From the NCBI RefSeq assembly GCF_039645975.1, contig NZ_CP147918.1:124001-188000 (forward strand): a DNA stretch of 64,000 nucleotides, given 5' to 3'. The DNA is from Sulfurimonas sp. HSL-1716 (GTDB taxonomy: Bacteria; Campylobacterota; Campylobacteria; Campylobacterales; Sulfurimonadaceae). The notes under the pieces were generated by a model, which saw nothing but the letters and a program-made list of their open reading frames with translations, had not been told where the DNA came from and made no database searches. Positions 1 to 64,000 of this stretch are shown here, piece by piece. Position numbers and translations under genes: made by a program. The stretch's first letter is position 1. Each line of letters opens with the position of its first letter.

Positions 1-1
1 A

Positions 2-1063
2 TCTTTATATGTAAATGCTTATGCGTTTGAAAAGATATTCGTAGTTGAAAGAGAAAGCAGCTCTTTGGCCGTGATCGAAGATGATCTTCCACGTTCACAT
101 ATGGAAAATATGCACAATATGAATCACGGGGTCGTCAAATTTTACGGAAAGGACGGATATCTTATAAGCCGCGACGGTTATATCGTCAAGTTTGATCCGA
201 TAAAAGAGAAAAAACTGGCGGAGTATAAGACCAGCAAAAGCGCGATAGGATTCGTGATCAATAAATATTATGTCGCTGTTGCCAATTATGATAACAAAAG
301 TGTCGATATTTTGGATCGTAATTTAAAACCGATCAAAGCATTCGTGACAAACTCAAGAAACGTCGGTATAAAGATATATAAGAACTATTTAGTGTTTTCG
401 GAGATGGATAATGACAAGATCATGGTGCTCCGCGATAAGAACAAGGGTAAGAAAATACCTGATTTCGAAGTTTACAAAGAGTTTGACAATGTCGGCACGA
501 TGCCTTTTGACGCTATGATCAAAGGCAGCAATTTCATAACCGGATTTTTCGAAAGTCCTTTTTTCGGGGTTCTCAATCTTGATACTATGAAGTATAGAAG
601 GATCAAAATTCTGCTCGGAAACCGCAAGCCTGTCTTAAAAGTGCCTCATTTCGGATTTTGGAGCATCAGCAAAAAATATGTATTCCTGCCTGCCGTAGGC
701 GACAATAAAGTTCTGGTCTACGACCCTAAATTTAATTTCGTTAAAAATATCAAAACAGAGGGACTCCCGGTATTTACATCTTTAAGTCCGGATCAAAAAT
801 ATCTTGCCGTGACGTTTAGCGGCAAAAAATTCCCGGTCATCCAGATCATAGATACGGCGACGCTTAAAGTGATTAAGCGTTTTGAATTTGACGGAAAAGT
901 TCTGCATGTAAGATGGTCAAATGAAAAACCGAAGCTATATGTATCGGTCAACGACACAAATAAGGTCGCTGTTATAAATACGAAAAAATGGTATCTGTCC
1001 CGTGAGATTTTTACGATCAAGAAACCATCGGGTATATTTATATATGAAGAGGCTAATAAATGA
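2..1063 (+). CDS. nirF: NirF-like heme d1 biosynthesis protein (5' end missing)
   Basis: The frame is open from the first bases of the window, so the N-terminus lies upstream; about 353 residues are visible. The protein is built of beta-propeller-like strands, and its first visible part reads FVVERESSSLAVIEDD, as in the start of the cytochrome cd1/NirF d1-type propeller. NirF takes part in heme d1 assembly for cd1 nitrite reductase, usually in the periplasm. The stop overlaps the start of the SUMT gene (ATGA), which fits a nir operon. I see no CxxCH motif, so this is a NirF-type protein and not a NirS or NirN c-type cytochrome. Whether it has a signal peptide cannot be told. Confidence 0.75.
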   Translation, partial: SLYVNAYAFEKIFVVERESSSLAVIEDDLPRSHMENMHNMNHGVVKFYGKDGYLISRDGYIVKFDPIKEKKLAEYKTSKSAIGFVINKYYVAVANYDNKSVDILDRNLKPIKAFVTNSRNVGIKIYKNYLVFSEMDNDKIMVLRDKNKGKKIPDFEVYKEFDNVGTMPFDAMIKGSNFITGFFESPFFGVLNLDTMKYRRIKILLGNRKPVLKVPHFGFWSISKKYVFLPAVGDNKVLVYDPKFNFVKNIKTEGLPVFTSLSPDQKYLAVTFSGKKFPVIQIIDTATLKVIKRFEFDGKVLHVRWSNEKPKLYVSVNDTNKVAVINTKKWYLSREIFTIKKPSGIFIYEEANK

Positions 1064-1800
1064 GCAGAGTGTATTTGACGGGTGCGGGTCCCGGTGACAT
1101 AGAACTATTGACGCTAAAAGCGCTTAGAGTCATAAAAGAAGCTGACGTGATCATCTATGACCGTCTTGCTAATCCCGATATTTTAAAAGAAGCGAAAAAC
1201 GGCTGCGAGTTTGTCTATGTCGGCAAAGAAGACGGCCATCATATCATGCCTCAAGACCAGATCAATGAAACGATCTATCAAAATGCCTTAAAATACAATA
1301 AGGTCGTACGGCTTAAAGGAGGAGATCCTTTCGTTTTCGGCCGCGGCGGAGAGGAAGGTGCTTATCTTAAAGAGCGCAATATCGAGTTTGAGATCATACC
1401 CGGCATCACTTCTGCCGTCAGCGTCCCGGCTTATGCGGGAATTCCTGTTACGCATCGCGGGGTAGCGGTATCTTTTCGTGTAGTTACCGCTCATGAATCT
1501 CCGAATAAAAAAGAGTCGCAGATCCCTTGGGACAATTATAAGACCGATGACACCATCGTCTTTTTGATGGGATTGCACAATCTGTCAAAGATCTCAAAAA
1601 AGCTTATAGGTATCGGCAAACCGAGCAATTATCCGTGTGCCGTTATCTCAAAAGGAACGACAAAAGATCAGAAAGTCGTTGTGGGTACGCTTGGCGATAT
1701 AGTTGAAAAAGCTGTCGATATGCCTACTCCTGCACTCATTATAGTTGGAGAAGTGGTTAACCTTCGTGAACAGCTGCAATGGTTCAAGGGTAATGATTAA
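1060..1800 (+). CDS. cobA: Uroporphyrinogen-III C-methyltransferase (SUMT; CobA/NirE type)
   Basis: A 246-residue single-domain SUMT that methylates uroporphyrinogen III at C2 and C7 with S-adenosylmethionine to give precorrin-2, the branch point to siroheme, cobalamin and heme d1. The GAGPGD loop is at residues 8-13 and the family signature VRLKGGDPFVFGRGGEE at 83-99. There is no CysG dehydrogenase/chelatase part. Overlap with the nirF-like gene points to a NirE role in heme d1 synthesis, but the window also encodes a siroheme enzyme and a B12-dependent MetH, so it may serve several pathways. It overlaps the next gene by 8 bases. Confidence 0.9.
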   Translation: MSRVYLTGAGPGDIELLTLKALRVIKEADVIIYDRLANPDILKEAKNGCEFVYVGKEDGHHIMPQDQINETIYQNALKYNKVVRLKGGDPFVFGRGGEEGAYLKERNIEFEIIPGITSAVSVPAYAGIPVTHRGVAVSFRVVTAHESPNKKESQIPWDNYKTDDTIVFLMGLHNLSKISKKLIGIGKPSNYPCAVISKGTTKDQKVVVGTLGDIVEKAVDMPTPALIIVGEVVNLREQLQWFKGND

Positions 1801-3304
1801 TCAAAACCTTGATTTTCAAGAAGCAGTTTGCGTAGCACCCGATATATATTGGGTAGGGATGTTTCTGGAAAACGATCCCTTTCAATGTCATCCCTACCTC
1901 ATAAAAAACGGTAATGAATCGATCCTGATCGATCCCGGCTCCATGCTGGAGTTTGACGAAACGGTCAGAAAGATAAAAACGATATGCGATATGGGATCGA
2001 TAAAGTATATCATCTTGCATCATCAAGACCCCGATCTTGCAGCAGCGGTGCCGGAGATCGAAAAAATAATAAACAGAGACGATCTTTTGATCGTAACGCA
2101 TTCGCGGATGTCGGCTCTTATCAAACACTATCTTGTTACCTCGAAATATTACGAAATCGACAAACATGACAATGTGCTTATTACTTCCAACAACTTCAGA
2201 CTGGATTTTTTAACTACACCTTATTGCCATTCGCCCGGAGCATTCGTCAGTTACGAAGCCAAGACGAAGACCCTGTTTTCTGGAGATATTTTCGGAGGTA
2301 TTGAAGAATCATGGGAGTTTTACGCCGATGAAACCTACTTTGAAAAAGCAAAAAGATTTCATCAGGAGTATATGCCCAGCAAAGATATTTTCAATTATGC
2401 CCTCTCCAAGATCGAAGAGCTCGATATTGACCTGATCGCGCCCCAGCACGGCTCTATCATCATCAAGAAATATATTCCCGATCTTATCCAAAAGATGAAA
2501 GATCTGGACTGCGGGCTTTATATCGAAGAGAAATATAATCTTGAACTTATAGATATCATTAAAGAACTTCAGGAAAAAGAGGAAACTATTTTCGAGCGCG
2601 ACAAACTACTTTTTGAGCAGTCAAAAAGAGCGGAAATGGGAGAGATGATAGGCAGCATTGCGCATCAATGGAGACAGCCTTTAAGTGCAGTGAACACTTT
2701 AATAGCGATCTTAAACGAGAAAAACAACAGAAGCGAACTGACACAAGAAGAGATATCGGACAAACTCGCAAAAATAGAAAAAAGTGTAGTGTACATGTCC
2801 GATACTATCGAAGATTTTATCAATTATTACCGTCCAAATAAGGTCAAATCCGTTTTTAACGTCCATAAAGCGCTAAACAGAGCACTTGAGATAGTCGACT
2901 TTACCATCAACAAAGAATCTATAAAGATCGATCTGGACGTGGATGAAACTCTGAAAATAAACGGTGTGATGAACGAATATATCCAGGTGATTGTATCGAT
3001 ACTTTTAAATATCAATGACCTGATAGAAGAAAGAGGTCTTTTAGAAGTAAAGATCGACATATCGGTGTATAAAGAAGACGATCATGCCGTTATGCTCATA
3101 AAAGATAATGCCGGAGGGATCAGCGAAGAGATCCTTCCCAAGATATTCAATCCCTATTTTACGACGAAACATCAATCCGTCGGCGTAGGTCTTGGGCTCT
3201 ATATAGCCAAAATGATCATCGAAAACAACATGAGAGGCACTTTAAGTGCGCAAAACAGCGAAAACGGAGCATTATTTTGCATAAGGATGTTATGTGAAGA
3301 TTGA
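1793..3304 (+). CDS. Fused diiron metallo-beta-lactamase (ODP/flavodiiron-like) sensor and histidine kinase
   Basis: About 503 residues. Residues 20-235 are a metallo-beta-lactamase fold with the ligand pattern of flavodiiron/ODP proteins: HQDPD at 77-81 (in place of HxExDH), H146, D165 and H219. A helical linker (about 240-280) leads to a HisKA domain with the phospho-acceptor H291 in HQWRQPL, then an HATPase domain with DNAGG near 438-442, the NPYFTTK box and a GVGLGLY loop. No membrane segment is seen, so it should be cytosolic. ODP domains bind O2 or NO at a diiron site in other bacteria; the fusion implies a soluble gas or redox sensor kinase. I chose ATG 1793, which overlaps the SUMT stop, over a TTG deep inside that gene. 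The partner regulator follows. Confidence 0.85.
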   Translation: MINQNLDFQEAVCVAPDIYWVGMFLENDPFQCHPYLIKNGNESILIDPGSMLEFDETVRKIKTICDMGSIKYIILHHQDPDLAAAVPEIEKIINRDDLLIVTHSRMSALIKHYLVTSKYYEIDKHDNVLITSNNFRLDFLTTPYCHSPGAFVSYEAKTKTLFSGDIFGGIEESWEFYADETYFEKAKRFHQEYMPSKDIFNYALSKIEELDIDLIAPQHGSIIIKKYIPDLIQKMKDLDCGLYIEEKYNLELIDIIKELQEKEETIFERDKLLFEQSKRAEMGEMIGSIAHQWRQPLSAVNTLIAILNEKNNRSELTQEEISDKLAKIEKSVVYMSDTIEDFINYYRPNKVKSVFNVHKALNRALEIVDFTINKESIKIDLDVDETLKINGVMNEYIQVIVSILLNINDLIEERGLLEVKIDISVYKEDDHAVMLIKDNAGGISEEILPKIFNPYFTTKHQSVGVGLGLYIAKMIIENNMRGTLSAQNSENGALFCIRMLCED

Positions 3305-3977
3305 AGATATTACTATCTTGATAGCCGAAGACGAAGAGGAGCTGAGAAACTATCTTGCGGAATATCTTCAGATATTTTTCAAGTATGTCTATGTGGCAAA
3401 ATGCGGACACAGCGCCTATATGCTCTATTTGGAAAAGCATCCCGATATAATAATAACGGACATCAATATGCCCAATCTCGACGGACTCAATATGATATCC
3501 CGCATACGAAAATCGGATAGTGAAACAAAGATCATTATAATGAGCGCACATTCCGAGCAGGAAAAGCTTCTTCATGCGGTCGAGTTGCATCTTGTAACAT
3601 ATCTTATAAAACCGATCCAAAACGAAGTTCTCAAAAAATTTCTTTTTGATATCGTAGATACGATCAGGAACAGATCCGAGCGTATCTATCTGGGAGATGA
3701 TTTTTTCTGGAATAAGAAAGATGCTACGTTGTGGCATAATTCCGAGCAAATTTCATTAAAAGAGCGGGAGTCGATGCTCTTAAGTATACTTTGTTCCAGA
3801 ATCAATCATGCTTTTTCAAGTGAAAGCATTTTCTATAAACTGTATGCGCAGCAGAGCGATAAAGAGTTTTCACAAGATGCTATAACATCTTTGGTAAAAC
3901 GCCTTCGTCAGAAGCTGCCTAAAAATATTATTCAAAATGAGTATGGGCTTGGATATAAAATCGTAATAAAAAAGTAA
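3294..3977 (+). CDS. OmpR/PhoB-type response regulator, partner of the ODP kinase
   Basis: 227 residues: a receiver domain (1-120) with acidic pocket AEDEE at 11-15, phospho-acceptor D56 in ITDINMP and the conserved lysine in LIKPI, then a winged-helix DNA-binding domain (about 150-227) ending in the family-typical GLGYKI. It starts at GTG with AAGGA six bases upstream and overlaps the kinase gene by 11 bases, so the two are almost surely a translationally coupled pair. By position it probably controls nearby denitrification genes, but I cannot see its binding site. It has the same architecture as the regulator at 18882-19565. Confidence 0.9.
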   Translation: MKIEDITILIAEDEEELRNYLAEYLQIFFKYVYVAKCGHSAYMLYLEKHPDIIITDINMPNLDGLNMISRIRKSDSETKIIIMSAHSEQEKLLHAVELHLVTYLIKPIQNEVLKKFLFDIVDTIRNRSERIYLGDDFFWNKKDATLWHNSEQISLKERESMLLSILCSRINHAFSSESIFYKLYAQQSDKEFSQDAITSLVKRLRQKLPKNIIQNEYGLGYKIVIKK

Positions 3978-3990
3978 AATCTATGATTTT

Positions 3991-4010
3991 GACAAACTTT
4001 GACAAACTTT
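3991..4010. repeat. Tandem 10-mer, two perfect copies
   Basis: GACAAACTTT occurs twice in a row just after the response regulator stop. It could be a tandem binding site or chance in AT-rich DNA; nothing else supports either reading. Confidence 0.4.
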
Positions 4011-4064
4011 TTCAATAAAATTTCTATTGAGACATTTACATTATAATCTCATTCATTCAAAGCG

Positions 4065-4102
4065 AATTAAAATCAGAATTACCAGAGATTCTGATTTTAA
4101 TT
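4065..4102. terminator. 15-bp perfect hairpin between convergent genes
   Basis: Bases 4065-4079 pair perfectly with 4088-4102 around an 8-base loop. The hairpin lies between the end of the response regulator gene on the plus strand and the small membrane protein on the minus strand, the usual place for a bidirectional terminator. The stem is AT-rich and no clean T-run follows, so it may be a weak terminator or a protein site. Confidence 0.55.
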
Positions 4103-4189
4103 AATTACTCTTTAAATTCTACTTTCCATAAGCCTTTTTAACAGTAAAAAACAAGAGAAAAAAGAAAAATATTCGTGTGGTTTTTTATA

Positions 4190-4384
4190 TTACACATAAT
4201 ATAAAAGCGAAGATAAAATAAGTGCGGAGATAAAAGTGATGCTAAGCATGACCGTTCGTTTATTTTTCTCCGTGATCTTATGCTTTTCTTCTAAATAGTT
4301 TGCTGCTTTGATGCCGGCGAAAACGGTAAAAATAAACATTGGAAACGTCATTACCAATATCATAACAAGATCATGTAGTGTCAA
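4190..4384 (-). CDS. Small two-helix membrane protein, unknown function
   Basis: About 64-66 residues with two hydrophobic segments: one near the N-terminus (VMILVMTFPMFIFTVFAGI) and one at the C-terminus (ISFISALILSSLLYYV-like), joined by a charged loop rich in K and E. There is no ATG at the N-terminus. TTG at 4384 has AAAAAGAG about six bases upstream, while a second TTG at 4390 sits directly on that site. I recognise no family. It is monocistronic and convergent with the kinase/regulator pair. Confidence 0.5.
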   Translation of the reverse strand: MTLHDLVMILVMTFPMFIFTVFAGIKAANYLEEKHKITEKNKRTVMLSITFISALILSSLLYYV

Positions 4385-4408
4385 TTTCAACTCTTTTTAT
4401 TGAGATAG

Positions 4409-4431
4409 GTCAAATCGGTTTGACTTTTTTT
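4409..4431 (+). terminator. GTCAAA/TTTGAC hairpin followed by T7
   Basis: A 6-bp stem (4409-4414 with 4419-4424), a TCGG loop and seven Ts look like a small intrinsic terminator reading plus. No plus-strand gene ends just before it, so it may end transcripts running through from the regulator gene or act as a leader element. Its half-sites face the opposite way from an Fnr box. Confidence 0.4.
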
Positions 4432-4458
4432 ATTATATCATTCAGTAACTTTATAAGT

Positions 4459-4472
4459 ATGATACAAATCAA
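4459..4472 (+). promoter_or_regulatory. Weak Fnr-like site upstream of moaA
   Basis: ATGATACAAATCAA matches nine of ten half-site bases of TTGAT-N4-ATCAA, 74 bases before the moaA start. A TATATT lies about 18 nt downstream, not at the 22-nt spacing of the three better sites in this window, so this one is tentative. Confidence 0.3.
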
Positions 4473-4546
4473 GAAAATGATACTATTTTTTATATTTCTT
4501 ACTCGTTGATCGAATCTGATACGACTTGTAAAACAAAAGGACCTAT

Positions 4547-5512
4547 TTGTTAAAAGACAGTTATGAGAGAGTAGTGGATTATATCCGGGTATCGGTAACG
4601 GAGAGATGTAATTTCAGATGTCAATACTGTATGCCGGAGAAACCTTTTTCCTGGGTTCCAAAAGAGAGCCTGCTTTCATTTGAAGAGCTGTTCGAGTTTT
4701 TAAAGATAGCGATCGATGAGGGCGTAAAGAAGATTCGCATAACCGGAGGCGAACCTCTGCTTAGAGAAGACCTGGACAAGTTCATCAAGATGATATACGA
4801 CTACAAGAGCGATATAGATCTGGCGATGACAACCAACGGGTATCTTTTAAAAGGCGTTGCACAAAGACTTAAAGACGCAGGATTAAAACGCCTCAACGTC
4901 TCTATCGATTCTTTAAAACCCGAAGTGGCACAGCGCATAGCAGGAAAAGATGTACTTGCAAACGTACTTGCCGGAGTCGAGGAGGCTTTAAAGGTCGGAC
5001 TGAAGGTAAAAGTCAATATGGTGCCTATGAAAGGCGTAAACGCTCAGGAGATAGTAGACGTGCTGCAATACTGTAAAGAGCGCGGTATGAGCATACGCTT
5101 TATAGAGTATATGCAAAACTCCCATGCTTCAGCAGATATCAAAGGGATGAAAAGCCCCGAGCTTCTTTCACTGCTAAAAGAACATTACGACTTTACGGAC
5201 GAAGGGTTCGACGGACACTCTCCTTCGCATTACTTCAAGATGCAAGACGGATACAGATTCGGTATCATAGAACCTTATGAGGACGATTTTTGCAAGAAGT
5301 GCAACCGTATCCGCCTGACCGCCGAAGGGCAGCTCATACCGTGTCTGTACTTCGATGAGGCAATGAGCATAAAAGAGGCTATTCAGCGCAAAGATATAAA
5401 AGGTGCTGCTCTTGTCTTAAAAGAGGTGGTACGTACAAAACCGGAAAAGAACCGCTGGAGCGAATCGGACGATGAAGTCTCCACCCGTGCTTTTTATGAG
5501 ACCGGCGGCTGA
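4547..5512 (+). CDS. moaA: GTP 3',8-cyclase MoaA
   Basis: 321 residues; a radical SAM enzyme that, with MoaC, turns GTP into cyclic pyranopterin monophosphate, the first step of molybdenum cofactor synthesis. The radical SAM cluster is CNFRCQYC at residues 21-28, the SAM-binding GGEP follows, the second cluster is in [18 protein letters not shown], and the chain ends in the conserved GG needed for activity. The start is TTG, with AAGGA five bases upstream. Molybdenum cofactor is needed by nitrate reductase, which fits its place among denitrification genes. Confidence 0.95.
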
Positions 5513-5536
5513 TGCTGTCGCTCGGACAAAAGATAT

Positions 5537-6721
5537 TTAAATCTTATGTCCAAATACCAAAATCCTGCCGTATCTGGTTCCCCAGATCAGAAATAAAATA
5601 AGCCAAGCGGTAAAAGAGATATCAAATAAAAATTCCGCACCCCATCCAAAAGCGATATTGAGGCTGTATAAAGCTCTTAGCAATACGATCACCTGAATGA
5701 ACCAGAATATGTTTGTCGCGAATCTGTCGGCATGCGGAACCTGCCCTGAATGCCCCAAGGTTACCCTTGTCCCAAAACCTATGAGTATGGTTGTTACAAA
5801 ACCTAGAGATAAAAGATGGATGCCGATAAAATAAAAATCCGTATTTAAAAACAGCTGTGCGATATGAGCGATGGCCGAGATAAAGAGGGCGGCGGGAAGC
5901 CAAAACAGTCCGAGATGCAGTACCCATAAAATAGCAGGTGAAGTAAACACCGGAAGTTTCCAGCTGATAAACTCTCTTAATAAATATAAAGCCAGTACGA
6001 TATCTGTTGTGATCTGAGCAATGGTATAGTCAAATGAACCGAAAAGCGTTTTTAAAAGTAAAAGTACGAATACGGTTTTTAAAAGGTTTTCGCTTTTAGG
6101 TTCGTACGAATGTGAGAAAAACGGGATCATTCTTTGTGCCACGATAAAAGTTAAAAAGATGAGATATATATAAAAAGACAAGTTGGTGGCAAAGTTCTGA
6201 ATCTGCAATCCCAGCAGGGAGAGTATAAAAAGAAGATGGGACAAAAGACCTGAGTATTGCGCGATCAAGATCCAAAAAGCATCTTTTTTATCTGAAGATT
6301 GTCCGTTTTTATATATAGCCGTCAGTTTTAAAATTATAAAAACCTGTGCGGCGAAAAGGATACCCATACCGGCCAATATGACAGAACCATCAGTGAATGA
6401 ACCGATTAAAAAGAGAGCCGAACCGCTTACGTTGGCATAAAATATTCTAGTGTAATAGCTCTTATCTATGACCTGCGTCTGACAAAATCTAGGAAAGGTC
6501 GTAAATAAAAATCCCGTGAACACATTTGTAAAAACTATAAATACGAGTGAATATACATGAAAAGAGAGCACGTCTATTTGCAGCGATAAAACTCCTTTAT
6601 AATCCAGAGCAAAGACGAGCATCATAATGATCGCGTTTACGACGCCAAGCATAAAAAAAGGCTGATGCGGCTGAGATAAAAAATAGTTTTCTTTTTTTTC
6701 TTCTATGGTCTGAAATTTCAT
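5537..6721 (-). CDS. nnrS: NnrS family heme/copper membrane protein
   Basis: 394 residues with about 12 hydrophobic segments. Family features are QPHQPFFMLG near the N-terminus, the FHVYSLVF and GFLFTTFPRFCQ stretch, and GFGTRVTLGHSGQ near the C-terminus. NnrS proteins are linked to NO resistance in denitrifiers and carry heme. I chose ATG 6721, with AGGA six bases upstream, over an earlier start inside the leader. The promoter region carries a perfect Fnr box and a further palindrome, so control by a Crp/Fnr protein responding to NO or low oxygen is likely. Confidence 0.85.
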   Translation of the reverse strand: MKFQTIEEKKENYFLSQPHQPFFMLGVVNAIIMMLVFALDYKGVLSLQIDVLSFHVYSLVFIVFTNVFTGFLFTTFPRFCQTQVIDKSYYTRIFYANVSGSALFLIGSFTDGSVILAGMGILFAAQVFIILKLTAIYKNGQSSDKKDAFWILIAQYSGLLSHLLFILSLLGLQIQNFATNLSFYIYLIFLTFIVAQRMIPFFSHSYEPKSENLLKTVFVLLLLKTLFGSFDYTIAQITTDIVLALYLLREFISWKLPVFTSPAILWVLHLGLFWLPAALFISAIAHIAQLFLNTDFYFIGIHLLSLGFVTTILIGFGTRVTLGHSGQVPHADRFATNIFWFIQVIVLLRALYSLNIAFGWGAEFLFDISFTAWLILFLIWGTRYGRILVFGHKI

Positions 6722-6741
6722 TATATTCCTATATCTTGAAC

Positions 6742-6757
6742 AAAGTGATATCACTTT
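6742..6757. promoter_or_regulatory. 16-bp perfect palindrome in the nnrS leader
   Basis: AAAGTGATATCACTTT lies between the predicted -10 element (6768-6773, minus strand) and the nnrS start codon. A site downstream of the transcription start usually serves a repressor. The inner GTGA/TCAC arms resemble a Crp-family site with a short spacer. Confidence 0.5.
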
Positions 6758-6795
6758 TTTATTTCGAATTTTAATATGATTATCTATTAAAAATC

Positions 6796-6809
6796 TTGAT
6801 ACTTATCAA
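6796..6809 (-). promoter_or_regulatory. Perfect Fnr-type box of the nnrS promoter
   Basis: TTGATACTTATCAA is an exact TTGAT-N4-ATCAA match, inside a 16-bp palindrome. Reading minus, TAAAAT starts exactly 22 nt after it, which puts the site at about -41.5, the class II activator position. The Crp/Fnr gene lies just upstream of nnrS. Confidence 0.75.
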
Positions 6810-6812
6810 GAG

Positions 6813-6836
6813 AGGATACGGGATGCACGGTATCCT
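6813..6836. other. 7-bp inverted repeat downstream of the Crp/Fnr gene
   Basis: AGGATAC (6813-6819) pairs with GTATCCT (6830-6836) around a 10-base loop, beside the Fnr box. It could end the crp/fnr-like transcript, though no T-run follows. The rest of 6722-6960 shows nothing coding. Confidence 0.35.
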
Positions 6837-6960
6837 TAAAATCAAAATTTGTTAAGATTTATAAAGCTGTATTTAATGATGAGAAAATGTCAAAGTGACG
6901 TCAAAAATAGCGTCCGAGGTGTTTGCATAGACGCTTGGCAGAGATATGATATATATGTAT

Positions 6961-7602
6961 TTAATCAAAAAGGGCTTGTAAACCCTCTTTGTTTTTGATT
7001 TTATAGCTATTGACGTCTTTTTCCAAGAGGTTGAGCTTAAGCAGTTTTTTAAAGACTCTCGAAAGTGTTTCGGGAGTCATATGCAGATGTTCGGCCAGTT
7101 GATAATGTTTATACTTGACAAGTGCTTCTCCGTCGGTATCGTAAATGAACTTAGCGAGTCGAGCCGTTGAATCCAGTACGACATTAAGAGCGATGACCGA
7201 TTCCAGATAACGCATCTTTTTTGAAAGAGATTTAAAAAAGATAAAAGCGATATCGGGATCGTTTAAAAATTCGTTCTTAAACCGTTCAAAATCGATCTGG
7301 ATCACTTCGCCATCTGTTTCAAAAACAGCAGAGGCTGGGTAGGGAAGCCCTTCAAGAACAGCCATTTCCGCGACAAAAGCCATCGGTGTAAAACGATGCA
7401 TAACGATCTCGTTGTTTTTTAGATCCGTTTTGTATACTTTTAGTGTGCCGTCTATGAGCAGGGTCAATGCTTTTGGCTGCTCTTTTTCATAAAAAAGAAT
7501 GGAGCCTTTTAACATTTTTGTACGTGTAGCAAAAGAGTTTATGGTTGTTAATTGTTCGTCGGAGAGATTCTCAAAAAAATAAAAATGCCTCAAATCTGTC
7601 AT
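6961..7602 (-). CDS. Crp/Fnr family transcription regulator without Fe-S cysteines (Dnr/NssR-like)
   Basis: About 213 residues: an N-terminal cyclic-nucleotide-binding-like beta-barrel, a dimer helix (SLSKKMRYLESVIALNVV) and a C-terminal helix-turn-helix whose recognition helix is MTPETLSRVFKKL. That is close to the helix of Fnr that reads TTGAT. There is no N-terminal cysteine cluster, so it is not a classical Fnr; Dnr, Nnr and NssR proteins that sense NO have this form. I chose ATG 7602; a TTG 11 codons upstream falls in an inverted repeat. It is the best candidate to bind the Fnr-type boxes at 6796, 8103 and 15315. Confidence 0.85.
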   Translation of the reverse strand: MTDLRHFYFFENLSDEQLTTINSFATRTKMLKGSILFYEKEQPKALTLLIDGTLKVYKTDLKNNEIVMHRFTPMAFVAEMAVLEGLPYPASAVFETDGEVIQIDFERFKNEFLNDPDIAFIFFKSLSKKMRYLESVIALNVVLDSTARLAKFIYDTDGEALVKYKHYQLAEHLHMTPETLSRVFKKLLKLNLLEKDVNSYKIKNKEGLQALFD

Positions 7603-7625
7603 CTTGTCGTCTTTGATATAAATTT

Positions 7626-7710
7626 TTTTGTCCAAACAGCAGAAAAATACTTAAATCGGTCAGAAGTTAGCTTAAGGAGGCTAATAATATTGACTGCTGC
7701 TTGGACAAAA
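7626..7710. repeat. 17-bp inverted repeat flanking the Crp/Fnr gene leader
   Basis: Bases 7626-7642 and 7694-7710 are reverse complements with one mismatch (core TTGTCCAAACAGCAG against CTGCTGCTTGGACAA), 51 bases apart. The near copy lies just upstream of the regulator's ATG. The pair could be two operator sites, perhaps for autoregulation, or one long leader stem. Confidence 0.55.
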
Positions 7711-7726
7711 CGCCTACAAAGAGGCG
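7707..7726 (-). terminator. Intrinsic terminator of the cytochrome c gene
   Basis: Reading minus, CGCCT pairs with AGGCG around a 6-base loop and is followed by TTTT, 25 bases after the cytochrome stop. The stem is short but GC-rich. It also separates the cytochrome from the regulator transcript. Confidence 0.5.
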
Positions 7727-7750
7727 AATTGCCTAAAGTCAAATAGGTTT

Positions 7751-8044
7751 TTATTTACCTATTAGATCCGCAACAGCTTTTATATCAGCTTCAGACATAT
7801 TTTTAACTTGACCTTTCATAACACCCTTCATAGCTCCGCCGTAAGTTCCGTCTTGATAGCCTTTGATAGCCGCAACGATTTCACTTTTTGTAAACGTATT
7901 TATAATTTTGCTTTTTCCGAGTGCATGTTTTTCACCTTTAGCACCATGGCATCCTGCACATTTTTTATATACTGCAGCACCATCTGCCATAAGTGTACCC
8001 GATAATGCCAATAAAGTCAAAAGACTAATTCCTATTTTTTTCAT
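7751..8044 (-). CDS. Small periplasmic class I cytochrome c
   Basis: 97 residues: an N-terminal signal peptide (about 1-20, cut after LMA), the heme site CAGCH at 29-33 and a Met axial ligand candidate in the GGAMKGVMKGQ segment. The size and fold are those of c553-like electron carriers. It could feed electrons to periplasmic nitrite or nitrous oxide reductase. AGGAG lies six bases before the ATG. A Fnr-type box and a consensus -10 sit upstream, so it should be induced with the denitrification genes. Confidence 0.9.
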   Translation of the reverse strand: MKKIGISLLTLLALSGTLMADGAAVYKKCAGCHGAKGEKHALGKSKIINTFTKSEIVAAIKGYQDGTYGGAMKGVMKGQVKNMSEADIKAVADLIGK

Positions 8045-8102
8045 ATAATGCTCCTATATATAATATATAAGAGTATTATATGATATACATAAATATATAT
8101 GG

Positions 8103-8116
8103 TTGACGTAAGTCAA
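8103..8116 (-). promoter_or_regulatory. Fnr-type box of the cytochrome c promoter
   Basis: TTGACGTAAGTCAA is a perfect dyad of the TTGAC/GTCAA type. Reading minus, the consensus -10 TATAAT (8075-8080) begins exactly 22 nt after it, the same geometry as the nnrS promoter. Confidence 0.7.
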
Positions 8117-8135
8117 ACATAAAATGATTTTATGT
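8117..8135. promoter_or_regulatory. 19-bp palindrome next to the Fnr-type box
   Basis: ACATAAAATGATTTTATGT is a perfect dyad around one central base and directly abuts the 8103 box. It could be a second operator for the cytochrome promoter or part of a terminator for the DUF59 operon that ends at 8164. The loop is too short for a good RNA hairpin. Confidence 0.45.
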
Positions 8136-8163
8136 CAATTATGAGGCGTGTTCGGTAGAAGTT

Positions 8164-8463
8164 TTATGCTCCAAGCGCTTTTTTGACATTATCGTCCGCC
8201 ATCGTAATATTCCATGCAGGTTCCCAAACCAGGTTGATCTCACACTCTTTTACGCCTTCGACTTTTTCGCATGCTTCTTTGACCCATTGTACTATCAACT
8301 GGTGAAGCGGGCATGCCTGCGTTGAAAGCGTCATGGTCACAACGACGTCGTTGGATTCTTTGATCTCTACGTTGTAGATCAAGCCCATTTCAACCAGATT
8401 GAACCCGACCTCGGGATCGATGACCGTTGCGATAGACTGATATATAGTTTCTTCTTTAAGCAT
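8164..8463 (-). CDS. MIP18/DUF59 family iron-sulfur assembly-type protein
   Basis: 99 residues with the family's DPEVGFNLVEMGLIY block near residue 16 and the TMTLSTQACPLHQ block holding the conserved cysteine. DUF59 proteins (SufT, PaaD) help mature Fe-S or other metalloproteins. The start overlaps the stop of the polytopic membrane protein upstream, and the operon begins with a DUF2249 gene. This grouping often accompanies NO- or denitrification-linked genes, so it may mature a metallocentre there. Confidence 0.85.
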   Translation of the reverse strand: MLKEETIYQSIATVIDPEVGFNLVEMGLIYNVEIKESNDVVVTMTLSTQACPLHQLIVQWVKEACEKVEGVKECEINLVWEPAWNITMADDNVKKALGA

Positions 8464-9701
8464 TATTTGAACCTCATAATATAAATTAGATTGCGCAGCA
8501 GAAAAAGACTGCCGACCGATAGGGATGCTACTGCGAACTTAAAAAGCATGTTATTGCCAAACAGGATTCCGCAAGTCCCGCCAAATACTCCTATGGTACC
8601 GAAAAATATTTGTATATTGGCACTTTTCTGCGGCACCATTTCCGCAAGCATCGGTACTTTTTCCTTTCCGACAAGAGGTGAAAAGCGTTCGAACCAGATC
8701 AAAAAAGGTACGATTTTGTATAGGTGCCCGATGATCATAAATCCGAAAAACCCCGTAAATATCAGCCAGCCTGTCGCTAAGACTATTGCTTCGCTGCCGT
8801 TATAGAGATAATACAGCCCCAAGGGCAGCGAGCTTAAAAGCGAAGCATGCGATATATACAGAGATTTTGCATAGATATCGTTTTCCTTACGCGCGCGTGT
8901 CTTATATAGGATATATATCTGGTAAAGATAAAACAGAAGCGATACTGCGCTTAAAAGATACCCTATATATGCAAGAACCGTCAAATGAAGCAGCGATGCC
9001 GCCGCTACGGATAGTACGCCGAGGGATATCGATAAAAGAGCCGTTTTTATCGGACGCCATGAAAAGTGATGTGAAAGTGCGAACATCGGGATCAAAGTCA
9101 TCGAGAGTCCGAAAATTGTGATCATGACATATCCGACGACGACCAGATATACATGCCCTTTGAGAAGTTCGAGCAGGTCGATGCTGATCTTGCCGGCAAA
9201 TCCGAATGCCAGAGTGATGCCAAAGAGTATGCCCAGCAGTAAAAACAGATTGGCTATGATGATGCTCAGCATTGTAAAAGTCAGTTTTTTTTGAATTTTT
9301 TTGATCGTTAAAAAAGTATCTAAAAGAAACGTGAACATCGCTGCCAATACGGTCATACCGCCAAAAGGCAGGAAAGAAGGGGAAATTGTAAATCCGTAAG
9401 CCATCATCAGTGTTCCGCCGAGAAGAAGAGGCCAGATCACATAATAGAGGTTTACGGCAAAGTGACCGCTCTCTAACACGACGGGCACCAGCTGCGCCAT
9501 CGCACCGAAAATGATCATAATGACAAATCCCAAAAGAAACAGGTGTACCCACGCTATAACGAAAGGATCCGTATAACCGATGACCGACATATTAAAAGAC
9601 AGAGCAAAAAGACTGCTTACTATATAAAAGATGACGCCGATAATGAAGTAGGGTGCGATCAGTTTAAAAGGCGGCGCAAAATCACGGTTAATTACAAACA
9701 T
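8463..9701 (-). CDS. Polytopic membrane protein, NnrS/heme-copper oxidase subunit I-like
   Basis: 412 residues with about 12 membrane segments and histidines at membrane positions: VHLFLLGF near 50, KGHVYLVVVGY mid-chain, SHHFSW, and GHLYKIVPFLIWF near 330. These patterns are reminiscent of oxidase subunit I and NnrS proteins, but I see no full set of heme-copper ligands. A role in NO handling or electron transfer is inferred from the operon (DUF2249 upstream, DUF59 downstream) and the neighbours. The family assignment is tentative. Confidence 0.6.
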   Translation of the reverse strand: MFVINRDFAPPFKLIAPYFIIGVIFYIVSSLFALSFNMSVIGYTDPFVIAWVHLFLLGFVIMIIFGAMAQLVPVVLESGHFAVNLYYVIWPLLLGGTLMMAYGFTISPSFLPFGGMTVLAAMFTFLLDTFLTIKKIQKKLTFTMLSIIIANLFLLLGILFGITLAFGFAGKISIDLLELLKGHVYLVVVGYVMITIFGLSMTLIPMFALSHHFSWRPIKTALLSISLGVLSVAAASLLHLTVLAYIGYLLSAVSLLFYLYQIYILYKTRARKENDIYAKSLYISHASLLSSLPLGLYYLYNGSEAIVLATGWLIFTGFFGFMIIGHLYKIVPFLIWFERFSPLVGKEKVPMLAEMVPQKSANIQIFFGTIGVFGGTCGILFGNNMLFKFAVASLSVGSLFLLRNLIYIMRFK

Positions 9702-9732
9702 CTGTATCTTCTTACTTACTCTTTCTTTTGTC

Positions 9733-10038
9733 TTAGCTTGCTTTGTAACTGAAAGTTATTTTTACACGACCGTCTTCAAGGTCTTCTGTAAAAATGTCGT
9801 AGTTTTGTTTTATTTTTTCAAATAATCCTATCGGTTTTTTGTGATTGATCATCACTAATTTGTGGTCGGTAGCATTGATAAGTTCGATTCCTCTCATAGC
9901 ATTGACCATAGGAAAAGGCGGCTCACACAGGGATGTGTCAAACTGATAATAAGTTACGTCGTTTCTTGTGTACGTATAAAAATCCACTGTCGCACCGGGG
10001 ACATCGATTTTCGTAGCATACTCAGGTAATACATTCAT
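9733..10038 (-). CDS. DUF2249-like protein
   Basis: 101 residues from ATG 10038, which has AAAGG six bases upstream. The centre reads PPFPMVNAMRGIELI followed by DHKLVMINHKKPIGLFEKI, resembling DUF2249 (a TusA/SirA-like small fold), in which a P-x-P-L region and an H-x-P-x-x-L motif are conserved. DUF2249 genes are common beside nitrite, NO and molybdoenzyme genes; the biochemical role is not known to me. First gene of a minus-strand operon reaching to 8164. Confidence 0.65.
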   Translation of the reverse strand: MNVLPEYATKIDVPGATVDFYTYTRNDVTYYQFDTSLCEPPFPMVNAMRGIELINATDHKLVMINHKKPIGLFEKIKQNYDIFTEDLEDGRVKITFSYKAS

Positions 10039-10162
10039 AATAGACCTTTGAGTTGAAGATAATTTTAGAATATTAATGTAAAATACATTTTTCTGCATTA
10101 ACAAATGTCAAGAATTGTTTCAAAAATTTGATATATTATTTGAAAAAAGAGAAGGGTAACCG

Positions 10163-11059
10163 ATGAATTTTCGAAAATACGTACATGCGGTAGGTACGGG
10201 AGTAAAAGGAAACAGAGATTTAAGCTTCGAAGAAGCCGAAGATATGATGCGTCAGATGTTGGATCAAAGCGTTCACACGGAGCAGATCGCGGCATTTTTG
10301 CTGGGGTGGAGACTTAAACCGGAAACCACGACGGAGTTTCGAGGAGCTATCAAAGCATGTGATTCATATATCACGCCCGTTAAGATTCAAAACTCGATCG
10401 AGCTTGGCTATCCTTTTGACGGCAAAGCAAATAATCCCTATATTTTTCCTCTTGTTGCCCGTGTGCTTCAAGATGCGGGTCTTAGTCTTGTGGTCATGGG
10501 TGACGATCTGCAGCCGGCAAAACACGGCATCACTACAAAAGAGATATGTACGCATCTTGAGCTGAACGCCAACTGCCATTTTTTCGACAGAAAAGATTTT
10601 TTCAAAGAGCTTCATAATCTGACGGAAGTGCGTATGCGGCTCGGACTTCGTACGGGTTTTAACACGATAGAAAAGCTTCCTCGTGTCGCGGGCAGCGAGT
10701 ACGCGATAACAGGCGTCTTTCACAAACCCTATGTCAAAAAATATATCGAAGTTTTTTCGGACCGTTATGAGAGATTTGCCTTGATCCAAGGGAATGAGGG
10801 AACACCGGAACTTTTCAGTAAAGGCAGACTGTGGATCGCCAACGGTGAAGGTGCAGAAGAGTTTATCATCGATCCGGAGCACTACGGGATACGCTATCAG
10901 AAATCATGGGAGTGTATTTCGCTCGAAGAATCCTTGGAACAGGTAAATAACCCTTCTGCGGAGTTTTTGAAACTTGCAAAATTAAATGCTGCTATCTATC
11001 TTTTCGTCGCACAAAAAGCCAAGAGCATCGACGACGCTTTTGAAATGCTAAATGGATAA
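10163..11059 (+). CDS. YbiB-like protein (anthranilate phosphoribosyltransferase fold)
   Basis: 298 residues. The N-terminal helical part (QMLDQSVHTEQIAAFLLGWRLK) and the following alpha/beta part match the TrpD family, but the TrpD GTGGD-type phosphate loop is replaced by PFDGKANNPYIFP, as in YbiB/TrpD2 proteins, which bind nucleic acid and are not tryptophan enzymes. It overlaps the MFS gene by 8 bases. The exact function is unknown. Confidence 0.75.
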   Translation: MNFRKYVHAVGTGVKGNRDLSFEEAEDMMRQMLDQSVHTEQIAAFLLGWRLKPETTTEFRGAIKACDSYITPVKIQNSIELGYPFDGKANNPYIFPLVARVLQDAGLSLVVMGDDLQPAKHGITTKEICTHLELNANCHFFDRKDFFKELHNLTEVRMRLGLRTGFNTIEKLPRVAGSEYAITGVFHKPYVKKYIEVFSDRYERFALIQGNEGTPELFSKGRLWIANGEGAEEFIIDPEHYGIRYQKSWECISLEESLEQVNNPSAEFLKLAKLNAAIYLFVAQKAKSIDDAFEMLNG

Positions 11060-12296
11060 ACGCTCCAACCATATAAGAAATGTCCTTCACGGGTTTTTTC
11101 TCTCTATCGGAACGACGATCGCCGAACCTTCGACCATCCTGCCGCTGATCTTGAACGCTTTTGGCGGAGGAGCACTGCTGGTCGGCTTTTTTTCCGCCTT
11201 TCTTCGCGGAGGTGCTATCATCGTGCAGATGTTTGCGGCTTTTCAGTCACAGAACTATGCAAGGATGCTTCCCTATCTGAGACGCGTTTTTTTCATACGT
11301 TTTCTTGCCTGGTTCGGGATCGGCGTGTCGATACTTCTCTTTGGAACATCCCATCCGAACATAACACTTTTGTGCATCGGAACGGGACTGTTCATCTTTT
11401 CTTTCAGTGCAGGGTTTGGAGCGATCTACTTTAAAGATATACTTGCAAAGATATTTACGCATAAATTTCGCGGCAGAAGCATGGCATACAGACAGTTTTT
11501 TACCGCTTTGGGAGGATTGGTGAGCGGTTCTCTTGCGGCGGTCATTCTCGATCTTTTTCAACCGCCTTTGAGCTACGGCTATCTTTTCATGATCAGTGCA
11601 TTTTTCATGGGGTTCGGATATCTGGCTTTTGCAACGGTGGACGAACCCGAAAAAATCGAAATGGCGCCCAGAGAAAACTCTTTCAAAAAGTTCTTATACA
11701 GTGCGCTTGAAACACTCAAAGCCGATAAAGATCTGCAGATCCAGGTCACGACGTTTTTGCTTGCGTACGGCTATCTTATGGCGCTGCCTTTTATCATACT
11801 CGATGCCAAGAGCAAAATTGAGTTGAGCGCATCGGCCATAGGCATCCTTATAACCACGCAGATGGTCGGGGCGATGCTCAGTAATTTTTTGTGGGGAAAA
11901 CTGACGGGCAGCGGCAAGAACAGGCATACGGCCGGCATCGCCATCGGCATGCATCTCATTGCCGTTTTGACGGCATTCTTTGCAACAACGCTTTATGAAT
12001 ATATGCTGATCTTTTTCTTGATAGGAGCGGCGGCGGACGGAAACCGCATCGCTTCGGGAAACCTCATACTTATTTTGGCGCCGCCGCAAAAGCGTTCTAT
12101 ATACGTAGCGTTACAAATCAACATAGTTTCATTTGGAATGTTTTTTTCTATTTTAGGCGGATTGATCGTTCATATAAGCAGTTATAAAATACTTTACGGT
12201 ATCACTGCAGCGGTTCTGACAGCGGCTTTTTTGACATCTTTGAGACTAAAAGACGAGAGAGAAAAGCAGCATGAAAGTGACACAATAGTGACATGA
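11052..12296 (+). CDS. MFS transporter
   Basis: 414 residues with about 12 membrane segments. A central cytoplasmic loop (residues about 195-220, rich in K and E) divides two six-helix halves, as usual in the major facilitator superfamily. Substrate is unknown. It overlaps the YbiB-like gene, so both are probably cotranscribed. Confidence 0.8.
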   Translation: MDKRSNHIRNVLHGFFLSIGTTIAEPSTILPLILNAFGGGALLVGFFSAFLRGGAIIVQMFAAFQSQNYARMLPYLRRVFFIRFLAWFGIGVSILLFGTSHPNITLLCIGTGLFIFSFSAGFGAIYFKDILAKIFTHKFRGRSMAYRQFFTALGGLVSGSLAAVILDLFQPPLSYGYLFMISAFFMGFGYLAFATVDEPEKIEMAPRENSFKKFLYSALETLKADKDLQIQVTTFLLAYGYLMALPFIILDAKSKIELSASAIGILITTQMVGAMLSNFLWGKLTGSGKNRHTAGIAIGMHLIAVLTAFFATTLYEYMLIFFLIGAAADGNRIASGNLILILAPPQKRSIYVALQINIVSFGMFFSILGGLIVHISSYKILYGITAAVLTAAFLTSLRLKDEREKQHESDTIVT

Positions 12297-12355
12297 ATTG
12301 TTAGGATATTTTAACGCATCATCATATAAACTACAGATAATATTTGGAGTGACTT

Positions 12356-14464
12356 ATGATAGAAAATATTTTAAAAAGAGACGGCACATATAAAGAGTTC
12401 TTATCTTTCAAAATCGAAGATGCGATAAAAAAAGCTTTTAAATCTCAGCATGTGACGTATGACAGTTCTGTGTTTTTTAATGTCTTGGAAGAGCTTAAAA
12501 ACAAAAGAGTGGTCGCTGTCGAGGACATTCAAGACCTAATAGAACAAGAGTTGTACAAAGCAAGATACTTTGATGTGTTAAAAAGCTTCATGCTTTATCG
12601 CCACACTCACAAAATGCAAAGAGAGCGTGTTTTAGATGAAGACACGACATACATCAATTCGACACAGACTATCGAAGAGTACATCAACGGAAGCGACTGG
12701 AGGATAAAAGCCAATTCGAACACGGGGTATTCGAATGCCGGTCTTGTAAACAATACGGCCGGAAAAGTGATAGCAAACTACTGGCTGGACAAAATATATT
12801 CCAAAGAGGAAGGGTATGCCCACCGTAACGGCGATTATCATATTCATGACCTTGATTGTCTCACGGGTTATTGTGCCGGATGGAGCCTAAGAGTTCTTTT
12901 GGATGAAGGATTTAACGGCGTAAGGGGACGGGTCGAATCCAGTGCTCCGAGACATTTCCGCGAAGCACTTGGACAGATGGCAAACTTTCTTGGTATATTA
13001 CAGTCCGAATGGGCAGGTGCTCAAGCGTTTAGTTCGTTCGATACCTATCTGGCACCTTACGCATTTAAAGATAAACTGCCGTATAACGATATCAAAAAAG
13101 CGATCAGAAGTTTTGTGTACAATCTAAACGTGCCAGCAAGATGGGGGCAGTCGCCTTTTACCAACATAACGATCGACTGGACGGTCCCTGAGGATTTGAA
13201 ATCCCAGATACCTACAAGCAAACAAAAACACCTCTTTAAAGGGGTCTTGGACAAAGAACTTCAAGAAGAAGCTCTTAAAAGAGGGGCCTCTTCGCTAGAA
13301 AACATGACATACGCTCATTTTCAACCGGAGATGAACCAGATCAACAGGGCGTACTATGAGATCATGACCGAAGGCGATCTTACGGGACAGCCTTTTACTT
13401 TCCCGATCCCTACGGTAAATATTACCGAAGATTTCGACTGGTACGGAGAAAATACGGACGTGTTGTTTGAAAACACCGCAAAAGTAGGTTCTTCATATTT
13501 TCAAAATTTTATCGGGTCTCAATATAAAAGGGATGCAGAAGGAAATCTTGTTCCGAATGAAGAAGCATACAAACCGGGGCATGTCCGCTCTATGTGCTGC
13601 CGTCTTCAGCTGGACCTCAGAGAGCTTCTAAAACGCGGAGGGGGATTGTTCGGTTCTGCCGAGATGACAGGTTCCATCGGTGTCGTTACTATAAATATGG
13701 CGAGATTAGGGTTCCTTTATAAAGGAGATCAAGAAGCGCTTTACGAGCGTTTGGATCAGTTGATGGAGATGGCAAAATCTACCTTGGAGAAAAAACGCGT
13801 ATTTATTCAGGAGATGTATGACAGAGGGTTGTTTCCGTATACAAAACGTTATCTTCCGGGATTTAAGAACCATTTCTCCACTATCGGCGTGAACGGTATC
13901 AACGAGATGATAAGAAACTTCACGAGTGACAGTTACGATATCAGTGACCCAAGAGGTATAGAGTTTGCTACGGAGATATTAAACCACATGAGAGACAAAA
14001 TGGTCGAGTATCAGGAGGAGACGGGTAACCTTTATAATCTTGAAGCGACACCTGCAGAAGGAACGACGTACAGATTTGCAAAAGAGGATAAAAAACGATA
14101 CAACGATTCGATCATCCAGGCGGGTGAGGGGCAAAACATCTATTATACGAACTCCTCTCAAATCCCTGTCGATCTGACGAACGATCCGTTTGAAGCGTTG
14201 AGTCTTCAAGACGATCTTCAATGTAAGTATACGGGCGGAACCGTTTTGCATCTCTATATGCAAGAGCAGGTGAGCTCTACGGAAGCTTGTAGAAAATTGG
14301 TAAAAAATGTCATAACCAATTTCAGACTTCCTTATATAACGGTCACTCCGCTTTTCTCCGTATGTCCAAAACATGGATATATCGAAGGAGAGCATGAGTA
14401 TTGTCCTAAGTGTGATGAAGAGATCGTACAAGAATACGAAACGGCAAAACGCGAAGTTTCATAA
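12356..14464 (+). CDS. nrdD: Anaerobic ribonucleoside-triphosphate reductase, catalytic chain without its glycyl-radical tail
   Basis: 702 residues. An ATP-cone-like allosteric domain (about 1-90) precedes the class III barrel, with family segments YHIHDLD, NVPARWGQSPFTN, the active-site cysteine region RSMCCRLQLD and EATPAEGTTYRFA. The zinc site near the C-terminus is C670, H673, C683, C686. The chain stops about 16 residues after it, where other NrdD proteins go on to the glycyl-radical RxxGY segment; that segment is a separate 50-residue gene at 14486. NrdD reduces NTPs to dNTPs without oxygen. ATG has GGAG six bases upstream. Confidence 0.92.
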   Translation: MIENILKRDGTYKEFLSFKIEDAIKKAFKSQHVTYDSSVFFNVLEELKNKRVVAVEDIQDLIEQELYKARYFDVLKSFMLYRHTHKMQRERVLDEDTTYINSTQTIEEYINGSDWRIKANSNTGYSNAGLVNNTAGKVIANYWLDKIYSKEEGYAHRNGDYHIHDLDCLTGYCAGWSLRVLLDEGFNGVRGRVESSAPRHFREALGQMANFLGILQSEWAGAQAFSSFDTYLAPYAFKDKLPYNDIKKAIRSFVYNLNVPARWGQSPFTNITIDWTVPEDLKSQIPTSKQKHLFKGVLDKELQEEALKRGASSLENMTYAHFQPEMNQINRAYYEIMTEGDLTGQPFTFPIPTVNITEDFDWYGENTDVLFENTAKVGSSYFQNFIGSQYKRDAEGNLVPNEEAYKPGHVRSMCCRLQLDLRELLKRGGGLFGSAEMTGSIGVVTINMARLGFLYKGDQEALYERLDQLMEMAKSTLEKKRVFIQEMYDRGLFPYTKRYLPGFKNHFSTIGVNGINEMIRNFTSDSYDISDPRGIEFATEILNHMRDKMVEYQEETGNLYNLEATPAEGTTYRFAKEDKKRYNDSIIQAGEGQNIYYTNSSQIPVDLTNDPFEALSLQDDLQCKYTGGTVLHLYMQEQVSSTEACRKLVKNVITNFRLPYITVTPLFSVCPKHGYIEGEHEYCPKCDEEIVQEYETAKREVS

Positions 14465-14485
14465 AACTAAAACAAGGAGAAAAAC

Positions 14486-14638
14486 ATGAAAAAGAACGAC
14501 GTATTAAACCTATTGAAAGAGAAAAGACAAAGATGTACCGTATATACGAGAGTTATGGGATATCACAGACCTGTGGAGAGTTTCAACCTGGGAAAAATAG
14601 GTGAGCATAAACAAAGACAACAATTTATTGAACACTAA
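14486..14638 (+). CDS. Detached glycyl-radical domain of NrdD (50 residues)
   Basis: A 50-residue protein starting 21 bases after the nrdD stop with a strong AAGGAG. Its centre, TRVMGYHRPVESFNLGKIGE (residues 21-40), matches the extreme C-terminus of class III ribonucleotide reductases, where the glycine before Tyr carries the radical (G25 here). The large chain lacks this part. I infer that both assemble into one enzyme, with the radical installed by NrdG; the nrdG start overlaps the 3' part of this gene. Its own ribosome site argues against a recent frameshift. Confidence 0.85.
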   Translation: MKKNDVLNLLKEKRQRCTVYTRVMGYHRPVESFNLGKIGEHKQRQQFIEH

Positions 14639-15302
14639 AATCGTCTACGATATTACAAAATTTACGCATCTCGATTTTCCCGATCACCTGTCATGTATAA
14701 TATGGTTCGCGGGGTGTAACATGAGATGCGACTATTGCTACAACCAAGCGATAGTTTTTGCAAAAAACGGAAGTCACTCGTTAGACGACGTGATCGAATT
14801 CTTAAAGACCAGAATCGGTTTGCTTGACGGAGTAGTCCTCTCCGGCGGTGAAGCAACGGATTATGATCTTGCACAATTCTGTACTCAGATCAAAGCGCTC
14901 GGGTTTAAAATCAAGCTTGATACCAACGGCACCAATTTCCAACGCCTTAAAACTTTGTGTGAATCGAGTCTTATCGATTACGTGGCACTTGATTATAAAG
15001 CGCCGGAGTATAAGTTTCAGCAGGTAACCAAATCAAGCAAGTACGAAGAGTTTTCAAAAAGTCTGCATTATCTGATAGAAAGCGGTATCGACTTTGAAGC
15101 ACGGACGACTGTTCATACCGACCTTATAGACGAACAGGATATAAACGCCATCATAAAAGATCTCAAGGCACGGGGATATAATAAAAAATATTATCTGCAA
15201 AACTTTCTGGATACGGGAGACAATATCGGAAAGATAACCGCTTCAAAGAAAAAAATCGATAAGAATCTGCTTTCAGACAGCATAGAAATAGTTTTCAGAT
15301 AA
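14601..15302 (+). CDS. nrdG: Anaerobic ribonucleotide reductase activating enzyme (radical SAM)
   Basis: 233 residues with the radical SAM cluster CNMRCDYC at 39-46 and the SAM-binding region SGGEATDYD. It uses S-adenosylmethionine to make the glycyl radical on NrdD. The GTG start has GGGA nearby and lies inside the small glycyl-radical gene, overlapping it by 38 bases in another frame; a TTG nine codons later is an alternative. Coexpression with both NrdD pieces is clear. Confidence 0.9.
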   Translation: MSINKDNNLLNTKIVYDITKFTHLDFPDHLSCIIWFAGCNMRCDYCYNQAIVFAKNGSHSLDDVIEFLKTRIGLLDGVVLSGGEATDYDLAQFCTQIKALGFKIKLDTNGTNFQRLKTLCESSLIDYVALDYKAPEYKFQQVTKSSKYEEFSKSLHYLIESGIDFEARTTVHTDLIDEQDINAIIKDLKARGYNKKYYLQNFLDTGDNIGKITASKKKIDKNLLSDSIEIVFR

Positions 15303-15314
15303 GATCATTTTTAT

Positions 15315-15328
15315 TGACGCAAATCATC
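15315..15328 (+). promoter_or_regulatory. Fnr-type box of the siroheme reductase promoter
   Basis: TTGACGCAAATCAT resembles TTGAC/T-N4-A/GTCAA with one poor end base. TAACAT (15351-15356) begins exactly 22 nt after it, the same spacing as the nnrS and cytochrome c promoters. Confidence 0.55.
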
Positions 15329-15383
15329 ATTTTTTGGTATTTCATAAGTTAACATAACGCTTTTAAACTATCGGAGTGAATCT

Positions 15384-17069
15384 ATGGAAGCAGATGAGAA
15401 ATTAAATAAATATGAACGTTATAAGATGCGAAAGTGCCCTTATGACTTCTTTCCCGAAATTAGGTCTCTTGATTTTGAGAACATATCAGATGCCGACAGA
15501 TATTATCTGCAGGACTTCGGTATTTTCAACGCCGACTTTTTAGAAGGCGAGTTTACCATAAGGATCCGTGTCCCCGGAGGCAGATTGACCGCACGGCAAT
15601 TTCAAAGCATAGCCGATATCGTCGCAGAGCATGATCTTCATATCATATTGACCGCGCGGGCGGGAATGCAGATCCATGGACTGTATGGGGATAACGTTTT
15701 GGAGGTCTTTGATCAGATCAACGCCCTTGAGATCACGACGTGGCAGAGTTTCGGCGACAATGTGCGTAATATAGTAACCGATATCTACGACGGTGTCGGA
15801 GAGCATTGCGAGATAGAGGCATACCCGATAATCATGCAGATGCAGGAAAAAATCTTGAAAAACCCGCGTTACGTCGGGATGCTTCCCCGCCGCATCTCGG
15901 TCGGGGTATCGGGGAACCGTGCCAATGTAGTATCACTGTTCGCAAACGATCTTTATTTTGCTTTGGCGGAGAAAGAGGGCACGTTGGGCTTCAATGTCTA
16001 TATGGGAGGCAAAAACTCGGAGATCGCCAAAGATGCGAACATCTTTTTATTAAAAGAGGAGGTTCCTGATTTTTTTGCCGCGTTCGTAGAAACCTTCTTT
16101 ATACATGGTCTGCGTAAATCGCGTTGGAAAAGCCGTTTGTTCCATCTGCTTGAGCAGATCGGTATGGAGCAGTTCAAAGAGTATGTTCAAGAGGAGTATG
16201 CAAAGCCGTTCGAACCTGCGGGCAAACTGCTGCTGCAAAAAGAGAAGTTTACACAAAGCCAAAAGCTAAAAGACGGAACATACGCTTTTTGCTATCAGAC
16301 GGACTTTGCGCGGCTTGATGTAAAAGAGATAACCGAGATAGCCAAATATGCTACACAGCATGATGCCCAGATCCGCTTCGGGATTGATCAGAACATATAC
16401 CTGCTTGGACTGAAAGAGAAAACTCTGCCTTTGAACTCTCCAAAAGAGAGTGCGACGATAGTCGCATGTGCGGGCAGTGAGTATTGCCCTTTCTCATACT
16501 GGAGCATCAAGAACGAGACGGTATACCTTCCTCTGGACAAGATCAATGAGCATAGACTGCAGGTCGGATTTTCAGGATGTGCCAAAGGATGCGGAAGACA
16601 TCAGCATTCTGATATCGGGCTTATCGGACTGAGAACAAATAACTTCGGAGCTGCAGAAGGCGGGGCGAGAATATTTTTAGGAGCAGAACATTCAGGAGGA
16701 CACTCCGTGGGAAGGATGATCTTCTCTATGGTTCCTCTTGAGCATCTTCATTCACTGCTTACACTTATTATACAAATGTACGAGCAGAGCGGATACAAAG
16801 ATTTTGAAGAGTATGCAGGCGGGGTATTAAATACCTACTCCGAAGATTTTATCGCTTTATGGCTGCTGGCAAACACTCAGACAGGCAGAGCAGTCGATCT
16901 CAAAGCAAACAGTAAGATAGCTGCAGCCAATGAAGAAGAGAGATTCAAATATGAAAAAGATCTGCTTCATGAAAATTTTGCGGGAGTAGACTTTTTAGAA
17001 CTTATAGAAGACAACTTTAAAAGTGTAGTTTCAACAGTCAGTAAAAAGCTGTGGACTATCGAGGAATAA
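15384..17069 (+). CDS. Siroheme-dependent nitrite/sulfite reductase
   Basis: 561 residues with the duplicated ferredoxin-like and siroheme/4Fe-4S layout. The cluster ligands are C362 and C368 (CAGSEYC) and C399 and C403 (CAKGCG); the first ferredoxin-like half has LTARAGMQIHGL. The enzyme makes a six-electron reduction of nitrite to ammonium or sulfite to sulfide in the cytoplasm. The length and a Fnr-type box upstream favour assimilatory nitrite reductase, but the substrate cannot be told from sequence alone. SUMT at 1060 could supply the siroheme precursor. Confidence 0.88.
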   Translation: MEADEKLNKYERYKMRKCPYDFFPEIRSLDFENISDADRYYLQDFGIFNADFLEGEFTIRIRVPGGRLTARQFQSIADIVAEHDLHIILTARAGMQIHGLYGDNVLEVFDQINALEITTWQSFGDNVRNIVTDIYDGVGEHCEIEAYPIIMQMQEKILKNPRYVGMLPRRISVGVSGNRANVVSLFANDLYFALAEKEGTLGFNVYMGGKNSEIAKDANIFLLKEEVPDFFAAFVETFFIHGLRKSRWKSRLFHLLEQIGMEQFKEYVQEEYAKPFEPAGKLLLQKEKFTQSQKLKDGTYAFCYQTDFARLDVKEITEIAKYATQHDAQIRFGIDQNIYLLGLKEKTLPLNSPKESATIVACAGSEYCPFSYWSIKNETVYLPLDKINEHRLQVGFSGCAKGCGRHQHSDIGLIGLRTNNFGAAEGGARIFLGAEHSGGHSVGRMIFSMVPLEHLHSLLTLIIQMYEQSGYKDFEEYAGGVLNTYSEDFIALWLLANTQTGRAVDLKANSKIAAANEEERFKYEKDLLHENFAGVDFLELIEDNFKSVVSTVSKKLWTIEE

Positions 17070-17130
17070 AAGAGCATAATCCATACTTATGAGACAGATA
17101 AGTAACCTTAAACGAAAATAACGTCTTTTT

Positions 17131-17162
17131 ATTATCAAGTATTGATAATGATTATTGAATTT
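17131..17162. promoter_or_regulatory. Dyad and Fur-like site before the small exported protein
   Basis: ATTATCAAGTATTGATAAT (17131-17149) is a perfect 8-bp dyad with a 3-base centre. It runs into GATAATGATTATTGA (from 17144), which matches 12 of 19 positions of the classical Fur box by eye. Control by Fur is a suggestion only. Confidence 0.45.
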
Positions 17163-17192
17163 TAAATCGGATAAAATTTGTCCGATTTAAAA
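17160..17192 (+). other. 12-bp hairpin just upstream of the ribosome site
   Basis: Bases 17160-17171 pair perfectly with 17181-17192 around a 9-base loop, and the ribosome site of the gene at 17208 follows within 10 bases. It is either a leader stem that affects translation or an operator. Confidence 0.5.
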
Positions 17193-17207
17193 AATAAAGG
17201 AAAAAAG

Positions 17208-17378
17208 ATGTTAAATGGATCAAATGTACTTTCCGTAAAAAAGATTATGTTAGTTGCAGTTTTAGCGTTCAGCTCTCTTCAAGCAGAAGATGTCGTTCAC
17301 TATGACAAAAGAGAAGTGAAAAAACCTGAAATGAGCAAACCGAACCATCCGAACGATAATATTTATATAAATAGATAA
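17208..17378 (+). CDS. Small exported protein, unknown
   Basis: 56 residues from an ATG with AAGGA about eight bases upstream. Residues 1-26 form a signal peptide (KK, hydrophobic run, SSLQA cut). The mature part of about 30 residues is polar and rich in Lys, Pro and Asn (HYDKREVKKPEMSKPNHPND). I recognise no family. It stands alone between dyads upstream and a clear terminator downstream, and its leader has a Fur-like site, so a link to iron or another metal is possible. Confidence 0.6.
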   Translation: MLNGSNVLSVKKIMLVAVLAFSSLQAEDVVHYDKREVKKPEMSKPNHPNDNIYINR

Positions 17379-17400
17379 GTATCAAATAGGATAAGATAAG

Positions 17401-17448
17401 CGCCGGTGTAAGAGGGTATACCTCTGTTTTGCGCTCCCGGCGTTTTTT
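17401..17448 (+). terminator. Intrinsic terminator after the small exported protein
   Basis: CGCCGG (17401-17406) pairs with CCGGCG (17437-17442), followed by T6. Inside, AGAGG and CCTCT form a second small stem, so the structure is a branched hairpin longer than a usual terminator. Confidence 0.75.
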
Positions 17449-17479
17449 ATCTGAAGCGCAATCTTCATGCCTTGTGTTG

Positions 17480-17501
17480 AAAAGGCCACTGCAGGCCTTT
17501 T
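17480..17501. terminator. AAAAGGCC/GGCCTTTT hairpin
   Basis: An 8-bp perfect stem with a 6-base loop (ACTGCA), flanked by A-run and T-run, works in either direction. The remaining non-coding bases to 17677 show only a repeated GGATC and no convincing gene. Confidence 0.5.
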
Positions 17502-17677
17502 CTCTCCTTGTAAGGATCTCACGGATCCGATTTTACCCCTCTTTTATGATATCGATCGAAGAGTGCGATCTTTCTTTTGCAAAACATACGCGTAGAGAAG
17601 CGTGTATCCGCAAAAAGTATCTCGGTAATATTCTCATTCGGTACAGTTTTTAAATAATTGTTTGATAACATATCTGT

Positions 17678-18880
17678 ATGTTAAAACAATACAAAGAAGC
17701 CATCGAAAAGACAAATATCATCTCTAAAACAGATACGGACGGTATCATCACGTTCGTCAATGACGAGTTTTGCAGGATATCCGGGTACAGCAGAGAAGAG
17801 CTGATCGGTAAAAATCACAATATCGTAAGACATCCGGACGTCGACCCTTCAAAGTTCAAGCTTCTTTGGGATACCATAAAAAATAAAAACATATACAAAG
17901 ATACGGTTAAAAATCTGGCAAAAGACGGCTCCACGTTCTATGTAAATACGACCGTGATCCCCATACTCGACGAAAACGGGGATATAGTGGAGTATATGGC
18001 CATCCGCTACGATGTGACAAAAGAGGTCTTTTATAAAAAAGAGCTCCAAAAAAAAGAGATAGAGCTCGAAGAACTCAACAGAAATCTCGAAGAGAGAATC
18101 GAAGAGAAAACAAAGCAGCTAAAAGAGCTGAACCAGACGCTGGAGCTACGGGTAAAAGACGAGATAGCAAAGAACGAAGCAAAACAGCAGGTCATGTTCT
18201 GGCAGTCGAGGCTGGCGAGTCTGGGGCAGATGCTCGCAAATATAGCGCATCAGTGGAGACAGCCTCTCACCGAGCTGAATCTTACTCTGTTCAGCATTAA
18301 AAAAGCTTCTCTCAATGACGACAAAGAGAGCATCGTCAGGTATTACGACGAGAGCAAACGCATTATAAAGAACATGTCCAACACGATCGAAGATTTCACG
18401 AACTTTTTTAGACCGGATAAGGAAAAATGTTACTTTGATCTTGCCGAGAGCATAAACGAATCGGTCCATATCCTTGAGCGGATCATAAAACAGGAGATGA
18501 TAAACATCAAACTGAACATAGACAACATCGAAGTCATGGGGATTCCAAACGAGCTTTCGCAGGTCATCATAAATCTTATAAAAAACGCAAAGGATGCTTT
18601 CATCAGCAACTCGATCCTTATAAGAGAGATGAGCATAAGTGCAAAAAAAGAGGGAAAATTTGCGGTTATAGAGGTACAAGACAATGCCGGCGGCATCAAA
18701 GAAAAAGACCCGTACAAGATATTTGAACCCTACTTTACCACAAAGCATACGAGCCAGGGAACGGGGCTGGGGCTATTTATGTCAAAGATGATCTGTGAAC
18801 AGGGGTTTAACGGTTTTTTAGACGTAAAAACAAACAAAAACACGACGACCTTCATTATAAAAATACCTATGGAACAATAA
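17678..18880 (+). CDS. PAS-domain sensor histidine kinase
   Basis: 400 residues, cytosolic. A PAS domain (about 10-115) contains SGYSREELIGKNHNIVRHPD, like Aer-type redox PAS domains that bind flavin. A long coiled coil (116-180) leads to the HisKA domain with H191 in HQWRQPL and the HATPase domain (INLIKNAKDAF N-box, DNAGGI, EPYFTTK, GTGLGLF). It starts at ATG with a weak ribosome site. It is separated from its regulator by one base. The kinase core resembles that of the ODP kinase at 1793. Confidence 0.9.
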   Translation: MLKQYKEAIEKTNIISKTDTDGIITFVNDEFCRISGYSREELIGKNHNIVRHPDVDPSKFKLLWDTIKNKNIYKDTVKNLAKDGSTFYVNTTVIPILDENGDIVEYMAIRYDVTKEVFYKKELQKKEIELEELNRNLEERIEEKTKQLKELNQTLELRVKDEIAKNEAKQQVMFWQSRLASLGQMLANIAHQWRQPLTELNLTLFSIKKASLNDDKESIVRYYDESKRIIKNMSNTIEDFTNFFRPDKEKCYFDLAESINESVHILERIIKQEMINIKLNIDNIEVMGIPNELSQVIINLIKNAKDAFISNSILIREMSISAKKEGKFAVIEVQDNAGGIKEKDPYKIFEPYFTTKHTSQGTGLGLFMSKMICEQGFNGFLDVKTNKNTTTFIIKIPMEQ

Positions 18881-18881
18881 G

Positions 18882-19565
18882 ATGAGAAAGAAATTTTTAA
18901 AAGAGCTCAAAGTGTTGCTGGTCGAAGACGAAGAGAAGTTGGCGAACTCTTTTAAAGATGCTATCGGAGACAGTTTTTACAGATTTTATATCGCAAACAA
19001 CGGACAAGAAGGGCTGGAAAAATATTATGCGCTTAAACCCGATATCATCATCACCGATATCATGATGCCCGGTATGACGGGACTAGAGATGTCAAAAGAG
19101 ATAAGAAAAACGAACAAAGATATCCCCATTATCATCCTCAGCGCGTACAGCGAGACGGACAAATTTTTAAATGCCATCGACATAGGCGTGGTCAAGTACT
19201 TTATAAAGCCCTATGATCCCGATGAACTTTTGGAGTACATAAACTCCATAGGAAACAAGATCGAAAACAAGCTCATAAAGCTCAGCGACGGCTTCTCGTT
19301 CAACAAAGGTACGGGAGTCCTTTATAAAAACAACCGCTATATCGCGCTTTCAAAAAAAGAGATCGAGTTTATACAACTGCTCGTAGAACGGGGTCAAAAC
19401 GGTAAGATGACAGTAGACAGCGACAGTATCAAAGAGAAGCTTTGGCCGGATGAGGAGGCCAGTGAAGAAAGATTAAGGACATTTATTAAACGTCTCAGAA
19501 GCAAAACGTCCTCCGAGCTGATCGTCAATGTCAAAGGGCATGGATATCAGCTCCGCATACGATAA
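18882..19565 (+). CDS. OmpR/PhoB-type response regulator
   Basis: 227 residues: receiver domain with acidic pocket VEDEE, phospho-acceptor D59 in ITDIMMPG and lysine in FIKPYD, then a C-terminal winged helix (RTFIKRLRSKTSSELIVNVKGHGYQLRI). Directly follows the PAS kinase. It has the same length as the regulator at 3294, suggesting the two systems are paralogues. Target genes are unknown. Confidence 0.9.
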   Translation: MRKKFLKELKVLLVEDEEKLANSFKDAIGDSFYRFYIANNGQEGLEKYYALKPDIIITDIMMPGMTGLEMSKEIRKTNKDIPIIILSAYSETDKFLNAIDIGVVKYFIKPYDPDELLEYINSIGNKIENKLIKLSDGFSFNKGTGVLYKNNRYIALSKKEIEFIQLLVERGQNGKMTVDSDSIKEKLWPDEEASEERLRTFIKRLRSKTSSELIVNVKGHGYQLRIR

Positions 19566-19599
19566 ACTTTCTTTTCACTACTTTTTTAGAAAAAGCAGC

Positions 19600-19880
19600 A
19601 CAAAAATCGTGTCAGCAGTTGGATTTCTTAACGCCTCCACTCGGTCAAAAAAACTAAAATCCAAAGTGATACAAAACAGCCTATACAACTGCCACGCCAG
19701 TGCAACATCTGCAGAGCTAAGAAAATGCTTATAAATCTCGTTAAGAAAATTCAACGTGTTTGAGCAAAGCGAGTTTTGAATTTTTAGAGATTTGTGAGGA
19801 GTTTCTTGGGGACTTGACGTAGTCAAGCTCGAAGCCGTTGCAGAGTTTTTGCTTACTTTTTGCGAACAAAAAGTATGAGA
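19600..19880. other. Non-coding stretch with several inverted repeats
   Basis: There is no convincing gene from 19566 to 19972. The stretch contains four separate dyads: TTTCTTAACG (19624) with CGTTAAGAAA (19739); AAAATTCAA (19746) with TTGAATTTT (19776); CTTGACGTAGTCAAG (19813-19827); and TACTTTTTG-CGAA-CAAAAAGTA (19854-19875), a 9-bp stem with a tetraloop. An 82-codon minus-strand frame crosses it but has no start or ribosome signals I trust. It may be a dispersed repeat or a structured RNA bordering an AT-rich insert. Confidence 0.45.
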
Positions 19881-19972
19881 TAAAGCCTTTTACATGTAAA
19901 TTAATTATTTTGTCGTTTTAAAATAAATGACTATAATATTCACTCAAAATATGTTTTATGATAAAAGGATAA

Positions 19973-20311
19973 ATGTTGATAAACTTAGCAACTATAGAAG
20001 AATTCGTAATGCGTTATCTTTTCAAAGATGGTTCTGAATGTTATGATTGTATTCAAGTTGAGAATAGTTTAGTCTTATCACAAGACAAACAAACTATTCG
20101 AGCCACATTGAAATCAAAAATTTCCAATATAAATTTAAACCCGTTTGACATTGTACTTACAATAAAAGACAATAAATTATGGATCAAATCAGATTTTTTT
20201 GAAGATGCGTCCGCTTTATATCCTTTACGCATTTATTCAAATGATGATGAATATATATTAGTAGCTGAATTTTCTACTGAAGTTATGTATCTACATGTTG
20301 AGTGTTCATAA
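19973..20311 (+). CDS. Unknown 112-residue protein, first gene of an AT-rich pair
   Basis: 112 residues, beta-rich by appearance, with no motif I know. ATG follows AAAAGGA by a few bases, so expression is plausible. The DNA is clearly more AT-rich than the flanking kinase and metH genes and uses different codons, a sign of transfer. It sits 15 bases upstream of a HEPN/MltR-like gene; the pairing suggests a two-gene module such as toxin-antitoxin, but nothing in this protein itself proves that. Confidence 0.6.
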   Translation: MLINLATIEEFVMRYLFKDGSECYDCIQVENSLVLSQDKQTIRATLKSKISNINLNPFDIVLTIKDNKLWIKSDFFEDASALYPLRIYSNDDEYILVAEFSTEVMYLHVECS

Positions 20312-20326
20312 CACTTGGATATTAGT

Positions 20327-20782
20327 ATGAAATTCGATGAAATGTCTTATGATGAGCTGGATCAGCATGCAATGGAATGCCTTATATTCGATGATGAAGA
20401 AGTTTCACCAATATTAAAAGGGCATATTTTTATAGAACAAGTTTTAGAAACTTTGTTATCTAATAACTTACAAAACCCTTCTACATTTTTCAAAAAAAAC
20501 CGTTCTTTTGATATTAAAGTTGATTTAGCTTATGCAATGGGTTTATTAAATGATAACTACTATTCAGCATTTAAAGCAATTAACAACGTTAGAAATAAAT
20601 ATGCTCATAAACATAACTATAAAGTATCAATTCAAGAACTCAAAGCTTTTAAATTTGATTGGGAAGATATTCAAAACCAAGCATTTGAAGGTGCATGTAA
20701 AAAAGGAGTTGGAGAAGCAGCAAGAATAGCTACAATATTTTTATCTTGGAAAGCAATATACCTAATAAAAAATTATGATTGA
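20327..20782 (+). CDS. HEPN/MltR-like helical protein
   Basis: About 151 residues, mostly helical. LKGHIFIEQVLETLL, KVDLAYAMGLLNDNYYSAF and NNVRNKYAH follow the layout of the MltR/DUF4145 group of HEPN-like proteins. The RNKYAH segment fits the RX4-6H motif that forms the ribonuclease centre in HEPN toxins. I chose ATG 20327 over a TTG four codons earlier. Low-GC DNA, shared with the gene before it, points to joint acquisition. It could be an RNase toxin, a defence component or a non-catalytic regulator. The end overlaps the convergent permease gene by 10 bases. Confidence 0.6.
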   Translation: MKFDEMSYDELDQHAMECLIFDDEEVSPILKGHIFIEQVLETLLSNNLQNPSTFFKKNRSFDIKVDLAYAMGLLNDNYYSAFKAINNVRNKYAHKHNYKVSIQELKAFKFDWEDIQNQAFEGACKKGVGEAARIATIFLSWKAIYLIKNYD

Positions 20783-21285
20783 GAATTTGTTTTAAAAAAA
20801 TCCATAACAACCCCCTGCAAAACAGAAGCAATCAAAATATAAATAGACAGAATTACCGTGAATTTCCATCCGAAGTAGTCTATCATCACCGGCAGCATCG
20901 GCACTTTAATGCTGCGTGAGTAGACGAAAGCTACGATGAGCCCGTCACGCATTCCGTGGGTTCGCAGATCGGTTAGCAGCGGGTACCAGACATACACCGG
21001 TCCGTGACTTATGACTCCTCCCGCCAAAGCAAAGAACCACCCCTTTACACCCGAACCCATTTGCAGTTTTTGCGAAAATTTTTTTGCATCGAAAAAGTAG
21101 TTGAATACTCCCAAAAGGATGATGACGGCTGTAATGATGGGAAGAATTCTAAGAAATACATGGAAGCTGGCATCTAGGGCAGTGAGTGTCTTGCTTGGAT
21201 GCAAGAAGGCCAGTACTATGTATGTTGTAATGACGATAGGCAAAAAGATCGTTCCGCTTACCCTTGCTTTTGGTGCTTGTTTCAT
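20773..21285 (-). CDS. Permease, C-terminal half (PF03773/ArsP-like)
   Basis: 170 residues with about five membrane segments. GGVISHGPVYVWYPLL and AFVYSRSIKVPMLPVM resemble the second half of DUF318/ArsP-type permeases, which are normally a single chain of 300 or more residues. It starts at ATG 21285, overlapping the stop of the first half (ATGA). The two products probably make one transporter. Substrate is unknown; I see no cysteine signature as in arsenic permeases. Confidence 0.65.
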   Translation of the reverse strand: MKQAPKARVSGTIFLPIVITTYIVLAFLHPSKTLTALDASFHVFLRILPIITAVIILLGVFNYFFDAKKFSQKLQMGSGVKGWFFALAGGVISHGPVYVWYPLLTDLRTHGMRDGLIVAFVYSRSIKVPMLPVMIDYFGWKFTVILSIYILIASVLQGVVMDFFKTNSQS

Positions 21286-21710
21286 GAGAACACCTTGAGC
21301 GTCATTACCGTTAAGAAGGTAACCACGATAGCTCCGATAACGCTGAGCAGATTTCGAACAATAGTAAAACGTCTGCCAAAAAGCTGCCACTCTAAAGGCA
21401 GCTGAACGACACCGATGCTCACCCAGGAGAGTATGAATGCGGTAACGGCATAGAGACTGATGCCGCTAGAGAGCAGTTCACCGCCGAGAATATAGCTGAC
21501 CACAGGGTTTCCCACAGACACGCCGCCGGCAAGAGTGCCTATGAGCGTGTCGCCAAGGGTGTTTCCGCTGAAAATGCTTTTGAGCATATCTTCTGTAATG
21601 TATGTTTGAAACAGCCCCATCGTCAAGATGACGGCTGCAAGCATCGGCAGAATGCTGCCGAAGTTCTTTAGAGATTGTAAGATGGAGCGAAGAAATGTTT
21701 TATCTGCCAT
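21282..21710 (-). CDS. Permease, N-terminal half (PF03773/ArsP-like)
   Basis: 142 residues with about four membrane segments. The conserved loop GGVSVGNPVVSYILGGELL matches the first half of the same permease family. ATG 21710 follows AAGGAGC. It lies 23 bases after the metH stop on the same strand, so it is probably in the metH transcript, which would fit a nutrient or metabolite transporter. No sign of a frameshift: the halves have their own start and stop in ATGA overlap. Confidence 0.65.
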   Translation of the reverse strand: MADKTFLRSILQSLKNFGSILPMLAAVILTMGLFQTYITEDMLKSIFSGNTLGDTLIGTLAGGVSVGNPVVSYILGGELLSSGISLYAVTAFILSWVSIGVVQLPLEWQLFGRRFTIVRNLLSVIGAIVVTFLTVMTLKVFS

Positions 21711-21733
21711 TACATGCTCCTTAGGCAAATCTG

Positions 21734-24700
21734 TTAAACGTTGTAGTAGGTCGCGTTCGGGTGGTAAACCACAAGTGCGGAAGTGGACTGCTCAGGATGT
21801 ATCTGGAACGTCTCGCTAAGCTCTATGCCAAACTCTTCAGGTTTTAGGAGGTTAAAGAGCGGACGGTTGAGCTCAAGGTCGGGACACGCCGCGTAACCGA
21901 ATGAGTAACGAGCACCCTGATACTTACTCATCTGCACGTCGTTAACGGTGCTTCCTTCGTTCTCTGCGATGTTGAGGTCTAAGCGTATCTGTTTATGTAC
22001 CATCTCCGCCAGTGCTTCGGCGAGCTCGACGCCAAGACCGTGAAACTGGTAGTACTCCGTGTATTTTCCCTCTTCGTAGAGTTTGCGCTCCGCTTCGCTC
22101 AGCCTGCTCCCCGCACTTACGCAGGTAAGGGCGAGGACATCATGTCTGTCATGATGAAAAAAGTCGCTCAGTGCGCGGTGCGGTTTGCGCCTTTGTCTTG
22201 GAAAGTCAAACTCCTCTACGGCTCTTGGATATGCTTCGTTAAACGGCTCGGTATTGATGTTGTTTTTGCCTGTATATCCTTCGCTTTCATCGAATATTAC
22301 CAGACGGTTGTCGTCGCTCCTGCACGGCCAGTAGCCGTAGATGATCGTCGGCTCGAAAAGCTTCTCGTCCAAAAACTGTGCTTTGAGTTTTTCATATGCC
22401 GGCCATACAACTTCGTCAAGCTGCTTTTGGTACTCCTCTTTGCTCATTCCCTTAGAGCTGTATCCCCAGCGGGATTTGAAAAGTATCTTGTGGTTGACCC
22501 AGTCGAACGCTTTTTCTATCTGCGCGGGTGTAAGTTTCATCTCTCTTCTTCCCCAAAACGGAGGAGTTGGCACTACAACGTCGCGTGAAGGCATCTTGAT
22601 CTCTTCATAAGGCGGGATGATGATCTGGGCATCTTCAACATGTTCGATCACAGGTGCATCGGGATGCAGATTGGTGTCAAAGTTGCCCGACTCTATACGG
22701 CTCATCGCCGTTACGCCGTCAAATGCGTCTTTACAGTAAAAGATCGGCCCGTCATAAAAAGGACGGCAAAAATCGTCTATAAACGAACGGGTAAGCGCCG
22801 CGCCTCCAAGCAGGATGGGTACTTGTATCCCCGCACTTTTAAGCGTTTCGAGGTTCTCTTTCATCACCTGTGTGGACTTAACAAGCAGACCGCTCATACC
22901 GATGGCATCGGCGTTGCTCTCTTTAAGGGTCTTGACGAAGTCGTCAAGTTCCACTTTGATCCCGAGGTTTATGACTTTAAAACCGTTGTTTGAGAGGATG
23001 ATATCCACTAGGTTTTTGCCCACGTCATGTACATCTCCCTTTACCGTTCCAAGCACCAGTGTCGTATCTGTTTTTTTGTCGATCTTTGGCAGGTAGGGCT
23101 GCAGGTGGTCAACCGTTGCTTTCATAGTCTCTGCACTCTGTAAAACAAACGGCAGCTGCATCTGTCCCGCACCGAAAAGCTCACCGACCACTTTCATCGC
23201 GTCGATGAGGTATTCGTTGACTATCTTCTCAGGGGCTATGGTTTTGCGTACCTCTTCTACAAGCGGCAGCATTCTTTCTTTGTCGCCGTCCATGAGAAGT
23301 TTTTTTATCTTCTCTTCATCGCTTAGGGCATTGAATGCTTCATCGTTAGCCGCAGTGTCTACCGCTTCTTTGCCGCTGAAATGGTCAATGAACGTAAAGA
23401 GTGCTTCGCCTTCAGGCTTGCGGTTGAAGATAAGATCGTCGCATATTTGCTGATCCTCTTGGCTTATTTTGTTTATCGGAATGATGTGCTGCACGTTGAT
23501 GATGACCGATGTAAGTCCCGCTTCTATACAGTGGTGCAAGAACATTGAGTTCAGATATGGCCTTGCGTCTTTGTGCAGACCAAACGAGATGTTTGAAAGC
23601 CCGAGAATTGCTCCAACTTCAGGGTGACGAGTTCTCAGCTCACGGATTGCTTCGATGGTGTTGATGCCCGCATCAAAATACTCCTCATCACCGCTTCCAA
23701 GGGTAAAGGTAAGCAGGTCGAACACGAGGTTTTCTGGATTTATTCCGTGCTTCTTGGTAGCAAGTTCGTAGATGCGCTCTGCTACTTCGAGTTTTCGTTC
23801 TATGGTCTTTGCCATTCCCTGTTCATCAATTGTGAGACATACAAGTGCAGCGCCGTACTTTTTAGCTAAAGAGCACACCGCGTCGAACTTCTCTATACCG
23901 TCTTCGAGGTTGACCGAGTTGATGATAGGCTTGCCGCCGATAAGTTTGAGCGCTTCTTCGAGTGCCGGGGTCTGCGTGGAGTCGGGCATGAGCGGCAGGG
24001 CGATCTTTTGTGCATAAAGCGAGAGAACGTTTCGCATATCTTTTGTTTCATCGCGTCCTGCAAAGCCTACCGATACGTCAAGCACATGCGCACCTACGCG
24101 TACCTGCTGCTGTCCGACACTGAGGGTTCCCTCATAGTTTTCATCCAAAAGCAGTTCGCGGAACGCTTTTGAACCTGTTGCATTAGAGCGCTCTCCTACA
24201 AGCAGCGGAGCAGGATCCTGCATTAAAGGTACGGTATTAAAAAGCGAAGCAAGCGAGTTGGGCTGGCTTCCGCTAGGCGCTTTTGGCGTTTTGCCCGTAA
24301 CACGGTTTGTTAGCGCACGGATATGCTGAGGCGTAGTTCCGCAGCATCCGCCCAAAAAGCTCACACCTTCATATTCTAAGAACTCCTCCTGCTTGTCTGC
24401 AAACTCATCGGGTCCCATCGGGTAAAAAGTGTAGCCTCCGCGGTTTTGCGGCAGACCTGCATTGGCATGGACGGAAATAGGTTTGCCCCATATTTCGCTT
24501 AAAGTCTTGACATGTTTTTTGACCTGTTCAGGACCCGTACCGCAGTTAAATCCGAGGCTTAAGATGTCAAACGGCTCTAAAATGGTCGCGATGGTCGAAG
24601 CATCCGTACCGATGAGCATAGTACCTGCAAGCTCGATGGTGACCGAAACCATAACCGGAATCTCCGTACCGCGTTGGCGACTGGCTGCATCACATGCATG

Positions 24701-25222
24701 AAGACCGGCTTTTATCTGGAGCGGATCTTGACATGTTTCTAAGAGGAATAGATCGACTCCGCCGTCGATGAGACCAAGAGCACACTCTTTGTAACCTTCG
24801 AACATCTCGTCATAATGGATATGTCCTAAAGAGGGCAGTTTTGTTCCGGGACCTATCGAGCCTAGAACATAACGCGGATGTTCAGGGGTGGAAAATTTGT
24901 CGCACATCTTTTTAACGACCGCCGCTCCCGCACGCGAAAGCTCATATGCGCGGTGTCCGATGCCGTACTCGTCAAGCACCCATGAAAAAGAGCCGAAGGT
25001 ATTTGTGGTGATGAGATCCGCACCCGCTGTTAGATAAGCGCTGAAGATATCTTCCATGACATCGGCTGCAGTGACGTTGAGGAGCTCGTTACACCCCTCC
25101 AGCCCTTCCCATGCCTCTTTTGGTATCTGCTCGTCGCGCTGCTGCAGCTGCGTACCCATCGCACCGTCGATGATAAGCGGACGCTTTTTTATAGTCTCTA
25201 ATATTTGCTGTTTTACTGACAT
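21734..25222 (-). CDS. metH: Cobalamin-dependent methionine synthase
   Basis: 1162 residues with all four modules: homocysteine domain (1 to about 325) with zinc motif GGCCGT, methyltetrahydrofolate domain (about 345-610), cap and B12 domain (about 630-870) with the base-off motif DVHDVGKN, and the reactivation domain (about 890-1162) with ACPDLE. It moves the methyl group of methyl-tetrahydrofolate to homocysteine. Slightly shorter than the E. coli protein (about 1227). It requires cobalamin supply. Confidence 0.96.
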   Translation of the reverse strand: MSVKQQILETIKKRPLIIDGAMGTQLQQRDEQIPKEAWEGLEGCNELLNVTAADVMEDIFSAYLTAGADLITTNTFGSFSWVLDEYGIGHRAYELSRAGAAVVKKMCDKFSTPEHPRYVLGSIGPGTKLPSLGHIHYDEMFEGYKECALGLIDGGVDLFLLETCQDPLQIKAGLHACDAASRQRGTEIPVMVSVTIELAGTMLIGTDASTIATILEPFDILSLGFNCGTGPEQVKKHVKTLSEIWGKPISVHANAGLPQNRGGYTFYPMGPDEFADKQEEFLEYEGVSFLGGCCGTTPQHIRALTNRVTGKTPKAPSGSQPNSLASLFNTVPLMQDPAPLLVGERSNATGSKAFRELLLDENYEGTLSVGQQQVRVGAHVLDVSVGFAGRDETKDMRNVLSLYAQKIALPLMPDSTQTPALEEALKLIGGKPIINSVNLEDGIEKFDAVCSLAKKYGAALVCLTIDEQGMAKTIERKLEVAERIYELATKKHGINPENLVFDLLTFTLGSGDEEYFDAGINTIEAIRELRTRHPEVGAILGLSNISFGLHKDARPYLNSMFLHHCIEAGLTSVIINVQHIIPINKISQEDQQICDDLIFNRKPEGEALFTFIDHFSGKEAVDTAANDEAFNALSDEEKIKKLLMDGDKERMLPLVEEVRKTIAPEKIVNEYLIDAMKVVGELFGAGQMQLPFVLQSAETMKATVDHLQPYLPKIDKKTDTTLVLGTVKGDVHDVGKNLVDIILSNNGFKVINLGIKVELDDFVKTLKESNADAIGMSGLLVKSTQVMKENLETLKSAGIQVPILLGGAALTRSFIDDFCRPFYDGPIFYCKDAFDGVTAMSRIESGNFDTNLHPDAPVIEHVEDAQIIIPPYEEIKMPSRDVVVPTPPFWGRREMKLTPAQIEKAFDWVNHKILFKSRWGYSSKGMSKEEYQKQLDEVVWPAYEKLKAQFLDEKLFEPTIIYGYWPCRSDDNRLVIFDESEGYTGKNNINTEPFNEAYPRAVEEFDFPRQRRKPHRALSDFFHHDRHDVLALTCVSAGSRLSEAERKLYEEGKYTEYYQFHGLGVELAEALAEMVHKQIRLDLNIAENEGSTVNDVQMSKYQGARYSFGYAACPDLELNRPLFNLLKPEEFGIELSETFQIHPEQSTSALVVYHPNATYYNV

Positions 25223-25322
25223 TCTTTATCTTTAGTGATTTATTGATATCATTCTATCCAAACGGAGCATAAAAAATAATGAGGATATCTTTACAAAAAA
25301 AGCCGTTTAAGGATAAAAGATC

Positions 25323-25964
25323 TTGAACAAAAATATAAGAGAGAAATGTTACGAGTGTTTTAGACCTCTATCGAGCTGTATGTGTTTGCATATAAGAGCT
25401 GTCGAGACAAAGACGAAGTTTGTGATCCTGATGCATCCAAAAGAGTACAGAAAGATCAGAAACGGCACGGGGCATCTGACCCGTCTCTCTTTACCGAATT
25501 CCGAACTGCATGTTGGCATAGACTTTAGTTCCCATACCAGAATCAACGAGATATTGGATGATGAAAAGAACATCTGTTACCTTCTTTACCCTTCCAAAAA
25601 GAGCATCGAGATAAACTCGCATAAGATATCGTGCGAGGGTAGAAATACCGTAATATTTATCATCGATTCTACCTGGGCATGTGCAAAAAAGATGCTTCGT
25701 CTGAGCAAGAAGATCTCCGCTTTGCAAAGCATCAGCTTCACGCATACAAAAAAATCCGAATTTGCCATAAAAGAGCAGCCAGAGGAGTACTGTCTTTCTA
25801 CCATAGAGTCTGTTTTAAGTGTTATGGAACTTTTGAATGAAAACGGGGATGAGAGGATAGAAAAAGAGTCGCTGGAGGATTTTTTAAACCCTTTTAAAAA
25901 GATGATAGATTTTCAGATAGAGTATATGCAGGAGTGCCAAAACCCTAGATTCAGCTTACAATGA
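25323..25964 (+). CDS. DTW-domain tRNA-uridine aminocarboxypropyltransferase
   Basis: 213 residues. The N-terminal zinc-type cysteines (CYECFRPLSSCMC, residues 9-21), RNGTGHLTRLSL and the DxTW motif in IIDSTWACAKKML define the DTW family (TapT/Tuaa), which adds an aminocarboxypropyl group from SAM to tRNA uridine (acp3U). The start is TTG with AAGGA about nine bases upstream. It is convergent with the GGDEF gene, overlapping it by 14 bases. Confidence 0.85.
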   Translation: MNKNIREKCYECFRPLSSCMCLHIRAVETKTKFVILMHPKEYRKIRNGTGHLTRLSLPNSELHVGIDFSSHTRINEILDDEKNICYLLYPSKKSIEINSHKISCEGRNTVIFIIDSTWACAKKMLRLSKKISALQSISFTHTKKSEFAIKEQPEEYCLSTIESVLSVMELLNENGDERIEKESLEDFLNPFKKMIDFQIEYMQECQNPRFSLQ

Positions 25965-27756
25965 CTTTGTTTCTTCCGCTCTGTTTTGCTTTGTACAAAG
26001 CTTCGTCCACTCTTTTTAGGAACGTTTGTACCGTTTCGTCTGTTTTGTATTGTGTCACTCCGAAACTCATGGTTATAGGCAGTATCTTTTTATATTTTTC
26101 GATCTCGCAGCGCAGCTTTTCAGAGATCCCTACGGCTTCGTTTATATCGGTGTGAGGAAGGATGATTATAAACTCCTCTCCGCCCATTCTGCAGAAGATA
26201 TCCGTTTTTCTTAGCAGAGAAGATATGAGTTTGGTGTATTCGATCAAAACACTGTCTCCGACATCATGTCCATGGTCGTCGTTTACGTTTTTAAAAAAAT
26301 CGATATCGAGCATAATGAGAGAGAGCGGATATTCGTAGCGTTTGACCCTGAATATCTCATCATCGATCTTTTGATCGAAATAGTGGCGGTTGTATATATC
26401 CGTAAGCGTGTCTTTTATGCTTAATATAAGCAGCTCTTTTTGGTACTGTTCCTCTTTGGTAATATCTGAGAGAACGACGCTGTAATGTTTCGGATCTTCC
26501 GAGATCAAAGCGGCTGTCACGGAAAAATAGTAAATCTCATCCAGATATAGTATTTTTGCTTTATGTACGATATCACTGTTTCGTATAACATACTCTATCC
26601 AGTATCTATTGTTCATAGGCTGCTGCAGATAACCCTTTTCTTTTGCGAACAGATCGCATACGCAGTCGTAATCTTTTAAGAACTCATCGATAGTTTTGTA
26701 AGAATAAAAGTATTTGAAAAAGGCTTTGTTCGTGTCGACCAATTTTTTACCGTCGTTTACGATCACTATGTTGCTGGCGGTGTCGAGGATGCTTTTATAA
26801 TATTTTTTTTGATTTCTGTTTTTGATCAGGATAATGTTGCTGATAATAAAAAGGACGAGCAGACCGAGCAGTACGAAAACGCTCATCCACTTAAAGACAA
26901 AGAACTCCAGGTTCATTGTCTGTACGTCCGAGAGCTTTTTGAACATTATAAAATATCCGATGGCCTGCGACTGAGAATTTTTTAATTCGTAAGAGACTAT
27001 GATATAGCCGTTTTCGATCTTATACGAATTGTTAAAATAGTTTGTAGGACCATGCGTTTTAAGGTAATTTGTAAGATTTTCAGGCGCATTGAGATTTGCT
27101 ACGTAGTGATCGTTTATAAATTGATTCGTCAAAGGGAATTTTATTTTGTCCGTGAACTCTTTTTTTACTACGACGACAGAGCCGACCTTCGAATCTTTCA
27201 GACTGTTTGCGATGGAATTGAAATGTGTGATGACCTCTAAGATACCTATGAAATTTTTGTTTTCAAACAGCGGAACGATGGTTCTGATCGAGAGGTCGAA
27301 CCGGCAGATATCTATAGAGTAGTTTACCGTTTTATGTAAAAGGATGTTTTTTAGATCCTTTCTGACATCATGAAGCAGATCGCCTTTGAGATCGCTCCAG
27401 CTTCTATACAAAGAGACGGCGTCCTTGTTTATGATCTGAATCCAGACGTTTTTGTAAAGTGTTTGTTGTGTAAGCTTGTCAAGGAGGTCTTTATAAGAAT
27501 CGGAAGCTATTTTGTTTTGTTTTATCTGCTCGATCAGATTCTTATCGTTAGCCAGACTCAGTGCGATCGCCAGAGTAGATTTTTGTTTCTGCAGGATCAT
27601 CAGTTTGACGTTTTTACGCATAGAAGCGGCTTCATGCGTATAGATGGAGTTTTGTATCTTTTTCGTATTTAACTGCACGTAACTAAATACAAAACCGCCG
27701 ATAACAATAATAAGAAGCAGCAGTATTGCTGCATAAGGTTTGTAGCTCTTTAGCAT
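25951..27756 (-). CDS. Membrane-bound diguanylate cyclase with periplasmic sensor
   Basis: 601 residues. Membrane helix at 7-27, a periplasmic cache-like sensor of about 240 residues, a second helix near 290-312, a PAS-like segment (about 325-430) and a C-terminal GGDEF domain. The active motif is GGEEF, preceded five residues earlier by an RxxD (RKTD) product-inhibition site, so it should make cyclic-di-GMP from GTP and be feedback controlled. GGGGGAG precedes the ATG. It may influence motility or attachment. Confidence 0.9.
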   Translation of the reverse strand: MLKSYKPYAAILLLLIIVIGGFVFSYVQLNTKKIQNSIYTHEAASMRKNVKLMILQKQKSTLAIALSLANDKNLIEQIKQNKIASDSYKDLLDKLTQQTLYKNVWIQIINKDAVSLYRSWSDLKGDLLHDVRKDLKNILLHKTVNYSIDICRFDLSIRTIVPLFENKNFIGILEVITHFNSIANSLKDSKVGSVVVVKKEFTDKIKFPLTNQFINDHYVANLNAPENLTNYLKTHGPTNYFNNSYKIENGYIIVSYELKNSQSQAIGYFIMFKKLSDVQTMNLEFFVFKWMSVFVLLGLLVLFIISNIILIKNRNQKKYYKSILDTASNIVIVNDGKKLVDTNKAFFKYFYSYKTIDEFLKDYDCVCDLFAKEKGYLQQPMNNRYWIEYVIRNSDIVHKAKILYLDEIYYFSVTAALISEDPKHYSVVLSDITKEEQYQKELLILSIKDTLTDIYNRHYFDQKIDDEIFRVKRYEYPLSLIMLDIDFFKNVNDDHGHDVGDSVLIEYTKLISSLLRKTDIFCRMGGEEFIIILPHTDINEAVGISEKLRCEIEKYKKILPITMSFGVTQYKTDETVQTFLKRVDEALYKAKQSGRNKVIVS

Positions 27757-27788
27757 AACTCCCCCTTATTATTTATTATTGTATTATA

Positions 27789-28958
27789 CTATAATCCGGG
27801 AATACGGGGTATACGTCCTAATTTTGAAAGTCTGCAATATTTTCCCCATCCCTTTTTCAGCCAGTGTCCAAGGATAGGCAGAGGGATCATTTTCGCTTTT
27901 TTTTCATCCCTGTATACAAATGCCGCACCGTCTCCGCTGTCCATGACGCAAAGAATGTTGAGATGTTCTTGGTATCCTTTATGATTATCGGCATTATTCT
28001 CTTGTTCGTTAATATTATGAGCCGCATTTCTGGCCATGACCTCGGCGATATGCCCCTGCTTTGCTCTCCATTCAGGACCCTCTATAGCAGCTACGTCGCC
28101 TACTGCATAAATGTATTCAAAGCCTTCGACCCGACAGAAATCATCTATCTTAACAAATCCCGCAGCGTTTTTAGGCAGATCGGAATCTTTGATGATCTCA
28201 TGTCCGTCTCCGGCGGGGATGAACATCGTAAAGTCACTCTCAAGCTTGCTGTCGTCTTCAAAGATAACGCCGTCGTTTTGAAAAGCCTTTATCTTTTTGC
28301 CGAAATGTTTTTTTACCATGGTACGTTCAAAGAACATGTCCATCATTTTCAGTGCTTTTTCACCCATCCTTGCGCCCGGTTTTGGCATCGGAGCAAAAAA
28401 AGTGAGCTCGTAGTTCTCTCTTATCCCTTTTTTCTTCAACAGATTGTGTACGTTAAAAAGCAGTTCAAATCCTGGGCCTCCCCTCACGGCGGAAGTATCG
28501 TTGGGGTTGCCGCCAAAACCAAACGCGATCTTACCGCTGCCCTTTTCAACAAGCTCCTGCACCCTGTCTTTTATGAGCAGCGACTGTTCCGGCGCTCCGC
28601 AGATGGAAAGGGTGTGTTCTATCCCTTTGGCTTTCATTTTTGAAGCTCCTATGGCGATTACGAGATAATCATAATCATCCATGACTCTGCCGCTTTTTAA
28701 AGTAACGCGGTGCTCTTTTGCTTCTATCGATCTGACGGGATCGATGATGATCTTGAATCCATGTGCGTCTTGAAGTTTTATCAGTTCGACGCATATGTCT
28801 TTGAATTTTGTTTCTCCCGTAGGTACCCAGATGGATGTAGGATATATGTAAAAAAAATCTCTGTCGCTTACCAGAGTCACGTCAAAATTGTTTTTTCTTA
28901 AGTAGATCGCAGACTCTATTCCGGCAAATCCGCCGCCTAAAACTAGAACTTTTTTCAT
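27789..28958 (-). CDS. FAD/NAD(P) oxidoreductase, sulfide:quinone oxidoreductase-like
   Basis: 389 residues. An N-terminal FAD loop GGGFAGIES (8-16), a second nucleotide site region (GSGKIAFGFGGNPND) and the FAD-binding YAVGDVAAI near 280. Cysteines in SICGAPEQ and NILCVMDSGDGAA lie where SQR and flavocytochrome c sulfide dehydrogenase carry redox cysteines, and GDGAAFVY is typical of that group. It may oxidise sulfide with quinone at the membrane. A type II NADH dehydrogenase is the main alternative. AAGGA precedes the ATG. Confidence 0.7.
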   Translation of the reverse strand: MKKVLVLGGGFAGIESAIYLRKNNFDVTLVSDRDFFYIYPTSIWVPTGETKFKDICVELIKLQDAHGFKIIIDPVRSIEAKEHRVTLKSGRVMDDYDYLVIAIGASKMKAKGIEHTLSICGAPEQSLLIKDRVQELVEKGSGKIAFGFGGNPNDTSAVRGGPGFELLFNVHNLLKKKGIRENYELTFFAPMPKPGARMGEKALKMMDMFFERTMVKKHFGKKIKAFQNDGVIFEDDSKLESDFTMFIPAGDGHEIIKDSDLPKNAAGFVKIDDFCRVEGFEYIYAVGDVAAIEGPEWRAKQGHIAEVMARNAAHNINEQENNADNHKGYQEHLNILCVMDSGDGAAFVYRDEKKAKMIPLPILGHWLKKGWGKYCRLSKLGRIPRIPGL

Positions 28959-29061
28959 ATCGATCCTTATGTTATAATTTCATCTAATAGAAAATATTAG
29001 AATTATTGGCGTTAAAACCAGCTTAAGTTCTTGATAATAACGTCATCGTCCGGAGATAAAA

Positions 29062-29943
29062 GTGAGAGTTCTTGTTTATGGGCTCGGCGGAGTCGGCGGG
29101 TATATAGCCGCGTATCTTTGCCGTACGGAAAATGAAATTGTCGGAGTCGCCAGAGGAGAGCATCTAAAAGCGATACAACAGAGAGGATTGCGTGTAGTAG
29201 AAGACGACAGAGAGTTTAGAACGACAAATATCGAAGCGGTTGAGGAAAAAGAGCTTGGCGGATATTTCGACATGGTTCTTTTTTGCGTAAAAAGCTATGA
29301 TCTGGAGGATGCCGTACTTGCTTGTAAGCCTTTTATAGATGAAAACAGCATCGTTTTAAGCCTGGCTAACGGAGTAGAGCATGGCGGTACGCTTCGCAGA
29401 CTTTTACATGCAAAGGTGCTCGATGGCTGCGTCTATATCCTTTCGCATATAAAAGCTCCCGGAGAGATAAAAAAAAGCGGCGACGTGTTCGCACTTATAT
29501 TTGCAGGGGAGGGCAGTGAACTTCTGGCGGATATGTGTGAGGAAGCGGGACTGAGATATAAAGTACCGCAAAATGTCAAAGAAGCCATCTGGAAAAAATA
29601 TATCTTTATCTCCACTTTTGCGATGCTGACAAGCTACTACGACGAATCGATAAGATCGGTATACGAAAATCATTATGATAAAGCTTTGAGCGTCTTAAAA
29701 GAGATCGCATTGATAGCAAAAGCAAAAGATATAGATATTGAAGAAGAGATAGCAAAAGCGCTGCATACGGCTTCAAAACTGCCAAAGAACGCTTCGACTT
29801 CGATGCATAAAGATATCAAGGCTACAAGAAGAGACGAGCTGGAAACTCTGTGCGGCTATCTGGTAAGAGAAGCGGATGCTTTGCATATAAACATCCCCGA
29901 TATACAAAGATATTATGACGAACTTCTAAAAGTCCACCACTGA
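29062..29943 (+). CDS. panE: 2-dehydropantoate 2-reductase (ketopantoate reductase)
   Basis: 293 residues: an N-terminal NADP loop GLGGVGGYIAAYL (7-19), CVKSYDLEDAV around 75, a lysine in AIWKKYIFISTFA for catalysis and a helical C-terminal domain. It reduces ketopantoate to pantoate for pantothenate and coenzyme A synthesis. GTG start with GGAG about eight bases upstream. It ends two bases before the convergent OmpA gene. Confidence 0.88.
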   Translation: MRVLVYGLGGVGGYIAAYLCRTENEIVGVARGEHLKAIQQRGLRVVEDDREFRTTNIEAVEEKELGGYFDMVLFCVKSYDLEDAVLACKPFIDENSIVLSLANGVEHGGTLRRLLHAKVLDGCVYILSHIKAPGEIKKSGDVFALIFAGEGSELLADMCEEAGLRYKVPQNVKEAIWKKYIFISTFAMLTSYYDESIRSVYENHYDKALSVLKEIALIAKAKDIDIEEEIAKALHTASKLPKNASTSMHKDIKATRRDELETLCGYLVREADALHINIPDIQRYYDELLKVHH

Positions 29944-29945
29944 TA

Positions 29946-30569
29946 TCATTTGACCAATTCTATCTCGATACGGCGGTTTTGTGCACGTCCTTTTGCCGTA
30001 GAGTTGTCGGCTATCGGATCTTTATCCCCTTTGCCGATCGCCGTGAGTCTGGCTTTGGAGATACCGTATCTCATAAGGGCTTCTTTTACGGAATCGGCTC
30101 TTCTTTGAGAAAGATTTTGGTTCTTTTGGGCGTCGCCCGATGAATCCGTATATCCCAAAATGACAATATCGTATTCGTCATTTTGGCGTAAAAAGTCGGC
30201 AAACTTTTTTACGTCGTTCATAACGGCGTCGGTCACCTTGTATTGGTCTGCACCAAATGTCACATGCAGTATTTTGGCGGTAGGACAGCCGTTTTCATCG
30301 ACCGCGAAATCTTCAGGGGTGTTCGCACATTTGTCTTTAATATCGGGTACTCCGTCATTATCACTGTCAAGCTCTTTTTTTACGACCTGCTGTTTTGTCT
30401 GCGGCTTTTGCTTCTCTTTTTGTTCGCTTTTTATCTCCTGTTTTTTTTCAACGGGCTTTAGTTTTACGACGGGAGCTCTTTCAACGGATACAGGTTTGAT
30501 GTAGGGAAACTGATCGTCTGCACAGATTAAAGAGGAAAAGAGAAATAGCGTCAGGAAAAAGGATCTCAT
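29946..30569 (-). CDS. OmpA-family protein with a thrombospondin type 3 repeat
   Basis: 207 residues. Signal peptide (1-17), a long K/E/Q/P-rich linker (about 30-65) that could span the periplasm, a calcium-binding type 3 repeat DSDNDGVPDIKDKCANTPED, and a C-terminal OmpA domain (about 95-205) with GYTDSSGDAQKNQNLSQRRA and a terminal NRRIEIEL. It should bind peptidoglycan. No beta-barrel is present, so it is a periplasmic or lipoprotein-like anchor; no lipobox cysteine is clear. Confidence 0.88.
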   Translation of the reverse strand: MRSFFLTLFLFSSLICADDQFPYIKPVSVERAPVVKLKPVEKKQEIKSEQKEKQKPQTKQQVVKKELDSDNDGVPDIKDKCANTPEDFAVDENGCPTAKILHVTFGADQYKVTDAVMNDVKKFADFLRQNDEYDIVILGYTDSSGDAQKNQNLSQRRADSVKEALMRYGISKARLTAIGKGDKDPIADNSTAKGRAQNRRIEIELVK

Positions 30570-30688
30570 ATAGCACTCGCTTGTTTGATTTTTGCTAATT
30601 ATAACTAAATTTTAAACTCTAATCTGCCGGCTTAAAACTGTTCATACGATAATGATGTAAAATCACATAAATTTAGCAAGGATCTGGG

Positions 30689-31216
30689 ATGTCTATGAAA
30701 AAACTTGTGCTGGGCGGAGGTTGTTTTTGGTGTATCGAAGCCGTATACAGCAATGTCAAAGGTGTAAAAAAAGCTCTAAGCGGTTACGCGGGAGGAAGAA
30801 GAAAAGACCCGTCATACGAGCAGGTGTGCAGCGGAGCTACGGGGCATGCCGAAGTAGTCGAGATAAGTTATGACGATGCAATCATAACGATGGAGGAACT
30901 TTTGGATATCTTTTGGGAGATACATGACCCCACTACATTGAACGCCCAAGGAGCCGATGTCGGCACGCAGTACCGCTCCGTCGTTTTTTACGGCAGCGAC
31001 GAAGAGAAAAAAAAGATACAAGATTCCATTGCCAAGGTATCTTCGGATTTTGACGACAAGATAGTGACGGAGGTTGCTCCACTAAGCGAATTTTATCCTG
31101 CAGAAAGATATCATCAAAGCTATTTTGCCTCGAATCCGAATCAGGGTTACTGCAGAGTCGTCATCGCTCCGAAGCTTCAAAAGTTTATGACCAGATTTCC
31201 CGAAAAACTGGCGTAA
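30689..31216 (+). CDS. msrA: Peptide methionine sulfoxide reductase A
   Basis: 175 residues with the catalytic GCFWC motif (residues 11-15) and the family segments GYAGG, GHAEVV and EIHDPTTLNAQGADVGTQYRS. It reduces methionine-S-sulfoxide in proteins and repairs oxidative damage. AAGGA lies upstream of the ATG. No MsrB domain is fused. Confidence 0.95.
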   Translation: MSMKKLVLGGGCFWCIEAVYSNVKGVKKALSGYAGGRRKDPSYEQVCSGATGHAEVVEISYDDAIITMEELLDIFWEIHDPTTLNAQGADVGTQYRSVVFYGSDEEKKKIQDSIAKVSSDFDDKIVTEVAPLSEFYPAERYHQSYFASNPNQGYCRVVIAPKLQKFMTRFPEKLA

Positions 31217-31292
31217 AACAGGAGAGAAAAAGGGCTGTTATTTAATTTTTCTATAATGTGGTAAAATAATAAAAACTTATTTAGGAGAGAGC

Positions 31293-32246
31293 ATGGAGAA
31301 AGTGTATGATATGGTTATAGTCGGAGCCGGACCTGCCGGTATAGCCGCAGCGGTCGAAAGTTATCTTTTGGGTATAAGAAATATTTTGATGCTGGAAAAA
31401 GATGAGAACCATAATGCTACGATCCGAAAATACTACAAAGACAACAAGCGTGTCGATAAGGACTGGAAAGGACAGAAAGTGGAGCTGGATGGCAACATCT
31501 ATTTTCTCGACGGCACCAAAGAGACCACGCTGGATTTTTTCGATGAGGTGATAAAAGCTCACGGCGTAGAGCTTGTGACGCATACCGAAGTGAGCAAGAT
31601 AGAAAAGAGCGGTGAGATATTCGATGTCTTTATCGCCGGAGGAAGTATCAAAGCGAAATATGTCGTCGTTACGATCGGCAGAATGGGAAAACCGAACAAG
31701 CCCGAGTACAAGATTCCTACAAATATCAAAAAAAGAGTGGGCTATACGCTTGATGATTGCAGCGAGGGAGAGAAAATTCTGGTCGTAGGCGGTGGTGACA
31801 GTGCTATCGAGTACGCCGTGGACCTGAGTCCCAAGAACGATGTTTCGATCTGCTATAGACGAGAAACTTTCAGACGTGCAAACCCGATAAACCAAAGAGA
31901 TATCGCCAATGCTATAGCCCATAGCGAGGTGCGTCCTATCTTAGGCGTGAACATTTCGGCGCTCGAAGATGAAGAGGGAAGAGTAAGGGTCGTTTACGAT
32001 GAGATAGAGCCAGAGATTTACGACAGAGTGATCTACGCCATAGGCGGAACGACTCCAAGTGCATTCTTGGCGAGTTCTGGCATAGAGGAGCAAGACGGCA
32101 AACCGGTTCATGACGATAATTATGAGACAGCGATAGAGGGACTTTTTGTCGCGGGGGATATCACGCAAGAGTCAGGTGGTTCGATTGCTCTGGGACTCAA
32201 TCATGGCTATAAAATAGCCTGTCATATCAACGAACATCACTCTTAA
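31293..32246 (+). CDS. Thioredoxin reductase-like flavoprotein without redox cysteines (YpdA/FNR2-like)
   Basis: 317 residues: FAD loop GAGPAGIAAA (11-20), NADP loop GGGDSAIEYA near 167 and the FAD segment GLFVAGDI near the C-terminus. The CxxC of thioredoxin reductase is missing, so it belongs with YpdA, ferredoxin-NADP reductase type 2 or a similar branch. The partner is unknown; low-molecular-weight thiol or ferredoxin reduction is possible. GGAGAG precedes the ATG. It ends in a 4-base overlap with the convergent AMMECR1-like gene. Confidence 0.75.
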   Translation: MEKVYDMVIVGAGPAGIAAAVESYLLGIRNILMLEKDENHNATIRKYYKDNKRVDKDWKGQKVELDGNIYFLDGTKETTLDFFDEVIKAHGVELVTHTEVSKIEKSGEIFDVFIAGGSIKAKYVVVTIGRMGKPNKPEYKIPTNIKKRVGYTLDDCSEGEKILVVGGGDSAIEYAVDLSPKNDVSICYRRETFRRANPINQRDIANAIAHSEVRPILGVNISALEDEEGRVRVVYDEIEPEIYDRVIYAIGGTTPSAFLASSGIEEQDGKPVHDDNYETAIEGLFVAGDITQESGGSIALGLNHGYKIACHINEHHS

Positions 32247-32611
32247 TCTTTTACGATAGGACCGTCCGTGGAGGTCTCGATGTCAAAACCTCCCTCTTCG
32301 TTGGGGATAAGAAGCGAGAGTTCTATGGAGCAGTGAAGATACTCGGCAGTAGAGATCGGAGAGTTTTTTGTATCTTGAAAAGCCGCCACTTTCGCATTAT
32401 AGATGATATCGTCCACAAGGGGCTTCAAGGCCTCTGCAGATGAAGCGTGACCTCGGACTTCGTTATCGACTTTTATGGAGACTTCCGAAGCTATCTTCTG
32501 CTCTAAAACAGGGTACTCCTTTAAAAGAGATTCTCTGTCTATTTTTCTTTTTGCTTCGATGACCTCTTCGATGGAGTCGCGTACAAGTTGTAAAAGCGGT
32601 GATCTTGCCAT
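32243..32611 (-). CDS. Short AMMECR1-domain protein with altered core motif
   Basis: 122 residues. LLQLVRDSIEEVI, LLKEYPVLEQKIASEVSI, DIIYNAKVAAFQD and CSIELSLL line up with the AMMECR1 domain (usually about 180 residues), but the hallmark RGCIG-type stretch is VRGHASS here and the C-terminal third is missing. Full-length relatives occur with Memo and radical SAM genes (AmmeMemoRadiSam), which are not next to it. It lies 42 bases after the antiporter gene, at the end of the topA-side operon, with AAGGAG at its start. It could be a remodelled relative or a decaying copy. Confidence 0.7.
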   Translation of the reverse strand: MARSPLLQLVRDSIEEVIEAKRKIDRESLLKEYPVLEQKIASEVSIKVDNEVRGHASSAEALKPLVDDIIYNAKVAAFQDTKNSPISTAEYLHCSIELSLLIPNEEGGFDIETSTDGPIVKD

Positions 32612-32653
32612 TGCAGCGACTCCTTTTTGTGCCGTTTTTTTAATTATAGCAGA

Positions 32654-33811
32654 TTATGCGGTTATTTTCTCTTTTAGATAGATGTTTAGGATCTTGATTA
32701 TGAGCATGACAAGGATGACCTGAAAGAGCGATGCAAGGATGAAAGCGTAGTAGTGAAACTGGTCTATACTGTTGGCATTGTATGCGAGTGTTGCCATCGC
32801 AATAAGCAGGGTAAGCGGCATAGAATGGCTGAGCCCCATAAGTATAGATGCTTTGAATCCGTACTCTTTGATAAACACGAGAGAACTGAGCAGACGCATG
32901 ATTATCATGACAAAGGTTATGATCAACGCTTTTGTGATAAGACCGTTTATCAAAAGGGCGTTAAGATTGAAAGTACTTCCGATATGGATAAAAAATATAG
33001 GTATCAAAAATCCGAATCCGAAACTTGCCAGTTTTTCAGGCAGCTCATCTTTATGCTCGAAGAAAGTAGGGATGAATATCCCCGCTAAAAATGCACCGAA
33101 CGCCAGTTCGAGATCAAGATAGAGCATGACTGCCACAAGGATGAAAAATATCCCCATGGAGAGTCTTATGTCTTGTTCCTTGTTGTCGTTGTGCGGCATA
33201 AGCGCAACGGAGACTTCGGGAAACCACCAAAACAAAAGCTGCAAAGAGCGAAACAGAAAAAGCATAAAAAGCAAAAACAGGACAAGTGCCAAAAGAGCTT
33301 TAAATAATCCCATTCCGTTTCCGTACTCCAATGCGGCGGAGACAAGGGTGAGCAGAGCGATACTGACGACCTCTCCGATCCCTCCGGCCGTCATCGAAAG
33401 TGTAAGCCATTCCGTTTTGCCGTACTCTTTTGAAAGTGCTGCGACAAGCCCGACGGAGATAAGAGGTAAAAGAACCATAAATATCTTGCCAAGCGAAAAA
33501 TAGAGAGAAAACGCTATGGAAAAGCTATAGAGCAGAAGAAGGTAAAGCAGGATCGTTTTTACAAGTTTAGGAGGTGTTTTCAACACTTTTTTTAAGTCGA
33601 TCTCGGTACCGGCGATAAACATCAGATATAAAAATCCAAACTCCGCGATGATATCGAAAATATTTTGATGATGTAAAAATCCGACATAGCCCATCAGCGA
33701 GCCGAACACTATCTCAAGCGGGGTTGTGGGAAGTTTTAATATTTTTGCAAAAAAGGGAGAAAATATCACTATCATAGAGATAGTCAATATGAGATTTACA
33801 TCATCTATCAA
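32654..33811 (-). CDS. Cation:proton antiporter (CPA2/Kef-like)
   Basis: About 385 residues with some 11-12 membrane segments, including the family regions FIAGTEIDLKKVL, GGIGEVVSIALLTLVSAA, LELAFGAFLAGIFIP and PIFFIHIGSTFNL. No C-terminal TrkA-N domain is fused. I chose TTG 33811, which has AAGGA eight bases upstream; an earlier frame start lies inside bioB. It probably exchanges K+ or Na+ for H+. Part of the topA-yfcE-bioB run. Confidence 0.8.
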   Translation of the reverse strand: MIDDVNLILTISMIVIFSPFFAKILKLPTTPLEIVFGSLMGYVGFLHHQNIFDIIAEFGFLYLMFIAGTEIDLKKVLKTPPKLVKTILLYLLLLYSFSIAFSLYFSLGKIFMVLLPLISVGLVAALSKEYGKTEWLTLSMTAGGIGEVVSIALLTLVSAALEYGNGMGLFKALLALVLFLLFMLFLFRSLQLLFWWFPEVSVALMPHNDNKEQDIRLSMGIFFILVAVMLYLDLELAFGAFLAGIFIPTFFEHKDELPEKLASFGFGFLIPIFFIHIGSTFNLNALLINGLITKALIITFVMIIMRLLSSLVFIKEYGFKASILMGLSHSMPLTLLIAMATLAYNANSIDQFHYYAFILASLFQVILVMLIIKILNIYLKEKITA

Positions 33812-33830
33812 AACTCTTTTCCTTTGTGCA

Positions 33831-34679
33831 TTAGACCTCAGGCGAGGTCGCAATATCGAGATTTAAAGATTTCAGCATCTGTAAATCCCTGTTCTTTTCC
33901 CTTCCGGGTGTCGTCAGGTAGTTGCCGATGACGATCGAGTTGGCACCCGCTTCAAATATCTCGGCCTGTCTGTCGCCGAACATCATCTCTCTTCCTCCGG
34001 CAACCATGATCCTGTTGGCATCGCATAAGACTTCACGTGTGAGCCGTATCAGCTCCAAGGCTTCGTCGGCCGTCAAAGTATTGGGCTTTAACGGAAGTGC
34101 CGGATTGTGATGGTAAAAGTTTATAGGTACGGAAGTCGGGTTCAACTCTTTGAGTGAGTTTAGCATACTTATCCTGTCATCTTGTGTTTCGCCGAGTCCG
34201 AAGATTCCGCCGCTGATAAGTACTAACCCCGCTTTGTGCACGTTTTTACAGGTTTCGTATCTTTCATCCCATGGGTGGGTCGTACATATCTGAGGATAAA
34301 ATTCGCGTGAAGTCTCCAGATTGTGGTTGTATGCTTTTATGCCCGCTTCTTTGAGTTCTAAAAGCTGTTCAAGAGACGCTGTTCCGTTGCAGGCGATGAG
34401 TCTTAAAGCGGGAATTTCACGGCTTACTTCGCGCGCGGCTTGACATACGAACTTTAAAGTCTTCTCATCAAGCCCTTTATGCGCAGTTACCAGACAAAAA
34501 CCCAAAGCGCCGCTTGCATGCGCTTCTTTTGCTTCGGCTACTATGTTGTCTATGGGTTTTTGGATGTAGCGCTGTATGTCCGCTTTGTATTTTACGCTTT
34601 GAGAGCAAAATTTGCAGTCTTCATTGCATGTACCGCTGTTTATATTGCTTATCGCGCATAAAAAAATCTTTTTGCTCAT
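33831..34679 (-). CDS. bioB: Biotin synthase
   Basis: 282 residues; a radical SAM enzyme that inserts sulfur into dethiobiotin. The cluster motif is CNEDCKFC at 18-25, followed by CSQS and the family segments YNHNLETSREFYP and ICTTHPWDERYETC. Shorter than E. coli BioB (346), as is common in Campylobacterota. It starts in ATGA overlap with the phosphoesterase gene. Confidence 0.93.
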   Translation of the reverse strand: MSKKIFLCAISNINSGTCNEDCKFCSQSVKYKADIQRYIQKPIDNIVAEAKEAHASGALGFCLVTAHKGLDEKTLKFVCQAAREVSREIPALRLIACNGTASLEQLLELKEAGIKAYNHNLETSREFYPQICTTHPWDERYETCKNVHKAGLVLISGGIFGLGETQDDRISMLNSLKELNPTSVPINFYHHNPALPLKPNTLTADEALELIRLTREVLCDANRIMVAGGREMMFGDRQAEIFEAGANSIVIGNYLTTPGREKNRDLQMLKSLNLDIATSPEV

Positions 34680-35194
34680 AGCGTCCTCTCAAAAAAGAAG
34701 TGCGATTCGTTAAGATCGCCGTTTTTCGTGTTTTTATTATAGTAAGTTACGTTGTAGCCTTTTTCCGTGATATCAAGCATAGCCCATTCTGCAAGAGGTT
34801 TATTTCTTGCACATGCTTCTCCGGGATTTAAAAAAAGCGTGTTGTTTTTAAAATCGCATTCAAAGATATGAGTATGTCCGAAGATGACTATGTCTGCATC
34901 CGGGCTCATGTAAAATGGCAGATGCATAAGCTTGAACTTCACGCCTGAGAGTTTGAAATAATAGGGTTCTTGCACAAGGTTGTATCTGTTATGATGGGCG
35001 ACGAGCGGAGCATCGTTGTTCCCGTATACGGCGATATATTTCAGCCCGCTCTTTTTTAACTGTTCGAGAATTTCCGGCTCACCGATATCTCCGGCATGTA
35101 TCAAAAATTCCGCACCGTTTTTTATCAGGTGGTTTATCACCTTTTGTGACAGCTTGGATTTTTTATGCGTGTCTGAGAGTATGCCTATCTTCAT
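34676..35194 (-). CDS. YfcE/MJ0936-type metallophosphoesterase
   Basis: 172 residues with the metal-binding blocks DTH (8-10), GDIGE (near 36), GNND (near 59) and GHTH (near 108), all present. Such enzymes hydrolyse phosphodiesters in vitro; the cellular substrate is not known. It begins one base after the topA stop and overlaps bioB. Confidence 0.85.
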   Translation of the reverse strand: MKIGILSDTHKKSKLSQKVINHLIKNGAEFLIHAGDIGEPEILEQLKKSGLKYIAVYGNNDAPLVAHHNRYNLVQEPYYFKLSGVKFKLMHLPFYMSPDADIVIFGHTHIFECDFKNNTLFLNPGEACARNKPLAEWAMLDITEKGYNVTYYNKNTKNGDLNESHFFFERTL

Positions 35195-35195
35195 T

Positions 35196-37418
35196 TTATT
35201 CTTCTTTATTCTCTCTTGGAGTACGGTTTTTACATTTTATACACTCATAGACCTCTTTGTTTCTATATACTCTTGCTGCAAGTACTCCGTTGCAGCCCTC
35301 TTCCTTACATCTATGCGCTGTAGGTTCGAACTTTGAGATGAATTTACATTTCGGATAGTTTTCACATCCCCAGAACGCTCCTCTTTTGGATTGACGGAAC
35401 AGCAGTTTGCCCCCGCAGTCCGGGCACGGGATCTGTGATTCTTTCATAGTAGATTCAAGTGCTTTGGTGTTTTTGCATTTCGGGTATGCGCTGCATGCCA
35501 GGAATTTTCCGTTACGTCCGTTTTTGACGATCATATCGCTGCCGCATTTTTCGCATTTTTCGTCACTTGTCTCTGCCGTCTCCTGCTCTTTTTTCTCTTC
35601 GCCCTCTATCTGTTCGGTGTATTTACATTTAGGAAATCCGCTGCAGGCGATAAAGTTTCCGTAACGCCCCGAACGAAGCAGAAGCTCGCTGCCGCATTTG
35701 GGACAGTTTTTTCCCGTAGGCTGCGCCAGTTTTGTACTTGCGATGTTCTTTTTGCCCTCTTCGATCTCTTCCATGAAAGGGAAGTAGAAATCCTGCAGAG
35801 TCTTCTGCCAGTCCTTGCCCCCTTCGGCGATCTCGTCGAGTACCTCTTCCATATTGGCGGTAAAAGAAGCATCGACGATCTCTTTAAAATGTTTTTCCAA
35901 AAGTTCGGTCACGGTGAAAGCCATCTTTGTAGGGACTAACTGCTTTTTCTCTACGTTTATATAGGTTCTCACCGTCAATGTCGAAATGGTCGGTGCGTAC
36001 GTCGAAGGACGTCCTATACCTTCGGCTTCGAGCTTTTTGATGATCGAAGCTTCCGAGTAACGTGCCGGCGGCTCCGTAAAGTGCTGTGTCGGCTTGATAG
36101 ATTTTATGTCGATAGGCTCATTCTCTTTTAAAGTAGGAAGCAGTTTGTCCTTGTCGTCACTACCGAGAACTTTATAAAAACCGTCGAAAAGAAGTTTTCT
36201 TCCCGTAGCTTTGTATTGGGAATTTTTACCGCTAAAGGTGATGCTTTGTTGTTCGAACAGCGCATCGTTCATCTGACATGCCATAAATCTTTCATAGATG
36301 AGTTTATAGAGCTTTATCTCGTCTGCTTTAAGATATTTTGCTGCAGTTTCGGGTGTAAAATGAAGCATAGTAGGGCGGATCGCCTCATGCGCTTCTTGTG
36401 CGCCTTTGGACTTTTTCGCATAGATTTTCGGTGATGCGGGAACATATTTATCTCCGTATCTTTTGGTTATCTCCTCTCTTACGGCATCGACGGCTTCTTT
36501 TGCCATGTTCAATGAGTCCGTACGCATATACGTGATAACGCCGGAGGTTCCTTCGGGCGTTTTGACTCCTTCATAAAGAGATTGTGCGATCATCATCGTC
36601 TTTTTAGGAGAATATCCGAGTTTGCTTGAAGCGGTCTGCTGCAGAGTCGATGTCATGAACGGCGGCGGTGTCGAGCTCTTACGCTGTTTGGTTTCGATCG
36701 AAGATACCAAAAAAGAATCATTTTGTACTTCTAAGACTATTTTTTTGGCTTCCTCTGCATTCTTTATGGAGAGTTTATCTATCTTATCGCCGCGAAAAGA
36801 GATCAAGTTCGCTTCGATATCAGGTTTAAAGATAGTATCTATGCTCCAGTATTCCTGCGGTACGAACGCTTCTATCTCGCGTTCACGGTCGACTATGATC
36901 TTGAGCGTCGATGATTGGACGCGTCCTGCCGAGAGCCCTTTTTGTATCTTTGAGCTCAGCAGAGGCGAGAGCTTGTAACCGACTATTCTGTCAAGCAGAC
37001 GGCGCGTCTGTTGTGCATTGACGCGGTTCATATCGATACTGCGGGCAGTCTCTAGTGCATGCATGATGGCACTTTTTGTGATCTCGTGAAATACGATTCT
37101 CGGAAGCGTGCTAGGGTCTTTTTTGATAGCGTATGCGATATGCCAGCCTATCGCTTCTCCTTCGCGGTCCTCATCGGTCGCGATATAGATGGTATCTGCT
37201 TTCTTTGCCAGATCCTGTATCTCTTTAACGACACCGCTGTTCTCTTTTGCCACGCTGTACGCGGGAGTAAGTTCATTGTTTTCATCTACGGTTATTCCAA
37301 AACGGGATTTTGGAAGATCTCTGATATGTCCTTTTGAGGCTATGACCTCATATCCTTTTCCCAAAAAATTTTTTATTGTTCGCGCTTTGGCCGGTGATTC
37401 GACGATAATTAAGTCCAA
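35196..37418 (-). CDS. topA: DNA topoisomerase I
   Basis: 740 residues: an N-terminal Toprim domain (IVESPAKARTI, ATDEDREGEAI), the type IA core with catalytic Tyr in GVITYMRTDS, and C-terminal zinc ribbons (CPKCGSELLLRSGRYG, CEKCGSDMIVKNG, CPDCGGKLLFR and a last one with CKEEGC/CIKC). It relaxes negative supercoils. The start is TTG with AGGA eight bases upstream. First gene of a long minus-strand run. Confidence 0.96.
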   Translation of the reverse strand: MDLIIVESPAKARTIKNFLGKGYEVIASKGHIRDLPKSRFGITVDENNELTPAYSVAKENSGVVKEIQDLAKKADTIYIATDEDREGEAIGWHIAYAIKKDPSTLPRIVFHEITKSAIMHALETARSIDMNRVNAQQTRRLLDRIVGYKLSPLLSSKIQKGLSAGRVQSSTLKIIVDREREIEAFVPQEYWSIDTIFKPDIEANLISFRGDKIDKLSIKNAEEAKKIVLEVQNDSFLVSSIETKQRKSSTPPPFMTSTLQQTASSKLGYSPKKTMMIAQSLYEGVKTPEGTSGVITYMRTDSLNMAKEAVDAVREEITKRYGDKYVPASPKIYAKKSKGAQEAHEAIRPTMLHFTPETAAKYLKADEIKLYKLIYERFMACQMNDALFEQQSITFSGKNSQYKATGRKLLFDGFYKVLGSDDKDKLLPTLKENEPIDIKSIKPTQHFTEPPARYSEASIIKKLEAEGIGRPSTYAPTISTLTVRTYINVEKKQLVPTKMAFTVTELLEKHFKEIVDASFTANMEEVLDEIAEGGKDWQKTLQDFYFPFMEEIEEGKKNIASTKLAQPTGKNCPKCGSELLLRSGRYGNFIACSGFPKCKYTEQIEGEEKKEQETAETSDEKCEKCGSDMIVKNGRNGKFLACSAYPKCKNTKALESTMKESQIPCPDCGGKLLFRQSKRGAFWGCENYPKCKFISKFEPTAHRCKEEGCNGVLAARVYRNKEVYECIKCKNRTPRENKEE

Positions 37419-37503
37419 AATATTTTCCTATATAATAGTAGTATGCTACTTTTCGATTTTGAAAGTGTATCAAAAAAAAATAAAATAATTTGAAAAAATA
37501 ATT

Positions 37504-37530
37504 TAAAGCTTTTTTTTTAGGTGTCGATAT
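37504..37530 (+). promoter_or_regulatory. Sigma28 (FliA) promoter of the first flagellin
   Basis: TAAA at 37504-37507 and CGATAT at 37525-37530 are 17 nt apart, the exact spacing of the flagellar consensus TAAA-N17-CGATAA. Transcription would start about 60 bases before the ATG. In Campylobacter, flaA is controlled this way. Confidence 0.75.
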
Positions 37531-37565
37531 AGTTTGTATCAGCAAGGACGCTGAGAAAATTTTGA

Positions 37566-37580
37566 AGAGCTCAAAGCTCT
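37566..37580 (+). other. Hairpin in the first flagellin's leader
   Basis: AGAGCT pairs with AGCTCT around CAA, just upstream of the AAAAGGA ribosome site. Two GGA triplets (near 37547 and in the ribosome site) could bind CsrA, a known control of flagellin translation in relatives. The CsrA link is inference. Confidence 0.45.
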
Positions 37581-37599
37581 CGCCCGAAAAGGATTTATT

Positions 37600-39096
37600 A
37601 TGGGTTTTAGAATAAATACAAACATTGCGGCTATGAATGCGCATACAAATGCGTTAATGAACAACCGTGCAATGGATAGTTCACTTAGTAAACTAAGTTC
37701 AGGTCTTCGTATTAATACTGCTGCTGACGATGCTTCTGGTATGTCAATCGCAGATAGTCTCCGTTCACAAGCTTCTTCTTTAGGTCAAGCGATCTCAAAT
37801 GCAAATGACGGTATCTCTATTATTCAGATCGCCGATAAAGCGATGGATGAACAGCTTAAAATTCTTGATAGTATCAAAACAAAAGCTACTCAAGCTGCAC
37901 AAGACGGTCAAAGTGCCGATTCTCGTAAAGCGCTTCAAGCTGATATCACTCGTCTTATGGAAGAGCTTGATAATATCGCAGGTACTACTTCGTTTAATGG
38001 TCAAAACCTTCTTTCAGGTCAGTTCACGAACAAAGAGTTCCAGATCGGTGCATACTCTAACCAATCGGTAAAAGCAAGTATCGGTGCGACAAGCTCTGAC
38101 AAAATAGGGAATGCGCGTTTTGAAACGACAGCAACGATCACTGCAAGCGGTACGGCAACGATGGTATTTACAAAAGCTGACGGTACAAATGACGTGACTT
38201 TAGAGAGCGTGATCATATCTACAAGTGCCGGTACAGGTCTTGGAGTATTGGCTGAGACTATCAATAAAAACTCAGATCTTCTTGGTGGTATCCAAGCAAG
38301 CTTCCAAGTTGTTGAAACAGGTTCTTCAGCAGTAGCTACTGGTACGATCTCTGGTCTTACTATTAACGGTACAAACATCGGTAACATTACTGTTAATGAT
38401 GCAAATGACAGCAGCGGTGTTCTTGTAGCGGCTATTAACAACTTCTCGTCAACTACCGGTGTTACAGCATCAATCGACAGCCGTGGTAACTTAAACCTTA
38501 CATCTGCTGATGGTCGTGCTATCCAAGTTTCTGGTACAAACTTGACAACTGTTGCAGGTCTGGCTTCTAATCAACAATTTAATGCAGGTCGTTTAACTCT
38601 TACACGTACCGGTGCTGCTGATATTCTTGTAAGTGCGACGGGAACAGGTGTAACTGCTTTAAATACGGCTATTACTGGTTCTGCTGAAACTACTACGAAC
38701 CTACGCGATATCAAAGGTGCTACTACTGCTGACATGGCAAGTGCGATGGGATTCAATGCGAATGCAAATGCGCTTAATATCAGTACTGACAAAGGTGCGG
38801 GTGTAACGACTCTTAAAGGTGCGATGGCTGTTATGAAAATAGCAGATGCTGCATTAAAAGGTCTAGATAAAATACGTTCAGACTTAGGTTCTGTTCAAAA
38901 CCAACTTGTTTCAACTGTTAACAATATTTCTGTTACTCAAGTTAATGTTAAAGCTGCGGAGTCTCAAATCCGTGACGTTGACTTCGCTTCAGAGAGTGCA
39001 AACTTCTCTAAACTGAACATCTTGGCACAATCTGGTTCATATGCTATGAGTCAGGCTAACGCTGTTCAACAAAACGTCCTAAGACTACTTCAGTAG
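37600..39096 (+). CDS. flaA: Flagellin, sigma28-driven (FlaA-like)
   Basis: 498 residues, the main filament subunit. Conserved D0/D1 ends: [18 protein letters not shown] at the N-terminus and FAMSQ-type [19 protein letters not shown] at the C-terminus. The centre (about 170-400) is variable, rich in Ser, Thr and Gly, and exposed on the filament, where Campylobacterota flagellins carry glycans on Ser/Thr. Campylobacterota flagellins also lack the residues that TLR5 recognises in other bacteria; I did not test that here. The next gene is a close paralogue. Its last codons take part in a conserved RNA fold. Confidence 0.96.
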
Positions 39097-39131
39097 TCTG
39101 AATAAGCTATCGTAAGATAGCGAGGACGTTT
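39072..39131 (+). ncRNA. Conserved three-helix RNA fold at the 3' end of flagellin 1
   Basis: Outer stem AAACGTCCT (39072-39080, in the coding sequence) with AGGACGTTT (39123-39131, in the 3' UTR). Inside lie hairpin 1, AGACTAC-TTCA-GTAGTCT (39082-39099), which contains the stop codon, and hairpin 2, GCTATC-GTAA-GATAGC (39106-39121), capped by a GNRA-type loop. All 22 pairs are Watson-Crick. The same fold is found after flagellin 2 with compensatory changes. It may set mRNA stability or translation. Confidence 0.75.
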
Positions 39132-39189
39132 CTTTAGAAAACGATTTTAGACGATTATAATAATCTAAAGTGTTTCCTCTAAAACTTCA

Positions 39190-39220
39190 GCCGCAGGTCT
39201 TTCGATCTGCGGCTTTTTTT
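39190..39220 (+). terminator. Intrinsic terminator of the first flagellin
   Basis: GCCGCAG (39190-39196) pairs with CTGCGGC (39207-39213), followed by T7. Strong and complete; it separates the two flagellin transcripts. Confidence 0.9.
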
Positions 39221-39283
39221 CTTTCGTGCAAATCTTTTAATCTATTTATACTTAACCAATCGAATCTTAATCTGTTATAAAAG

Positions 39284-39300
39284 TTGGAACACCTTTTGCT
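39284..39300 (+). promoter_or_regulatory. Sigma54 promoter of the second flagellin
   Basis: TTGGAACACCTTTTGCT has GG at 39286-39287 and GC at 39298-39299 with 10 bases between, the invariant -24/-12 spacing. In Campylobacter flaB has a sigma54 promoter and flaA a sigma28 promoter, as seen here. Confidence 0.75.
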
Positions 39301-39360
39301 TTTGTCTTCTTAACTAGATTTTACAAGGATGTGAAACTACATACCTTAAAAGGATAAAAG

Positions 39361-40869
39361 ATGGGTTTTAGAATAAATACAAACATTGCGGCTATGAATG
39401 CTCATACAAATGCAATGCTGAACAACCGTGCTATAGATAGTTCACTTAGTAAACTAAGTTCAGGTCTTCGTATCAATACTGCCGCTGACGATGCTTCTGG
39501 TATGTCAATTGCAGATTCTTTACGTTCACAAGCTTCAGCTCTTGGTCAGGCAATAGCGAATGCAAATGACGGTATCTCTATTATTCAGATCGCCGATAAA
39601 GCGATGGATGAACAGATCAAGATTCTTGATACTATCAAGACAAAAGCTACTCAAGCTGCACAAGACGGTCAAAGTGCCGATTCTCGTAAAGCGCTTCAAG
39701 CTGATATCACTCGTCTTATGGAAGAGCTTGATAACATCGCAGGTACTACTTCGTTTAACGGACAGAACCTTCTTTCAGGTCAGTTCACGAACAAAGAGTT
39801 CCAAATCGGTGCTTTTTCGAATCAATCCGTAAAAGCGAGTATCGGTGCTACAAGCTCGGATAAAATCGGTAATGCACGTTTTGAAACGACTGCAACGATC
39901 ACTGCAAGCAGTACGTCGACTTTGACATTTAAAAATGTCGACGGAACAAACGACGTGACTTTAGAGAGCGTCATCATCTCTACAAGCGTGGGTACTGGTC
40001 TTGGAGTATTGGCTGAGGTTATTAATAAAAATGCAGATATCCTCGGGGGTGTCATGGCGAGTTATACGGTCATAGATACAGGGAGCACACCGATACAAAC
40101 GGGTACGATCTCAGGATTAACCATCAACGGCGTTAATATCGGTAATATCAATGTCAGTGATCCAAACGACAGCAACGGCGTACTTGTTGCATCTATCAAC
40201 AACTTCTCTTCGACTACGGGAGTCAGAGCTTCAACAGATGCACTGGGAAGATTGGAACTTACATCGAGCGATGGACGTGCGATCCAGGTATCGGGAACGA
40301 ACTTAACCGCATTGACGGGAATCGGAACTTCGGATCAAGATTTCAATGCAGGTCGTTTGACGCTTACCCGTACGGGTGCTGCTGATATTATCGTGAGTGC
40401 TTCGGGTGCCGGTAACAGTGCGACCACAGGGTTAGAATTTTCGATATTGAACTCTGCGGAAGCGACATCGAGTCTGCGCGATATCAAAGGTGCTACTACT
40501 GCTGATATGGCAAGTGCAATGGGCTTCAATGCAAATGCAAATGCGTTGAACATCACTTCTGATAAAGGTGCCGGTGTAACGACGCTTAAAGGTGCGATGG
40601 CCGTTATGAAGATAGCCGATTCCGCGCTTAGAGCACTTGACGCCGTACGTTCGGATCTCGGTTCCGTTCAAAATCAGCTTGTCTCTACCGTAAACAATAT
40701 CTCTGTGACGCAGGTCAACGTAAAATCGGCGGAATCTCAGATCCGTGACGTCGACTTCGCGGCAGAGAGCGCAAACTTCTCTAAACACAATATCTTGGCA
40801 CAATCCGGATCATTTGCTATGAGTCAGGCTAATGCCGTACAACAAAATGTGCTTAAACTGCTTCAGTAG
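39361..40869 (+). CDS. flaB: Flagellin, sigma54-driven (FlaB-like)
   Basis: 502 residues. N- and C-terminal D0/D1 regions are almost identical to the first flagellin, and long DNA runs in codons 55-150 are identical as well. The middle differs more, at both protein and synonymous level. In relatives this minor flagellin sits near the hook end. AAAAGGA precedes the ATG. It carries the same 3' RNA fold as flagellin 1. Confidence 0.96.
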
Positions 40870-40905
40870 TTTAAAATAACGTAGCGTAAGCTACGAGCAC
40901 ATTTT
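40844..40905 (+). ncRNA. Conserved three-helix RNA fold at the 3' end of flagellin 2
   Basis: Outer stem AAAATGTGCT (40844-40853, coding) with AGCACATTTT (40896-40905, 3' UTR); hairpin 1, AAACTGC-TTCA-GTAGTTT (40855-40872, one G-U pair); hairpin 2, CGTAGC-GTAA-GCTACG (40880-40895). Loops TTCA and GTAA are identical to flagellin 1 while the stems differ by paired changes. This supports selection for structure. Confidence 0.75.
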
Positions 40906-40957
40906 TAGAAAACGTTCTCAAGCTGCTTTAGTAGTTTTAACTTTTTCTTCTTTTTTT

Positions 40958-40978
40958 GCAGAGTATTTTAGGCTCTGC
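40958..40978 (+). terminator. Probable terminator after the second flagellin
   Basis: GCAGAG pairs with CTCTGC around a 9-base loop; a T-rich run lies before the stem but only TTCCTC follows. Weaker than the terminator of flagellin 1, so some read-through into the Maf gene is possible. Confidence 0.45.
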
Positions 40979-40984
40979 TTCCTC

Positions 40985-41011
40985 TTCAAAAAAATACTGG
41001 ATTACCGATAT
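40985..41011 (+). promoter_or_regulatory. Possible sigma28-like promoter before the Maf gene
   Basis: CCGATAT at 41005-41011 resembles the GCCGATAA -10 element, 18 bases before the ATG. The -35 TAAA is poor (TTCA at the right distance). If real, it puts the glycosylation cluster under the flagellar cascade. Confidence 0.35.
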
Positions 41012-41028
41012 ACCAACAAAGGAAATGG

Positions 41029-44000
41029 ATGTCTATTTATGAACAAAATCTTCAAGCTCTTTTACAGGTGAACATAAAAGTAGCAACTACGCTTTTTGGG
41101 CTTAAAACCAATGAAAAGTTTGAAGTCTTCGTTGATAAAAAAGACCCTCTGAACATAAACATAGCCAGCAATAAAAACGGAAAAACACTGTATGAAGGCG
41201 TGCCTATCCGCCAGACGGAAGAGTATCTGAACTCTTTTATGAAAGAGTATCAGCGTTATCCGTATCTCTACTTTTTCGGGATGGGCAACGGCGTCTTTTA
41301 CAAGGCTCTTTTACAGGATGAAACACATAGAAGGATCGTCATTGTCGAGCCTGAAATAGAGATACTTTTTATGGCACTTCATTTCAATGATTTTTCAAAA
41401 GAGCTGGCTTCGGGCAGGCTTGTCATACTGCTGGCAGAGGATATAACCTTTTCTTTGGCTTCCGAGATATTCATGCATCCTGAATCGAGGCTGTTTTCAA
41501 AAACATACCAATTTCATATACTGCTTCCTTTTTACGAGAGTGAGTACGGGGAGCTTATCATAGCGATAAACAGGATGTTCCTGCAGGCGATCGAACACGC
41601 CGTGCGCGGGATTGGAAACGATTCTACCGATGCGCTTATCGGTTTGCAGCATCAGATCGCAAATGCCCAGAGAATGGTGCACACCCCGACTACGCTGGAG
41701 TTGATAAAAAAGGTAAAGAACAGTAACACGGCGGTCATAGTTTCGACGGGGCCTTCGCTTAAAAAACAGCTTCCGCTTCTAAAAAAGATAAAAGAGCATG
41801 TGACGCTTTTATGTGTCGACGCCAGTCTTCCTCTTTTGGAAAGAGAGGGTATAAAACCTGATGTCGTCATATCCATCGAACGTGTTATCGAGACAGCCAA
41901 GTTTTATCAGGAGACGTCAAAAGAGTTTCAAGAGAATATAGTGTTCGTCATAACCTCCATCGCTCATCCGGATCTTTTTAAGGATATAAAAGCAGGAACG
42001 CTGCAGATAAGTATGAGACCCTTTGGCTATACCAGTTATTTCGAGATGCCCGAGTACGGATATCTGGGGATAGGGATGAGTGCAGCGAACATGGCATATG
42101 AGATGATGTTTCATGCGAATTTTGAAAACTGTATCCTGATAGGGCAGGATCTGGCCTACGGCGCAGACGGTTCGACTCACAGTGAAGGACATCTTTACGG
42201 AATACAAGAGAGAGATAAGAACAAGCAGCGTTATATGATCCCTGCATACGGAGGCGAGGGCACCGTAGAAAGTACGGTCATATGGAGATTGTTCAAGAAT
42301 TTTTTTGAATCTGATATCGGTTATGCCAATGCCAAGGGGATAAAAACTGTTAACGCGACAGAAGGCGGAGCAAGGATAGAGGGTGCCGTGGAGATGCCTT
42401 TTGCCGAAGCGATCGAAAAATATGTTGACTTTACCCACAAAAAAGAGCAGATAAAGCTGACAAAACCCGATGAGAAAACGATAGAAGCAAATGTAGAGAA
42501 GATTGGCGTAAAAATAAACGAGATGCTCGCTTACGCTATAAAAATTGAAAAAGAGGTCGAGACCACGTTCTTGCATGTGGCAAGAGAGTGTGAAAGCATC
42601 GAAAGCGTTAAAGAAGATGAACGGTATGCAAAGCTTGATTATCAGGCTTTATCCAACGTGATGAGCGAGATCGACCGTATAAAAGAGTATTTTGATGATC
42701 AGAAATTTGCAAATATCTTCACCGATTCCACTCAGGCGATGATCCTGCATCAGGAGATCGAACTGGCAAAAATACAGGTAAGAAACGTTTTAACGGACAA
42801 CGATAAGCGTCAAAAGATGATAGACTGGGTGCTCGCGCACAGATATTGGCTCTTCTCACTCGCAGGGATGATGCAGGCTACCATAGATGCTATCAATATG
42901 GGCATAGAGATGAAAATAGACTTCAATACCATAACGCTCATACGCGTTTATATAGAAGATGAAGAGATAGATTTGCTACATATAGATCATTCTGACGAAT
43001 TCATGAAAAATCTTGCAGACATGAAGCGTCTGTGCATCAACTATATACTTGAAGATAAGTTTGCGCATAAAGTAGACAAACTGAAGTTTTGCTACAGTGA
43101 TGAAGCTAAAACTTTCAATGTCGAGGTGCATCTGCCAAGCAGAAGTGACGGGCTTTTTGACAAGTTCATGTTCGTCAATTCGCTCGAAGCGACTCTGGAT
43201 AAGAAACGGTTCGTCAGAGTGAAAAAAGATGAAGACGATGTGTTTACCGTCGGTCTGCTGCCGGTAGAAGGCATTTATGAAAACAAAGAATTCATAGAGT
43301 GCATCAAAGAGATCTCAAAGAAATTTCCAAAGGTCGTGTTCAAGTTTATCTGCTGGACACAAAGAGAGAGAGAATCTTCTGAGCATCTATTCTTCGGAGA
43401 ACGCGATTTCATACGCTTTATCGCTCCTAAAAGTATTTATGAGCTTTATCAGGAGATAGATATGTTTATCTATGATCTTGAAAAATTGGAAGATAAGCGA
43501 TTTTATGCTGTTCGACATATTTTAAACAGCACTCAAGAAGTAAACGTGCCTCAGTTGAAGATAGATCAAGACAATAATGAAGATGCAACTCTGAAGGAGC
43601 ATATAAACACTATAAACTTAGCAATTAGTTTAAGATATTTACAAAATATGCACATAGATGTGTATATAGACGATGAAAAAATAGATGAGATACATAAAGG
43701 CGGTAAAGCTGTAAATAACATCTTTGATCTTAAACAGCTTTGTATAGAATATAAACCTTGTGAAAAATATGCTTTGAGATCAAATCAATTACAATTTGTA
43801 TATATTGATGAAGACATGGACATAATGGCTTCGTTAGCTATACCATCAAGAGACGACGAAAATTATAATATATTCGCTTTTCAAAATTCACTAGAAACAA
43901 CCATCGATAAAGAACGACTTGAAAACCTTTATGAAAAAGATGCGATAGGCTTTTTAGCGCTGGAAGAAAACCTTCATGATATAGAATTTACAAACTATCT

Positions 44001-44571
44001 AAAAGAACTTACGAGTAGATTCCCGCAAGCAACTTTAAAAGCATTTTATTTTAATGATAAACAGAGAAAATTCTTAGAAAATATTTTTGCCAATAGTAAT
44101 AGTAAAATAGAGTTTTTGATACCTAATGATATTTATGATATCGCACAGGAAGTGGAGATATTTTCTATCAATTACTTGGCCAATATAGAAGTCGGTATAT
44201 GGGCAGAATATTATAAGCTGACAAAAAATCTAATAAAATATAATAGGAATATTTATGTTTCACTTTATAATAATACCGGCACGAAAAATACAACGTTATT
44301 AGATTATAATGCCGCTGATTATGAAAGCTTACAATATAAGATACTAGTTCAGGGTTTGAGCATAGGTAAAGATTTCGTAAAAAAATATAACAACAATTTT
44401 TGGATTTGTATTATGGAATATTATTTAAAAATGAATCACATAGAGTACACATTTAAACATAATAAGACACAATTTGATTTTTCTTTTTTCGATATTATAG
44501 ATTTAGTTTTAAAAGATAAAAGATTTAAAGATTACATGATAAAAATAAGAAGGCTGTTTCAAAATGGATAG
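41029..44571 (+). CDS. Motility accessory factor Maf (DUF115), enlarged, with a duplicated C-terminal module
   Basis: 1180 residues, much larger than typical Maf proteins (about 600-700). Residues about 200-450 hold the MAF_flag10/DUF115 glycosyltransferase-like core (VSTGPSLKKQLPLL, CVDASLPLL, IGMSAANMAYE, IGQDLAYG). Maf proteins add nonulosonate sugars to flagellin. The C-terminal half has two related modules of about 175 residues (about 637-820 and 874-1051): VYIEDEEID, LKFCYSDE, LPSRSD, NSLEATLDKKR in the first; VYIDDEKID, LQFVYIDE, IPSRDD, NSLETTIDKER in the second. Near residue 820 the DNA becomes far more AT-rich. AAAGGA precedes the ATG. Confidence 0.85.
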   Translation: MSIYEQNLQALLQVNIKVATTLFGLKTNEKFEVFVDKKDPLNINIASNKNGKTLYEGVPIRQTEEYLNSFMKEYQRYPYLYFFGMGNGVFYKALLQDETHRRIVIVEPEIEILFMALHFNDFSKELASGRLVILLAEDITFSLASEIFMHPESRLFSKTYQFHILLPFYESEYGELIIAINRMFLQAIEHAVRGIGNDSTDALIGLQHQIANAQRMVHTPTTLELIKKVKNSNTAVIVSTGPSLKKQLPLLKKIKEHVTLLCVDASLPLLEREGIKPDVVISIERVIETAKFYQETSKEFQENIVFVITSIAHPDLFKDIKAGTLQISMRPFGYTSYFEMPEYGYLGIGMSAANMAYEMMFHANFENCILIGQDLAYGADGSTHSEGHLYGIQERDKNKQRYMIPAYGGEGTVESTVIWRLFKNFFESDIGYANAKGIKTVNATEGGARIEGAVEMPFAEAIEKYVDFTHKKEQIKLTKPDEKTIEANVEKIGVKINEMLAYAIKIEKEVETTFLHVARECESIESVKEDERYAKLDYQALSNVMSEIDRIKEYFDDQKFANIFTDSTQAMILHQEIELAKIQVRNVLTDNDKRQKMIDWVLAHRYWLFSLAGMMQATIDAINMGIEMKIDFNTITLIRVYIEDEEIDLLHIDHSDEFMKNLADMKRLCINYILEDKFAHKVDKLKFCYSDEAKTFNVEVHLPSRSDGLFDKFMFVNSLEATLDKKRFVRVKKDEDDVFTVGLLPVEGIYENKEFIECIKEISKKFPKVVFKFICWTQRERESSEHLFFGERDFIRFIAPKSIYELYQEIDMFIYDLEKLEDKRFYAVRHILNSTQEVNVPQLKIDQDNNEDATLKEHINTINLAISLRYLQNMHIDVYIDDEKIDEIHKGGKAVNNIFDLKQLCIEYKPCEKYALRSNQLQFVYIDEDMDIMASLAIPSRDDENYNIFAFQNSLETTIDKERLENLYEKDAIGFLALEENLHDIEFTNYLKELTSRFPQATLKAFYFNDKQRKFLENIFANSNSKIEFLIPNDIYDIAQEVEIFSINYLANIEVGIWAEYYKLTKNLIKYNRNIYVSLYNNTGTKNTTLLDYNAADYESLQYKILVQGLSIGKDFVKKYNNNFWICIMEYYLKMNHIEYTFKHNKTQFDFSFFDIIDLVLKDKRFKDYMIKIRRLFQNG

Positions 44572-45526
44572 AGTAATTGTCCCAAAAGAATATAATTATA
44601 TCGGTGCATTTATTTCACTGAATTGTAATTTAAATTGCTCATATTGTATAAATTTAAATGAAGATGGAAGTGATCGTAAAAGTGTGTCCAGAAAACCGAT
44701 GAGCGGACTTGACTGGGCTAGAGCGATTAACAGACTGCATATTTTAAATAATGATCTGCCTGTTACGATCCAAGGCGGTGAACCGACAGTTCATAAAGAA
44801 TTTTATGAGATGATCAATGCCATAGATGACGGTATCAAACTTGATTTATTGACAAATATGGTATTTGATGTAGATGAGTTTATAAAAAAAGTCGATCCTA
44901 AAAAATTTACGCGTGAGGCAAAGTATGCGGCTATCCGTGTAAGTTATCATCCAGGTCAAAACGATATTGACAATCTAATAGAAAAAACTAAAAAGATGGC
45001 AGATGCAGGATTTTACGTTGGACTTTATTCTGTTGTCGTTCCTCAAAATAAAATGCATATCGAAGATGTTAAAAAACGGTGTATTGATCTTGGTATAGAT
45101 TTCAGGATTAAAGAATATCTTGGTTTTGATGGTGTAGAGTGGCACGGTACATACAAATTTCCAGAAGCCGTATCTCAAAAAATTGAAAAATATTGTGACT
45201 GTAAGACGAGTGAATTGATTATCGGACCAAGCGGCCATGTGTATAGGTGCCATTCGGATTTATACGAGAGCAGAACGCCAATAGGACATATTTTAGATCC
45301 AGATTTTAAAATAGAAGATGTATATCGTCCATGTTTTGTGTTTGGGCACTGTAACCCTTGCGATATCAAGGTTAAAACAAATCGTCACCAAATATTTGGA
45401 CACACGTCTGTAGAGATTAAAAATATACAAGAGCTGACAGAAAGTCAAAAAGAAAGATTGACAAAAAAAGATTTTGGAATGGGATATTATGATTATGAAA
45501 AAGATAGAGAGTTTTTAAATGGCTAA
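44564..45526 (+). CDS. Radical SAM protein with C-terminal cysteine-rich region (SPASM-like)
   Basis: 320 residues. Radical SAM cluster CNLNCSYC at 21-28, GGEPT near 67-71, and a C-terminal set of cysteines (YCDCK, RCHSD, FGHCNPCD) that could hold an extra cluster. It overlaps the Maf gene by 8 bases and the next radical SAM gene by 8 bases. The substrate is unknown; the context suggests a nucleotide sugar or a peptide linked to glycan. AT-rich DNA. Confidence 0.85.
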   Translation: MDRVIVPKEYNYIGAFISLNCNLNCSYCINLNEDGSDRKSVSRKPMSGLDWARAINRLHILNNDLPVTIQGGEPTVHKEFYEMINAIDDGIKLDLLTNMVFDVDEFIKKVDPKKFTREAKYAAIRVSYHPGQNDIDNLIEKTKKMADAGFYVGLYSVVVPQNKMHIEDVKKRCIDLGIDFRIKEYLGFDGVEWHGTYKFPEAVSQKIEKYCDCKTSELIIGPSGHVYRCHSDLYESRTPIGHILDPDFKIEDVYRPCFVFGHCNPCDIKVKTNRHQIFGHTSVEIKNIQELTESQKERLTKKDFGMGYYDYEKDREFLNG

Positions 45527-46583
45527 TTTTGATTTTGACGGACATAAGCTGTTCTATCAGTATGAAACGTCATATAAGCTTTTAACAGATCAGGCGGTAG
45601 ACCCAGTATATGTTGAATATTCTCCGGTGGGAAGCTGCAACCATAGATGTACTTTTTGCGCTTATGATTATATAGGATATCAATCGAGAAGACTGGACAC
45701 ACAAAAGACGATAGCGTCGATTAAGGCGTTTGGCAAACTCGGATGTAAAGCTATGCTTTTCGCAGGTGAGGGCGAACCGCTAATCCACCCTGACATCGAT
45801 GATTTTATTATTACCTGTTATGATAATAAAATTGACAGTGCTATATATACGAACGGTGTGCTTTTTACTCCAAAAAGAGCTGATAAAATACTTGATAAGC
45901 TGACATTTGTCAGGGTTTCTTTTAATGCGGGGACAAAAGAAAACTATAATGAAATACATAAAAGTGATGATTTTGAGAAGGTCGTTGAAAATTTAAAATA
46001 TGCTGTAAAGTTAAAAAAAGAGAAAAATATTCAAACCGATATAGGATTGCAGATAGTTGTCATACCGGAAAATTTGCATACAATCGTGGACCTTGCGAAA
46101 ATCGGTCGAGAAATAGGGGTAGACTATTTGGCGATCAAACCTTTTGTACAACACAATGATCAAGAGGGATATCAATTTTCGAAAAACTTCTCGCTACAAG
46201 AAGTAGAAAGCATTTTAGACGAAGCTGAACAATATTCGACAAAAGAGTATAAAGTAATCGCAAGAAAAGAAGCGTTCAGAAAATATCATGACAGAAGTTA
46301 TGATCATTGTCTGGCATTGCCGATCTTTAGTGTTGTACTAAGTGACGGTAATGTTTACAGCTGTGGTCCATATTTAAATAACAGTGATTATTGCTATGGG
46401 AATATTCATGAGCAAAGCGTTGAAGAAATTATGCATGGCGATAAAAGAAAGAAGATTTTAGACTTTGCAAAAAATCGCTTGGATTGTAAAGGCGAATGTA
46501 TGCCCAATTGTCGTTTAGATGCCATAAACAGAAGTTTATGGGAATTGAAAAATCCTACTTTAAAACATATAAATTTTATATGA
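45519..46583 (+). CDS. Radical SAM protein, paralogue A
   Basis: 354 residues. It begins with MANFDFDGHKL and ends with HINFI; cluster motif CNHRCTFC at 40-47, SAM site FAGEGEPLIHP, and a C-terminal cysteine set (CGPY, CKGECMPNC) suggesting a SPASM-type second cluster. The gene at 49434 shares the same ends and layout, so the two are paralogues about 30-40% alike by eye. Function is unknown; it stands directly before the transketolase halves. Confidence 0.85.
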   Translation: MANFDFDGHKLFYQYETSYKLLTDQAVDPVYVEYSPVGSCNHRCTFCAYDYIGYQSRRLDTQKTIASIKAFGKLGCKAMLFAGEGEPLIHPDIDDFIITCYDNKIDSAIYTNGVLFTPKRADKILDKLTFVRVSFNAGTKENYNEIHKSDDFEKVVENLKYAVKLKKEKNIQTDIGLQIVVIPENLHTIVDLAKIGREIGVDYLAIKPFVQHNDQEGYQFSKNFSLQEVESILDEAEQYSTKEYKVIARKEAFRKYHDRSYDHCLALPIFSVVLSDGNVYSCGPYLNNSDYCYGNIHEQSVEEIMHGDKRKKILDFAKNRLDCKGECMPNCRLDAINRSLWELKNPTLKHINFI

Positions 46584-46592
46584 GGGTCTGTT

Positions 46593-47387
46593 ATGGATTT
46601 AAAAGAGAGATCAACCAATATAAGAAAAAATATTCTTAGAATAGCCAATAGCTCAAAGGGACCGCATGTCGGTACTGCTCTGTCAAGTGTAGATATTTTA
46701 ACTACTTTGTATTTCAAAGTCTTGAAGATAGAAGATTTTAATGATGAAAACAGAGATATCTTCATTATGAGCAAAGGGCATGGAGCTATGGCTCTATATG
46801 CCACATTGTATGAAAAAGGGTATTTGTCAAAAGAAGAGTTGTCGAGTTATTATCAAAACGGGGGCAGCTTACCGGCGCATTTAGATATGACGACAAACCC
46901 GGCAATCGAAGTGTCAAGCGGAAGCTTAGGACACGGATTGCCTCAAGCACTCGGATTCGCATATTCTAAAAAATTAAAAAATCTAACTTCCAAAGTCTAT
47001 GTTTTGATGGGAGACGGAGAAGTTCAGGAAGGTTCTGTATGGGAAGCCGCGATGTTGGCTCCGAAGATGAAACTCAACAATTTAATCGCCATAGTGGACA
47101 GAAATGATTTGCAGGGATACGGTAAACCAAGTGATCTCGTTTCTTTTGAGTCAATAGAGGACAAGTTTAAGAGTTTCAATTGGAATGTCACAAGAATTGA
47201 TGGACACGACTTCAAAGAGATTGAAACTGCTCTAAATAATGAGTCGGATAAACCAAAGGTTATTATATGTGATACAACAAAAGGGAAAGGAATCTCTTTT
47301 ATGGAAAATGAACTCAAATGGCACTATTTCATAGTAACCGACGAAATCTTGCAACAAGGATTAAACGAGTTGGAGCATAGTCTATGA
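46593..47387 (+). CDS. Transketolase-like protein, N-terminal (thiamine diphosphate) half
   Basis: 264 residues. SKGHGAMALYA (60-70), PAHLD, SSGSLGHGLPQALG (108-121), the thiamine-diphosphate metal motif GDGEVQEGSVWEA (140-152) with NDLQ downstream. It needs the C-terminal half at 47384, which overlaps by ATGA. Together they form a two-chain transketolase or DXS-like enzyme of about 560 residues. In sugar clusters such enzymes move a two-carbon unit; the housekeeping transketolase would be a single chain elsewhere. Confidence 0.9.
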   Translation: MDLKERSTNIRKNILRIANSSKGPHVGTALSSVDILTTLYFKVLKIEDFNDENRDIFIMSKGHGAMALYATLYEKGYLSKEELSSYYQNGGSLPAHLDMTTNPAIEVSSGSLGHGLPQALGFAYSKKLKNLTSKVYVLMGDGEVQEGSVWEAAMLAPKMKLNNLIAIVDRNDLQGYGKPSDLVSFESIEDKFKSFNWNVTRIDGHDFKEIETALNNESDKPKVIICDTTKGKGISFMENELKWHYFIVTDEILQQGLNELEHSL

Positions 47388-48280
47388 GAAATACTGCCGC
47401 AAAAAAAATATTTGAATACTGTAAAAGCAATTCAGATGGTTTCTTAATATCGGGAGATGCCGGTTTTGGTGTATGGGAAGAGTTCCAGCAAGAGTTGGAA
47501 AAACAGTATATAAATACGGGTATAAATGAAGCAGCTATGACCGGATTAGCAGCGGGGATGGCTCTGAGCGGACATAAAGTTTTTATCTATAATATAATCC
47601 CTTTTTTAATTATGCGCAACTATGAGCAAGTACGCGTAGATATAGCATATCAGAATTTGCCCGTTATCATGATAGGTATTGGTTCGGGTATCACGTATGC
47701 TCCTGCGGGAATGACGCATTATGCACTAGAAGATATCGCTCTGGCTAAAACTATGCCTAATCTTAATATTATTTCACCTTCAGATCCTGTTCAAGTGGAG
47801 AAGGCTCTTGAATACGCGATCAGCAGTGCAAATCCTACTTTTATAAGGCTTTCAAAAAGCGGAGAAGCGGTTCTTTTCGATCAAGAGATCGATATTTCAA
47901 AACCGATCATAATGAAAAAAAGGGAAAAAAAGGCTCTTCTTTTTCACGGTTCAATTGTTGATGAGGTAATGAAAGCCTCTTTAGAGCTTAAAGATGTAGC
48001 AATCATTTCCATGCCCATGATCTCACCGATTGATGAAAATGAGGTAATAAAAATTTTGCAAAACTATAATGAAATATATATCGTAGAAGAACATTTTAAA
48101 GAGGGTGGACTGGGGAGCATTTTATGTGATTTGGCTCAAACAAAAAGGATATTGGTCGATATCATAAAAATTGCGGTCCCGAATCATTATATACATGAGA
48201 TCGGAAATTGTGCTTATTTGCGACAAAAGTTACAAATAGACGCCGATTCAATAATAAAAATTATCAAAAGTGAAAAATAA
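47384..48280 (+). CDS. Transketolase-like protein, C-terminal half
   Basis: 298 residues: pyrimidine-binding domain with the catalytic glutamate in GINEAAMTGLAAGMA (about 45-60), the segment YAPAGMTHYALEDIALAKTMPN, and a C-terminal transketolase domain (FHGSIVDEVMKAS, YIVEEHFKEGGLGS). Coupled to the N-terminal half by a 4-base overlap. See that entry for the joint reaction. Confidence 0.9.
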   Translation: MRNTAAKKIFEYCKSNSDGFLISGDAGFGVWEEFQQELEKQYINTGINEAAMTGLAAGMALSGHKVFIYNIIPFLIMRNYEQVRVDIAYQNLPVIMIGIGSGITYAPAGMTHYALEDIALAKTMPNLNIISPSDPVQVEKALEYAISSANPTFIRLSKSGEAVLFDQEIDISKPIIMKKREKKALLFHGSIVDEVMKASLELKDVAIISMPMISPIDENEVIKILQNYNEIYIVEEHFKEGGLGSILCDLAQTKRILVDIIKIAVPNHYIHEIGNCAYLRQKLQIDADSIIKIIKSEK

Positions 48281-49432
48281 ATGAGTATTAATTGTCCTGT
48301 ATGTCATGACAAAGAGTATATTACTATTGTGACCAAAGAGGAACAGGGGTTTAGTACCTTTGGGCGAATTGAAGATATCGCACATATAGATTTTAGTATT
48401 AGCAGATGTCAAAAGTGCGGATTCATCTTTCAGGATTCTGCTTTGAACAGCAAAGAATATGAAGAACTTGGAAAAACGACTTACAAAAATTATACGTTAA
48501 TGGATAACAGAATATTTCCATCGACAGAGGATTACTATAAAGACGCCCTAGATTTTTTAACCGAGCATTTGTCGTTTGATAACATAACAAATGTTTTGGA
48601 AATAGGCTCTAACCGAGGGGATTTCTTATATTTGCTCAAAGATGCAAATCAAAATTGCAATATCCTTGGGATAGACCCGTTAAAAAGGGAAGCTCAAGTA
48701 CCTACCATCAACGGATTATTTACAAAAGAACTTTTTTCAAATAAATTCGATTTGGTCATAACAAGACATGTGTTGGAGCATATAGACAAGCCGCAAGAGT
48801 TTTTACAAGAGATACATGCCGTTTTAAATGAGGGAGCATATATTTTTGTAGAAGTTCCAAATACAAAACGGGATCTGGAGGATGTCAGCGAGTTTTTTAT
48901 TACAGAACACATAGGTTATTATTTTAAAGAAACCCTGCGCTTGGTCTTACAGGCTAGCGGTTTTACGGAAATACTTATATCTGATGATTTTAGCAACGGT
49001 ATCTATGCTATCTATCAAAAAAACAGTAATAGCAACAATACAATGATATATGAGCAAAACGATCATTATCAAACGTTGATTGAGAGCTATTTGGCCGGGC
49101 AGGCTGCAACATTGCAGAGTATTCAAGAGTTCTGCGATCAGGGATATAAAGTGGCATTTTACGGTTTTGGCAATGTATTCTTGTCGGTGTATCCAATCGT
49201 TAAAAAGGTTTTGGCACAGAGATGTGACGTAACGATATTTGACGATACTCCGAGTAAAATAGGTGCCCGTTACGACGGCATTACTATACAATCGACTGCC
49301 GGCATTGATAAAGAGTCTAAATATGTTTTCATAATATGTACAATGAATAGACAGCATATTGAAAATATCAAAACGAATATCCGTAATAAAAACATTAGTG
49401 AATTCAGTATTATAGTGCCATGGAGGGAATAA
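48281..49432 (+). CDS. C-methyltransferase-type SAM enzyme with N-terminal zinc site
   Basis: 383 residues in three parts: a zinc-binding start with C5, C8, C43 and C46; a central SAM-methyltransferase fold (VLEIGSNRGDFLYLL, RHVLEHIDKPQEFL); and a C-terminal Rossmann-like part (YGFGNVFLSVYPIV, IFDDTPSKIGARYDG). This layout is that of NDP-hexose C-methyltransferases (TylCIII/NovU type), which place a methyl branch on a keto-sugar. Starts directly after the transketolase half. Confidence 0.8.
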   Translation: MSINCPVCHDKEYITIVTKEEQGFSTFGRIEDIAHIDFSISRCQKCGFIFQDSALNSKEYEELGKTTYKNYTLMDNRIFPSTEDYYKDALDFLTEHLSFDNITNVLEIGSNRGDFLYLLKDANQNCNILGIDPLKREAQVPTINGLFTKELFSNKFDLVITRHVLEHIDKPQEFLQEIHAVLNEGAYIFVEVPNTKRDLEDVSEFFITEHIGYYFKETLRLVLQASGFTEILISDDFSNGIYAIYQKNSNSNNTMIYEQNDHYQTLIESYLAGQAATLQSIQEFCDQGYKVAFYGFGNVFLSVYPIVKKVLAQRCDVTIFDDTPSKIGARYDGITIQSTAGIDKESKYVFIICTMNRQHIENIKTNIRNKNISEFSIIVPWRE

Positions 49433-49433
49433 A

Positions 49434-50513
49434 ATGAGTGATAAATACAATATGGACGGCCATAAACTACTATGGCATCTAGATAGAGTAGCAGATTGGC
49501 AACAGGGAAAACGTATTGCTCCTTTACACATTGATATGGGTATCTCCACAGGATGTAATCAGGCATGCAGATATTGTTATGGAAGCATACAGGGGAATGT
49601 CAGTTATCAAAAAAATGACAATATGCCCACAGAGCGCGTGAAAAGCTTTTTTAAAGATGCAAAAGATGCCGGAGTCCGTTCTATCGCTTTAATAGGCGAG
49701 GGAGAAAATACCCTGCATCCTGATTTAATAGAGATCGTAGAGTATGGAAAATCGATCAATATGGATCTTGGTATGGCTACTAATGGTATGAATATTCCAA
49801 GAGATAAAATCAAAAATTTACTTGAGTCTTTAGTATGGATCAGGGTGAATTTAAGTGCTTCTACTCCGGAAAAATTCCATCATATTCACAGAGTAAGTAA
49901 AAACATGTTTGAGCATGTTCTAGAAAATATCAGACTTATGGTGAATATGAAAAAAGAGTATAATCTAAGTACGACCATAGGTATACAGATGGTTATGCTA
50001 AACGACAATATTCAAGATGTTGTCAGACTCGCAGAGATAGGACGCGAATTGGGCGTGGATTATTTTGTCGTGAAACCAACTTCCGATACTGCAAATAATG
50101 ACTTAGGCTCAGACTATGGCAAGTATAATGATTCACAAGATGTTTTTACACAGGCGGAAAGTTTTTCAACTGATAACTATAAAGTTATCATTAAATGGAA
50201 TAAGATTTTAACAGGCGGCAAGAAAGAGTATAACGTATGTAACGGTACGAAATTCTTATTGCAAATTAGCGGCAATGGCAATGTTTTCCCTTGCGGACAC
50301 TGGTTTGATATCGAAAAAGAAAAATATCTCATGGGAAATATCATAGAGAACTCTTTTATGGATATACTTGCATCTGAGCGCTACTGGCAAGTACAAGAGA
50401 ATATGAAAAATGTCAATGTTCATACAGGATGTGAAAGCAACTGCAGGCATGAATATATTAATCGTTTCTTGTATAACCTCCAACAAAAACCAGATCATAT
50501 AAATTTTATATAA
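49434..50513 (+). CDS. Radical SAM protein, paralogue B
   Basis: 359 residues. Begins MSDKYNMDGHKLLWHLD and ends with HINFI; cluster CNQACRYC at 41-48, SAM site LIGEGENTLHP, and C-terminal cysteines (CGHW, CESNCRHE). Same ends and order of motifs as the protein at 45519. The substrate is unknown. Two related radical SAM enzymes on either side of the transketolase and methyltransferase suggest successive steps of one pathway. Confidence 0.85.
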   Translation: MSDKYNMDGHKLLWHLDRVADWQQGKRIAPLHIDMGISTGCNQACRYCYGSIQGNVSYQKNDNMPTERVKSFFKDAKDAGVRSIALIGEGENTLHPDLIEIVEYGKSINMDLGMATNGMNIPRDKIKNLLESLVWIRVNLSASTPEKFHHIHRVSKNMFEHVLENIRLMVNMKKEYNLSTTIGIQMVMLNDNIQDVVRLAEIGRELGVDYFVVKPTSDTANNDLGSDYGKYNDSQDVFTQAESFSTDNYKVIIKWNKILTGGKKEYNVCNGTKFLLQISGNGNVFPCGHWFDIEKEKYLMGNIIENSFMDILASERYWQVQENMKNVNVHTGCESNCRHEYINRFLYNLQQKPDHINFI

Positions 50514-50525
50514 GAAGGTCCAGTT

Positions 50526-51359
50526 TTGAAAATATGCATTTTAGGAAGTACAGGTGTATTGGGGGTGGCATTAAGAAAAGCACTATTGTCCAAAGGTGTG
50601 GATTTTTTTGTTCTATCTCATGAAGAAGTAGATATAGAAAATTTTGAAGAACTAAAAAGTATTTTAGAGCAGGAAAAGCCAACACATATTATAAATACTG
50701 TTGCGATAGTAGGTATAGAGCCTTGTGATGAAAAACCGTTGGAAGCTTTTAGTATAAATACACTACCTTCATATCTCATATCGAATTTTTGTTTGCAACG
50801 CGATATGACTTATGTATATATTAGTACACATGCAGTTTTTGACGGTACAAAAGAGGATTATTATTATGAGACCGACAAACCTAGACCTATGAATATTTAT
50901 GCGGGTACGAAATTATTGGCAGAACAGTTCGTTGAAAGTATATGTGATAAGTTTTATATCGTTAGAGTACCCACAATGTTCGGAAACAGAGAGAACAATA
51001 AAAAAGGGTTTACCGATAAAGTGCTGGAATGGCTAAGATCAGAGAAAGATGTGAAAGTAGCTACGGACAAAATAGATACGTTATCTTTTTCTGATGACAT
51101 AGCAGAGCAGATTGTACAAATGATTCTCATGAAGTATGAATACGGAACATATCATATCGCTAATGAAGGGTCTTGTTCGTTTTACGAATTTGTATCGGAA
51201 GTCGCTGCAATATTGGGGATAAAAAAAGATATTATCAAGGCGCTGGATAAAGATTTCCCGTCTAAGTATTATAAACCGTTAAGGACGCCGATAGCTTCTG
51301 TACGAGCTCCTAAATTAAGGGGCTGGAAAGAAGCGTTAAGAAATTTTTTACGTGAGTAA
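50526..51359 (+). CDS. RmlD-like SDR nucleotide-sugar reductase
   Basis: 277 residues. NAD(P) loop GSTGVLG at 7-13, THIINTVAIVGIEPCDEKP, the ISTHAVFDG region and the catalytic YxxxK in YAGTKLLAEQ. It resembles dTDP-4-dehydrorhamnose reductase (about 290-300 residues). It would reduce a 4-keto-sugar, perhaps after C-methylation. The start is TTG with AAGG upstream. Confidence 0.85.
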   Translation: MKICILGSTGVLGVALRKALLSKGVDFFVLSHEEVDIENFEELKSILEQEKPTHIINTVAIVGIEPCDEKPLEAFSINTLPSYLISNFCLQRDMTYVYISTHAVFDGTKEDYYYETDKPRPMNIYAGTKLLAEQFVESICDKFYIVRVPTMFGNRENNKKGFTDKVLEWLRSEKDVKVATDKIDTLSFSDDIAEQIVQMILMKYEYGTYHIANEGSCSFYEFVSEVAAILGIKKDIIKALDKDFPSKYYKPLRTPIASVRAPKLRGWKEALRNFLRE

Positions 51360-51368
51360 GGGACAATA

Positions 51369-52298
51369 ATGAAGATTTTGATCATTAAACTCGGATTATC
51401 TGAGACTCTTGATAGCGAAACCAGTAAAATTGTCAGTCTTGGCGATGTTGTAAGATGCACGGTCGTTTTAGAACCATTGAAAAAAAAATATGAGAATCCC
51501 CATATTACATGGGTTGTTTCAAAAGAAGCACAGGAATTAGTTAAAAACAATGCCTTGATCGACAGAGTTTTAGTCTGGGATGAATTCGTTCCGTTTGTCC
51601 TTATGAGAGAAAAGTATGATATCGTGATCAATTTAGAAAAAATTGACGGTATTTGTGCTTTGACAGATATGATCAATGCCTGGGAAAAGATAGGCTTTCG
51701 ATTTGATGAGATTGATGGAAAATACGATACATATTTTCAATCAGTCAGAGCAAAAGAGTATATACAAAATAAAGAAACGCATAAGCAGATATGGCAGCAG
51801 GTTATTTTAAATATGCTGGGCATAGAATGGAAAGACCAGAAATATTCTTTAGGGTATAAACCAAAAACAGAGGAAATCCGTAGAGTCGGATTAAACTATC
51901 TGGTAGGTTCAAAATGGCCTTCCAAAGCCATGTCGAAATTTAAATGGGAAGAACTTGAAAAACGTTTAGAAGATAGGAACATCCCTTACAGTTGGCAAGA
52001 GGGCAAAAATAATTTATTGGATTACATCGAGTGGATTAATTCGTGCAAAGTTATTGTAACTCAAGATTCACTGGGACTTCATCTCGCTTTAGCCCTTGAT
52101 AAATATGTTATCTGCCTGTTCGGTCCTACATCAGCAGATGAAATTTATTTTTATGGCAAAGGTCTCGCTTTAAATTTAAGTGAACAATTCGAGTGTAAAT
52201 ACTGTTACTCTCCTATATGCACCAATAATGAATTTTGTATGGATTCGTTAGATTTACAAAAACTGATTGATACAATTGAAACATATATGGATAAGTGA
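51369..52298 (+). CDS. GT9 family glycosyltransferase (heptosyltransferase-like)
   Basis: 309 residues. Rossmann start KILIIKLGLSETLD and SLGDVVRCTVVLEPLKKKY, and the donor-binding TQDSLGLHLALALDKYVICLFGPT near 230-253 are typical of ADP-heptose:LPS heptosyltransferases. It probably transfers a sugar to a surface glycan. TGATG overlap with the next gene. Confidence 0.85.
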   Translation: MKILIIKLGLSETLDSETSKIVSLGDVVRCTVVLEPLKKKYENPHITWVVSKEAQELVKNNALIDRVLVWDEFVPFVLMREKYDIVINLEKIDGICALTDMINAWEKIGFRFDEIDGKYDTYFQSVRAKEYIQNKETHKQIWQQVILNMLGIEWKDQKYSLGYKPKTEEIRRVGLNYLVGSKWPSKAMSKFKWEELEKRLEDRNIPYSWQEGKNNLLDYIEWINSCKVIVTQDSLGLHLALALDKYVICLFGPTSADEIYFYGKGLALNLSEQFECKYCYSPICTNNEFCMDSLDLQKLIDTIETYMDK

Positions 52299-53839
52299 TG
52301 TCTATACAGAAGTTTATCATTTACGGAGCAGGAACAGAAGGAAGAATTGCAAAGCTGAAGATGGAGTACGACAAAGAGGATGTCATATGTTTCATTGATC
52401 AGAATCTGCAAGGGCAGAAGGTAGAAGGGCTGGATGTTCTTTCAATTGATGAGGGAGTCAGGTTGGCGGATAAATTTAACTATAAGATAGTGATTTCATC
52501 GCAAAAACATAAAAAAACCATGAAACATACTCTCAAAATGCATGGATTTAAAAATTATCAAGTTTTTTCATATAATACTCTTTTTGAAGCCGTTAAATAC
52601 TCTTTATCACCAAGATGGAAAATTAATAAAAGAAGATATATAAAAATTGTCGAATTTTTATATCCTGTATTTTTAGTCTTGTTTTTCCCATTTGCCCTTA
52701 TGTTATATATATTGAATTTTAGGTTAGTTTATAATTTTAGATTTCCCGGCTTTGGACATATGGCATTAGAACCGGATGCTTTACTCGCAAATGATGATTT
52801 TAAAAAATACAAGTTTATAGCAATAGTTGATGAAACGAATACCAGTAATAGATATTTATTGGATATCGTAACTAGCAAATTTATAACAATCAAAAATTTT
52901 TATTTGTTTCACTTATTTTATTTTATGTTCCATTATAAGTTCTTAAATTATAACGCGGGTAATAATTTTATGAAGATGGTAGATAAATATTTTCTAGTTG
53001 AAGATAATAATATAATGGAAAAAACAGATCTAAACGTATTGAAATATATGCCAAGTGTCTATAGGCCATTAGTGAATAATGAGGAGCAAAACTTTTTTTT
53101 TCCGGAGGGAGAGAAAGAAAATTGTCGAGAGATCTTAGACAAGAGTTTTGGTATCAAGGAAAATGATTGGTTTGTTTGTGTTCATGCAAGAGATGATAGA
53201 GAGTATAACCAGATAAGATCATGCAATATACACAGTTTTGAGCAAGCTATCGAATTTATTACGTCCAAGGGCGGTTTTGTGATACGATTAGGGGACAAAG
53301 GCGTGCAGAAGCTATCTTATAACAACAGTAAAGTTATAGACTATGCAAATAGTAATGTTAAAAGTAAAATAATGGATCTCTATTTGATGTCTGAGCAAAC
53401 TTTTTTGATCGGGACAATAACAGGTGTTAGCGATGTGTCACAAATGTTTAGAAGACCTGTGATTAGCACTAATGTCGCATCGTGGGTTCAGCCAAGATAT
53501 ATGAAAGGTGATATTTACCTATTGAAAATGTTTAAAAATAAAGTTAATGACCTGATTATCGGAATATCTGAGTATATGGATAATAAAATATATCTTTCCG
53601 CAATACGAGATGAAATTGAGATTTTAAATAAATATCAAGTTTTAGATAATACGGCAGAGGAGATATTAAATGCCACTAAGGAGATGTACGCTGTTTTATT
53701 TGAGAATAAACAGCCGTTTAATTTTGCAGATCAAGATCAATATAGAAAAAAGTTTCCTGAAGATTCTATGCCGAGAATAGGAAAAGCAAATGTGTCGCAA
53801 TATTTTTTGGACAAATATAAAAATATATTCGGTATATAA
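52298..53839 (+). CDS. TIGR04372-type glycosyltransferase with N-terminal nucleotide-binding domain
   Basis: 513 residues. The first 100 residues (FIIYGAGTEGRIAKLKM, ICFIDQNLQGQKVEG) look like a PglD/CoA-binding-like Rossmann domain. A hydrophobic segment lies at about 120-150 (FLYPVFLVLFFPFALMLYIL). The rest (CVHARDDREYN, FVIRLGDKGVQKL, FLIGTITGVSDVSQMFRRPVI) matches a putative glycosyltransferase family seen in surface-polysaccharide clusters. The fusion is uncommon. ATG follows one GTG codon in frame and overlaps the previous stop. Confidence 0.7.
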   Translation: MSIQKFIIYGAGTEGRIAKLKMEYDKEDVICFIDQNLQGQKVEGLDVLSIDEGVRLADKFNYKIVISSQKHKKTMKHTLKMHGFKNYQVFSYNTLFEAVKYSLSPRWKINKRRYIKIVEFLYPVFLVLFFPFALMLYILNFRLVYNFRFPGFGHMALEPDALLANDDFKKYKFIAIVDETNTSNRYLLDIVTSKFITIKNFYLFHLFYFMFHYKFLNYNAGNNFMKMVDKYFLVEDNNIMEKTDLNVLKYMPSVYRPLVNNEEQNFFFPEGEKENCREILDKSFGIKENDWFVCVHARDDREYNQIRSCNIHSFEQAIEFITSKGGFVIRLGDKGVQKLSYNNSKVIDYANSNVKSKIMDLYLMSEQTFLIGTITGVSDVSQMFRRPVISTNVASWVQPRYMKGDIYLLKMFKNKVNDLIIGISEYMDNKIYLSAIRDEIEILNKYQVLDNTAEEILNATKEMYAVLFENKQPFNFADQDQYRKKFPEDSMPRIGKANVSQYFLDKYKNIFGI

Positions 53840-53866
53840 ATTAAGGGCAAAGAGAGGAAGACTTAT

Positions 53867-54691
53867 TTGAAAAAAAATATTCTATTTATAGTTGGAAGCC
53901 CAAGAAGCGGGACGACTTGGATCCAAAAAGTAATGGCTACACACTCTTTGTTTGAGACAGGACAGGAAAGCGATTTCTTTACTACGATCGGAGCGCATAA
54001 TTTAAAGGTTTTTAAAAATATGCTTGAATATAAAGATGTAAGATGCGGACTTAGTCTGCCGGCTTATTTCACATATGAGCAGTTTTTAAGCTCTCAAAGA
54101 GAGCTGTTTTATAAAATGATCAGTTATACTGCGGATCTATCCGGTGAAAAATATTTCATAGAAAAAACTCCTTCTCATGCTTTGGTTATCGATACGATCA
54201 ACGAGATCCTGCCCGAGTCAAAATTCATTTTGATGATCAGAAATCCTTACGATGTCGTAAAATCGATATTAAACGGTGCTAAGACCTGGGGTAAAGGGCA
54301 TTTTCCCGCTACCGTAGAGAGTGCAGCGGATATGTGGTACGCTCATAACAAACTAGCTCTGGATTCTTTAAAAAATATCTCAAAAGAAAGATATAAAATC
54401 ATCAGATATGAAGATCTCGAAAAAAACAATACTCTGATAAGTGATATGTTTTCTCTGTGTAACGTTGAGCTAAGTGCAGAAGAGATCGCCGAACTATTTG
54501 CCATTGCTAATGAGTACAGGATAAAGATCTACGGTGAATTTGGTACGCAAGAGGGTAAAGAATGCGAGGAAGACGAGATGTTTAACAAACATACGAGAAA
54601 AGAGAAGCTGATAGAACTCAGTGATGAAGAAAAAAGTTTCATAGACGATTTTTTACATACAAAAGAGATTTACGATGAATTCAGATATTAA
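53867..54691 (+). CDS. PAPS-dependent sulfotransferase
   Basis: 274 residues with the 5'-phosphosulfate loop GSPRSGTTW (10-18) and the 3'-phosphate motif IRNPYDVVKS near 125. Such enzymes move sulfate from PAPS to a hydroxyl of a sugar, lipid or protein. The start is TTG after GAGGAAG. It overlaps the next glycosyltransferase gene by 17 bases. A second sulfotransferase is at 60904. No PAPS-making genes are in the window. Confidence 0.88.
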   Translation: MKKNILFIVGSPRSGTTWIQKVMATHSLFETGQESDFFTTIGAHNLKVFKNMLEYKDVRCGLSLPAYFTYEQFLSSQRELFYKMISYTADLSGEKYFIEKTPSHALVIDTINEILPESKFILMIRNPYDVVKSILNGAKTWGKGHFPATVESAADMWYAHNKLALDSLKNISKERYKIIRYEDLEKNNTLISDMFSLCNVELSAEEIAELFAIANEYRIKIYGEFGTQEGKECEEDEMFNKHTRKEKLIELSDEEKSFIDDFLHTKEIYDEFRY

Positions 54692-55679
54692 GATATCAGT
54701 GATAATACCGACATACAACAGAGCAAGGGTGCTTGAAAAATGTATAGAATCGCTCTGCAGCAGCCAAGGCGTCTCCAAAGCATCATACGAGATCATCGTC
54801 GTAGACAATGCATCCACAGACGATACGAAAGAGCGGGTCGGCAGAGTGCAACGGATACATGACAGCATCGACATATTTTATAAGTATGAGCCTGTTGCAG
54901 GACTTTTGTCGGCAAGACACAGCGGTGCGAAAACGGCGAGAGGAGAGATCCTTACTTTCATTGACGATGACGTGACCGTTGATCCCCTGTGGCTGAAGAG
55001 CATCCGCGATACTTTCGAAGAGATAAAGGAGTGCGGTATTTTAGGCGGAAGATCTTTGCCCGTATATGAAATAGAACCGCCAAAATGGCTTGATACATTA
55101 TGGACGGTCAAAGACAATATCCGGATGTGCGGACAATTGAGCCTGATCGATATGGGTGAAGATACCATCGAGATCTCGCCTCTGTATGTCTGGGGGCTGA
55201 ACTTCAGCATAAAAAAAGAGCTGTTTTTAAAACTAGGCGGTTTCAATCCCGACAATATCCCCTCAAAACTGCAGCGTTTTCAAGGAGACGGTGAAAGCGG
55301 ACTGAGTTATAAAGCGATAGAGCAAAACGTGAAAGCTTACTATAACCCTGCAGTTTTGGTGCACCACCATATACCCGCTCAAAGATTGACCAAAGAATAT
55401 ATGTACAGCAGGATGTTCTATCAAGGAGTCTGCGATTCATATAGTAAATTACGAAAATACCGACAGTTCAGCGATCTAGAAGAGAGAAAAGCAAAGAGGG
55501 TATCTACAAAAGAGTCTGCTTCTTCGGAAGATGCCCTTAAAGATGTGATGCATAACGGTTATCTGGACGGATACATCTTTCATCAAGAAGAGGTTAAAAA
55601 CGACCCGAAACTTTTTGCATGGGTAATAAAAGAAGACTATATGGATTATGATTATAATCTGTTCATGGAATCGATATGA
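54675..55679 (+). CDS. GT2 family glycosyltransferase
   Basis: 334 residues: GT-A start VSVIIPTYNRARVL-like (ISVIIPTYNRA), VDNASTDDT, and the metal-binding FIDDDVTVDP near 97. C-terminal part has acceptor-side residues and a helical tail. It adds a sugar to a growing glycan. Base composition is back to that of the core genome. ATGA overlap with galE. Confidence 0.9.
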   Translation: MNSDIKISVIIPTYNRARVLEKCIESLCSSQGVSKASYEIIVVDNASTDDTKERVGRVQRIHDSIDIFYKYEPVAGLLSARHSGAKTARGEILTFIDDDVTVDPLWLKSIRDTFEEIKECGILGGRSLPVYEIEPPKWLDTLWTVKDNIRMCGQLSLIDMGEDTIEISPLYVWGLNFSIKKELFLKLGGFNPDNIPSKLQRFQGDGESGLSYKAIEQNVKAYYNPAVLVHHHIPAQRLTKEYMYSRMFYQGVCDSYSKLRKYRQFSDLEERKAKRVSTKESASSEDALKDVMHNGYLDGYIFHQEEVKNDPKLFAWVIKEDYMDYDYNLFMESI

Positions 55680-56659
55680 AAAATATTTTAGTCGTCGGCG
55701 GTGCAGGGTATATCGGTTCGCATACATGCAAGACGCTGATGAAAAACGGATACAGAGTTATCATTTTCGATAATCTTTCCACAGGTTTTAAAGAGCTGGC
55801 AAAATACGGCGAGTTTGTGTTTGGAGACCTAAACGACAGCGAGAGCATAAAAACTGTCTTTGAAGCTTTCGATATCGACACCGTTATTCATTTTGCGGCT
55901 TCTGCCTATGTCGGAGAATCCGTAGAAAATCCAAAAAAATACTATATGAACAATGTCGTAAATACCCTTAATCTGTTAAATGCAATGTTACAATACGATG
56001 TCAAAAAGATAGTATTTTCTTCTACATGTGCCGTTTTCGGGGATCCGAAGTTTTTGCCGATGGACGAAAGACATCCCAAGTCGCCTATCAACCCTTACGG
56101 AAGAACAAAGCTGATGATAGAGCAGATACTGGAGGATTATGACAAGGCCTACGGCTTGAAAAGCATAGTCTTACGCTATTTCAATGCAGCGGGCTCGGAT
56201 GAAGATTGCGAACTCGCAGAGATGCATGACCCAGAACCTCATCTCATACCGATAATATTTGAGGTCATAGAGGGCAAAAGAGAGTTTTTAGAGGTCTACG
56301 GGGATGATTATTCGACAAAAGACGGCACATGCATCAGAGACTATATCCATGTAGAGGATCTGGCCGATGCACATCTAAAAGCTCTTGAATATCTAAACAG
56401 AGATCTTGTTTCTGACGATTTTAATTTAGGTACAGGTACGGGAGTGTCGATACTAGAGTTGATAGAAGCGGTCGAATCGCTTAGTAAAAAGAGGGTTCCC
56501 TACAGATTTGAAGATCCGCGAAAAGGGGATCCGTCTGTTCTGATAGCCGACAGTAAAAAAGCAAAAGCGGTATTGAAGTGGGAAGCAAAAAAAAGCGATA
56601 TAATCGAAATCTTAAAAAGTGTGATCGAATATAAGAAAAGAAGGTGGTCAGCAGAATGA
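55676..56659 (+). CDS. galE: UDP-glucose 4-epimerase
   Basis: 327 residues: NAD loop GGAGYIGS (8-15), FSSTCAVFG with the catalytic Thr/Ser, YGRTKLMIEQ with the Tyr-Lys pair, NLGTGTGVSILELI. It interconverts UDP-glucose and UDP-galactose or the N-acetyl forms, or works on a 6-deoxy sugar here. ATGA overlap with the next gene. Confidence 0.9.
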   Translation: MKNILVVGGAGYIGSHTCKTLMKNGYRVIIFDNLSTGFKELAKYGEFVFGDLNDSESIKTVFEAFDIDTVIHFAASAYVGESVENPKKYYMNNVVNTLNLLNAMLQYDVKKIVFSSTCAVFGDPKFLPMDERHPKSPINPYGRTKLMIEQILEDYDKAYGLKSIVLRYFNAAGSDEDCELAEMHDPEPHLIPIIFEVIEGKREFLEVYGDDYSTKDGTCIRDYIHVEDLADAHLKALEYLNRDLVSDDFNLGTGTGVSILELIEAVESLSKKRVPYRFEDPRKGDPSVLIADSKKAKAVLKWEAKKSDIIEILKSVIEYKKRRWSAE

Positions 56660-57480
56660 GTGCTAAAATTTATCTATCCGAAGTCGATATGACCAAAGAA
56701 CCCCTAAGATATTATGATGATTTCGTAGATATCAAAGACAGGCTGATCGAGTACGGCATCGATGTCGTAGAAGAAGAGATAGATATAGACGAGTTTAAGT
56801 CCTGGCTAAAAGAGTTCACAAGGATAAACACCCAGTATCAAGCGTACGGTGAAGTGCATATCGAGAAATGTCTGGAACATTATTTAAGTTATAAAGTTCT
56901 TGATTTTAAAACAACGGACATATTTATGGATATCGCGGCAAGCGGAAGCCAGTATGCCGATGATCTTTATTACGGTAAAAAAGTAAAGCAGACGTATGTA
57001 TTGGACCTTTCGTATCCGGAGGGGATCCATGGCAACAAGATCGGTGCGAATGCGGGCGATACGAAACTGCCGGACGAATTTATAGACAAGATGGGGATGC
57101 ATTGCGCTTACGAATGTTTCGAAGGAAAAGCGGACATCGAGTATCTTTCAGAAGCACAAAGGATATTAAAGCCAAAAGGCAGGTTCGTTATCCTTCCTCT
57201 TTATCTTGACAAAACCTATTTTAACTGTACAAGCGACAAATGCGATCAGAAAAATGTTAGCTTTGACGAGGATGCGGCTAAAGTATGGAGAGACGATGTG
57301 TATGCCGTTCCCTTTGCCAGACATTACTCCGCAAAAATCTTTTACGAGCGAATATTTAAGAACCTGCCAAAGGGTATAAAAGGTAAAATAATCTTTTATA
57401 AAAACCTGCCAGAACTCATGAAAGAGTTTGACGATCAGAGAGTTTACTGTTATTTCGCGTTTGTCGGAGAAAAAATATGA
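56656..57480 (+). CDS. Methyltransferase-like protein
   Basis: 274 residues from ATG 56656, which overlaps the galE stop and has AAGG upstream. IFMDIAASGSQYADDLYYG and AQRILKPKGRFVILPLY match the outline of class I SAM methyltransferases, but the glycine-rich motif I is unusual (AASGSQ). It may be an O- or N-methyltransferase for a sugar, or a non-catalytic relative. Confidence 0.65.
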   Translation: MSAKIYLSEVDMTKEPLRYYDDFVDIKDRLIEYGIDVVEEEIDIDEFKSWLKEFTRINTQYQAYGEVHIEKCLEHYLSYKVLDFKTTDIFMDIAASGSQYADDLYYGKKVKQTYVLDLSYPEGIHGNKIGANAGDTKLPDEFIDKMGMHCAYECFEGKADIEYLSEAQRILKPKGRFVILPLYLDKTYFNCTSDKCDQKNVSFDEDAAKVWRDDVYAVPFARHYSAKIFYERIFKNLPKGIKGKIIFYKNLPELMKEFDDQRVYCYFAFVGEKI

Positions 57481-57908
57481 TATATAACGTTATGAGCGGC
57501 GATCAACAGATAGCGATCATCATAAAAAACAGCTACTCAAAAGAGGGAATGCAGTTTTTCACACCCGATGAGTATTCTCAGCAACTCGCATATATGTCGC
57601 ATAAAAAAGGCAAAAAGATAGATGCGCATGTGCACAATAAGGTGAGCCGCGACGTTCAGTTGACACAAGAGGTTCTAGTCATCAGAAAAGGAAAGCTGAG
57701 AGTGGATTTTTACACACAAGGCAAAGTATACTTGGAAAGTAGAATTTTAGAGACGGGAGATGTCATTCTTTTAGCTAGCGGCGGCCACGGATTTGAAGTT
57801 TTGGAAGATTTAGAGATGATAGAGATCAAACAGGGTCCATATGCAGGGGATAATGATAAGACACGATTTGAGCATGTGGAAGAAACACAGATAAGGGTTC
57901 ATAATTGA
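57477..57908 (+). CDS. Cupin-like protein of a sugar cluster
   Basis: 143 residues. The pattern HVHNKVSRDVQLTQEVLVIRKG followed by ETGDVILLASGGHGFEVLEDLEMIEIKQG is a two-part cupin barrel with metal-type histidines. Relatives in polysaccharide clusters include isomerases and binding proteins; no reaction can be named. Overlaps both neighbours. Confidence 0.6.
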   Translation: MIYNVMSGDQQIAIIIKNSYSKEGMQFFTPDEYSQQLAYMSHKKGKKIDAHVHNKVSRDVQLTQEVLVIRKGKLRVDFYTQGKVYLESRILETGDVILLASGGHGFEVLEDLEMIEIKQGPYAGDNDKTRFEHVEETQIRVHN

Positions 57909-59011
57909 TACCCGTTAACGAACCTCTTTTAAACGGCAATGAGAAAAAATATCTCAATGAATGTATAGACACGGGATGGATAAGCTCCGAAGGTCCGTTT
58001 ATAAAGAGATTTGAAAATGATATGGCTGCGTACGTGGGACGAAAGCATGCGACTGCATGTGCCAATGGAAGTGCTGCGCTAGACATAGCTGTGGCAGCTT
58101 TAAACCTTCAAAAGGACGATGAGGTCATAATGCCCTCTTTTACCATCATCTCCTGTGCGCAGGCATTGGTGAACCGCGGGGTAAAACCGATCCTTATAGA
58201 CAGTGATCTATTTACTTACAATATGAAAGTCGAAGATATCGAAGCAAAGATCACACCAAAGACAAAAGCTATTATGATCGTGCATATTTTCGGACTTTGC
58301 GTCGATGTAGACCCGATACTCACGCTTGCCAAGAAGTATGGATTAAAGATCATAGAAGATGCCGCTCAGATGCACGGACAGGAGTACAAGGGCAAAAAAT
58401 GCGGAAGTTTCGGAGATATCAGTATATTTAGTTTTTATCCAAACAAACATATCACTACGGGTGAAGGAGGAATGGTCCTGACCGATGATAAATATCTTGA
58501 TGAAAGAGCAAAAAGTCTGCGTAACTTATGTTTTACGGCCGATAGATTCGTTCATGAAGAGCTGGGCTGGAACTATCGTATGACGAACATGCAAGCGGCA
58601 TTGGGCGTGGCACAGCTTGAAAAGATCGATCAAGTCGTAGAAAAGAAACGCTGGATAGGCCGTACATATAGCGAATTTTTAAAAGATATAGATGTGATAA
58701 CTTTGCCGATGGAAAAAACAGAGTACTGTGAAAATATATACTGGGTCTATGCGCTCCTGCTAAAAGATGATTACAAAAAAAATGCCAAAGAGGTCATGGC
58801 AGAACTTGGAAAACTTCAGATAGGGACACGTCCGTTTTTCTATCCGATGCACAAACAGCCGGTTTTTCATAAGATGGGACTGTTCTTAGACGATGATCTG
58901 CCAAATAGCGAAAAACTCTATGAAAGAGGTTTTTATATTCCAAGCGGTCTGGCATTGACAAAAGAGCAGATACGAGAGGTTTCAAATATTTTACATAAGG
59001 TCTTAGTATGA
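57905..59011 (+). CDS. DegT/DnrJ/EryC1/StrS sugar aminotransferase
   Basis: 368 residues. Substrate-side GWISSEGPF, the PLP aspartate in IIEDAAQMHG (150-158) and the Schiff-base lysine K181 in FYPNKHITTGEGG. It transfers an amino group from glutamate to a keto-sugar, as in perosamine or 4-amino-4,6-dideoxy sugar synthesis. TTG start in TTGA overlap with the previous stop. Confidence 0.92.
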   Translation: MIPVNEPLLNGNEKKYLNECIDTGWISSEGPFIKRFENDMAAYVGRKHATACANGSAALDIAVAALNLQKDDEVIMPSFTIISCAQALVNRGVKPILIDSDLFTYNMKVEDIEAKITPKTKAIMIVHIFGLCVDVDPILTLAKKYGLKIIEDAAQMHGQEYKGKKCGSFGDISIFSFYPNKHITTGEGGMVLTDDKYLDERAKSLRNLCFTADRFVHEELGWNYRMTNMQAALGVAQLEKIDQVVEKKRWIGRTYSEFLKDIDVITLPMEKTEYCENIYWVYALLLKDDYKKNAKEVMAELGKLQIGTRPFFYPMHKQPVFHKMGLFLDDDLPNSEKLYERGFYIPSGLALTKEQIREVSNILHKVLV

Positions 59012-59769
59012 ACCAGTTCGGAGAATTGTATTCCAAGTATTATGACCTGCTTTACGCCGATAAAGATTATGCGGGTGAAGTAGATTATGTGAACGGGCTG
59101 ATCGCCGCAAACCGCAAAGATGCAAAAACTCTGCTTGATATGGGATGCGGTACGGGAAAACATGCGGAACTTTTTTGCGATAAGGGGTATACGGTTCATG
59201 GCGTAGACCTCAGTGAAGAGATGCTTGGCATTGCAGAATCAAGACGTACAGGCAAAGAAGATAATCTCACTTTTAGTAAGTCCGATATTACAAAATTAAA
59301 GCTAGATAAAAAATTTGATGCCGTTGTCTCGCTGTTTCATGTAATGAGCTACCAAAATTCAAATGATGAGCTGTTACAGGCTTTTCAAGTAGCAAGAGAG
59401 CATTTAAAAGAGGGTGGAATCTTTATCTTTGATTTTTGGTACGGACCGGCTGTTTTAACGGACTTGCCGACGACAAGGGTCAAAAGGCTTGAAAACAATG
59501 AGATAAAAGTCACGAGATTCGTCGAACCTGTCTTACATGTAGAAAAAAATGTAGTAGATGTTCATTACGACCTTTTTATCGAGAATAAAAAAACTACGCA
59601 GATCATCGAAAAAAAAGAGCTTCATAAGATGAGATACCTCTTTGATACGGAGTTGGAACTGATATGTGAAAAAGTCGGCTTAACAATAGTAGAAAAATAT
59701 GAGTGGATGACTCATGATAAACCGAATTTCAATAGCTGGAATGTTTTATGGATATTAAAGAATGACTGA
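59008..59769 (+). CDS. Class I SAM methyltransferase
   Basis: 253 residues with motif I LLDMGCGTGKHAELF (42-56), VDLSEEML and HLKEGGIFIFDFWYG. Probably methylates an amino or hydroxyl group of the sugar made by its neighbours; similar proteins follow sugar aminotransferases as N,N-dimethyl- or N-methyltransferases. Overlaps the aminotransferase (ATGA) and the next gene (8 bases). Confidence 0.85.
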   Translation: MNQFGELYSKYYDLLYADKDYAGEVDYVNGLIAANRKDAKTLLDMGCGTGKHAELFCDKGYTVHGVDLSEEMLGIAESRRTGKEDNLTFSKSDITKLKLDKKFDAVVSLFHVMSYQNSNDELLQAFQVAREHLKEGGIFIFDFWYGPAVLTDLPTTRVKRLENNEIKVTRFVEPVLHVEKNVVDVHYDLFIENKKTTQIIEKKELHKMRYLFDTELELICEKVGLTIVEKYEWMTHDKPNFNSWNVLWILKND

Positions 59770-60907
59770 TAAGCATATCGCACTGATAGCTCCGTTTGGA
59801 TGGGCCGGAGTGAGTACGCCAATTGTCAGCAGTGTTGAGTATTTGCATTCATTTGGTTACAAAATAGATCTATATTATGATAAAAATGAAGCTTGTAATC
59901 GTATGGGATTGAATGAGCCGTTATTTAATTTGGATAATGTGAACATATATTTTTATGATTATAAAGGCGAAGATATTCTAGAAGAGTATATCGATTTGCA
60001 AGTTAATAAAAAGGACTTAGAATTTATAGATTTTATCACTTCTAAAGATATAGATTATGATTTTCTGATCGGTTATGATGAGGAGGGTTTAATCCGTGCC
60101 GGGATATATGGATTAAAAAATAATATACGGTTTTATTATCACTCATTAGAATTTTATGAGAGAGAAGATCAAAAGAAAGTCGCTGAGAAGTTTTTTGCAA
60201 ACAAATCAGAAGGAATTTTTACGCAGGATAAATATAGAGCCGAAATTTTATCTCAAACGCTTCATGTCCCTATAAGTAAATTATCCGTTGTTTATAACAG
60301 TACAATAGGTGAACCGATTTTTGAAAAGAGCGATTTTTTTAGAGATATGTTTGATATTGATAAGGACAAAAAAATTTGTTTGGTGACGGGGACTTTGATG
60401 AGCATTACCGGTGTTGATAAAATACTCGAGTCATTTAAAAACTGCAGCGATGAATTTGTCCTGGTCTTACATGGCTGGCTGCCGGATAGGAATATTAAAG
60501 AGTGTATAGAATCTGCAATGAAAAGCAACGGCGGTCAAATTTATTACTCAAATACAATATTGGAGCACAAAGATAAGTTTAAAATATTTGCATCAGCCGA
60601 TATAAGTTTCGTATATTACGAACCTGTGAATTTAAATTTAAAATATGCCGCATGGTCTTCGGGTAAATTTTTTGATTCCGTAAGATGCGGGGTGCCCGTA
60701 ATCGCAAATAATATACCTAATATGAAAACATTGGTGGAAGATAACGGCTGCGGCATAGTCTTAGATGATTTTAACGAAGTACAGAAAGCTTTTGAGAACA
60801 TAATGAGCAATTATGAAATATACAAAAAAAATTGTTATAAAACATATTTGAAATATGATTTCAAGGAGTCATTTAAAAATGCTCTTGGCAAGGATCTGAA
60901 AATATGA
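59762..60907 (+). CDS. GT4-like glycosyltransferase
   Basis: 381 residues. IALIAPFGWAGVSTPIVSSVEYL at the start, a C-terminal GT-B half with VTGTLMSITGVDKILESF, LHGWLPDRN and the donor-side KFFDSVRCGVPVIANNIPNM. The acceptor is unknown. A return to AT-rich DNA and different codon use starts here. Confidence 0.75.
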   Translation: MTDKHIALIAPFGWAGVSTPIVSSVEYLHSFGYKIDLYYDKNEACNRMGLNEPLFNLDNVNIYFYDYKGEDILEEYIDLQVNKKDLEFIDFITSKDIDYDFLIGYDEEGLIRAGIYGLKNNIRFYYHSLEFYEREDQKKVAEKFFANKSEGIFTQDKYRAEILSQTLHVPISKLSVVYNSTIGEPIFEKSDFFRDMFDIDKDKKICLVTGTLMSITGVDKILESFKNCSDEFVLVLHGWLPDRNIKECIESAMKSNGGQIYYSNTILEHKDKFKIFASADISFVYYEPVNLNLKYAAWSSGKFFDSVRCGVPVIANNIPNMKTLVEDNGCGIVLDDFNEVQKAFENIMSNYEIYKKNCYKTYLKYDFKESFKNALGKDLKI

Positions 60908-61686
60908 TTGAAAATATATACCATTGCGGGATACAAAAAAGTGCTACACAGTGGATACGCAATATTTTAAGCGATCCGCTTATATTGGAGAGGTCGAATA
61001 AAAAATTATATGCACCCAGCAAAGATTATTTATGGTCTAAAAGAGATCATGATGATCTATTAGCCGGATTTGAACTTAACAGTATCGTAACACCGCTTTA
61101 TATTGATTATGAATCATTTTTATATATGAAAAAGCCTGATAGTTACCGAGCATTTTGGATCATGAGAGATCCCAGGGATGTTATTACGTCACTTTACTTC
61201 TCATACACATTCTCTCATCCAATTATTGATGAAGATCATGCCAGAGATCGAAAGATATTGCAAAGTTTAAATCAAGAAGCTGGTTTTAACTACTTTTTAG
61301 AAAAAGCATATGATTTTTATAATGCAAAAAATCCTTTGTACACATCTTTGCTGTCATGGCTTGAATCAAAAGATAACGCCAGTGTAAGAGTAGTGAAATA
61401 TGAAGATTTGATCGGTGCAAGGCAAAAAGAGATATTTAGTGAACTTTTTCAATTCTTGGATATTGCATTATCATCGTGGGAAGTAGATAAGATCTTAGAC
61501 AAGTATAGTTTTAAAGCAATGACTCAAGATAGGGATGTTGGTGTGGAAAATAAAAAATCGCATTATCGAAAAGGCCAGGAAGGTGACTGGAAAAACTACT
61601 TTAGTAATGAACATAAGAAAAGATTTAAAATAGCCACTGCAGATTTATTGATTCAATTGGGTTATGAAACTGATATGGATTGGTGA
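60904..61686 (+). CDS. Second PAPS-dependent sulfotransferase
   Basis: 260 residues. The phosphosulfate loop CGIQKSATQWI (8-18), the 3'-phosphate motif MRDPRDVITSLY and the C-terminal YRKGQEGDWKNYF signature of cytosolic-type sulfotransferases. It differs clearly from the sulfotransferase at 53867, so two distinct acceptor positions are likely. ATGA overlap with the previous gene. Confidence 0.88.
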   Translation: MIENIYHCGIQKSATQWIRNILSDPLILERSNKKLYAPSKDYLWSKRDHDDLLAGFELNSIVTPLYIDYESFLYMKKPDSYRAFWIMRDPRDVITSLYFSYTFSHPIIDEDHARDRKILQSLNQEAGFNYFLEKAYDFYNAKNPLYTSLLSWLESKDNASVRVVKYEDLIGARQKEIFSELFQFLDIALSSWEVDKILDKYSFKAMTQDRDVGVENKKSHYRKGQEGDWKNYFSNEHKKRFKIATADLLIQLGYETDMDW

Positions 61687-61689
61687 CAG

Positions 61690-62502
61690 ATGAAAAAAAT
61701 AGTTGTTTTTGGAAATTGTCAAGCGGGGCAGATGGCACTTTTAATGTCACATTTCTTGCCGCAAAACGAGTATGAGATAATCAATCTTTCCAATAACTCC
61801 AGAACAGGTGATATGCTCTTAGGTGAAGAGATTTTAAATATTATACGTCTCGCCGATATCTTAGTGTATCAGCCTTTATCGTCCAAACATAATGAGTTGA
61901 GTGATGAAAATATCAAAAAAAATATAAAACACAAGAGTGTAAGTCTGACTTTTCCATATATATTTAACAGTGGTATCTATTCAATGAGTCATGCTCCGAT
62001 GGCAGAAGGTAACAGTTATGGAAAGATATATGGTGAAGAAGCCATTATAAGCTTGATACAAAAACAACATACAAAAAATGAGATATTAGAAAAATACATG
62101 TCCGGTCATATCGATTTTGATTTACAAAATAGATTTCAAGAGAGCATCGATATCTTGGTTCAAAAAGAGTACGAGACTGATATTAAAATATCAGACTTCA
62201 TTGAACAAAATTATAAAAAAGAGAAGTTGTTTATTACGCATAATCATCCGACAAACATAGTATTCTATGAAATAATCAAAAAGATTTTTACGATTTTAGA
62301 GATACCGTTTGATCAATCTAAAATAAAAAATTGCCGGGTTAATGATCTGTTTGAAACCAATTGTCCGATAACACCTTATGACATTGAGAGTCATGGATAT
62401 CAATTTGTTCATCATAACAACTGGCTCGAAAAAGGTATAAAATTAATCGATTTAATTTGGAGCGAACATGCTCAACTTGACGCAGAAAAGGTAAAACATT
62501 GA
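61690..62502 (+). CDS. WcbI-like polysaccharide biosynthesis protein
   Basis: 270 residues. It starts KKIVVFGNCQAGQMALLM and continues with TFPYIFNSGIYSMSHAP, the pattern of WcbI, a capsule protein thought to be an acyltransferase. It likely acylates a sugar in the glycan. AT-rich DNA. Overlap with the FkbM gene (TTGA). Confidence 0.75.
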   Translation: MKKIVVFGNCQAGQMALLMSHFLPQNEYEIINLSNNSRTGDMLLGEEILNIIRLADILVYQPLSSKHNELSDENIKKNIKHKSVSLTFPYIFNSGIYSMSHAPMAEGNSYGKIYGEEAIISLIQKQHTKNEILEKYMSGHIDFDLQNRFQESIDILVQKEYETDIKISDFIEQNYKKEKLFITHNHPTNIVFYEIIKKIFTILEIPFDQSKIKNCRVNDLFETNCPITPYDIESHGYQFVHHNNWLEKGIKLIDLIWSEHAQLDAEKVKH

Positions 62503-63254
62503 AGCTATTGAGTGATGAAGATTATATAAAGCTAAGAGAATCTACACGTTTTGTGGAGAATGATCTGATTCTTTTCGATAAAAAGGTTTATATCCCGGAC
62601 GTCGCATCTTTCTTCTTTTTACTCAAAGAGATATTTCAGCTGGAGATATACAAGTTTAGTACCCGGACAAAAAAACCTCTTATCATCGACTGCGGCGCAA
62701 ATATAGGATTGAGTGTCATATATTTTAAAAGATTGTATCCTCATGCAAAGATCATTGCGTTCGAACCTGACAAAGAGATCTTTAAATATCTAAAGAGCAA
62801 TGTGGAATCGTTTGGATACAAAGATGCCGAGCTTATAAATAAAGCTCTTTGGAATCAGGAGACGACACTGAGATTCTTTTCCGAAGGTGCAGACGGGGGA
62901 AGGATAGCAGCAGATGACGAAAAGCAGCAAATCATCGAGGTGCAGACGGTCAAGTTAAGTGAATATCTCAAAGATGTAAACGTAGATTTTTTGAAGATCG
63001 ATATCGAGGGTGCTGAAACCGATGTGCTTTTAGAATGCCAAAACGAATTGAAAAATGTTGAAAATATTTTTATAGAGTACCATTCGTTTAGCGACAAACC
63101 TCAGACGCTCTCGACAATACTTTCTATTTTAGAAAAAAATGGTTTTAGATATTATATTGAACATATAGGTGTCAAATCCTCTCATCCGTTTGAAAGCATA
63201 ACAGACTACGTCGGTTTTGACAATCAGCTGAATATTTTTGGATACAGAAAATGA
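62499..63254 (+). CDS. FkbM family methyltransferase
   Basis: 251 residues. PLIIDCGANIGLSVIYF (motif I, about 60-76), IAFEPDKEIF, FLKIDIEGAETDVL. FkbM proteins methylate hydroxyl groups of sugars and other metabolites. TTG start with AAAGG upstream. ATGA overlap with the next gene. Confidence 0.88.
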   Translation: MKLLSDEDYIKLRESTRFVENDLILFDKKVYIPDVASFFFLLKEIFQLEIYKFSTRTKKPLIIDCGANIGLSVIYFKRLYPHAKIIAFEPDKEIFKYLKSNVESFGYKDAELINKALWNQETTLRFFSEGADGGRIAADDEKQQIIEVQTVKLSEYLKDVNVDFLKIDIEGAETDVLLECQNELKNVENIFIEYHSFSDKPQTLSTILSILEKNGFRYYIEHIGVKSSHPFESITDYVGFDNQLNIFGYRK

Positions 63255-64000
63255 AACTATTGAATTTGGGTTGTGGAAGCAGATACCACAAAGAGTGGAT
63301 AAACTTAGATTTTAAATCAAACAATGAACATGTGCAAGCGTTTGATCTGCACGAGAAACTACCGTTTGAAGATGACAGTATGGATGTCATATACAGTTCT
63401 CATGTATTGGAGCATTTTTCAAAATGTGAAGCGCCGAATTTTTTAAAAGAGTGTTACAGGGTCTTAAAACCGCAAGGGATATTTAGGGTTGTCGTGCCTG
63501 ATCTGGAACAGCTGATGAGAAGTTATATCGAATTCTTGGATAAAGCGAAAAAAGGCGATATCGATGCCGGACAAAAATATGAATGGATCATGATAGAACT
63601 GTTTGATCAGATGGTCAGAAATTATGGAGGCGGGGAGATGCTTGAGTATTGGAAGCAAAATCCGATGCCTCAAGAAGAGTTTGTTATCCAAAGAGTCGGT
63701 TCGGAAGTGAAAAATGTGCTTGAGAACATCAGAAAAGGCCCCAACAGCGTACCGAACAAAAAGTGTATAAAAAAAAGTGCAGATGAGATCGGTAAATTTA
63801 GAACTTCTGGAGAGGTACACCAATGGATGTACGATGAGTATTCTTTAGGAACTTTACTGGCCGACATAGGATTTCAAAAGATAAAAAGGGTTGGGTTCAA
63901 TGAGTCCGATATCAAAGATTTTACGACGTACTGTCTGGATAATGAAGTGGAGGGCACCGTCAGAAAGCCCGATTCTTTATTTATGGAAGCGGTCAAGCAG
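63251..64000 (+). CDS. SAM-dependent methyltransferase (3' end beyond window)
   Basis: 250 codons visible, open to the last base. LLNLGCGSRYHKEWINLDF at the start, SHVLEHFSKCEAPNFLKECYRVLKPQG and RVVVPDLEQLMRSY. Resembles methyltransferases in LPS and surface-glycan clusters. The cluster therefore goes on past the window. Confidence 0.85.
   Translation, partial: MKLLNLGCGSRYHKEWINLDFKSNNEHVQAFDLHEKLPFEDDSMDVIYSSHVLEHFSKCEAPNFLKECYRVLKPQGIFRVVVPDLEQLMRSYIEFLDKAKKGDIDAGQKYEWIMIELFDQMVRNYGGGEMLEYWKQNPMPQEEFVIQRVGSEVKNVLENIRKGPNSVPNKKCIKKSADEIGKFRTSGEVHQWMYDEYSLGTLLADIGFQKIKRVGFNESDIKDFTTYCLDNEVEGTVRKPDSLFMEAVKQ

Follow-up and report, generated by a model that had tools for sequence, protein, structure and literature searches.

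A radical SAM and split transketolase gene block behind flagellin genes as a candidate route to two-carbon-branched nucleotide sugars

The window analysed here (the whole stretch of 64,000 nucleotides from Sulfurimonas sp. HSL-1716, contig NZ_CP147918.1, positions 124,001 to 188,000) carries a compact block of seven genes that, on balance, probably represents one form of a widespread module producing a two-carbon-branched nucleotide sugar through the radical SAM protein RS2 and the split transketolase TKN/TKC, followed by tailoring and transfer. The gene set, its conservation, the active-site changes, the fold similarities and the exchanges of genomic context are observations, from which we infer all of the chemistry, the sequence in which the steps occur, the substrate and the target. 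On this view, RS2 would turn a nucleotide-activated sugar, in most related loci one derived from heptose, into a keto sugar, thereby filling the role that NAD-dependent 4,6-dehydratases have in relatives. TKN/TKC would then take a hydroxyacetyl (C2) unit off a ketose donor and attach it at the ketone. The resulting branched sugar, bearing a tertiary alcohol, could be tailored by the methyltransferase MT, the second radical SAM/twitch protein RS3 and an RmlD-like reductase, and transferred by a GT9 and/or a Maf glycosyltransferase, here probably to flagellin.

The block occupies positions 44564–51359 of the plus strand, where each gene overlaps the next or lies within 12 bases of it. A preliminary description had spoken of eight adjacent genes; the overlaps and short gaps were confirmed, but the span holds seven, and eight are reached only if the flanking maf or GT9 gene is counted. 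The radical SAM protein RS1 (44564–45526; PF04055), a putative member of a GT9-associated supply route, stands ahead of the set and the RmlD-like NAD(P)-dependent reductase (50526–51359; PF04321, 3e-54; TIGR01214, 178 bits, under its cut-off of 224) at its end, with coordinates and Pfam matches in agreement with that description. Between them, the paralogues RS2 (45519–46583; PF04055 and PF13186), the proposed keto-sugar former, and RS3 (49434–50513; assigned by domain search, tree and fold), a proposed tailoring enzyme, bracket the N-terminal, ThDP-binding chain TKN (46593–47387; PF00456, 1e-41) and the C-terminal chain TKC (47384–48280; PF02779/PF02780) of a split transketolase as well as the SAM-dependent methyltransferase MT (48281–49432; PF13489, 6e-19). 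Both paralogues carry DGHKL near the start and HINFI at the end, as had already been recognised.

Two flagellin genes precede the block on the same strand, the first (37600–39096) being near-identical to the second (39361–40869), whose Flagellin_N and Flagellin_C domains were confirmed by Pfam. They are followed by a candidate Maf/PseD-type flagellin glycosyltransferase gene (41029–44571, plus strand; PF01973, 2e-40; NF050051 FlagModPseD, 484 bits, under the cut-off of 670), the 3' end of which shares 8 bases with RS1, such that the block lies directly behind a maf gene that adjoins flagellin. From this gene neighbourhood, the sugar may be destined for flagellin. The gene for the heptosyltransferase-like GT9 glycosyltransferase (51369–52298, plus strand; PF01075) starts 10 bases downstream of the block, and its subfamily accompanies RS1 and RS2 in other phyla too. 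A search for simple phase-variation tracts within the block found none. Since no nucleotide-sugar-forming gene was found inside the block, the precursor must be supplied from elsewhere.

The core of the block is conserved far beyond this genome. Using RS2 alone for retrieval, we assembled 86 non-duplicate loci with an RS2 relative, ranging from Campylobacterota to Omnitrophota and Nitrospirota; a profile search of genome contigs found 64 RS2 loci, and a single-protein RS2 search of the same contigs gave no matches. A two-chain ThDP enzyme is encoded on the same strand in 69 of the 86 loci, spread over about a dozen phyla, and lies within approximately one gene downstream of RS2 in 52. Its slot is filled by a split transketolase in 46 loci and by an E1-alpha/beta pair in 23, never by both. 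Among the 17 loci lacking a ThDP pair, four hold distant homologues and four lie at contig edges; distant RS2-like matches without the pair (L082–L084, 23–26% identity) were left out of the system definition. Because the RS2/ThDP neighbourhood recurs in so many loci retrieved by RS2 alone, it is not a product of chance, and the conservation of gene order across genomes that the preliminary description had made the test of its proposal was found for this core. The RS1 family is likewise spread across phyla (39–67% identity), and in the RS2 locus set it never co-occurs with GmhA/HldE.

In 33 loci RS2 directly precedes the ThDP genes, as would suit an early step. It is conceivable, but rather unlikely, that the ketone is instead made by an epimerase or oxidoreductase encoded elsewhere, that the ThDP pair branches it, and that RS2 only then epimerises, dehydrates or rearranges the product. 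Several Campylobacter-type loci do contain a close second copy, RS2', and the RS2 step may for this reason be repeated or late. Such a scheme also draws on the GalE-like genes that adjoin RS2 in approximately 34 loci; hardly any RS1-type locus has these genes, however, and their products carry the SSS motif of epimerases and not the 4,6-dehydratase motif, so that we rejected them as 4,6-dehydratases. Genes with the 4,6-dehydratase motif occur in 5 of the 86 RS2 loci versus 8 of 16 RS2-free transketolase loci (Fisher 5e-5, a value that overstates the significance because the loci are not phylogenetically independent), which favours RS2 as the ketone maker in their stead.

Split transketolases without RS2 that have lost the same active-site residues as TKC (His461 and Asp469, see below) sit in operons for CDP- or GDP-4-keto sugars: in L158 the neighbours are RfbH, CDP-glucose 4,6-dehydratase and glucose-1-phosphate cytidylyltransferase, each scoring over its curated cut-off, and in L157 and L169 they are GMD/HddA/HddC. 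Close relatives of TKN/TKC are encoded with a ketone-forming enzyme (CDP-glucose 4,6-dehydratase or GMD), a position for which we infer RS2 in the present block.

The two chains find their best PDB matches in the split transketolase 6yak/6yaj (TKN to 6yak, 1e-61), and they combine ThDP-binding domains on separate chains with the catalytic Glu, which is present in all 47 TKC relatives, as is the second His. No YerE-like single-chain protein of the ThDP decarboxylase family is encoded in the block, which holds the two-chain transketolase family. A near-ordinary enzyme of this kind could make an uncommon ketose phosphate, either a heptulose or one with a longer chain, followed by GmhA/HldE-type activation and later epimerisation or deoxygenation by the radical SAM proteins. 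TKN indeed retains the canonical ThDP-site and donor-site residues, and a heptose route is indicated by GmhA/HldE-like genes in 41 of the 86 loci, together with a GmhB above its cut-off in L021. The acceptor side argues otherwise. His461 and Asp469 (E. coli transketolase numbering), the residues acting on phosphorylated, hydroxylated substrates, are both present in the genome's own housekeeping transketolase and in the Carboxydothermus split transketolase, yet TKC does not have this pair of the canonical sugar-phosphate enzyme. The His461 equivalent is Gly in 46 and Ala in one of the 47 TKC relatives, the Asp469 equivalent is replaced in all 47 by Ser, Leu, Ala or Gln, and about half of them lack the stretch that contains Arg520; by eye in the alignment, the Arg358 position is kept in the long form of TKC and the Ser385 position is Gly. 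Loss of the His and Asp fits a ketone acceptor, but other altered substrates too. Moreover, the CDP-glucose 4,6-dehydratase/RfbH operons with equally altered split transketolases contain no heptose genes, and exchange for an E1-alpha/beta pair would make no sense for ketose-phosphate synthesis. Chain extension thus appears unlikely.

All three radical SAM proteins retain CxxxCxxC. The auxiliary cysteines are spaced 17–18/39–44/3 in RS2 and 17/45–49/3 in RS3, in agreement with the one-cluster twitch pattern of BtrN, which consists of CxxxCxxC and four Cys for one auxiliary cluster at a spacing of approximately 17/44/2, a pattern that does not prove a reaction. The structure model of RS2 (pLDDT 89) has DesII as its best fold match (Z 25.8, 337 residues, 4.1 Å, 18% identity), as does that of RS3 (Z 26.3, 338 residues, 4.0 Å, 13% identity); BlsE follows with Z 24.5 and 26.2, respectively, and BtrN matches RS2 with Z 18.8. 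Both models span the DesII-like fold, a radical SAM barrel with a C-terminal auxiliary domain, at full length. DesII is the radical SAM dTDP-4-amino-4,6-dideoxyglucose ammonia-lyase, which turns a nucleotide sugar into a keto sugar, and the substrates of BlsE are likewise nucleotide-linked sugars. The likeness of RS2 and RS3 to DesII comprises enzyme class and overall fold, with a nucleotide-sugar substrate on the side of DesII, but the identities are low and RS2 scores far under the cut-off of the curated DesII model TIGR04426 (52.6 versus 450 bits). We propose that RS2 is of the DesII/BtrN type among radical SAM enzymes and has one additional [4Fe-4S] cluster.

Peptide maturation is the function of many SPASM proteins, and the radical SAM proteins might act directly on flagellin or on a small peptide, with the sugar genes being incidental. 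The maturases SkfB and SuiB also rank high in the fold lists of RS2 and RS3, and the best NCBIfam match is a metalloenzyme maturase, albeit sub-threshold; because SkfB ties with BlsE, the fold of RS2 alone cannot fix the substrate. We nevertheless regard direct peptide modification as quite improbable, as DesII and BlsE are top or tied for top in both fold lists, no precursor-peptide gene came to notice in the block, short of a dedicated search, nucleotide-sugar enzymes are the partners in phylum after phylum, and the module also occurs in many loci where no flagellin gene is seen.

MT is not shared with related loci. An earlier assignment as a zinc-containing C-methyltransferase was not borne out, since the sugar C-methyltransferase zinc domain PF08421 and C-terminal domain PF08484 find no match in MT even at E 5, leaving N-terminal CxxC pairs beside the SAM-methyltransferase domain PF13489 and a weak match to D-mycarose 3-C-methyltransferase (E 2e-4), from which MT is at most putatively C-methyltransferase-like. 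A related island, L055, does encode a protein with both domains, PF08421 being below its cut-off. The exact five-gene order with MT itself was not found in the other loci, and L091 has this order with a different methyltransferase. Glycosylation islands have a mosaic make-up and MT is absent from related loci, yet mere chance assembly of the genes, with no pathway in common, has hardly any likelihood, since the conservation of RS2 with the ThDP pair refutes it for the RS2-TKN-TKC core and RS3 belongs to one ancient clade (tree support 100/100) that travels with the module, although MT itself may be such a chance neighbour.

A branched, carbon-extended nucleotide sugar as the candidate product, put forward in the preliminary description, gains support from the transketolase active site, the 4-keto-sugar operons, the E1 exchange and the DesII/BlsE-like folds. 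More tentatively, the loci could define an uncharacterised, widespread class of pathway in which radical SAM enzymes, and not NAD-dependent 4,6-dehydratases, open heptose-derived nucleotide sugars for C2 branching by interchangeable ThDP enzymes (split transketolase or E1 pair), after which another radical SAM enzyme would work the product up to a branched higher sugar found on bacterial surfaces and flagella. The module offers dozens of new candidates for ketone-branching split transketolases from about a dozen phyla; their partners are defined, and loss of His461 and Asp469 marks their active site. Bacteria, including those with Campylobacter-type genomes, may thus use radical SAM chemistry regularly in making surface sugars, and a monosaccharide not yet described may be part of the flagellin glycan in this group.

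Our literature search found no described pathway joining radical SAM enzymes and a transketolase to flagellin, heptose or nucleotide sugars, in line with the earlier statement that no characterised pathway has such a gene order. Three ThDP superfamilies have been linked to the addition of carbon branches to keto sugars (PMC12247030), and the split transketolase and the E1-alpha/beta pair are two of them. According to a 2025 review, in vitro characterisation is lacking for every split transketolase of the ketone-branching kind, and the 13 candidates of which it knows all come from Streptomyces (PMC12247030). Those of miharamycin and amipurimycin likewise pair a two-chain transketolase with a proposed ketone-forming enzyme (PMC12247030); likened here by description, they belong to antibiotic clusters with a proposed oxidoreductase, in contrast to the radical SAM protein, cell-surface glycan context and other phyla of the present module. 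YerE of Yersinia is the ThDP enzyme that branches CDP-4-keto-3,6-dideoxyglucose in the CDP-yersiniose pathway (PMC12247030), and relatives of TKN/TKC stand at its operon position in L155, L156, L158 and L160. YerE, however, is a single-chain member of the decarboxylase family with pyruvate as donor, and the block lacks CDP-glucose genes. Pairs of the E1-alpha/beta type that have been linked to carbon branching include AviB1/AviB2 and Pau11/Pau12 (PMC4753412); for these and KbDH-alpha/beta (alphaKADH2 type), C2 branching of keto sugars is proposed or shown, and pairs of this type are those of the 23 RS2 loci, whereas the window has the transketolase version. Rif15 of rifamycin biosynthesis, also likened by description and not by sequence, is a two-chain transketolase of specialised metabolism that takes a C2 keto unit from ketose phosphates and places it on an acceptor bearing a ketone (PMC6002545), but it forms a C–O bond on rifamycin S outside any sugar pathway. 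Finally, the Campylobacter fetus region CFF8240_1582–1612 is reported to encode glycosyltransferases and a methyltransferase along with two subunits of a transketolase and several radical SAM proteins; the published passage on it presents it only as a recombination region and proposes no function (PMC5013579), and, judged from that description, it is probably the same module.

The block spans 44564-51359 of the window and comprises seven genes, rather than the eight counted in the preliminary description, which lie on one strand with overlaps or gaps of at most 12 bases in the order RS1, RS2, TKN, TKC, methyltransferase, RS3 and RmlD-like reductase (gene calls are mechanical open reading frames). 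Pfam detects a radical SAM domain in each of the three RS proteins, joined by SPASM in RS2 and in RS3, Transketolase_N in TKN and Transket_pyr and Transketolase_C in TKC, the two chains of a split transketolase, and RmlD_sub_bind in the reductase. RS2 and RS3 share a DGHKL start and HINFI end, as stated previously; the earlier name C-methyltransferase is not borne out for the block methyltransferase. The block is preceded by two flagellin genes and by a gene of the Maf/PseD type, which shares 8 bases with RS1, and a GT9 gene (51369-52298) starts 10 bases after the block. Directly following GT9 is a large protein (52295-53839) that matches the TIGR04372 glycosyltransferase domain above its cut-off and has an N-terminal part resembling NeuD. 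The island also holds two sulfotransferase-like genes (53867-54691, matching PF13469, and 60904-61686, recognized by eye), which suggest a sulfated glycan.

RS2 relatives were gathered irrespective of their neighbours, by a within-phylum genome search and a profile scan of named genomes, yielding 86 readable loci once duplicates were removed; the loci are finite stretches, such that absence of a gene denotes absence within about 9 kb, and family labels derive from HMMs built for this analysis. A two-chain thiamine diphosphate (ThDP) enzyme is present near RS2 in 69 of the 86 loci, in every case on the same strand and mostly directly downstream (within about 120 bases in 33 loci and within about one gene in 52). 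This enzyme is a split transketolase, as in the window, in 46 loci, and an E1-alpha/beta pair (PF00676 with PF02779/PF02780) occupies the same slot in 23; no RS2 locus contains both. The loci are distributed over Campylobacterota, Nitrospirota, Thermodesulfobacteriota, Myxococcota, Planctomycetota, Omnitrophota, Elusimicrobiota, Pseudomonadota and others. In the tree, RS3 forms a single clade spanning phyla (support 100/100), and RS2 and RS3 are therefore old partners rather than products of a recent duplication. In several Campylobacter-type loci (L066, L070, L078, L079), a close second RS2 copy is split into two adjoining half-length frames, hinting at possible frameshifts or on/off variation.

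The split transketolase of these loci has an altered active site. All 47 TKC relatives from RS2 loci retain the catalytic Glu and second active-site His, and all 47 have lost the equivalents of E. coli His461 (Gly in 46, Ala in one) and Asp469 (replaced by Ser, Leu, Ala or Gln). Most have Lys at the Arg520 position or lack that position, and the C-terminal domain is missing entirely from 25 TKC proteins. In canonical transketolases, this His and Asp make contact with the phosphate of the substrate and the hydroxyl of the acceptor. Both are kept in the housekeeping transketolase of the genome and in the Carboxydothermus split transketolase, and TKN retains the donor-site and ThDP residues.

AlphaFold2 models of RS2 (41 natural sequences, pLDDT 89.3) and RS3 (22 sequences, pLDDT 85.3) both match DesII best (RS2, Z 25.8 over 337 residues; RS3, Z 26.3 over 338 residues) and score Z 24.5 and 26.2, respectively, against BlsE. 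On this basis both resemble enzymes that act on nucleotide sugars, although the peptide maturase SkfB equals BlsE in the RS2 list (Z 24.5), so that fold alone does not decide the RS2 substrate. Besides CxxxCxxC, both conserve four cysteines spaced by about 17, 39-49 and 3, the BtrN-type twitch pattern with one auxiliary cluster. Against the curated models for DesII and further radical SAM families, all scores fell far below cut-off, placing RS2 and RS3 outside every named equivalog family tested.

The genes surrounding RS2 vary. RS1 is found near RS2 in 26 loci, where a distinctive GT9 frequently accompanies it, and the heptose-pathway genes GmhA/HldE in 41, where a GalE-like epimerase and a nucleotidyltransferase are frequent companions; RS1 and the heptose genes are mutually exclusive (Fisher 3.5e-10, a guide only, since loci are not independent and phylogeny is ignored). 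GmhB in L021 exceeds its curated cut-offs; hits of the GmhA- and HldE-like proteins to their respective families stay below cut-off. The 3' side usually carries RS3, or else RS4 paired with a class I methyltransferase. The window represents the RS1-GT9-RS3 form, and the closest arrangements are L091 from Helicobacteraceae UBA6016 (RS1-RS2-TKN-TKC-other methyltransferase-RS3; RS2 74% identical) and L074 and L077 (RS1-RS2-TKN-TKC plus RmlD and RS3). Directly 5' of RS1 in eight loci (L080:4273-6603, L055, L056, L063, L074, L078, L079, L081), a family of ~590-780 aa with no Pfam match takes the slot of maf in the window and may be a further transferase acting on that sugar. A GT9-RS2-E1alpha-E1beta-GT2-RS3-RS1 module in L113, L115, L122 and L142 (Omnitrophota, Desulfuromonadaceae and an uncultured bacterium) suggests that the sugar there is lipid-linked or belongs to the wall and is not connected with flagella; L115 has two small Pfam-less proteins ahead of RS1, with similar ones in L142.

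A phylum-wide TKN search also recovered split transketolases without a nearby RS2, of which 16 loci were fetched and read. Genes with a 4,6-dehydratase motif occur in 8 of these 16, versus only 5 of the 86 RS2 loci, and TKC proteins of the RS2-free 4-keto-sugar operons have likewise lost the His and the Asp. The simplest reading of this distribution is that RS2 would replace the 4,6-dehydratase as the ketone maker. RS2 may turn a nucleotide sugar, presumably derived from a heptose in loci with heptose genes, into a keto sugar via a 5'-deoxyadenosyl radical. TKN/TKC, or the E1 pair in other loci, would then add a C2 unit to the ketone, as suggested by the active site, the context and the precedents AviB1/B2, Pau11/12, KbDH and miharamycin. 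RS3, the methyltransferase and the RmlD-like reductase would tailor the product for transfer by GT9 and Maf, here probably onto flagellin given the gene neighbourhood. Split transketolase pairs with altered active sites in L164, L165 and L168 lie in another context, beside SDR and adenylating-enzyme-like genes, so altered enzymes of this kind serve more than one purpose. A further split transketolase (L162:6576-8275), whose operon also contains NeuB-like and SDR genes, retains His461, Asp469 and Arg520, and its active site looks canonical.

No description of a sugar pathway combining radical SAM enzymes with a split transketolase was found in the open-access literature. The only mention found of such a block is as a C. 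fetus recombination region, with no function given in the passage that lists it (PMC5013579). Among the phase-variable genes reported for C. fetus are radical SAM genes (PMC6321876). Keto-sugar branching by split transketolases has been proposed for Streptomyces only, with no in vitro demonstration (PMC12247030). A known counterpart is the yersiniose pathway, where CDP-4-keto-3,6-dideoxyglucose is the acceptor of YerE (PMC12247030). In L158, TKN-TKC and a reductase are surrounded by glucose-1-phosphate cytidylyltransferase (TIGR02623), CDP-glucose 4,6-dehydratase (TIGR02622) and RfbH (NF011936), each exceeding its curated cut-off; this is the operon for making that same keto sugar, with TKN/TKC at the place of the branching enzyme YerE. 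L155, L156, L160 and L161 are similar, and TKN/TKC lies beside GDP-mannose 4,6-dehydratase in L157 and L169, the latter additionally with HddA and HddC. The components are of known kinds, and what is new is their combination and its breadth.
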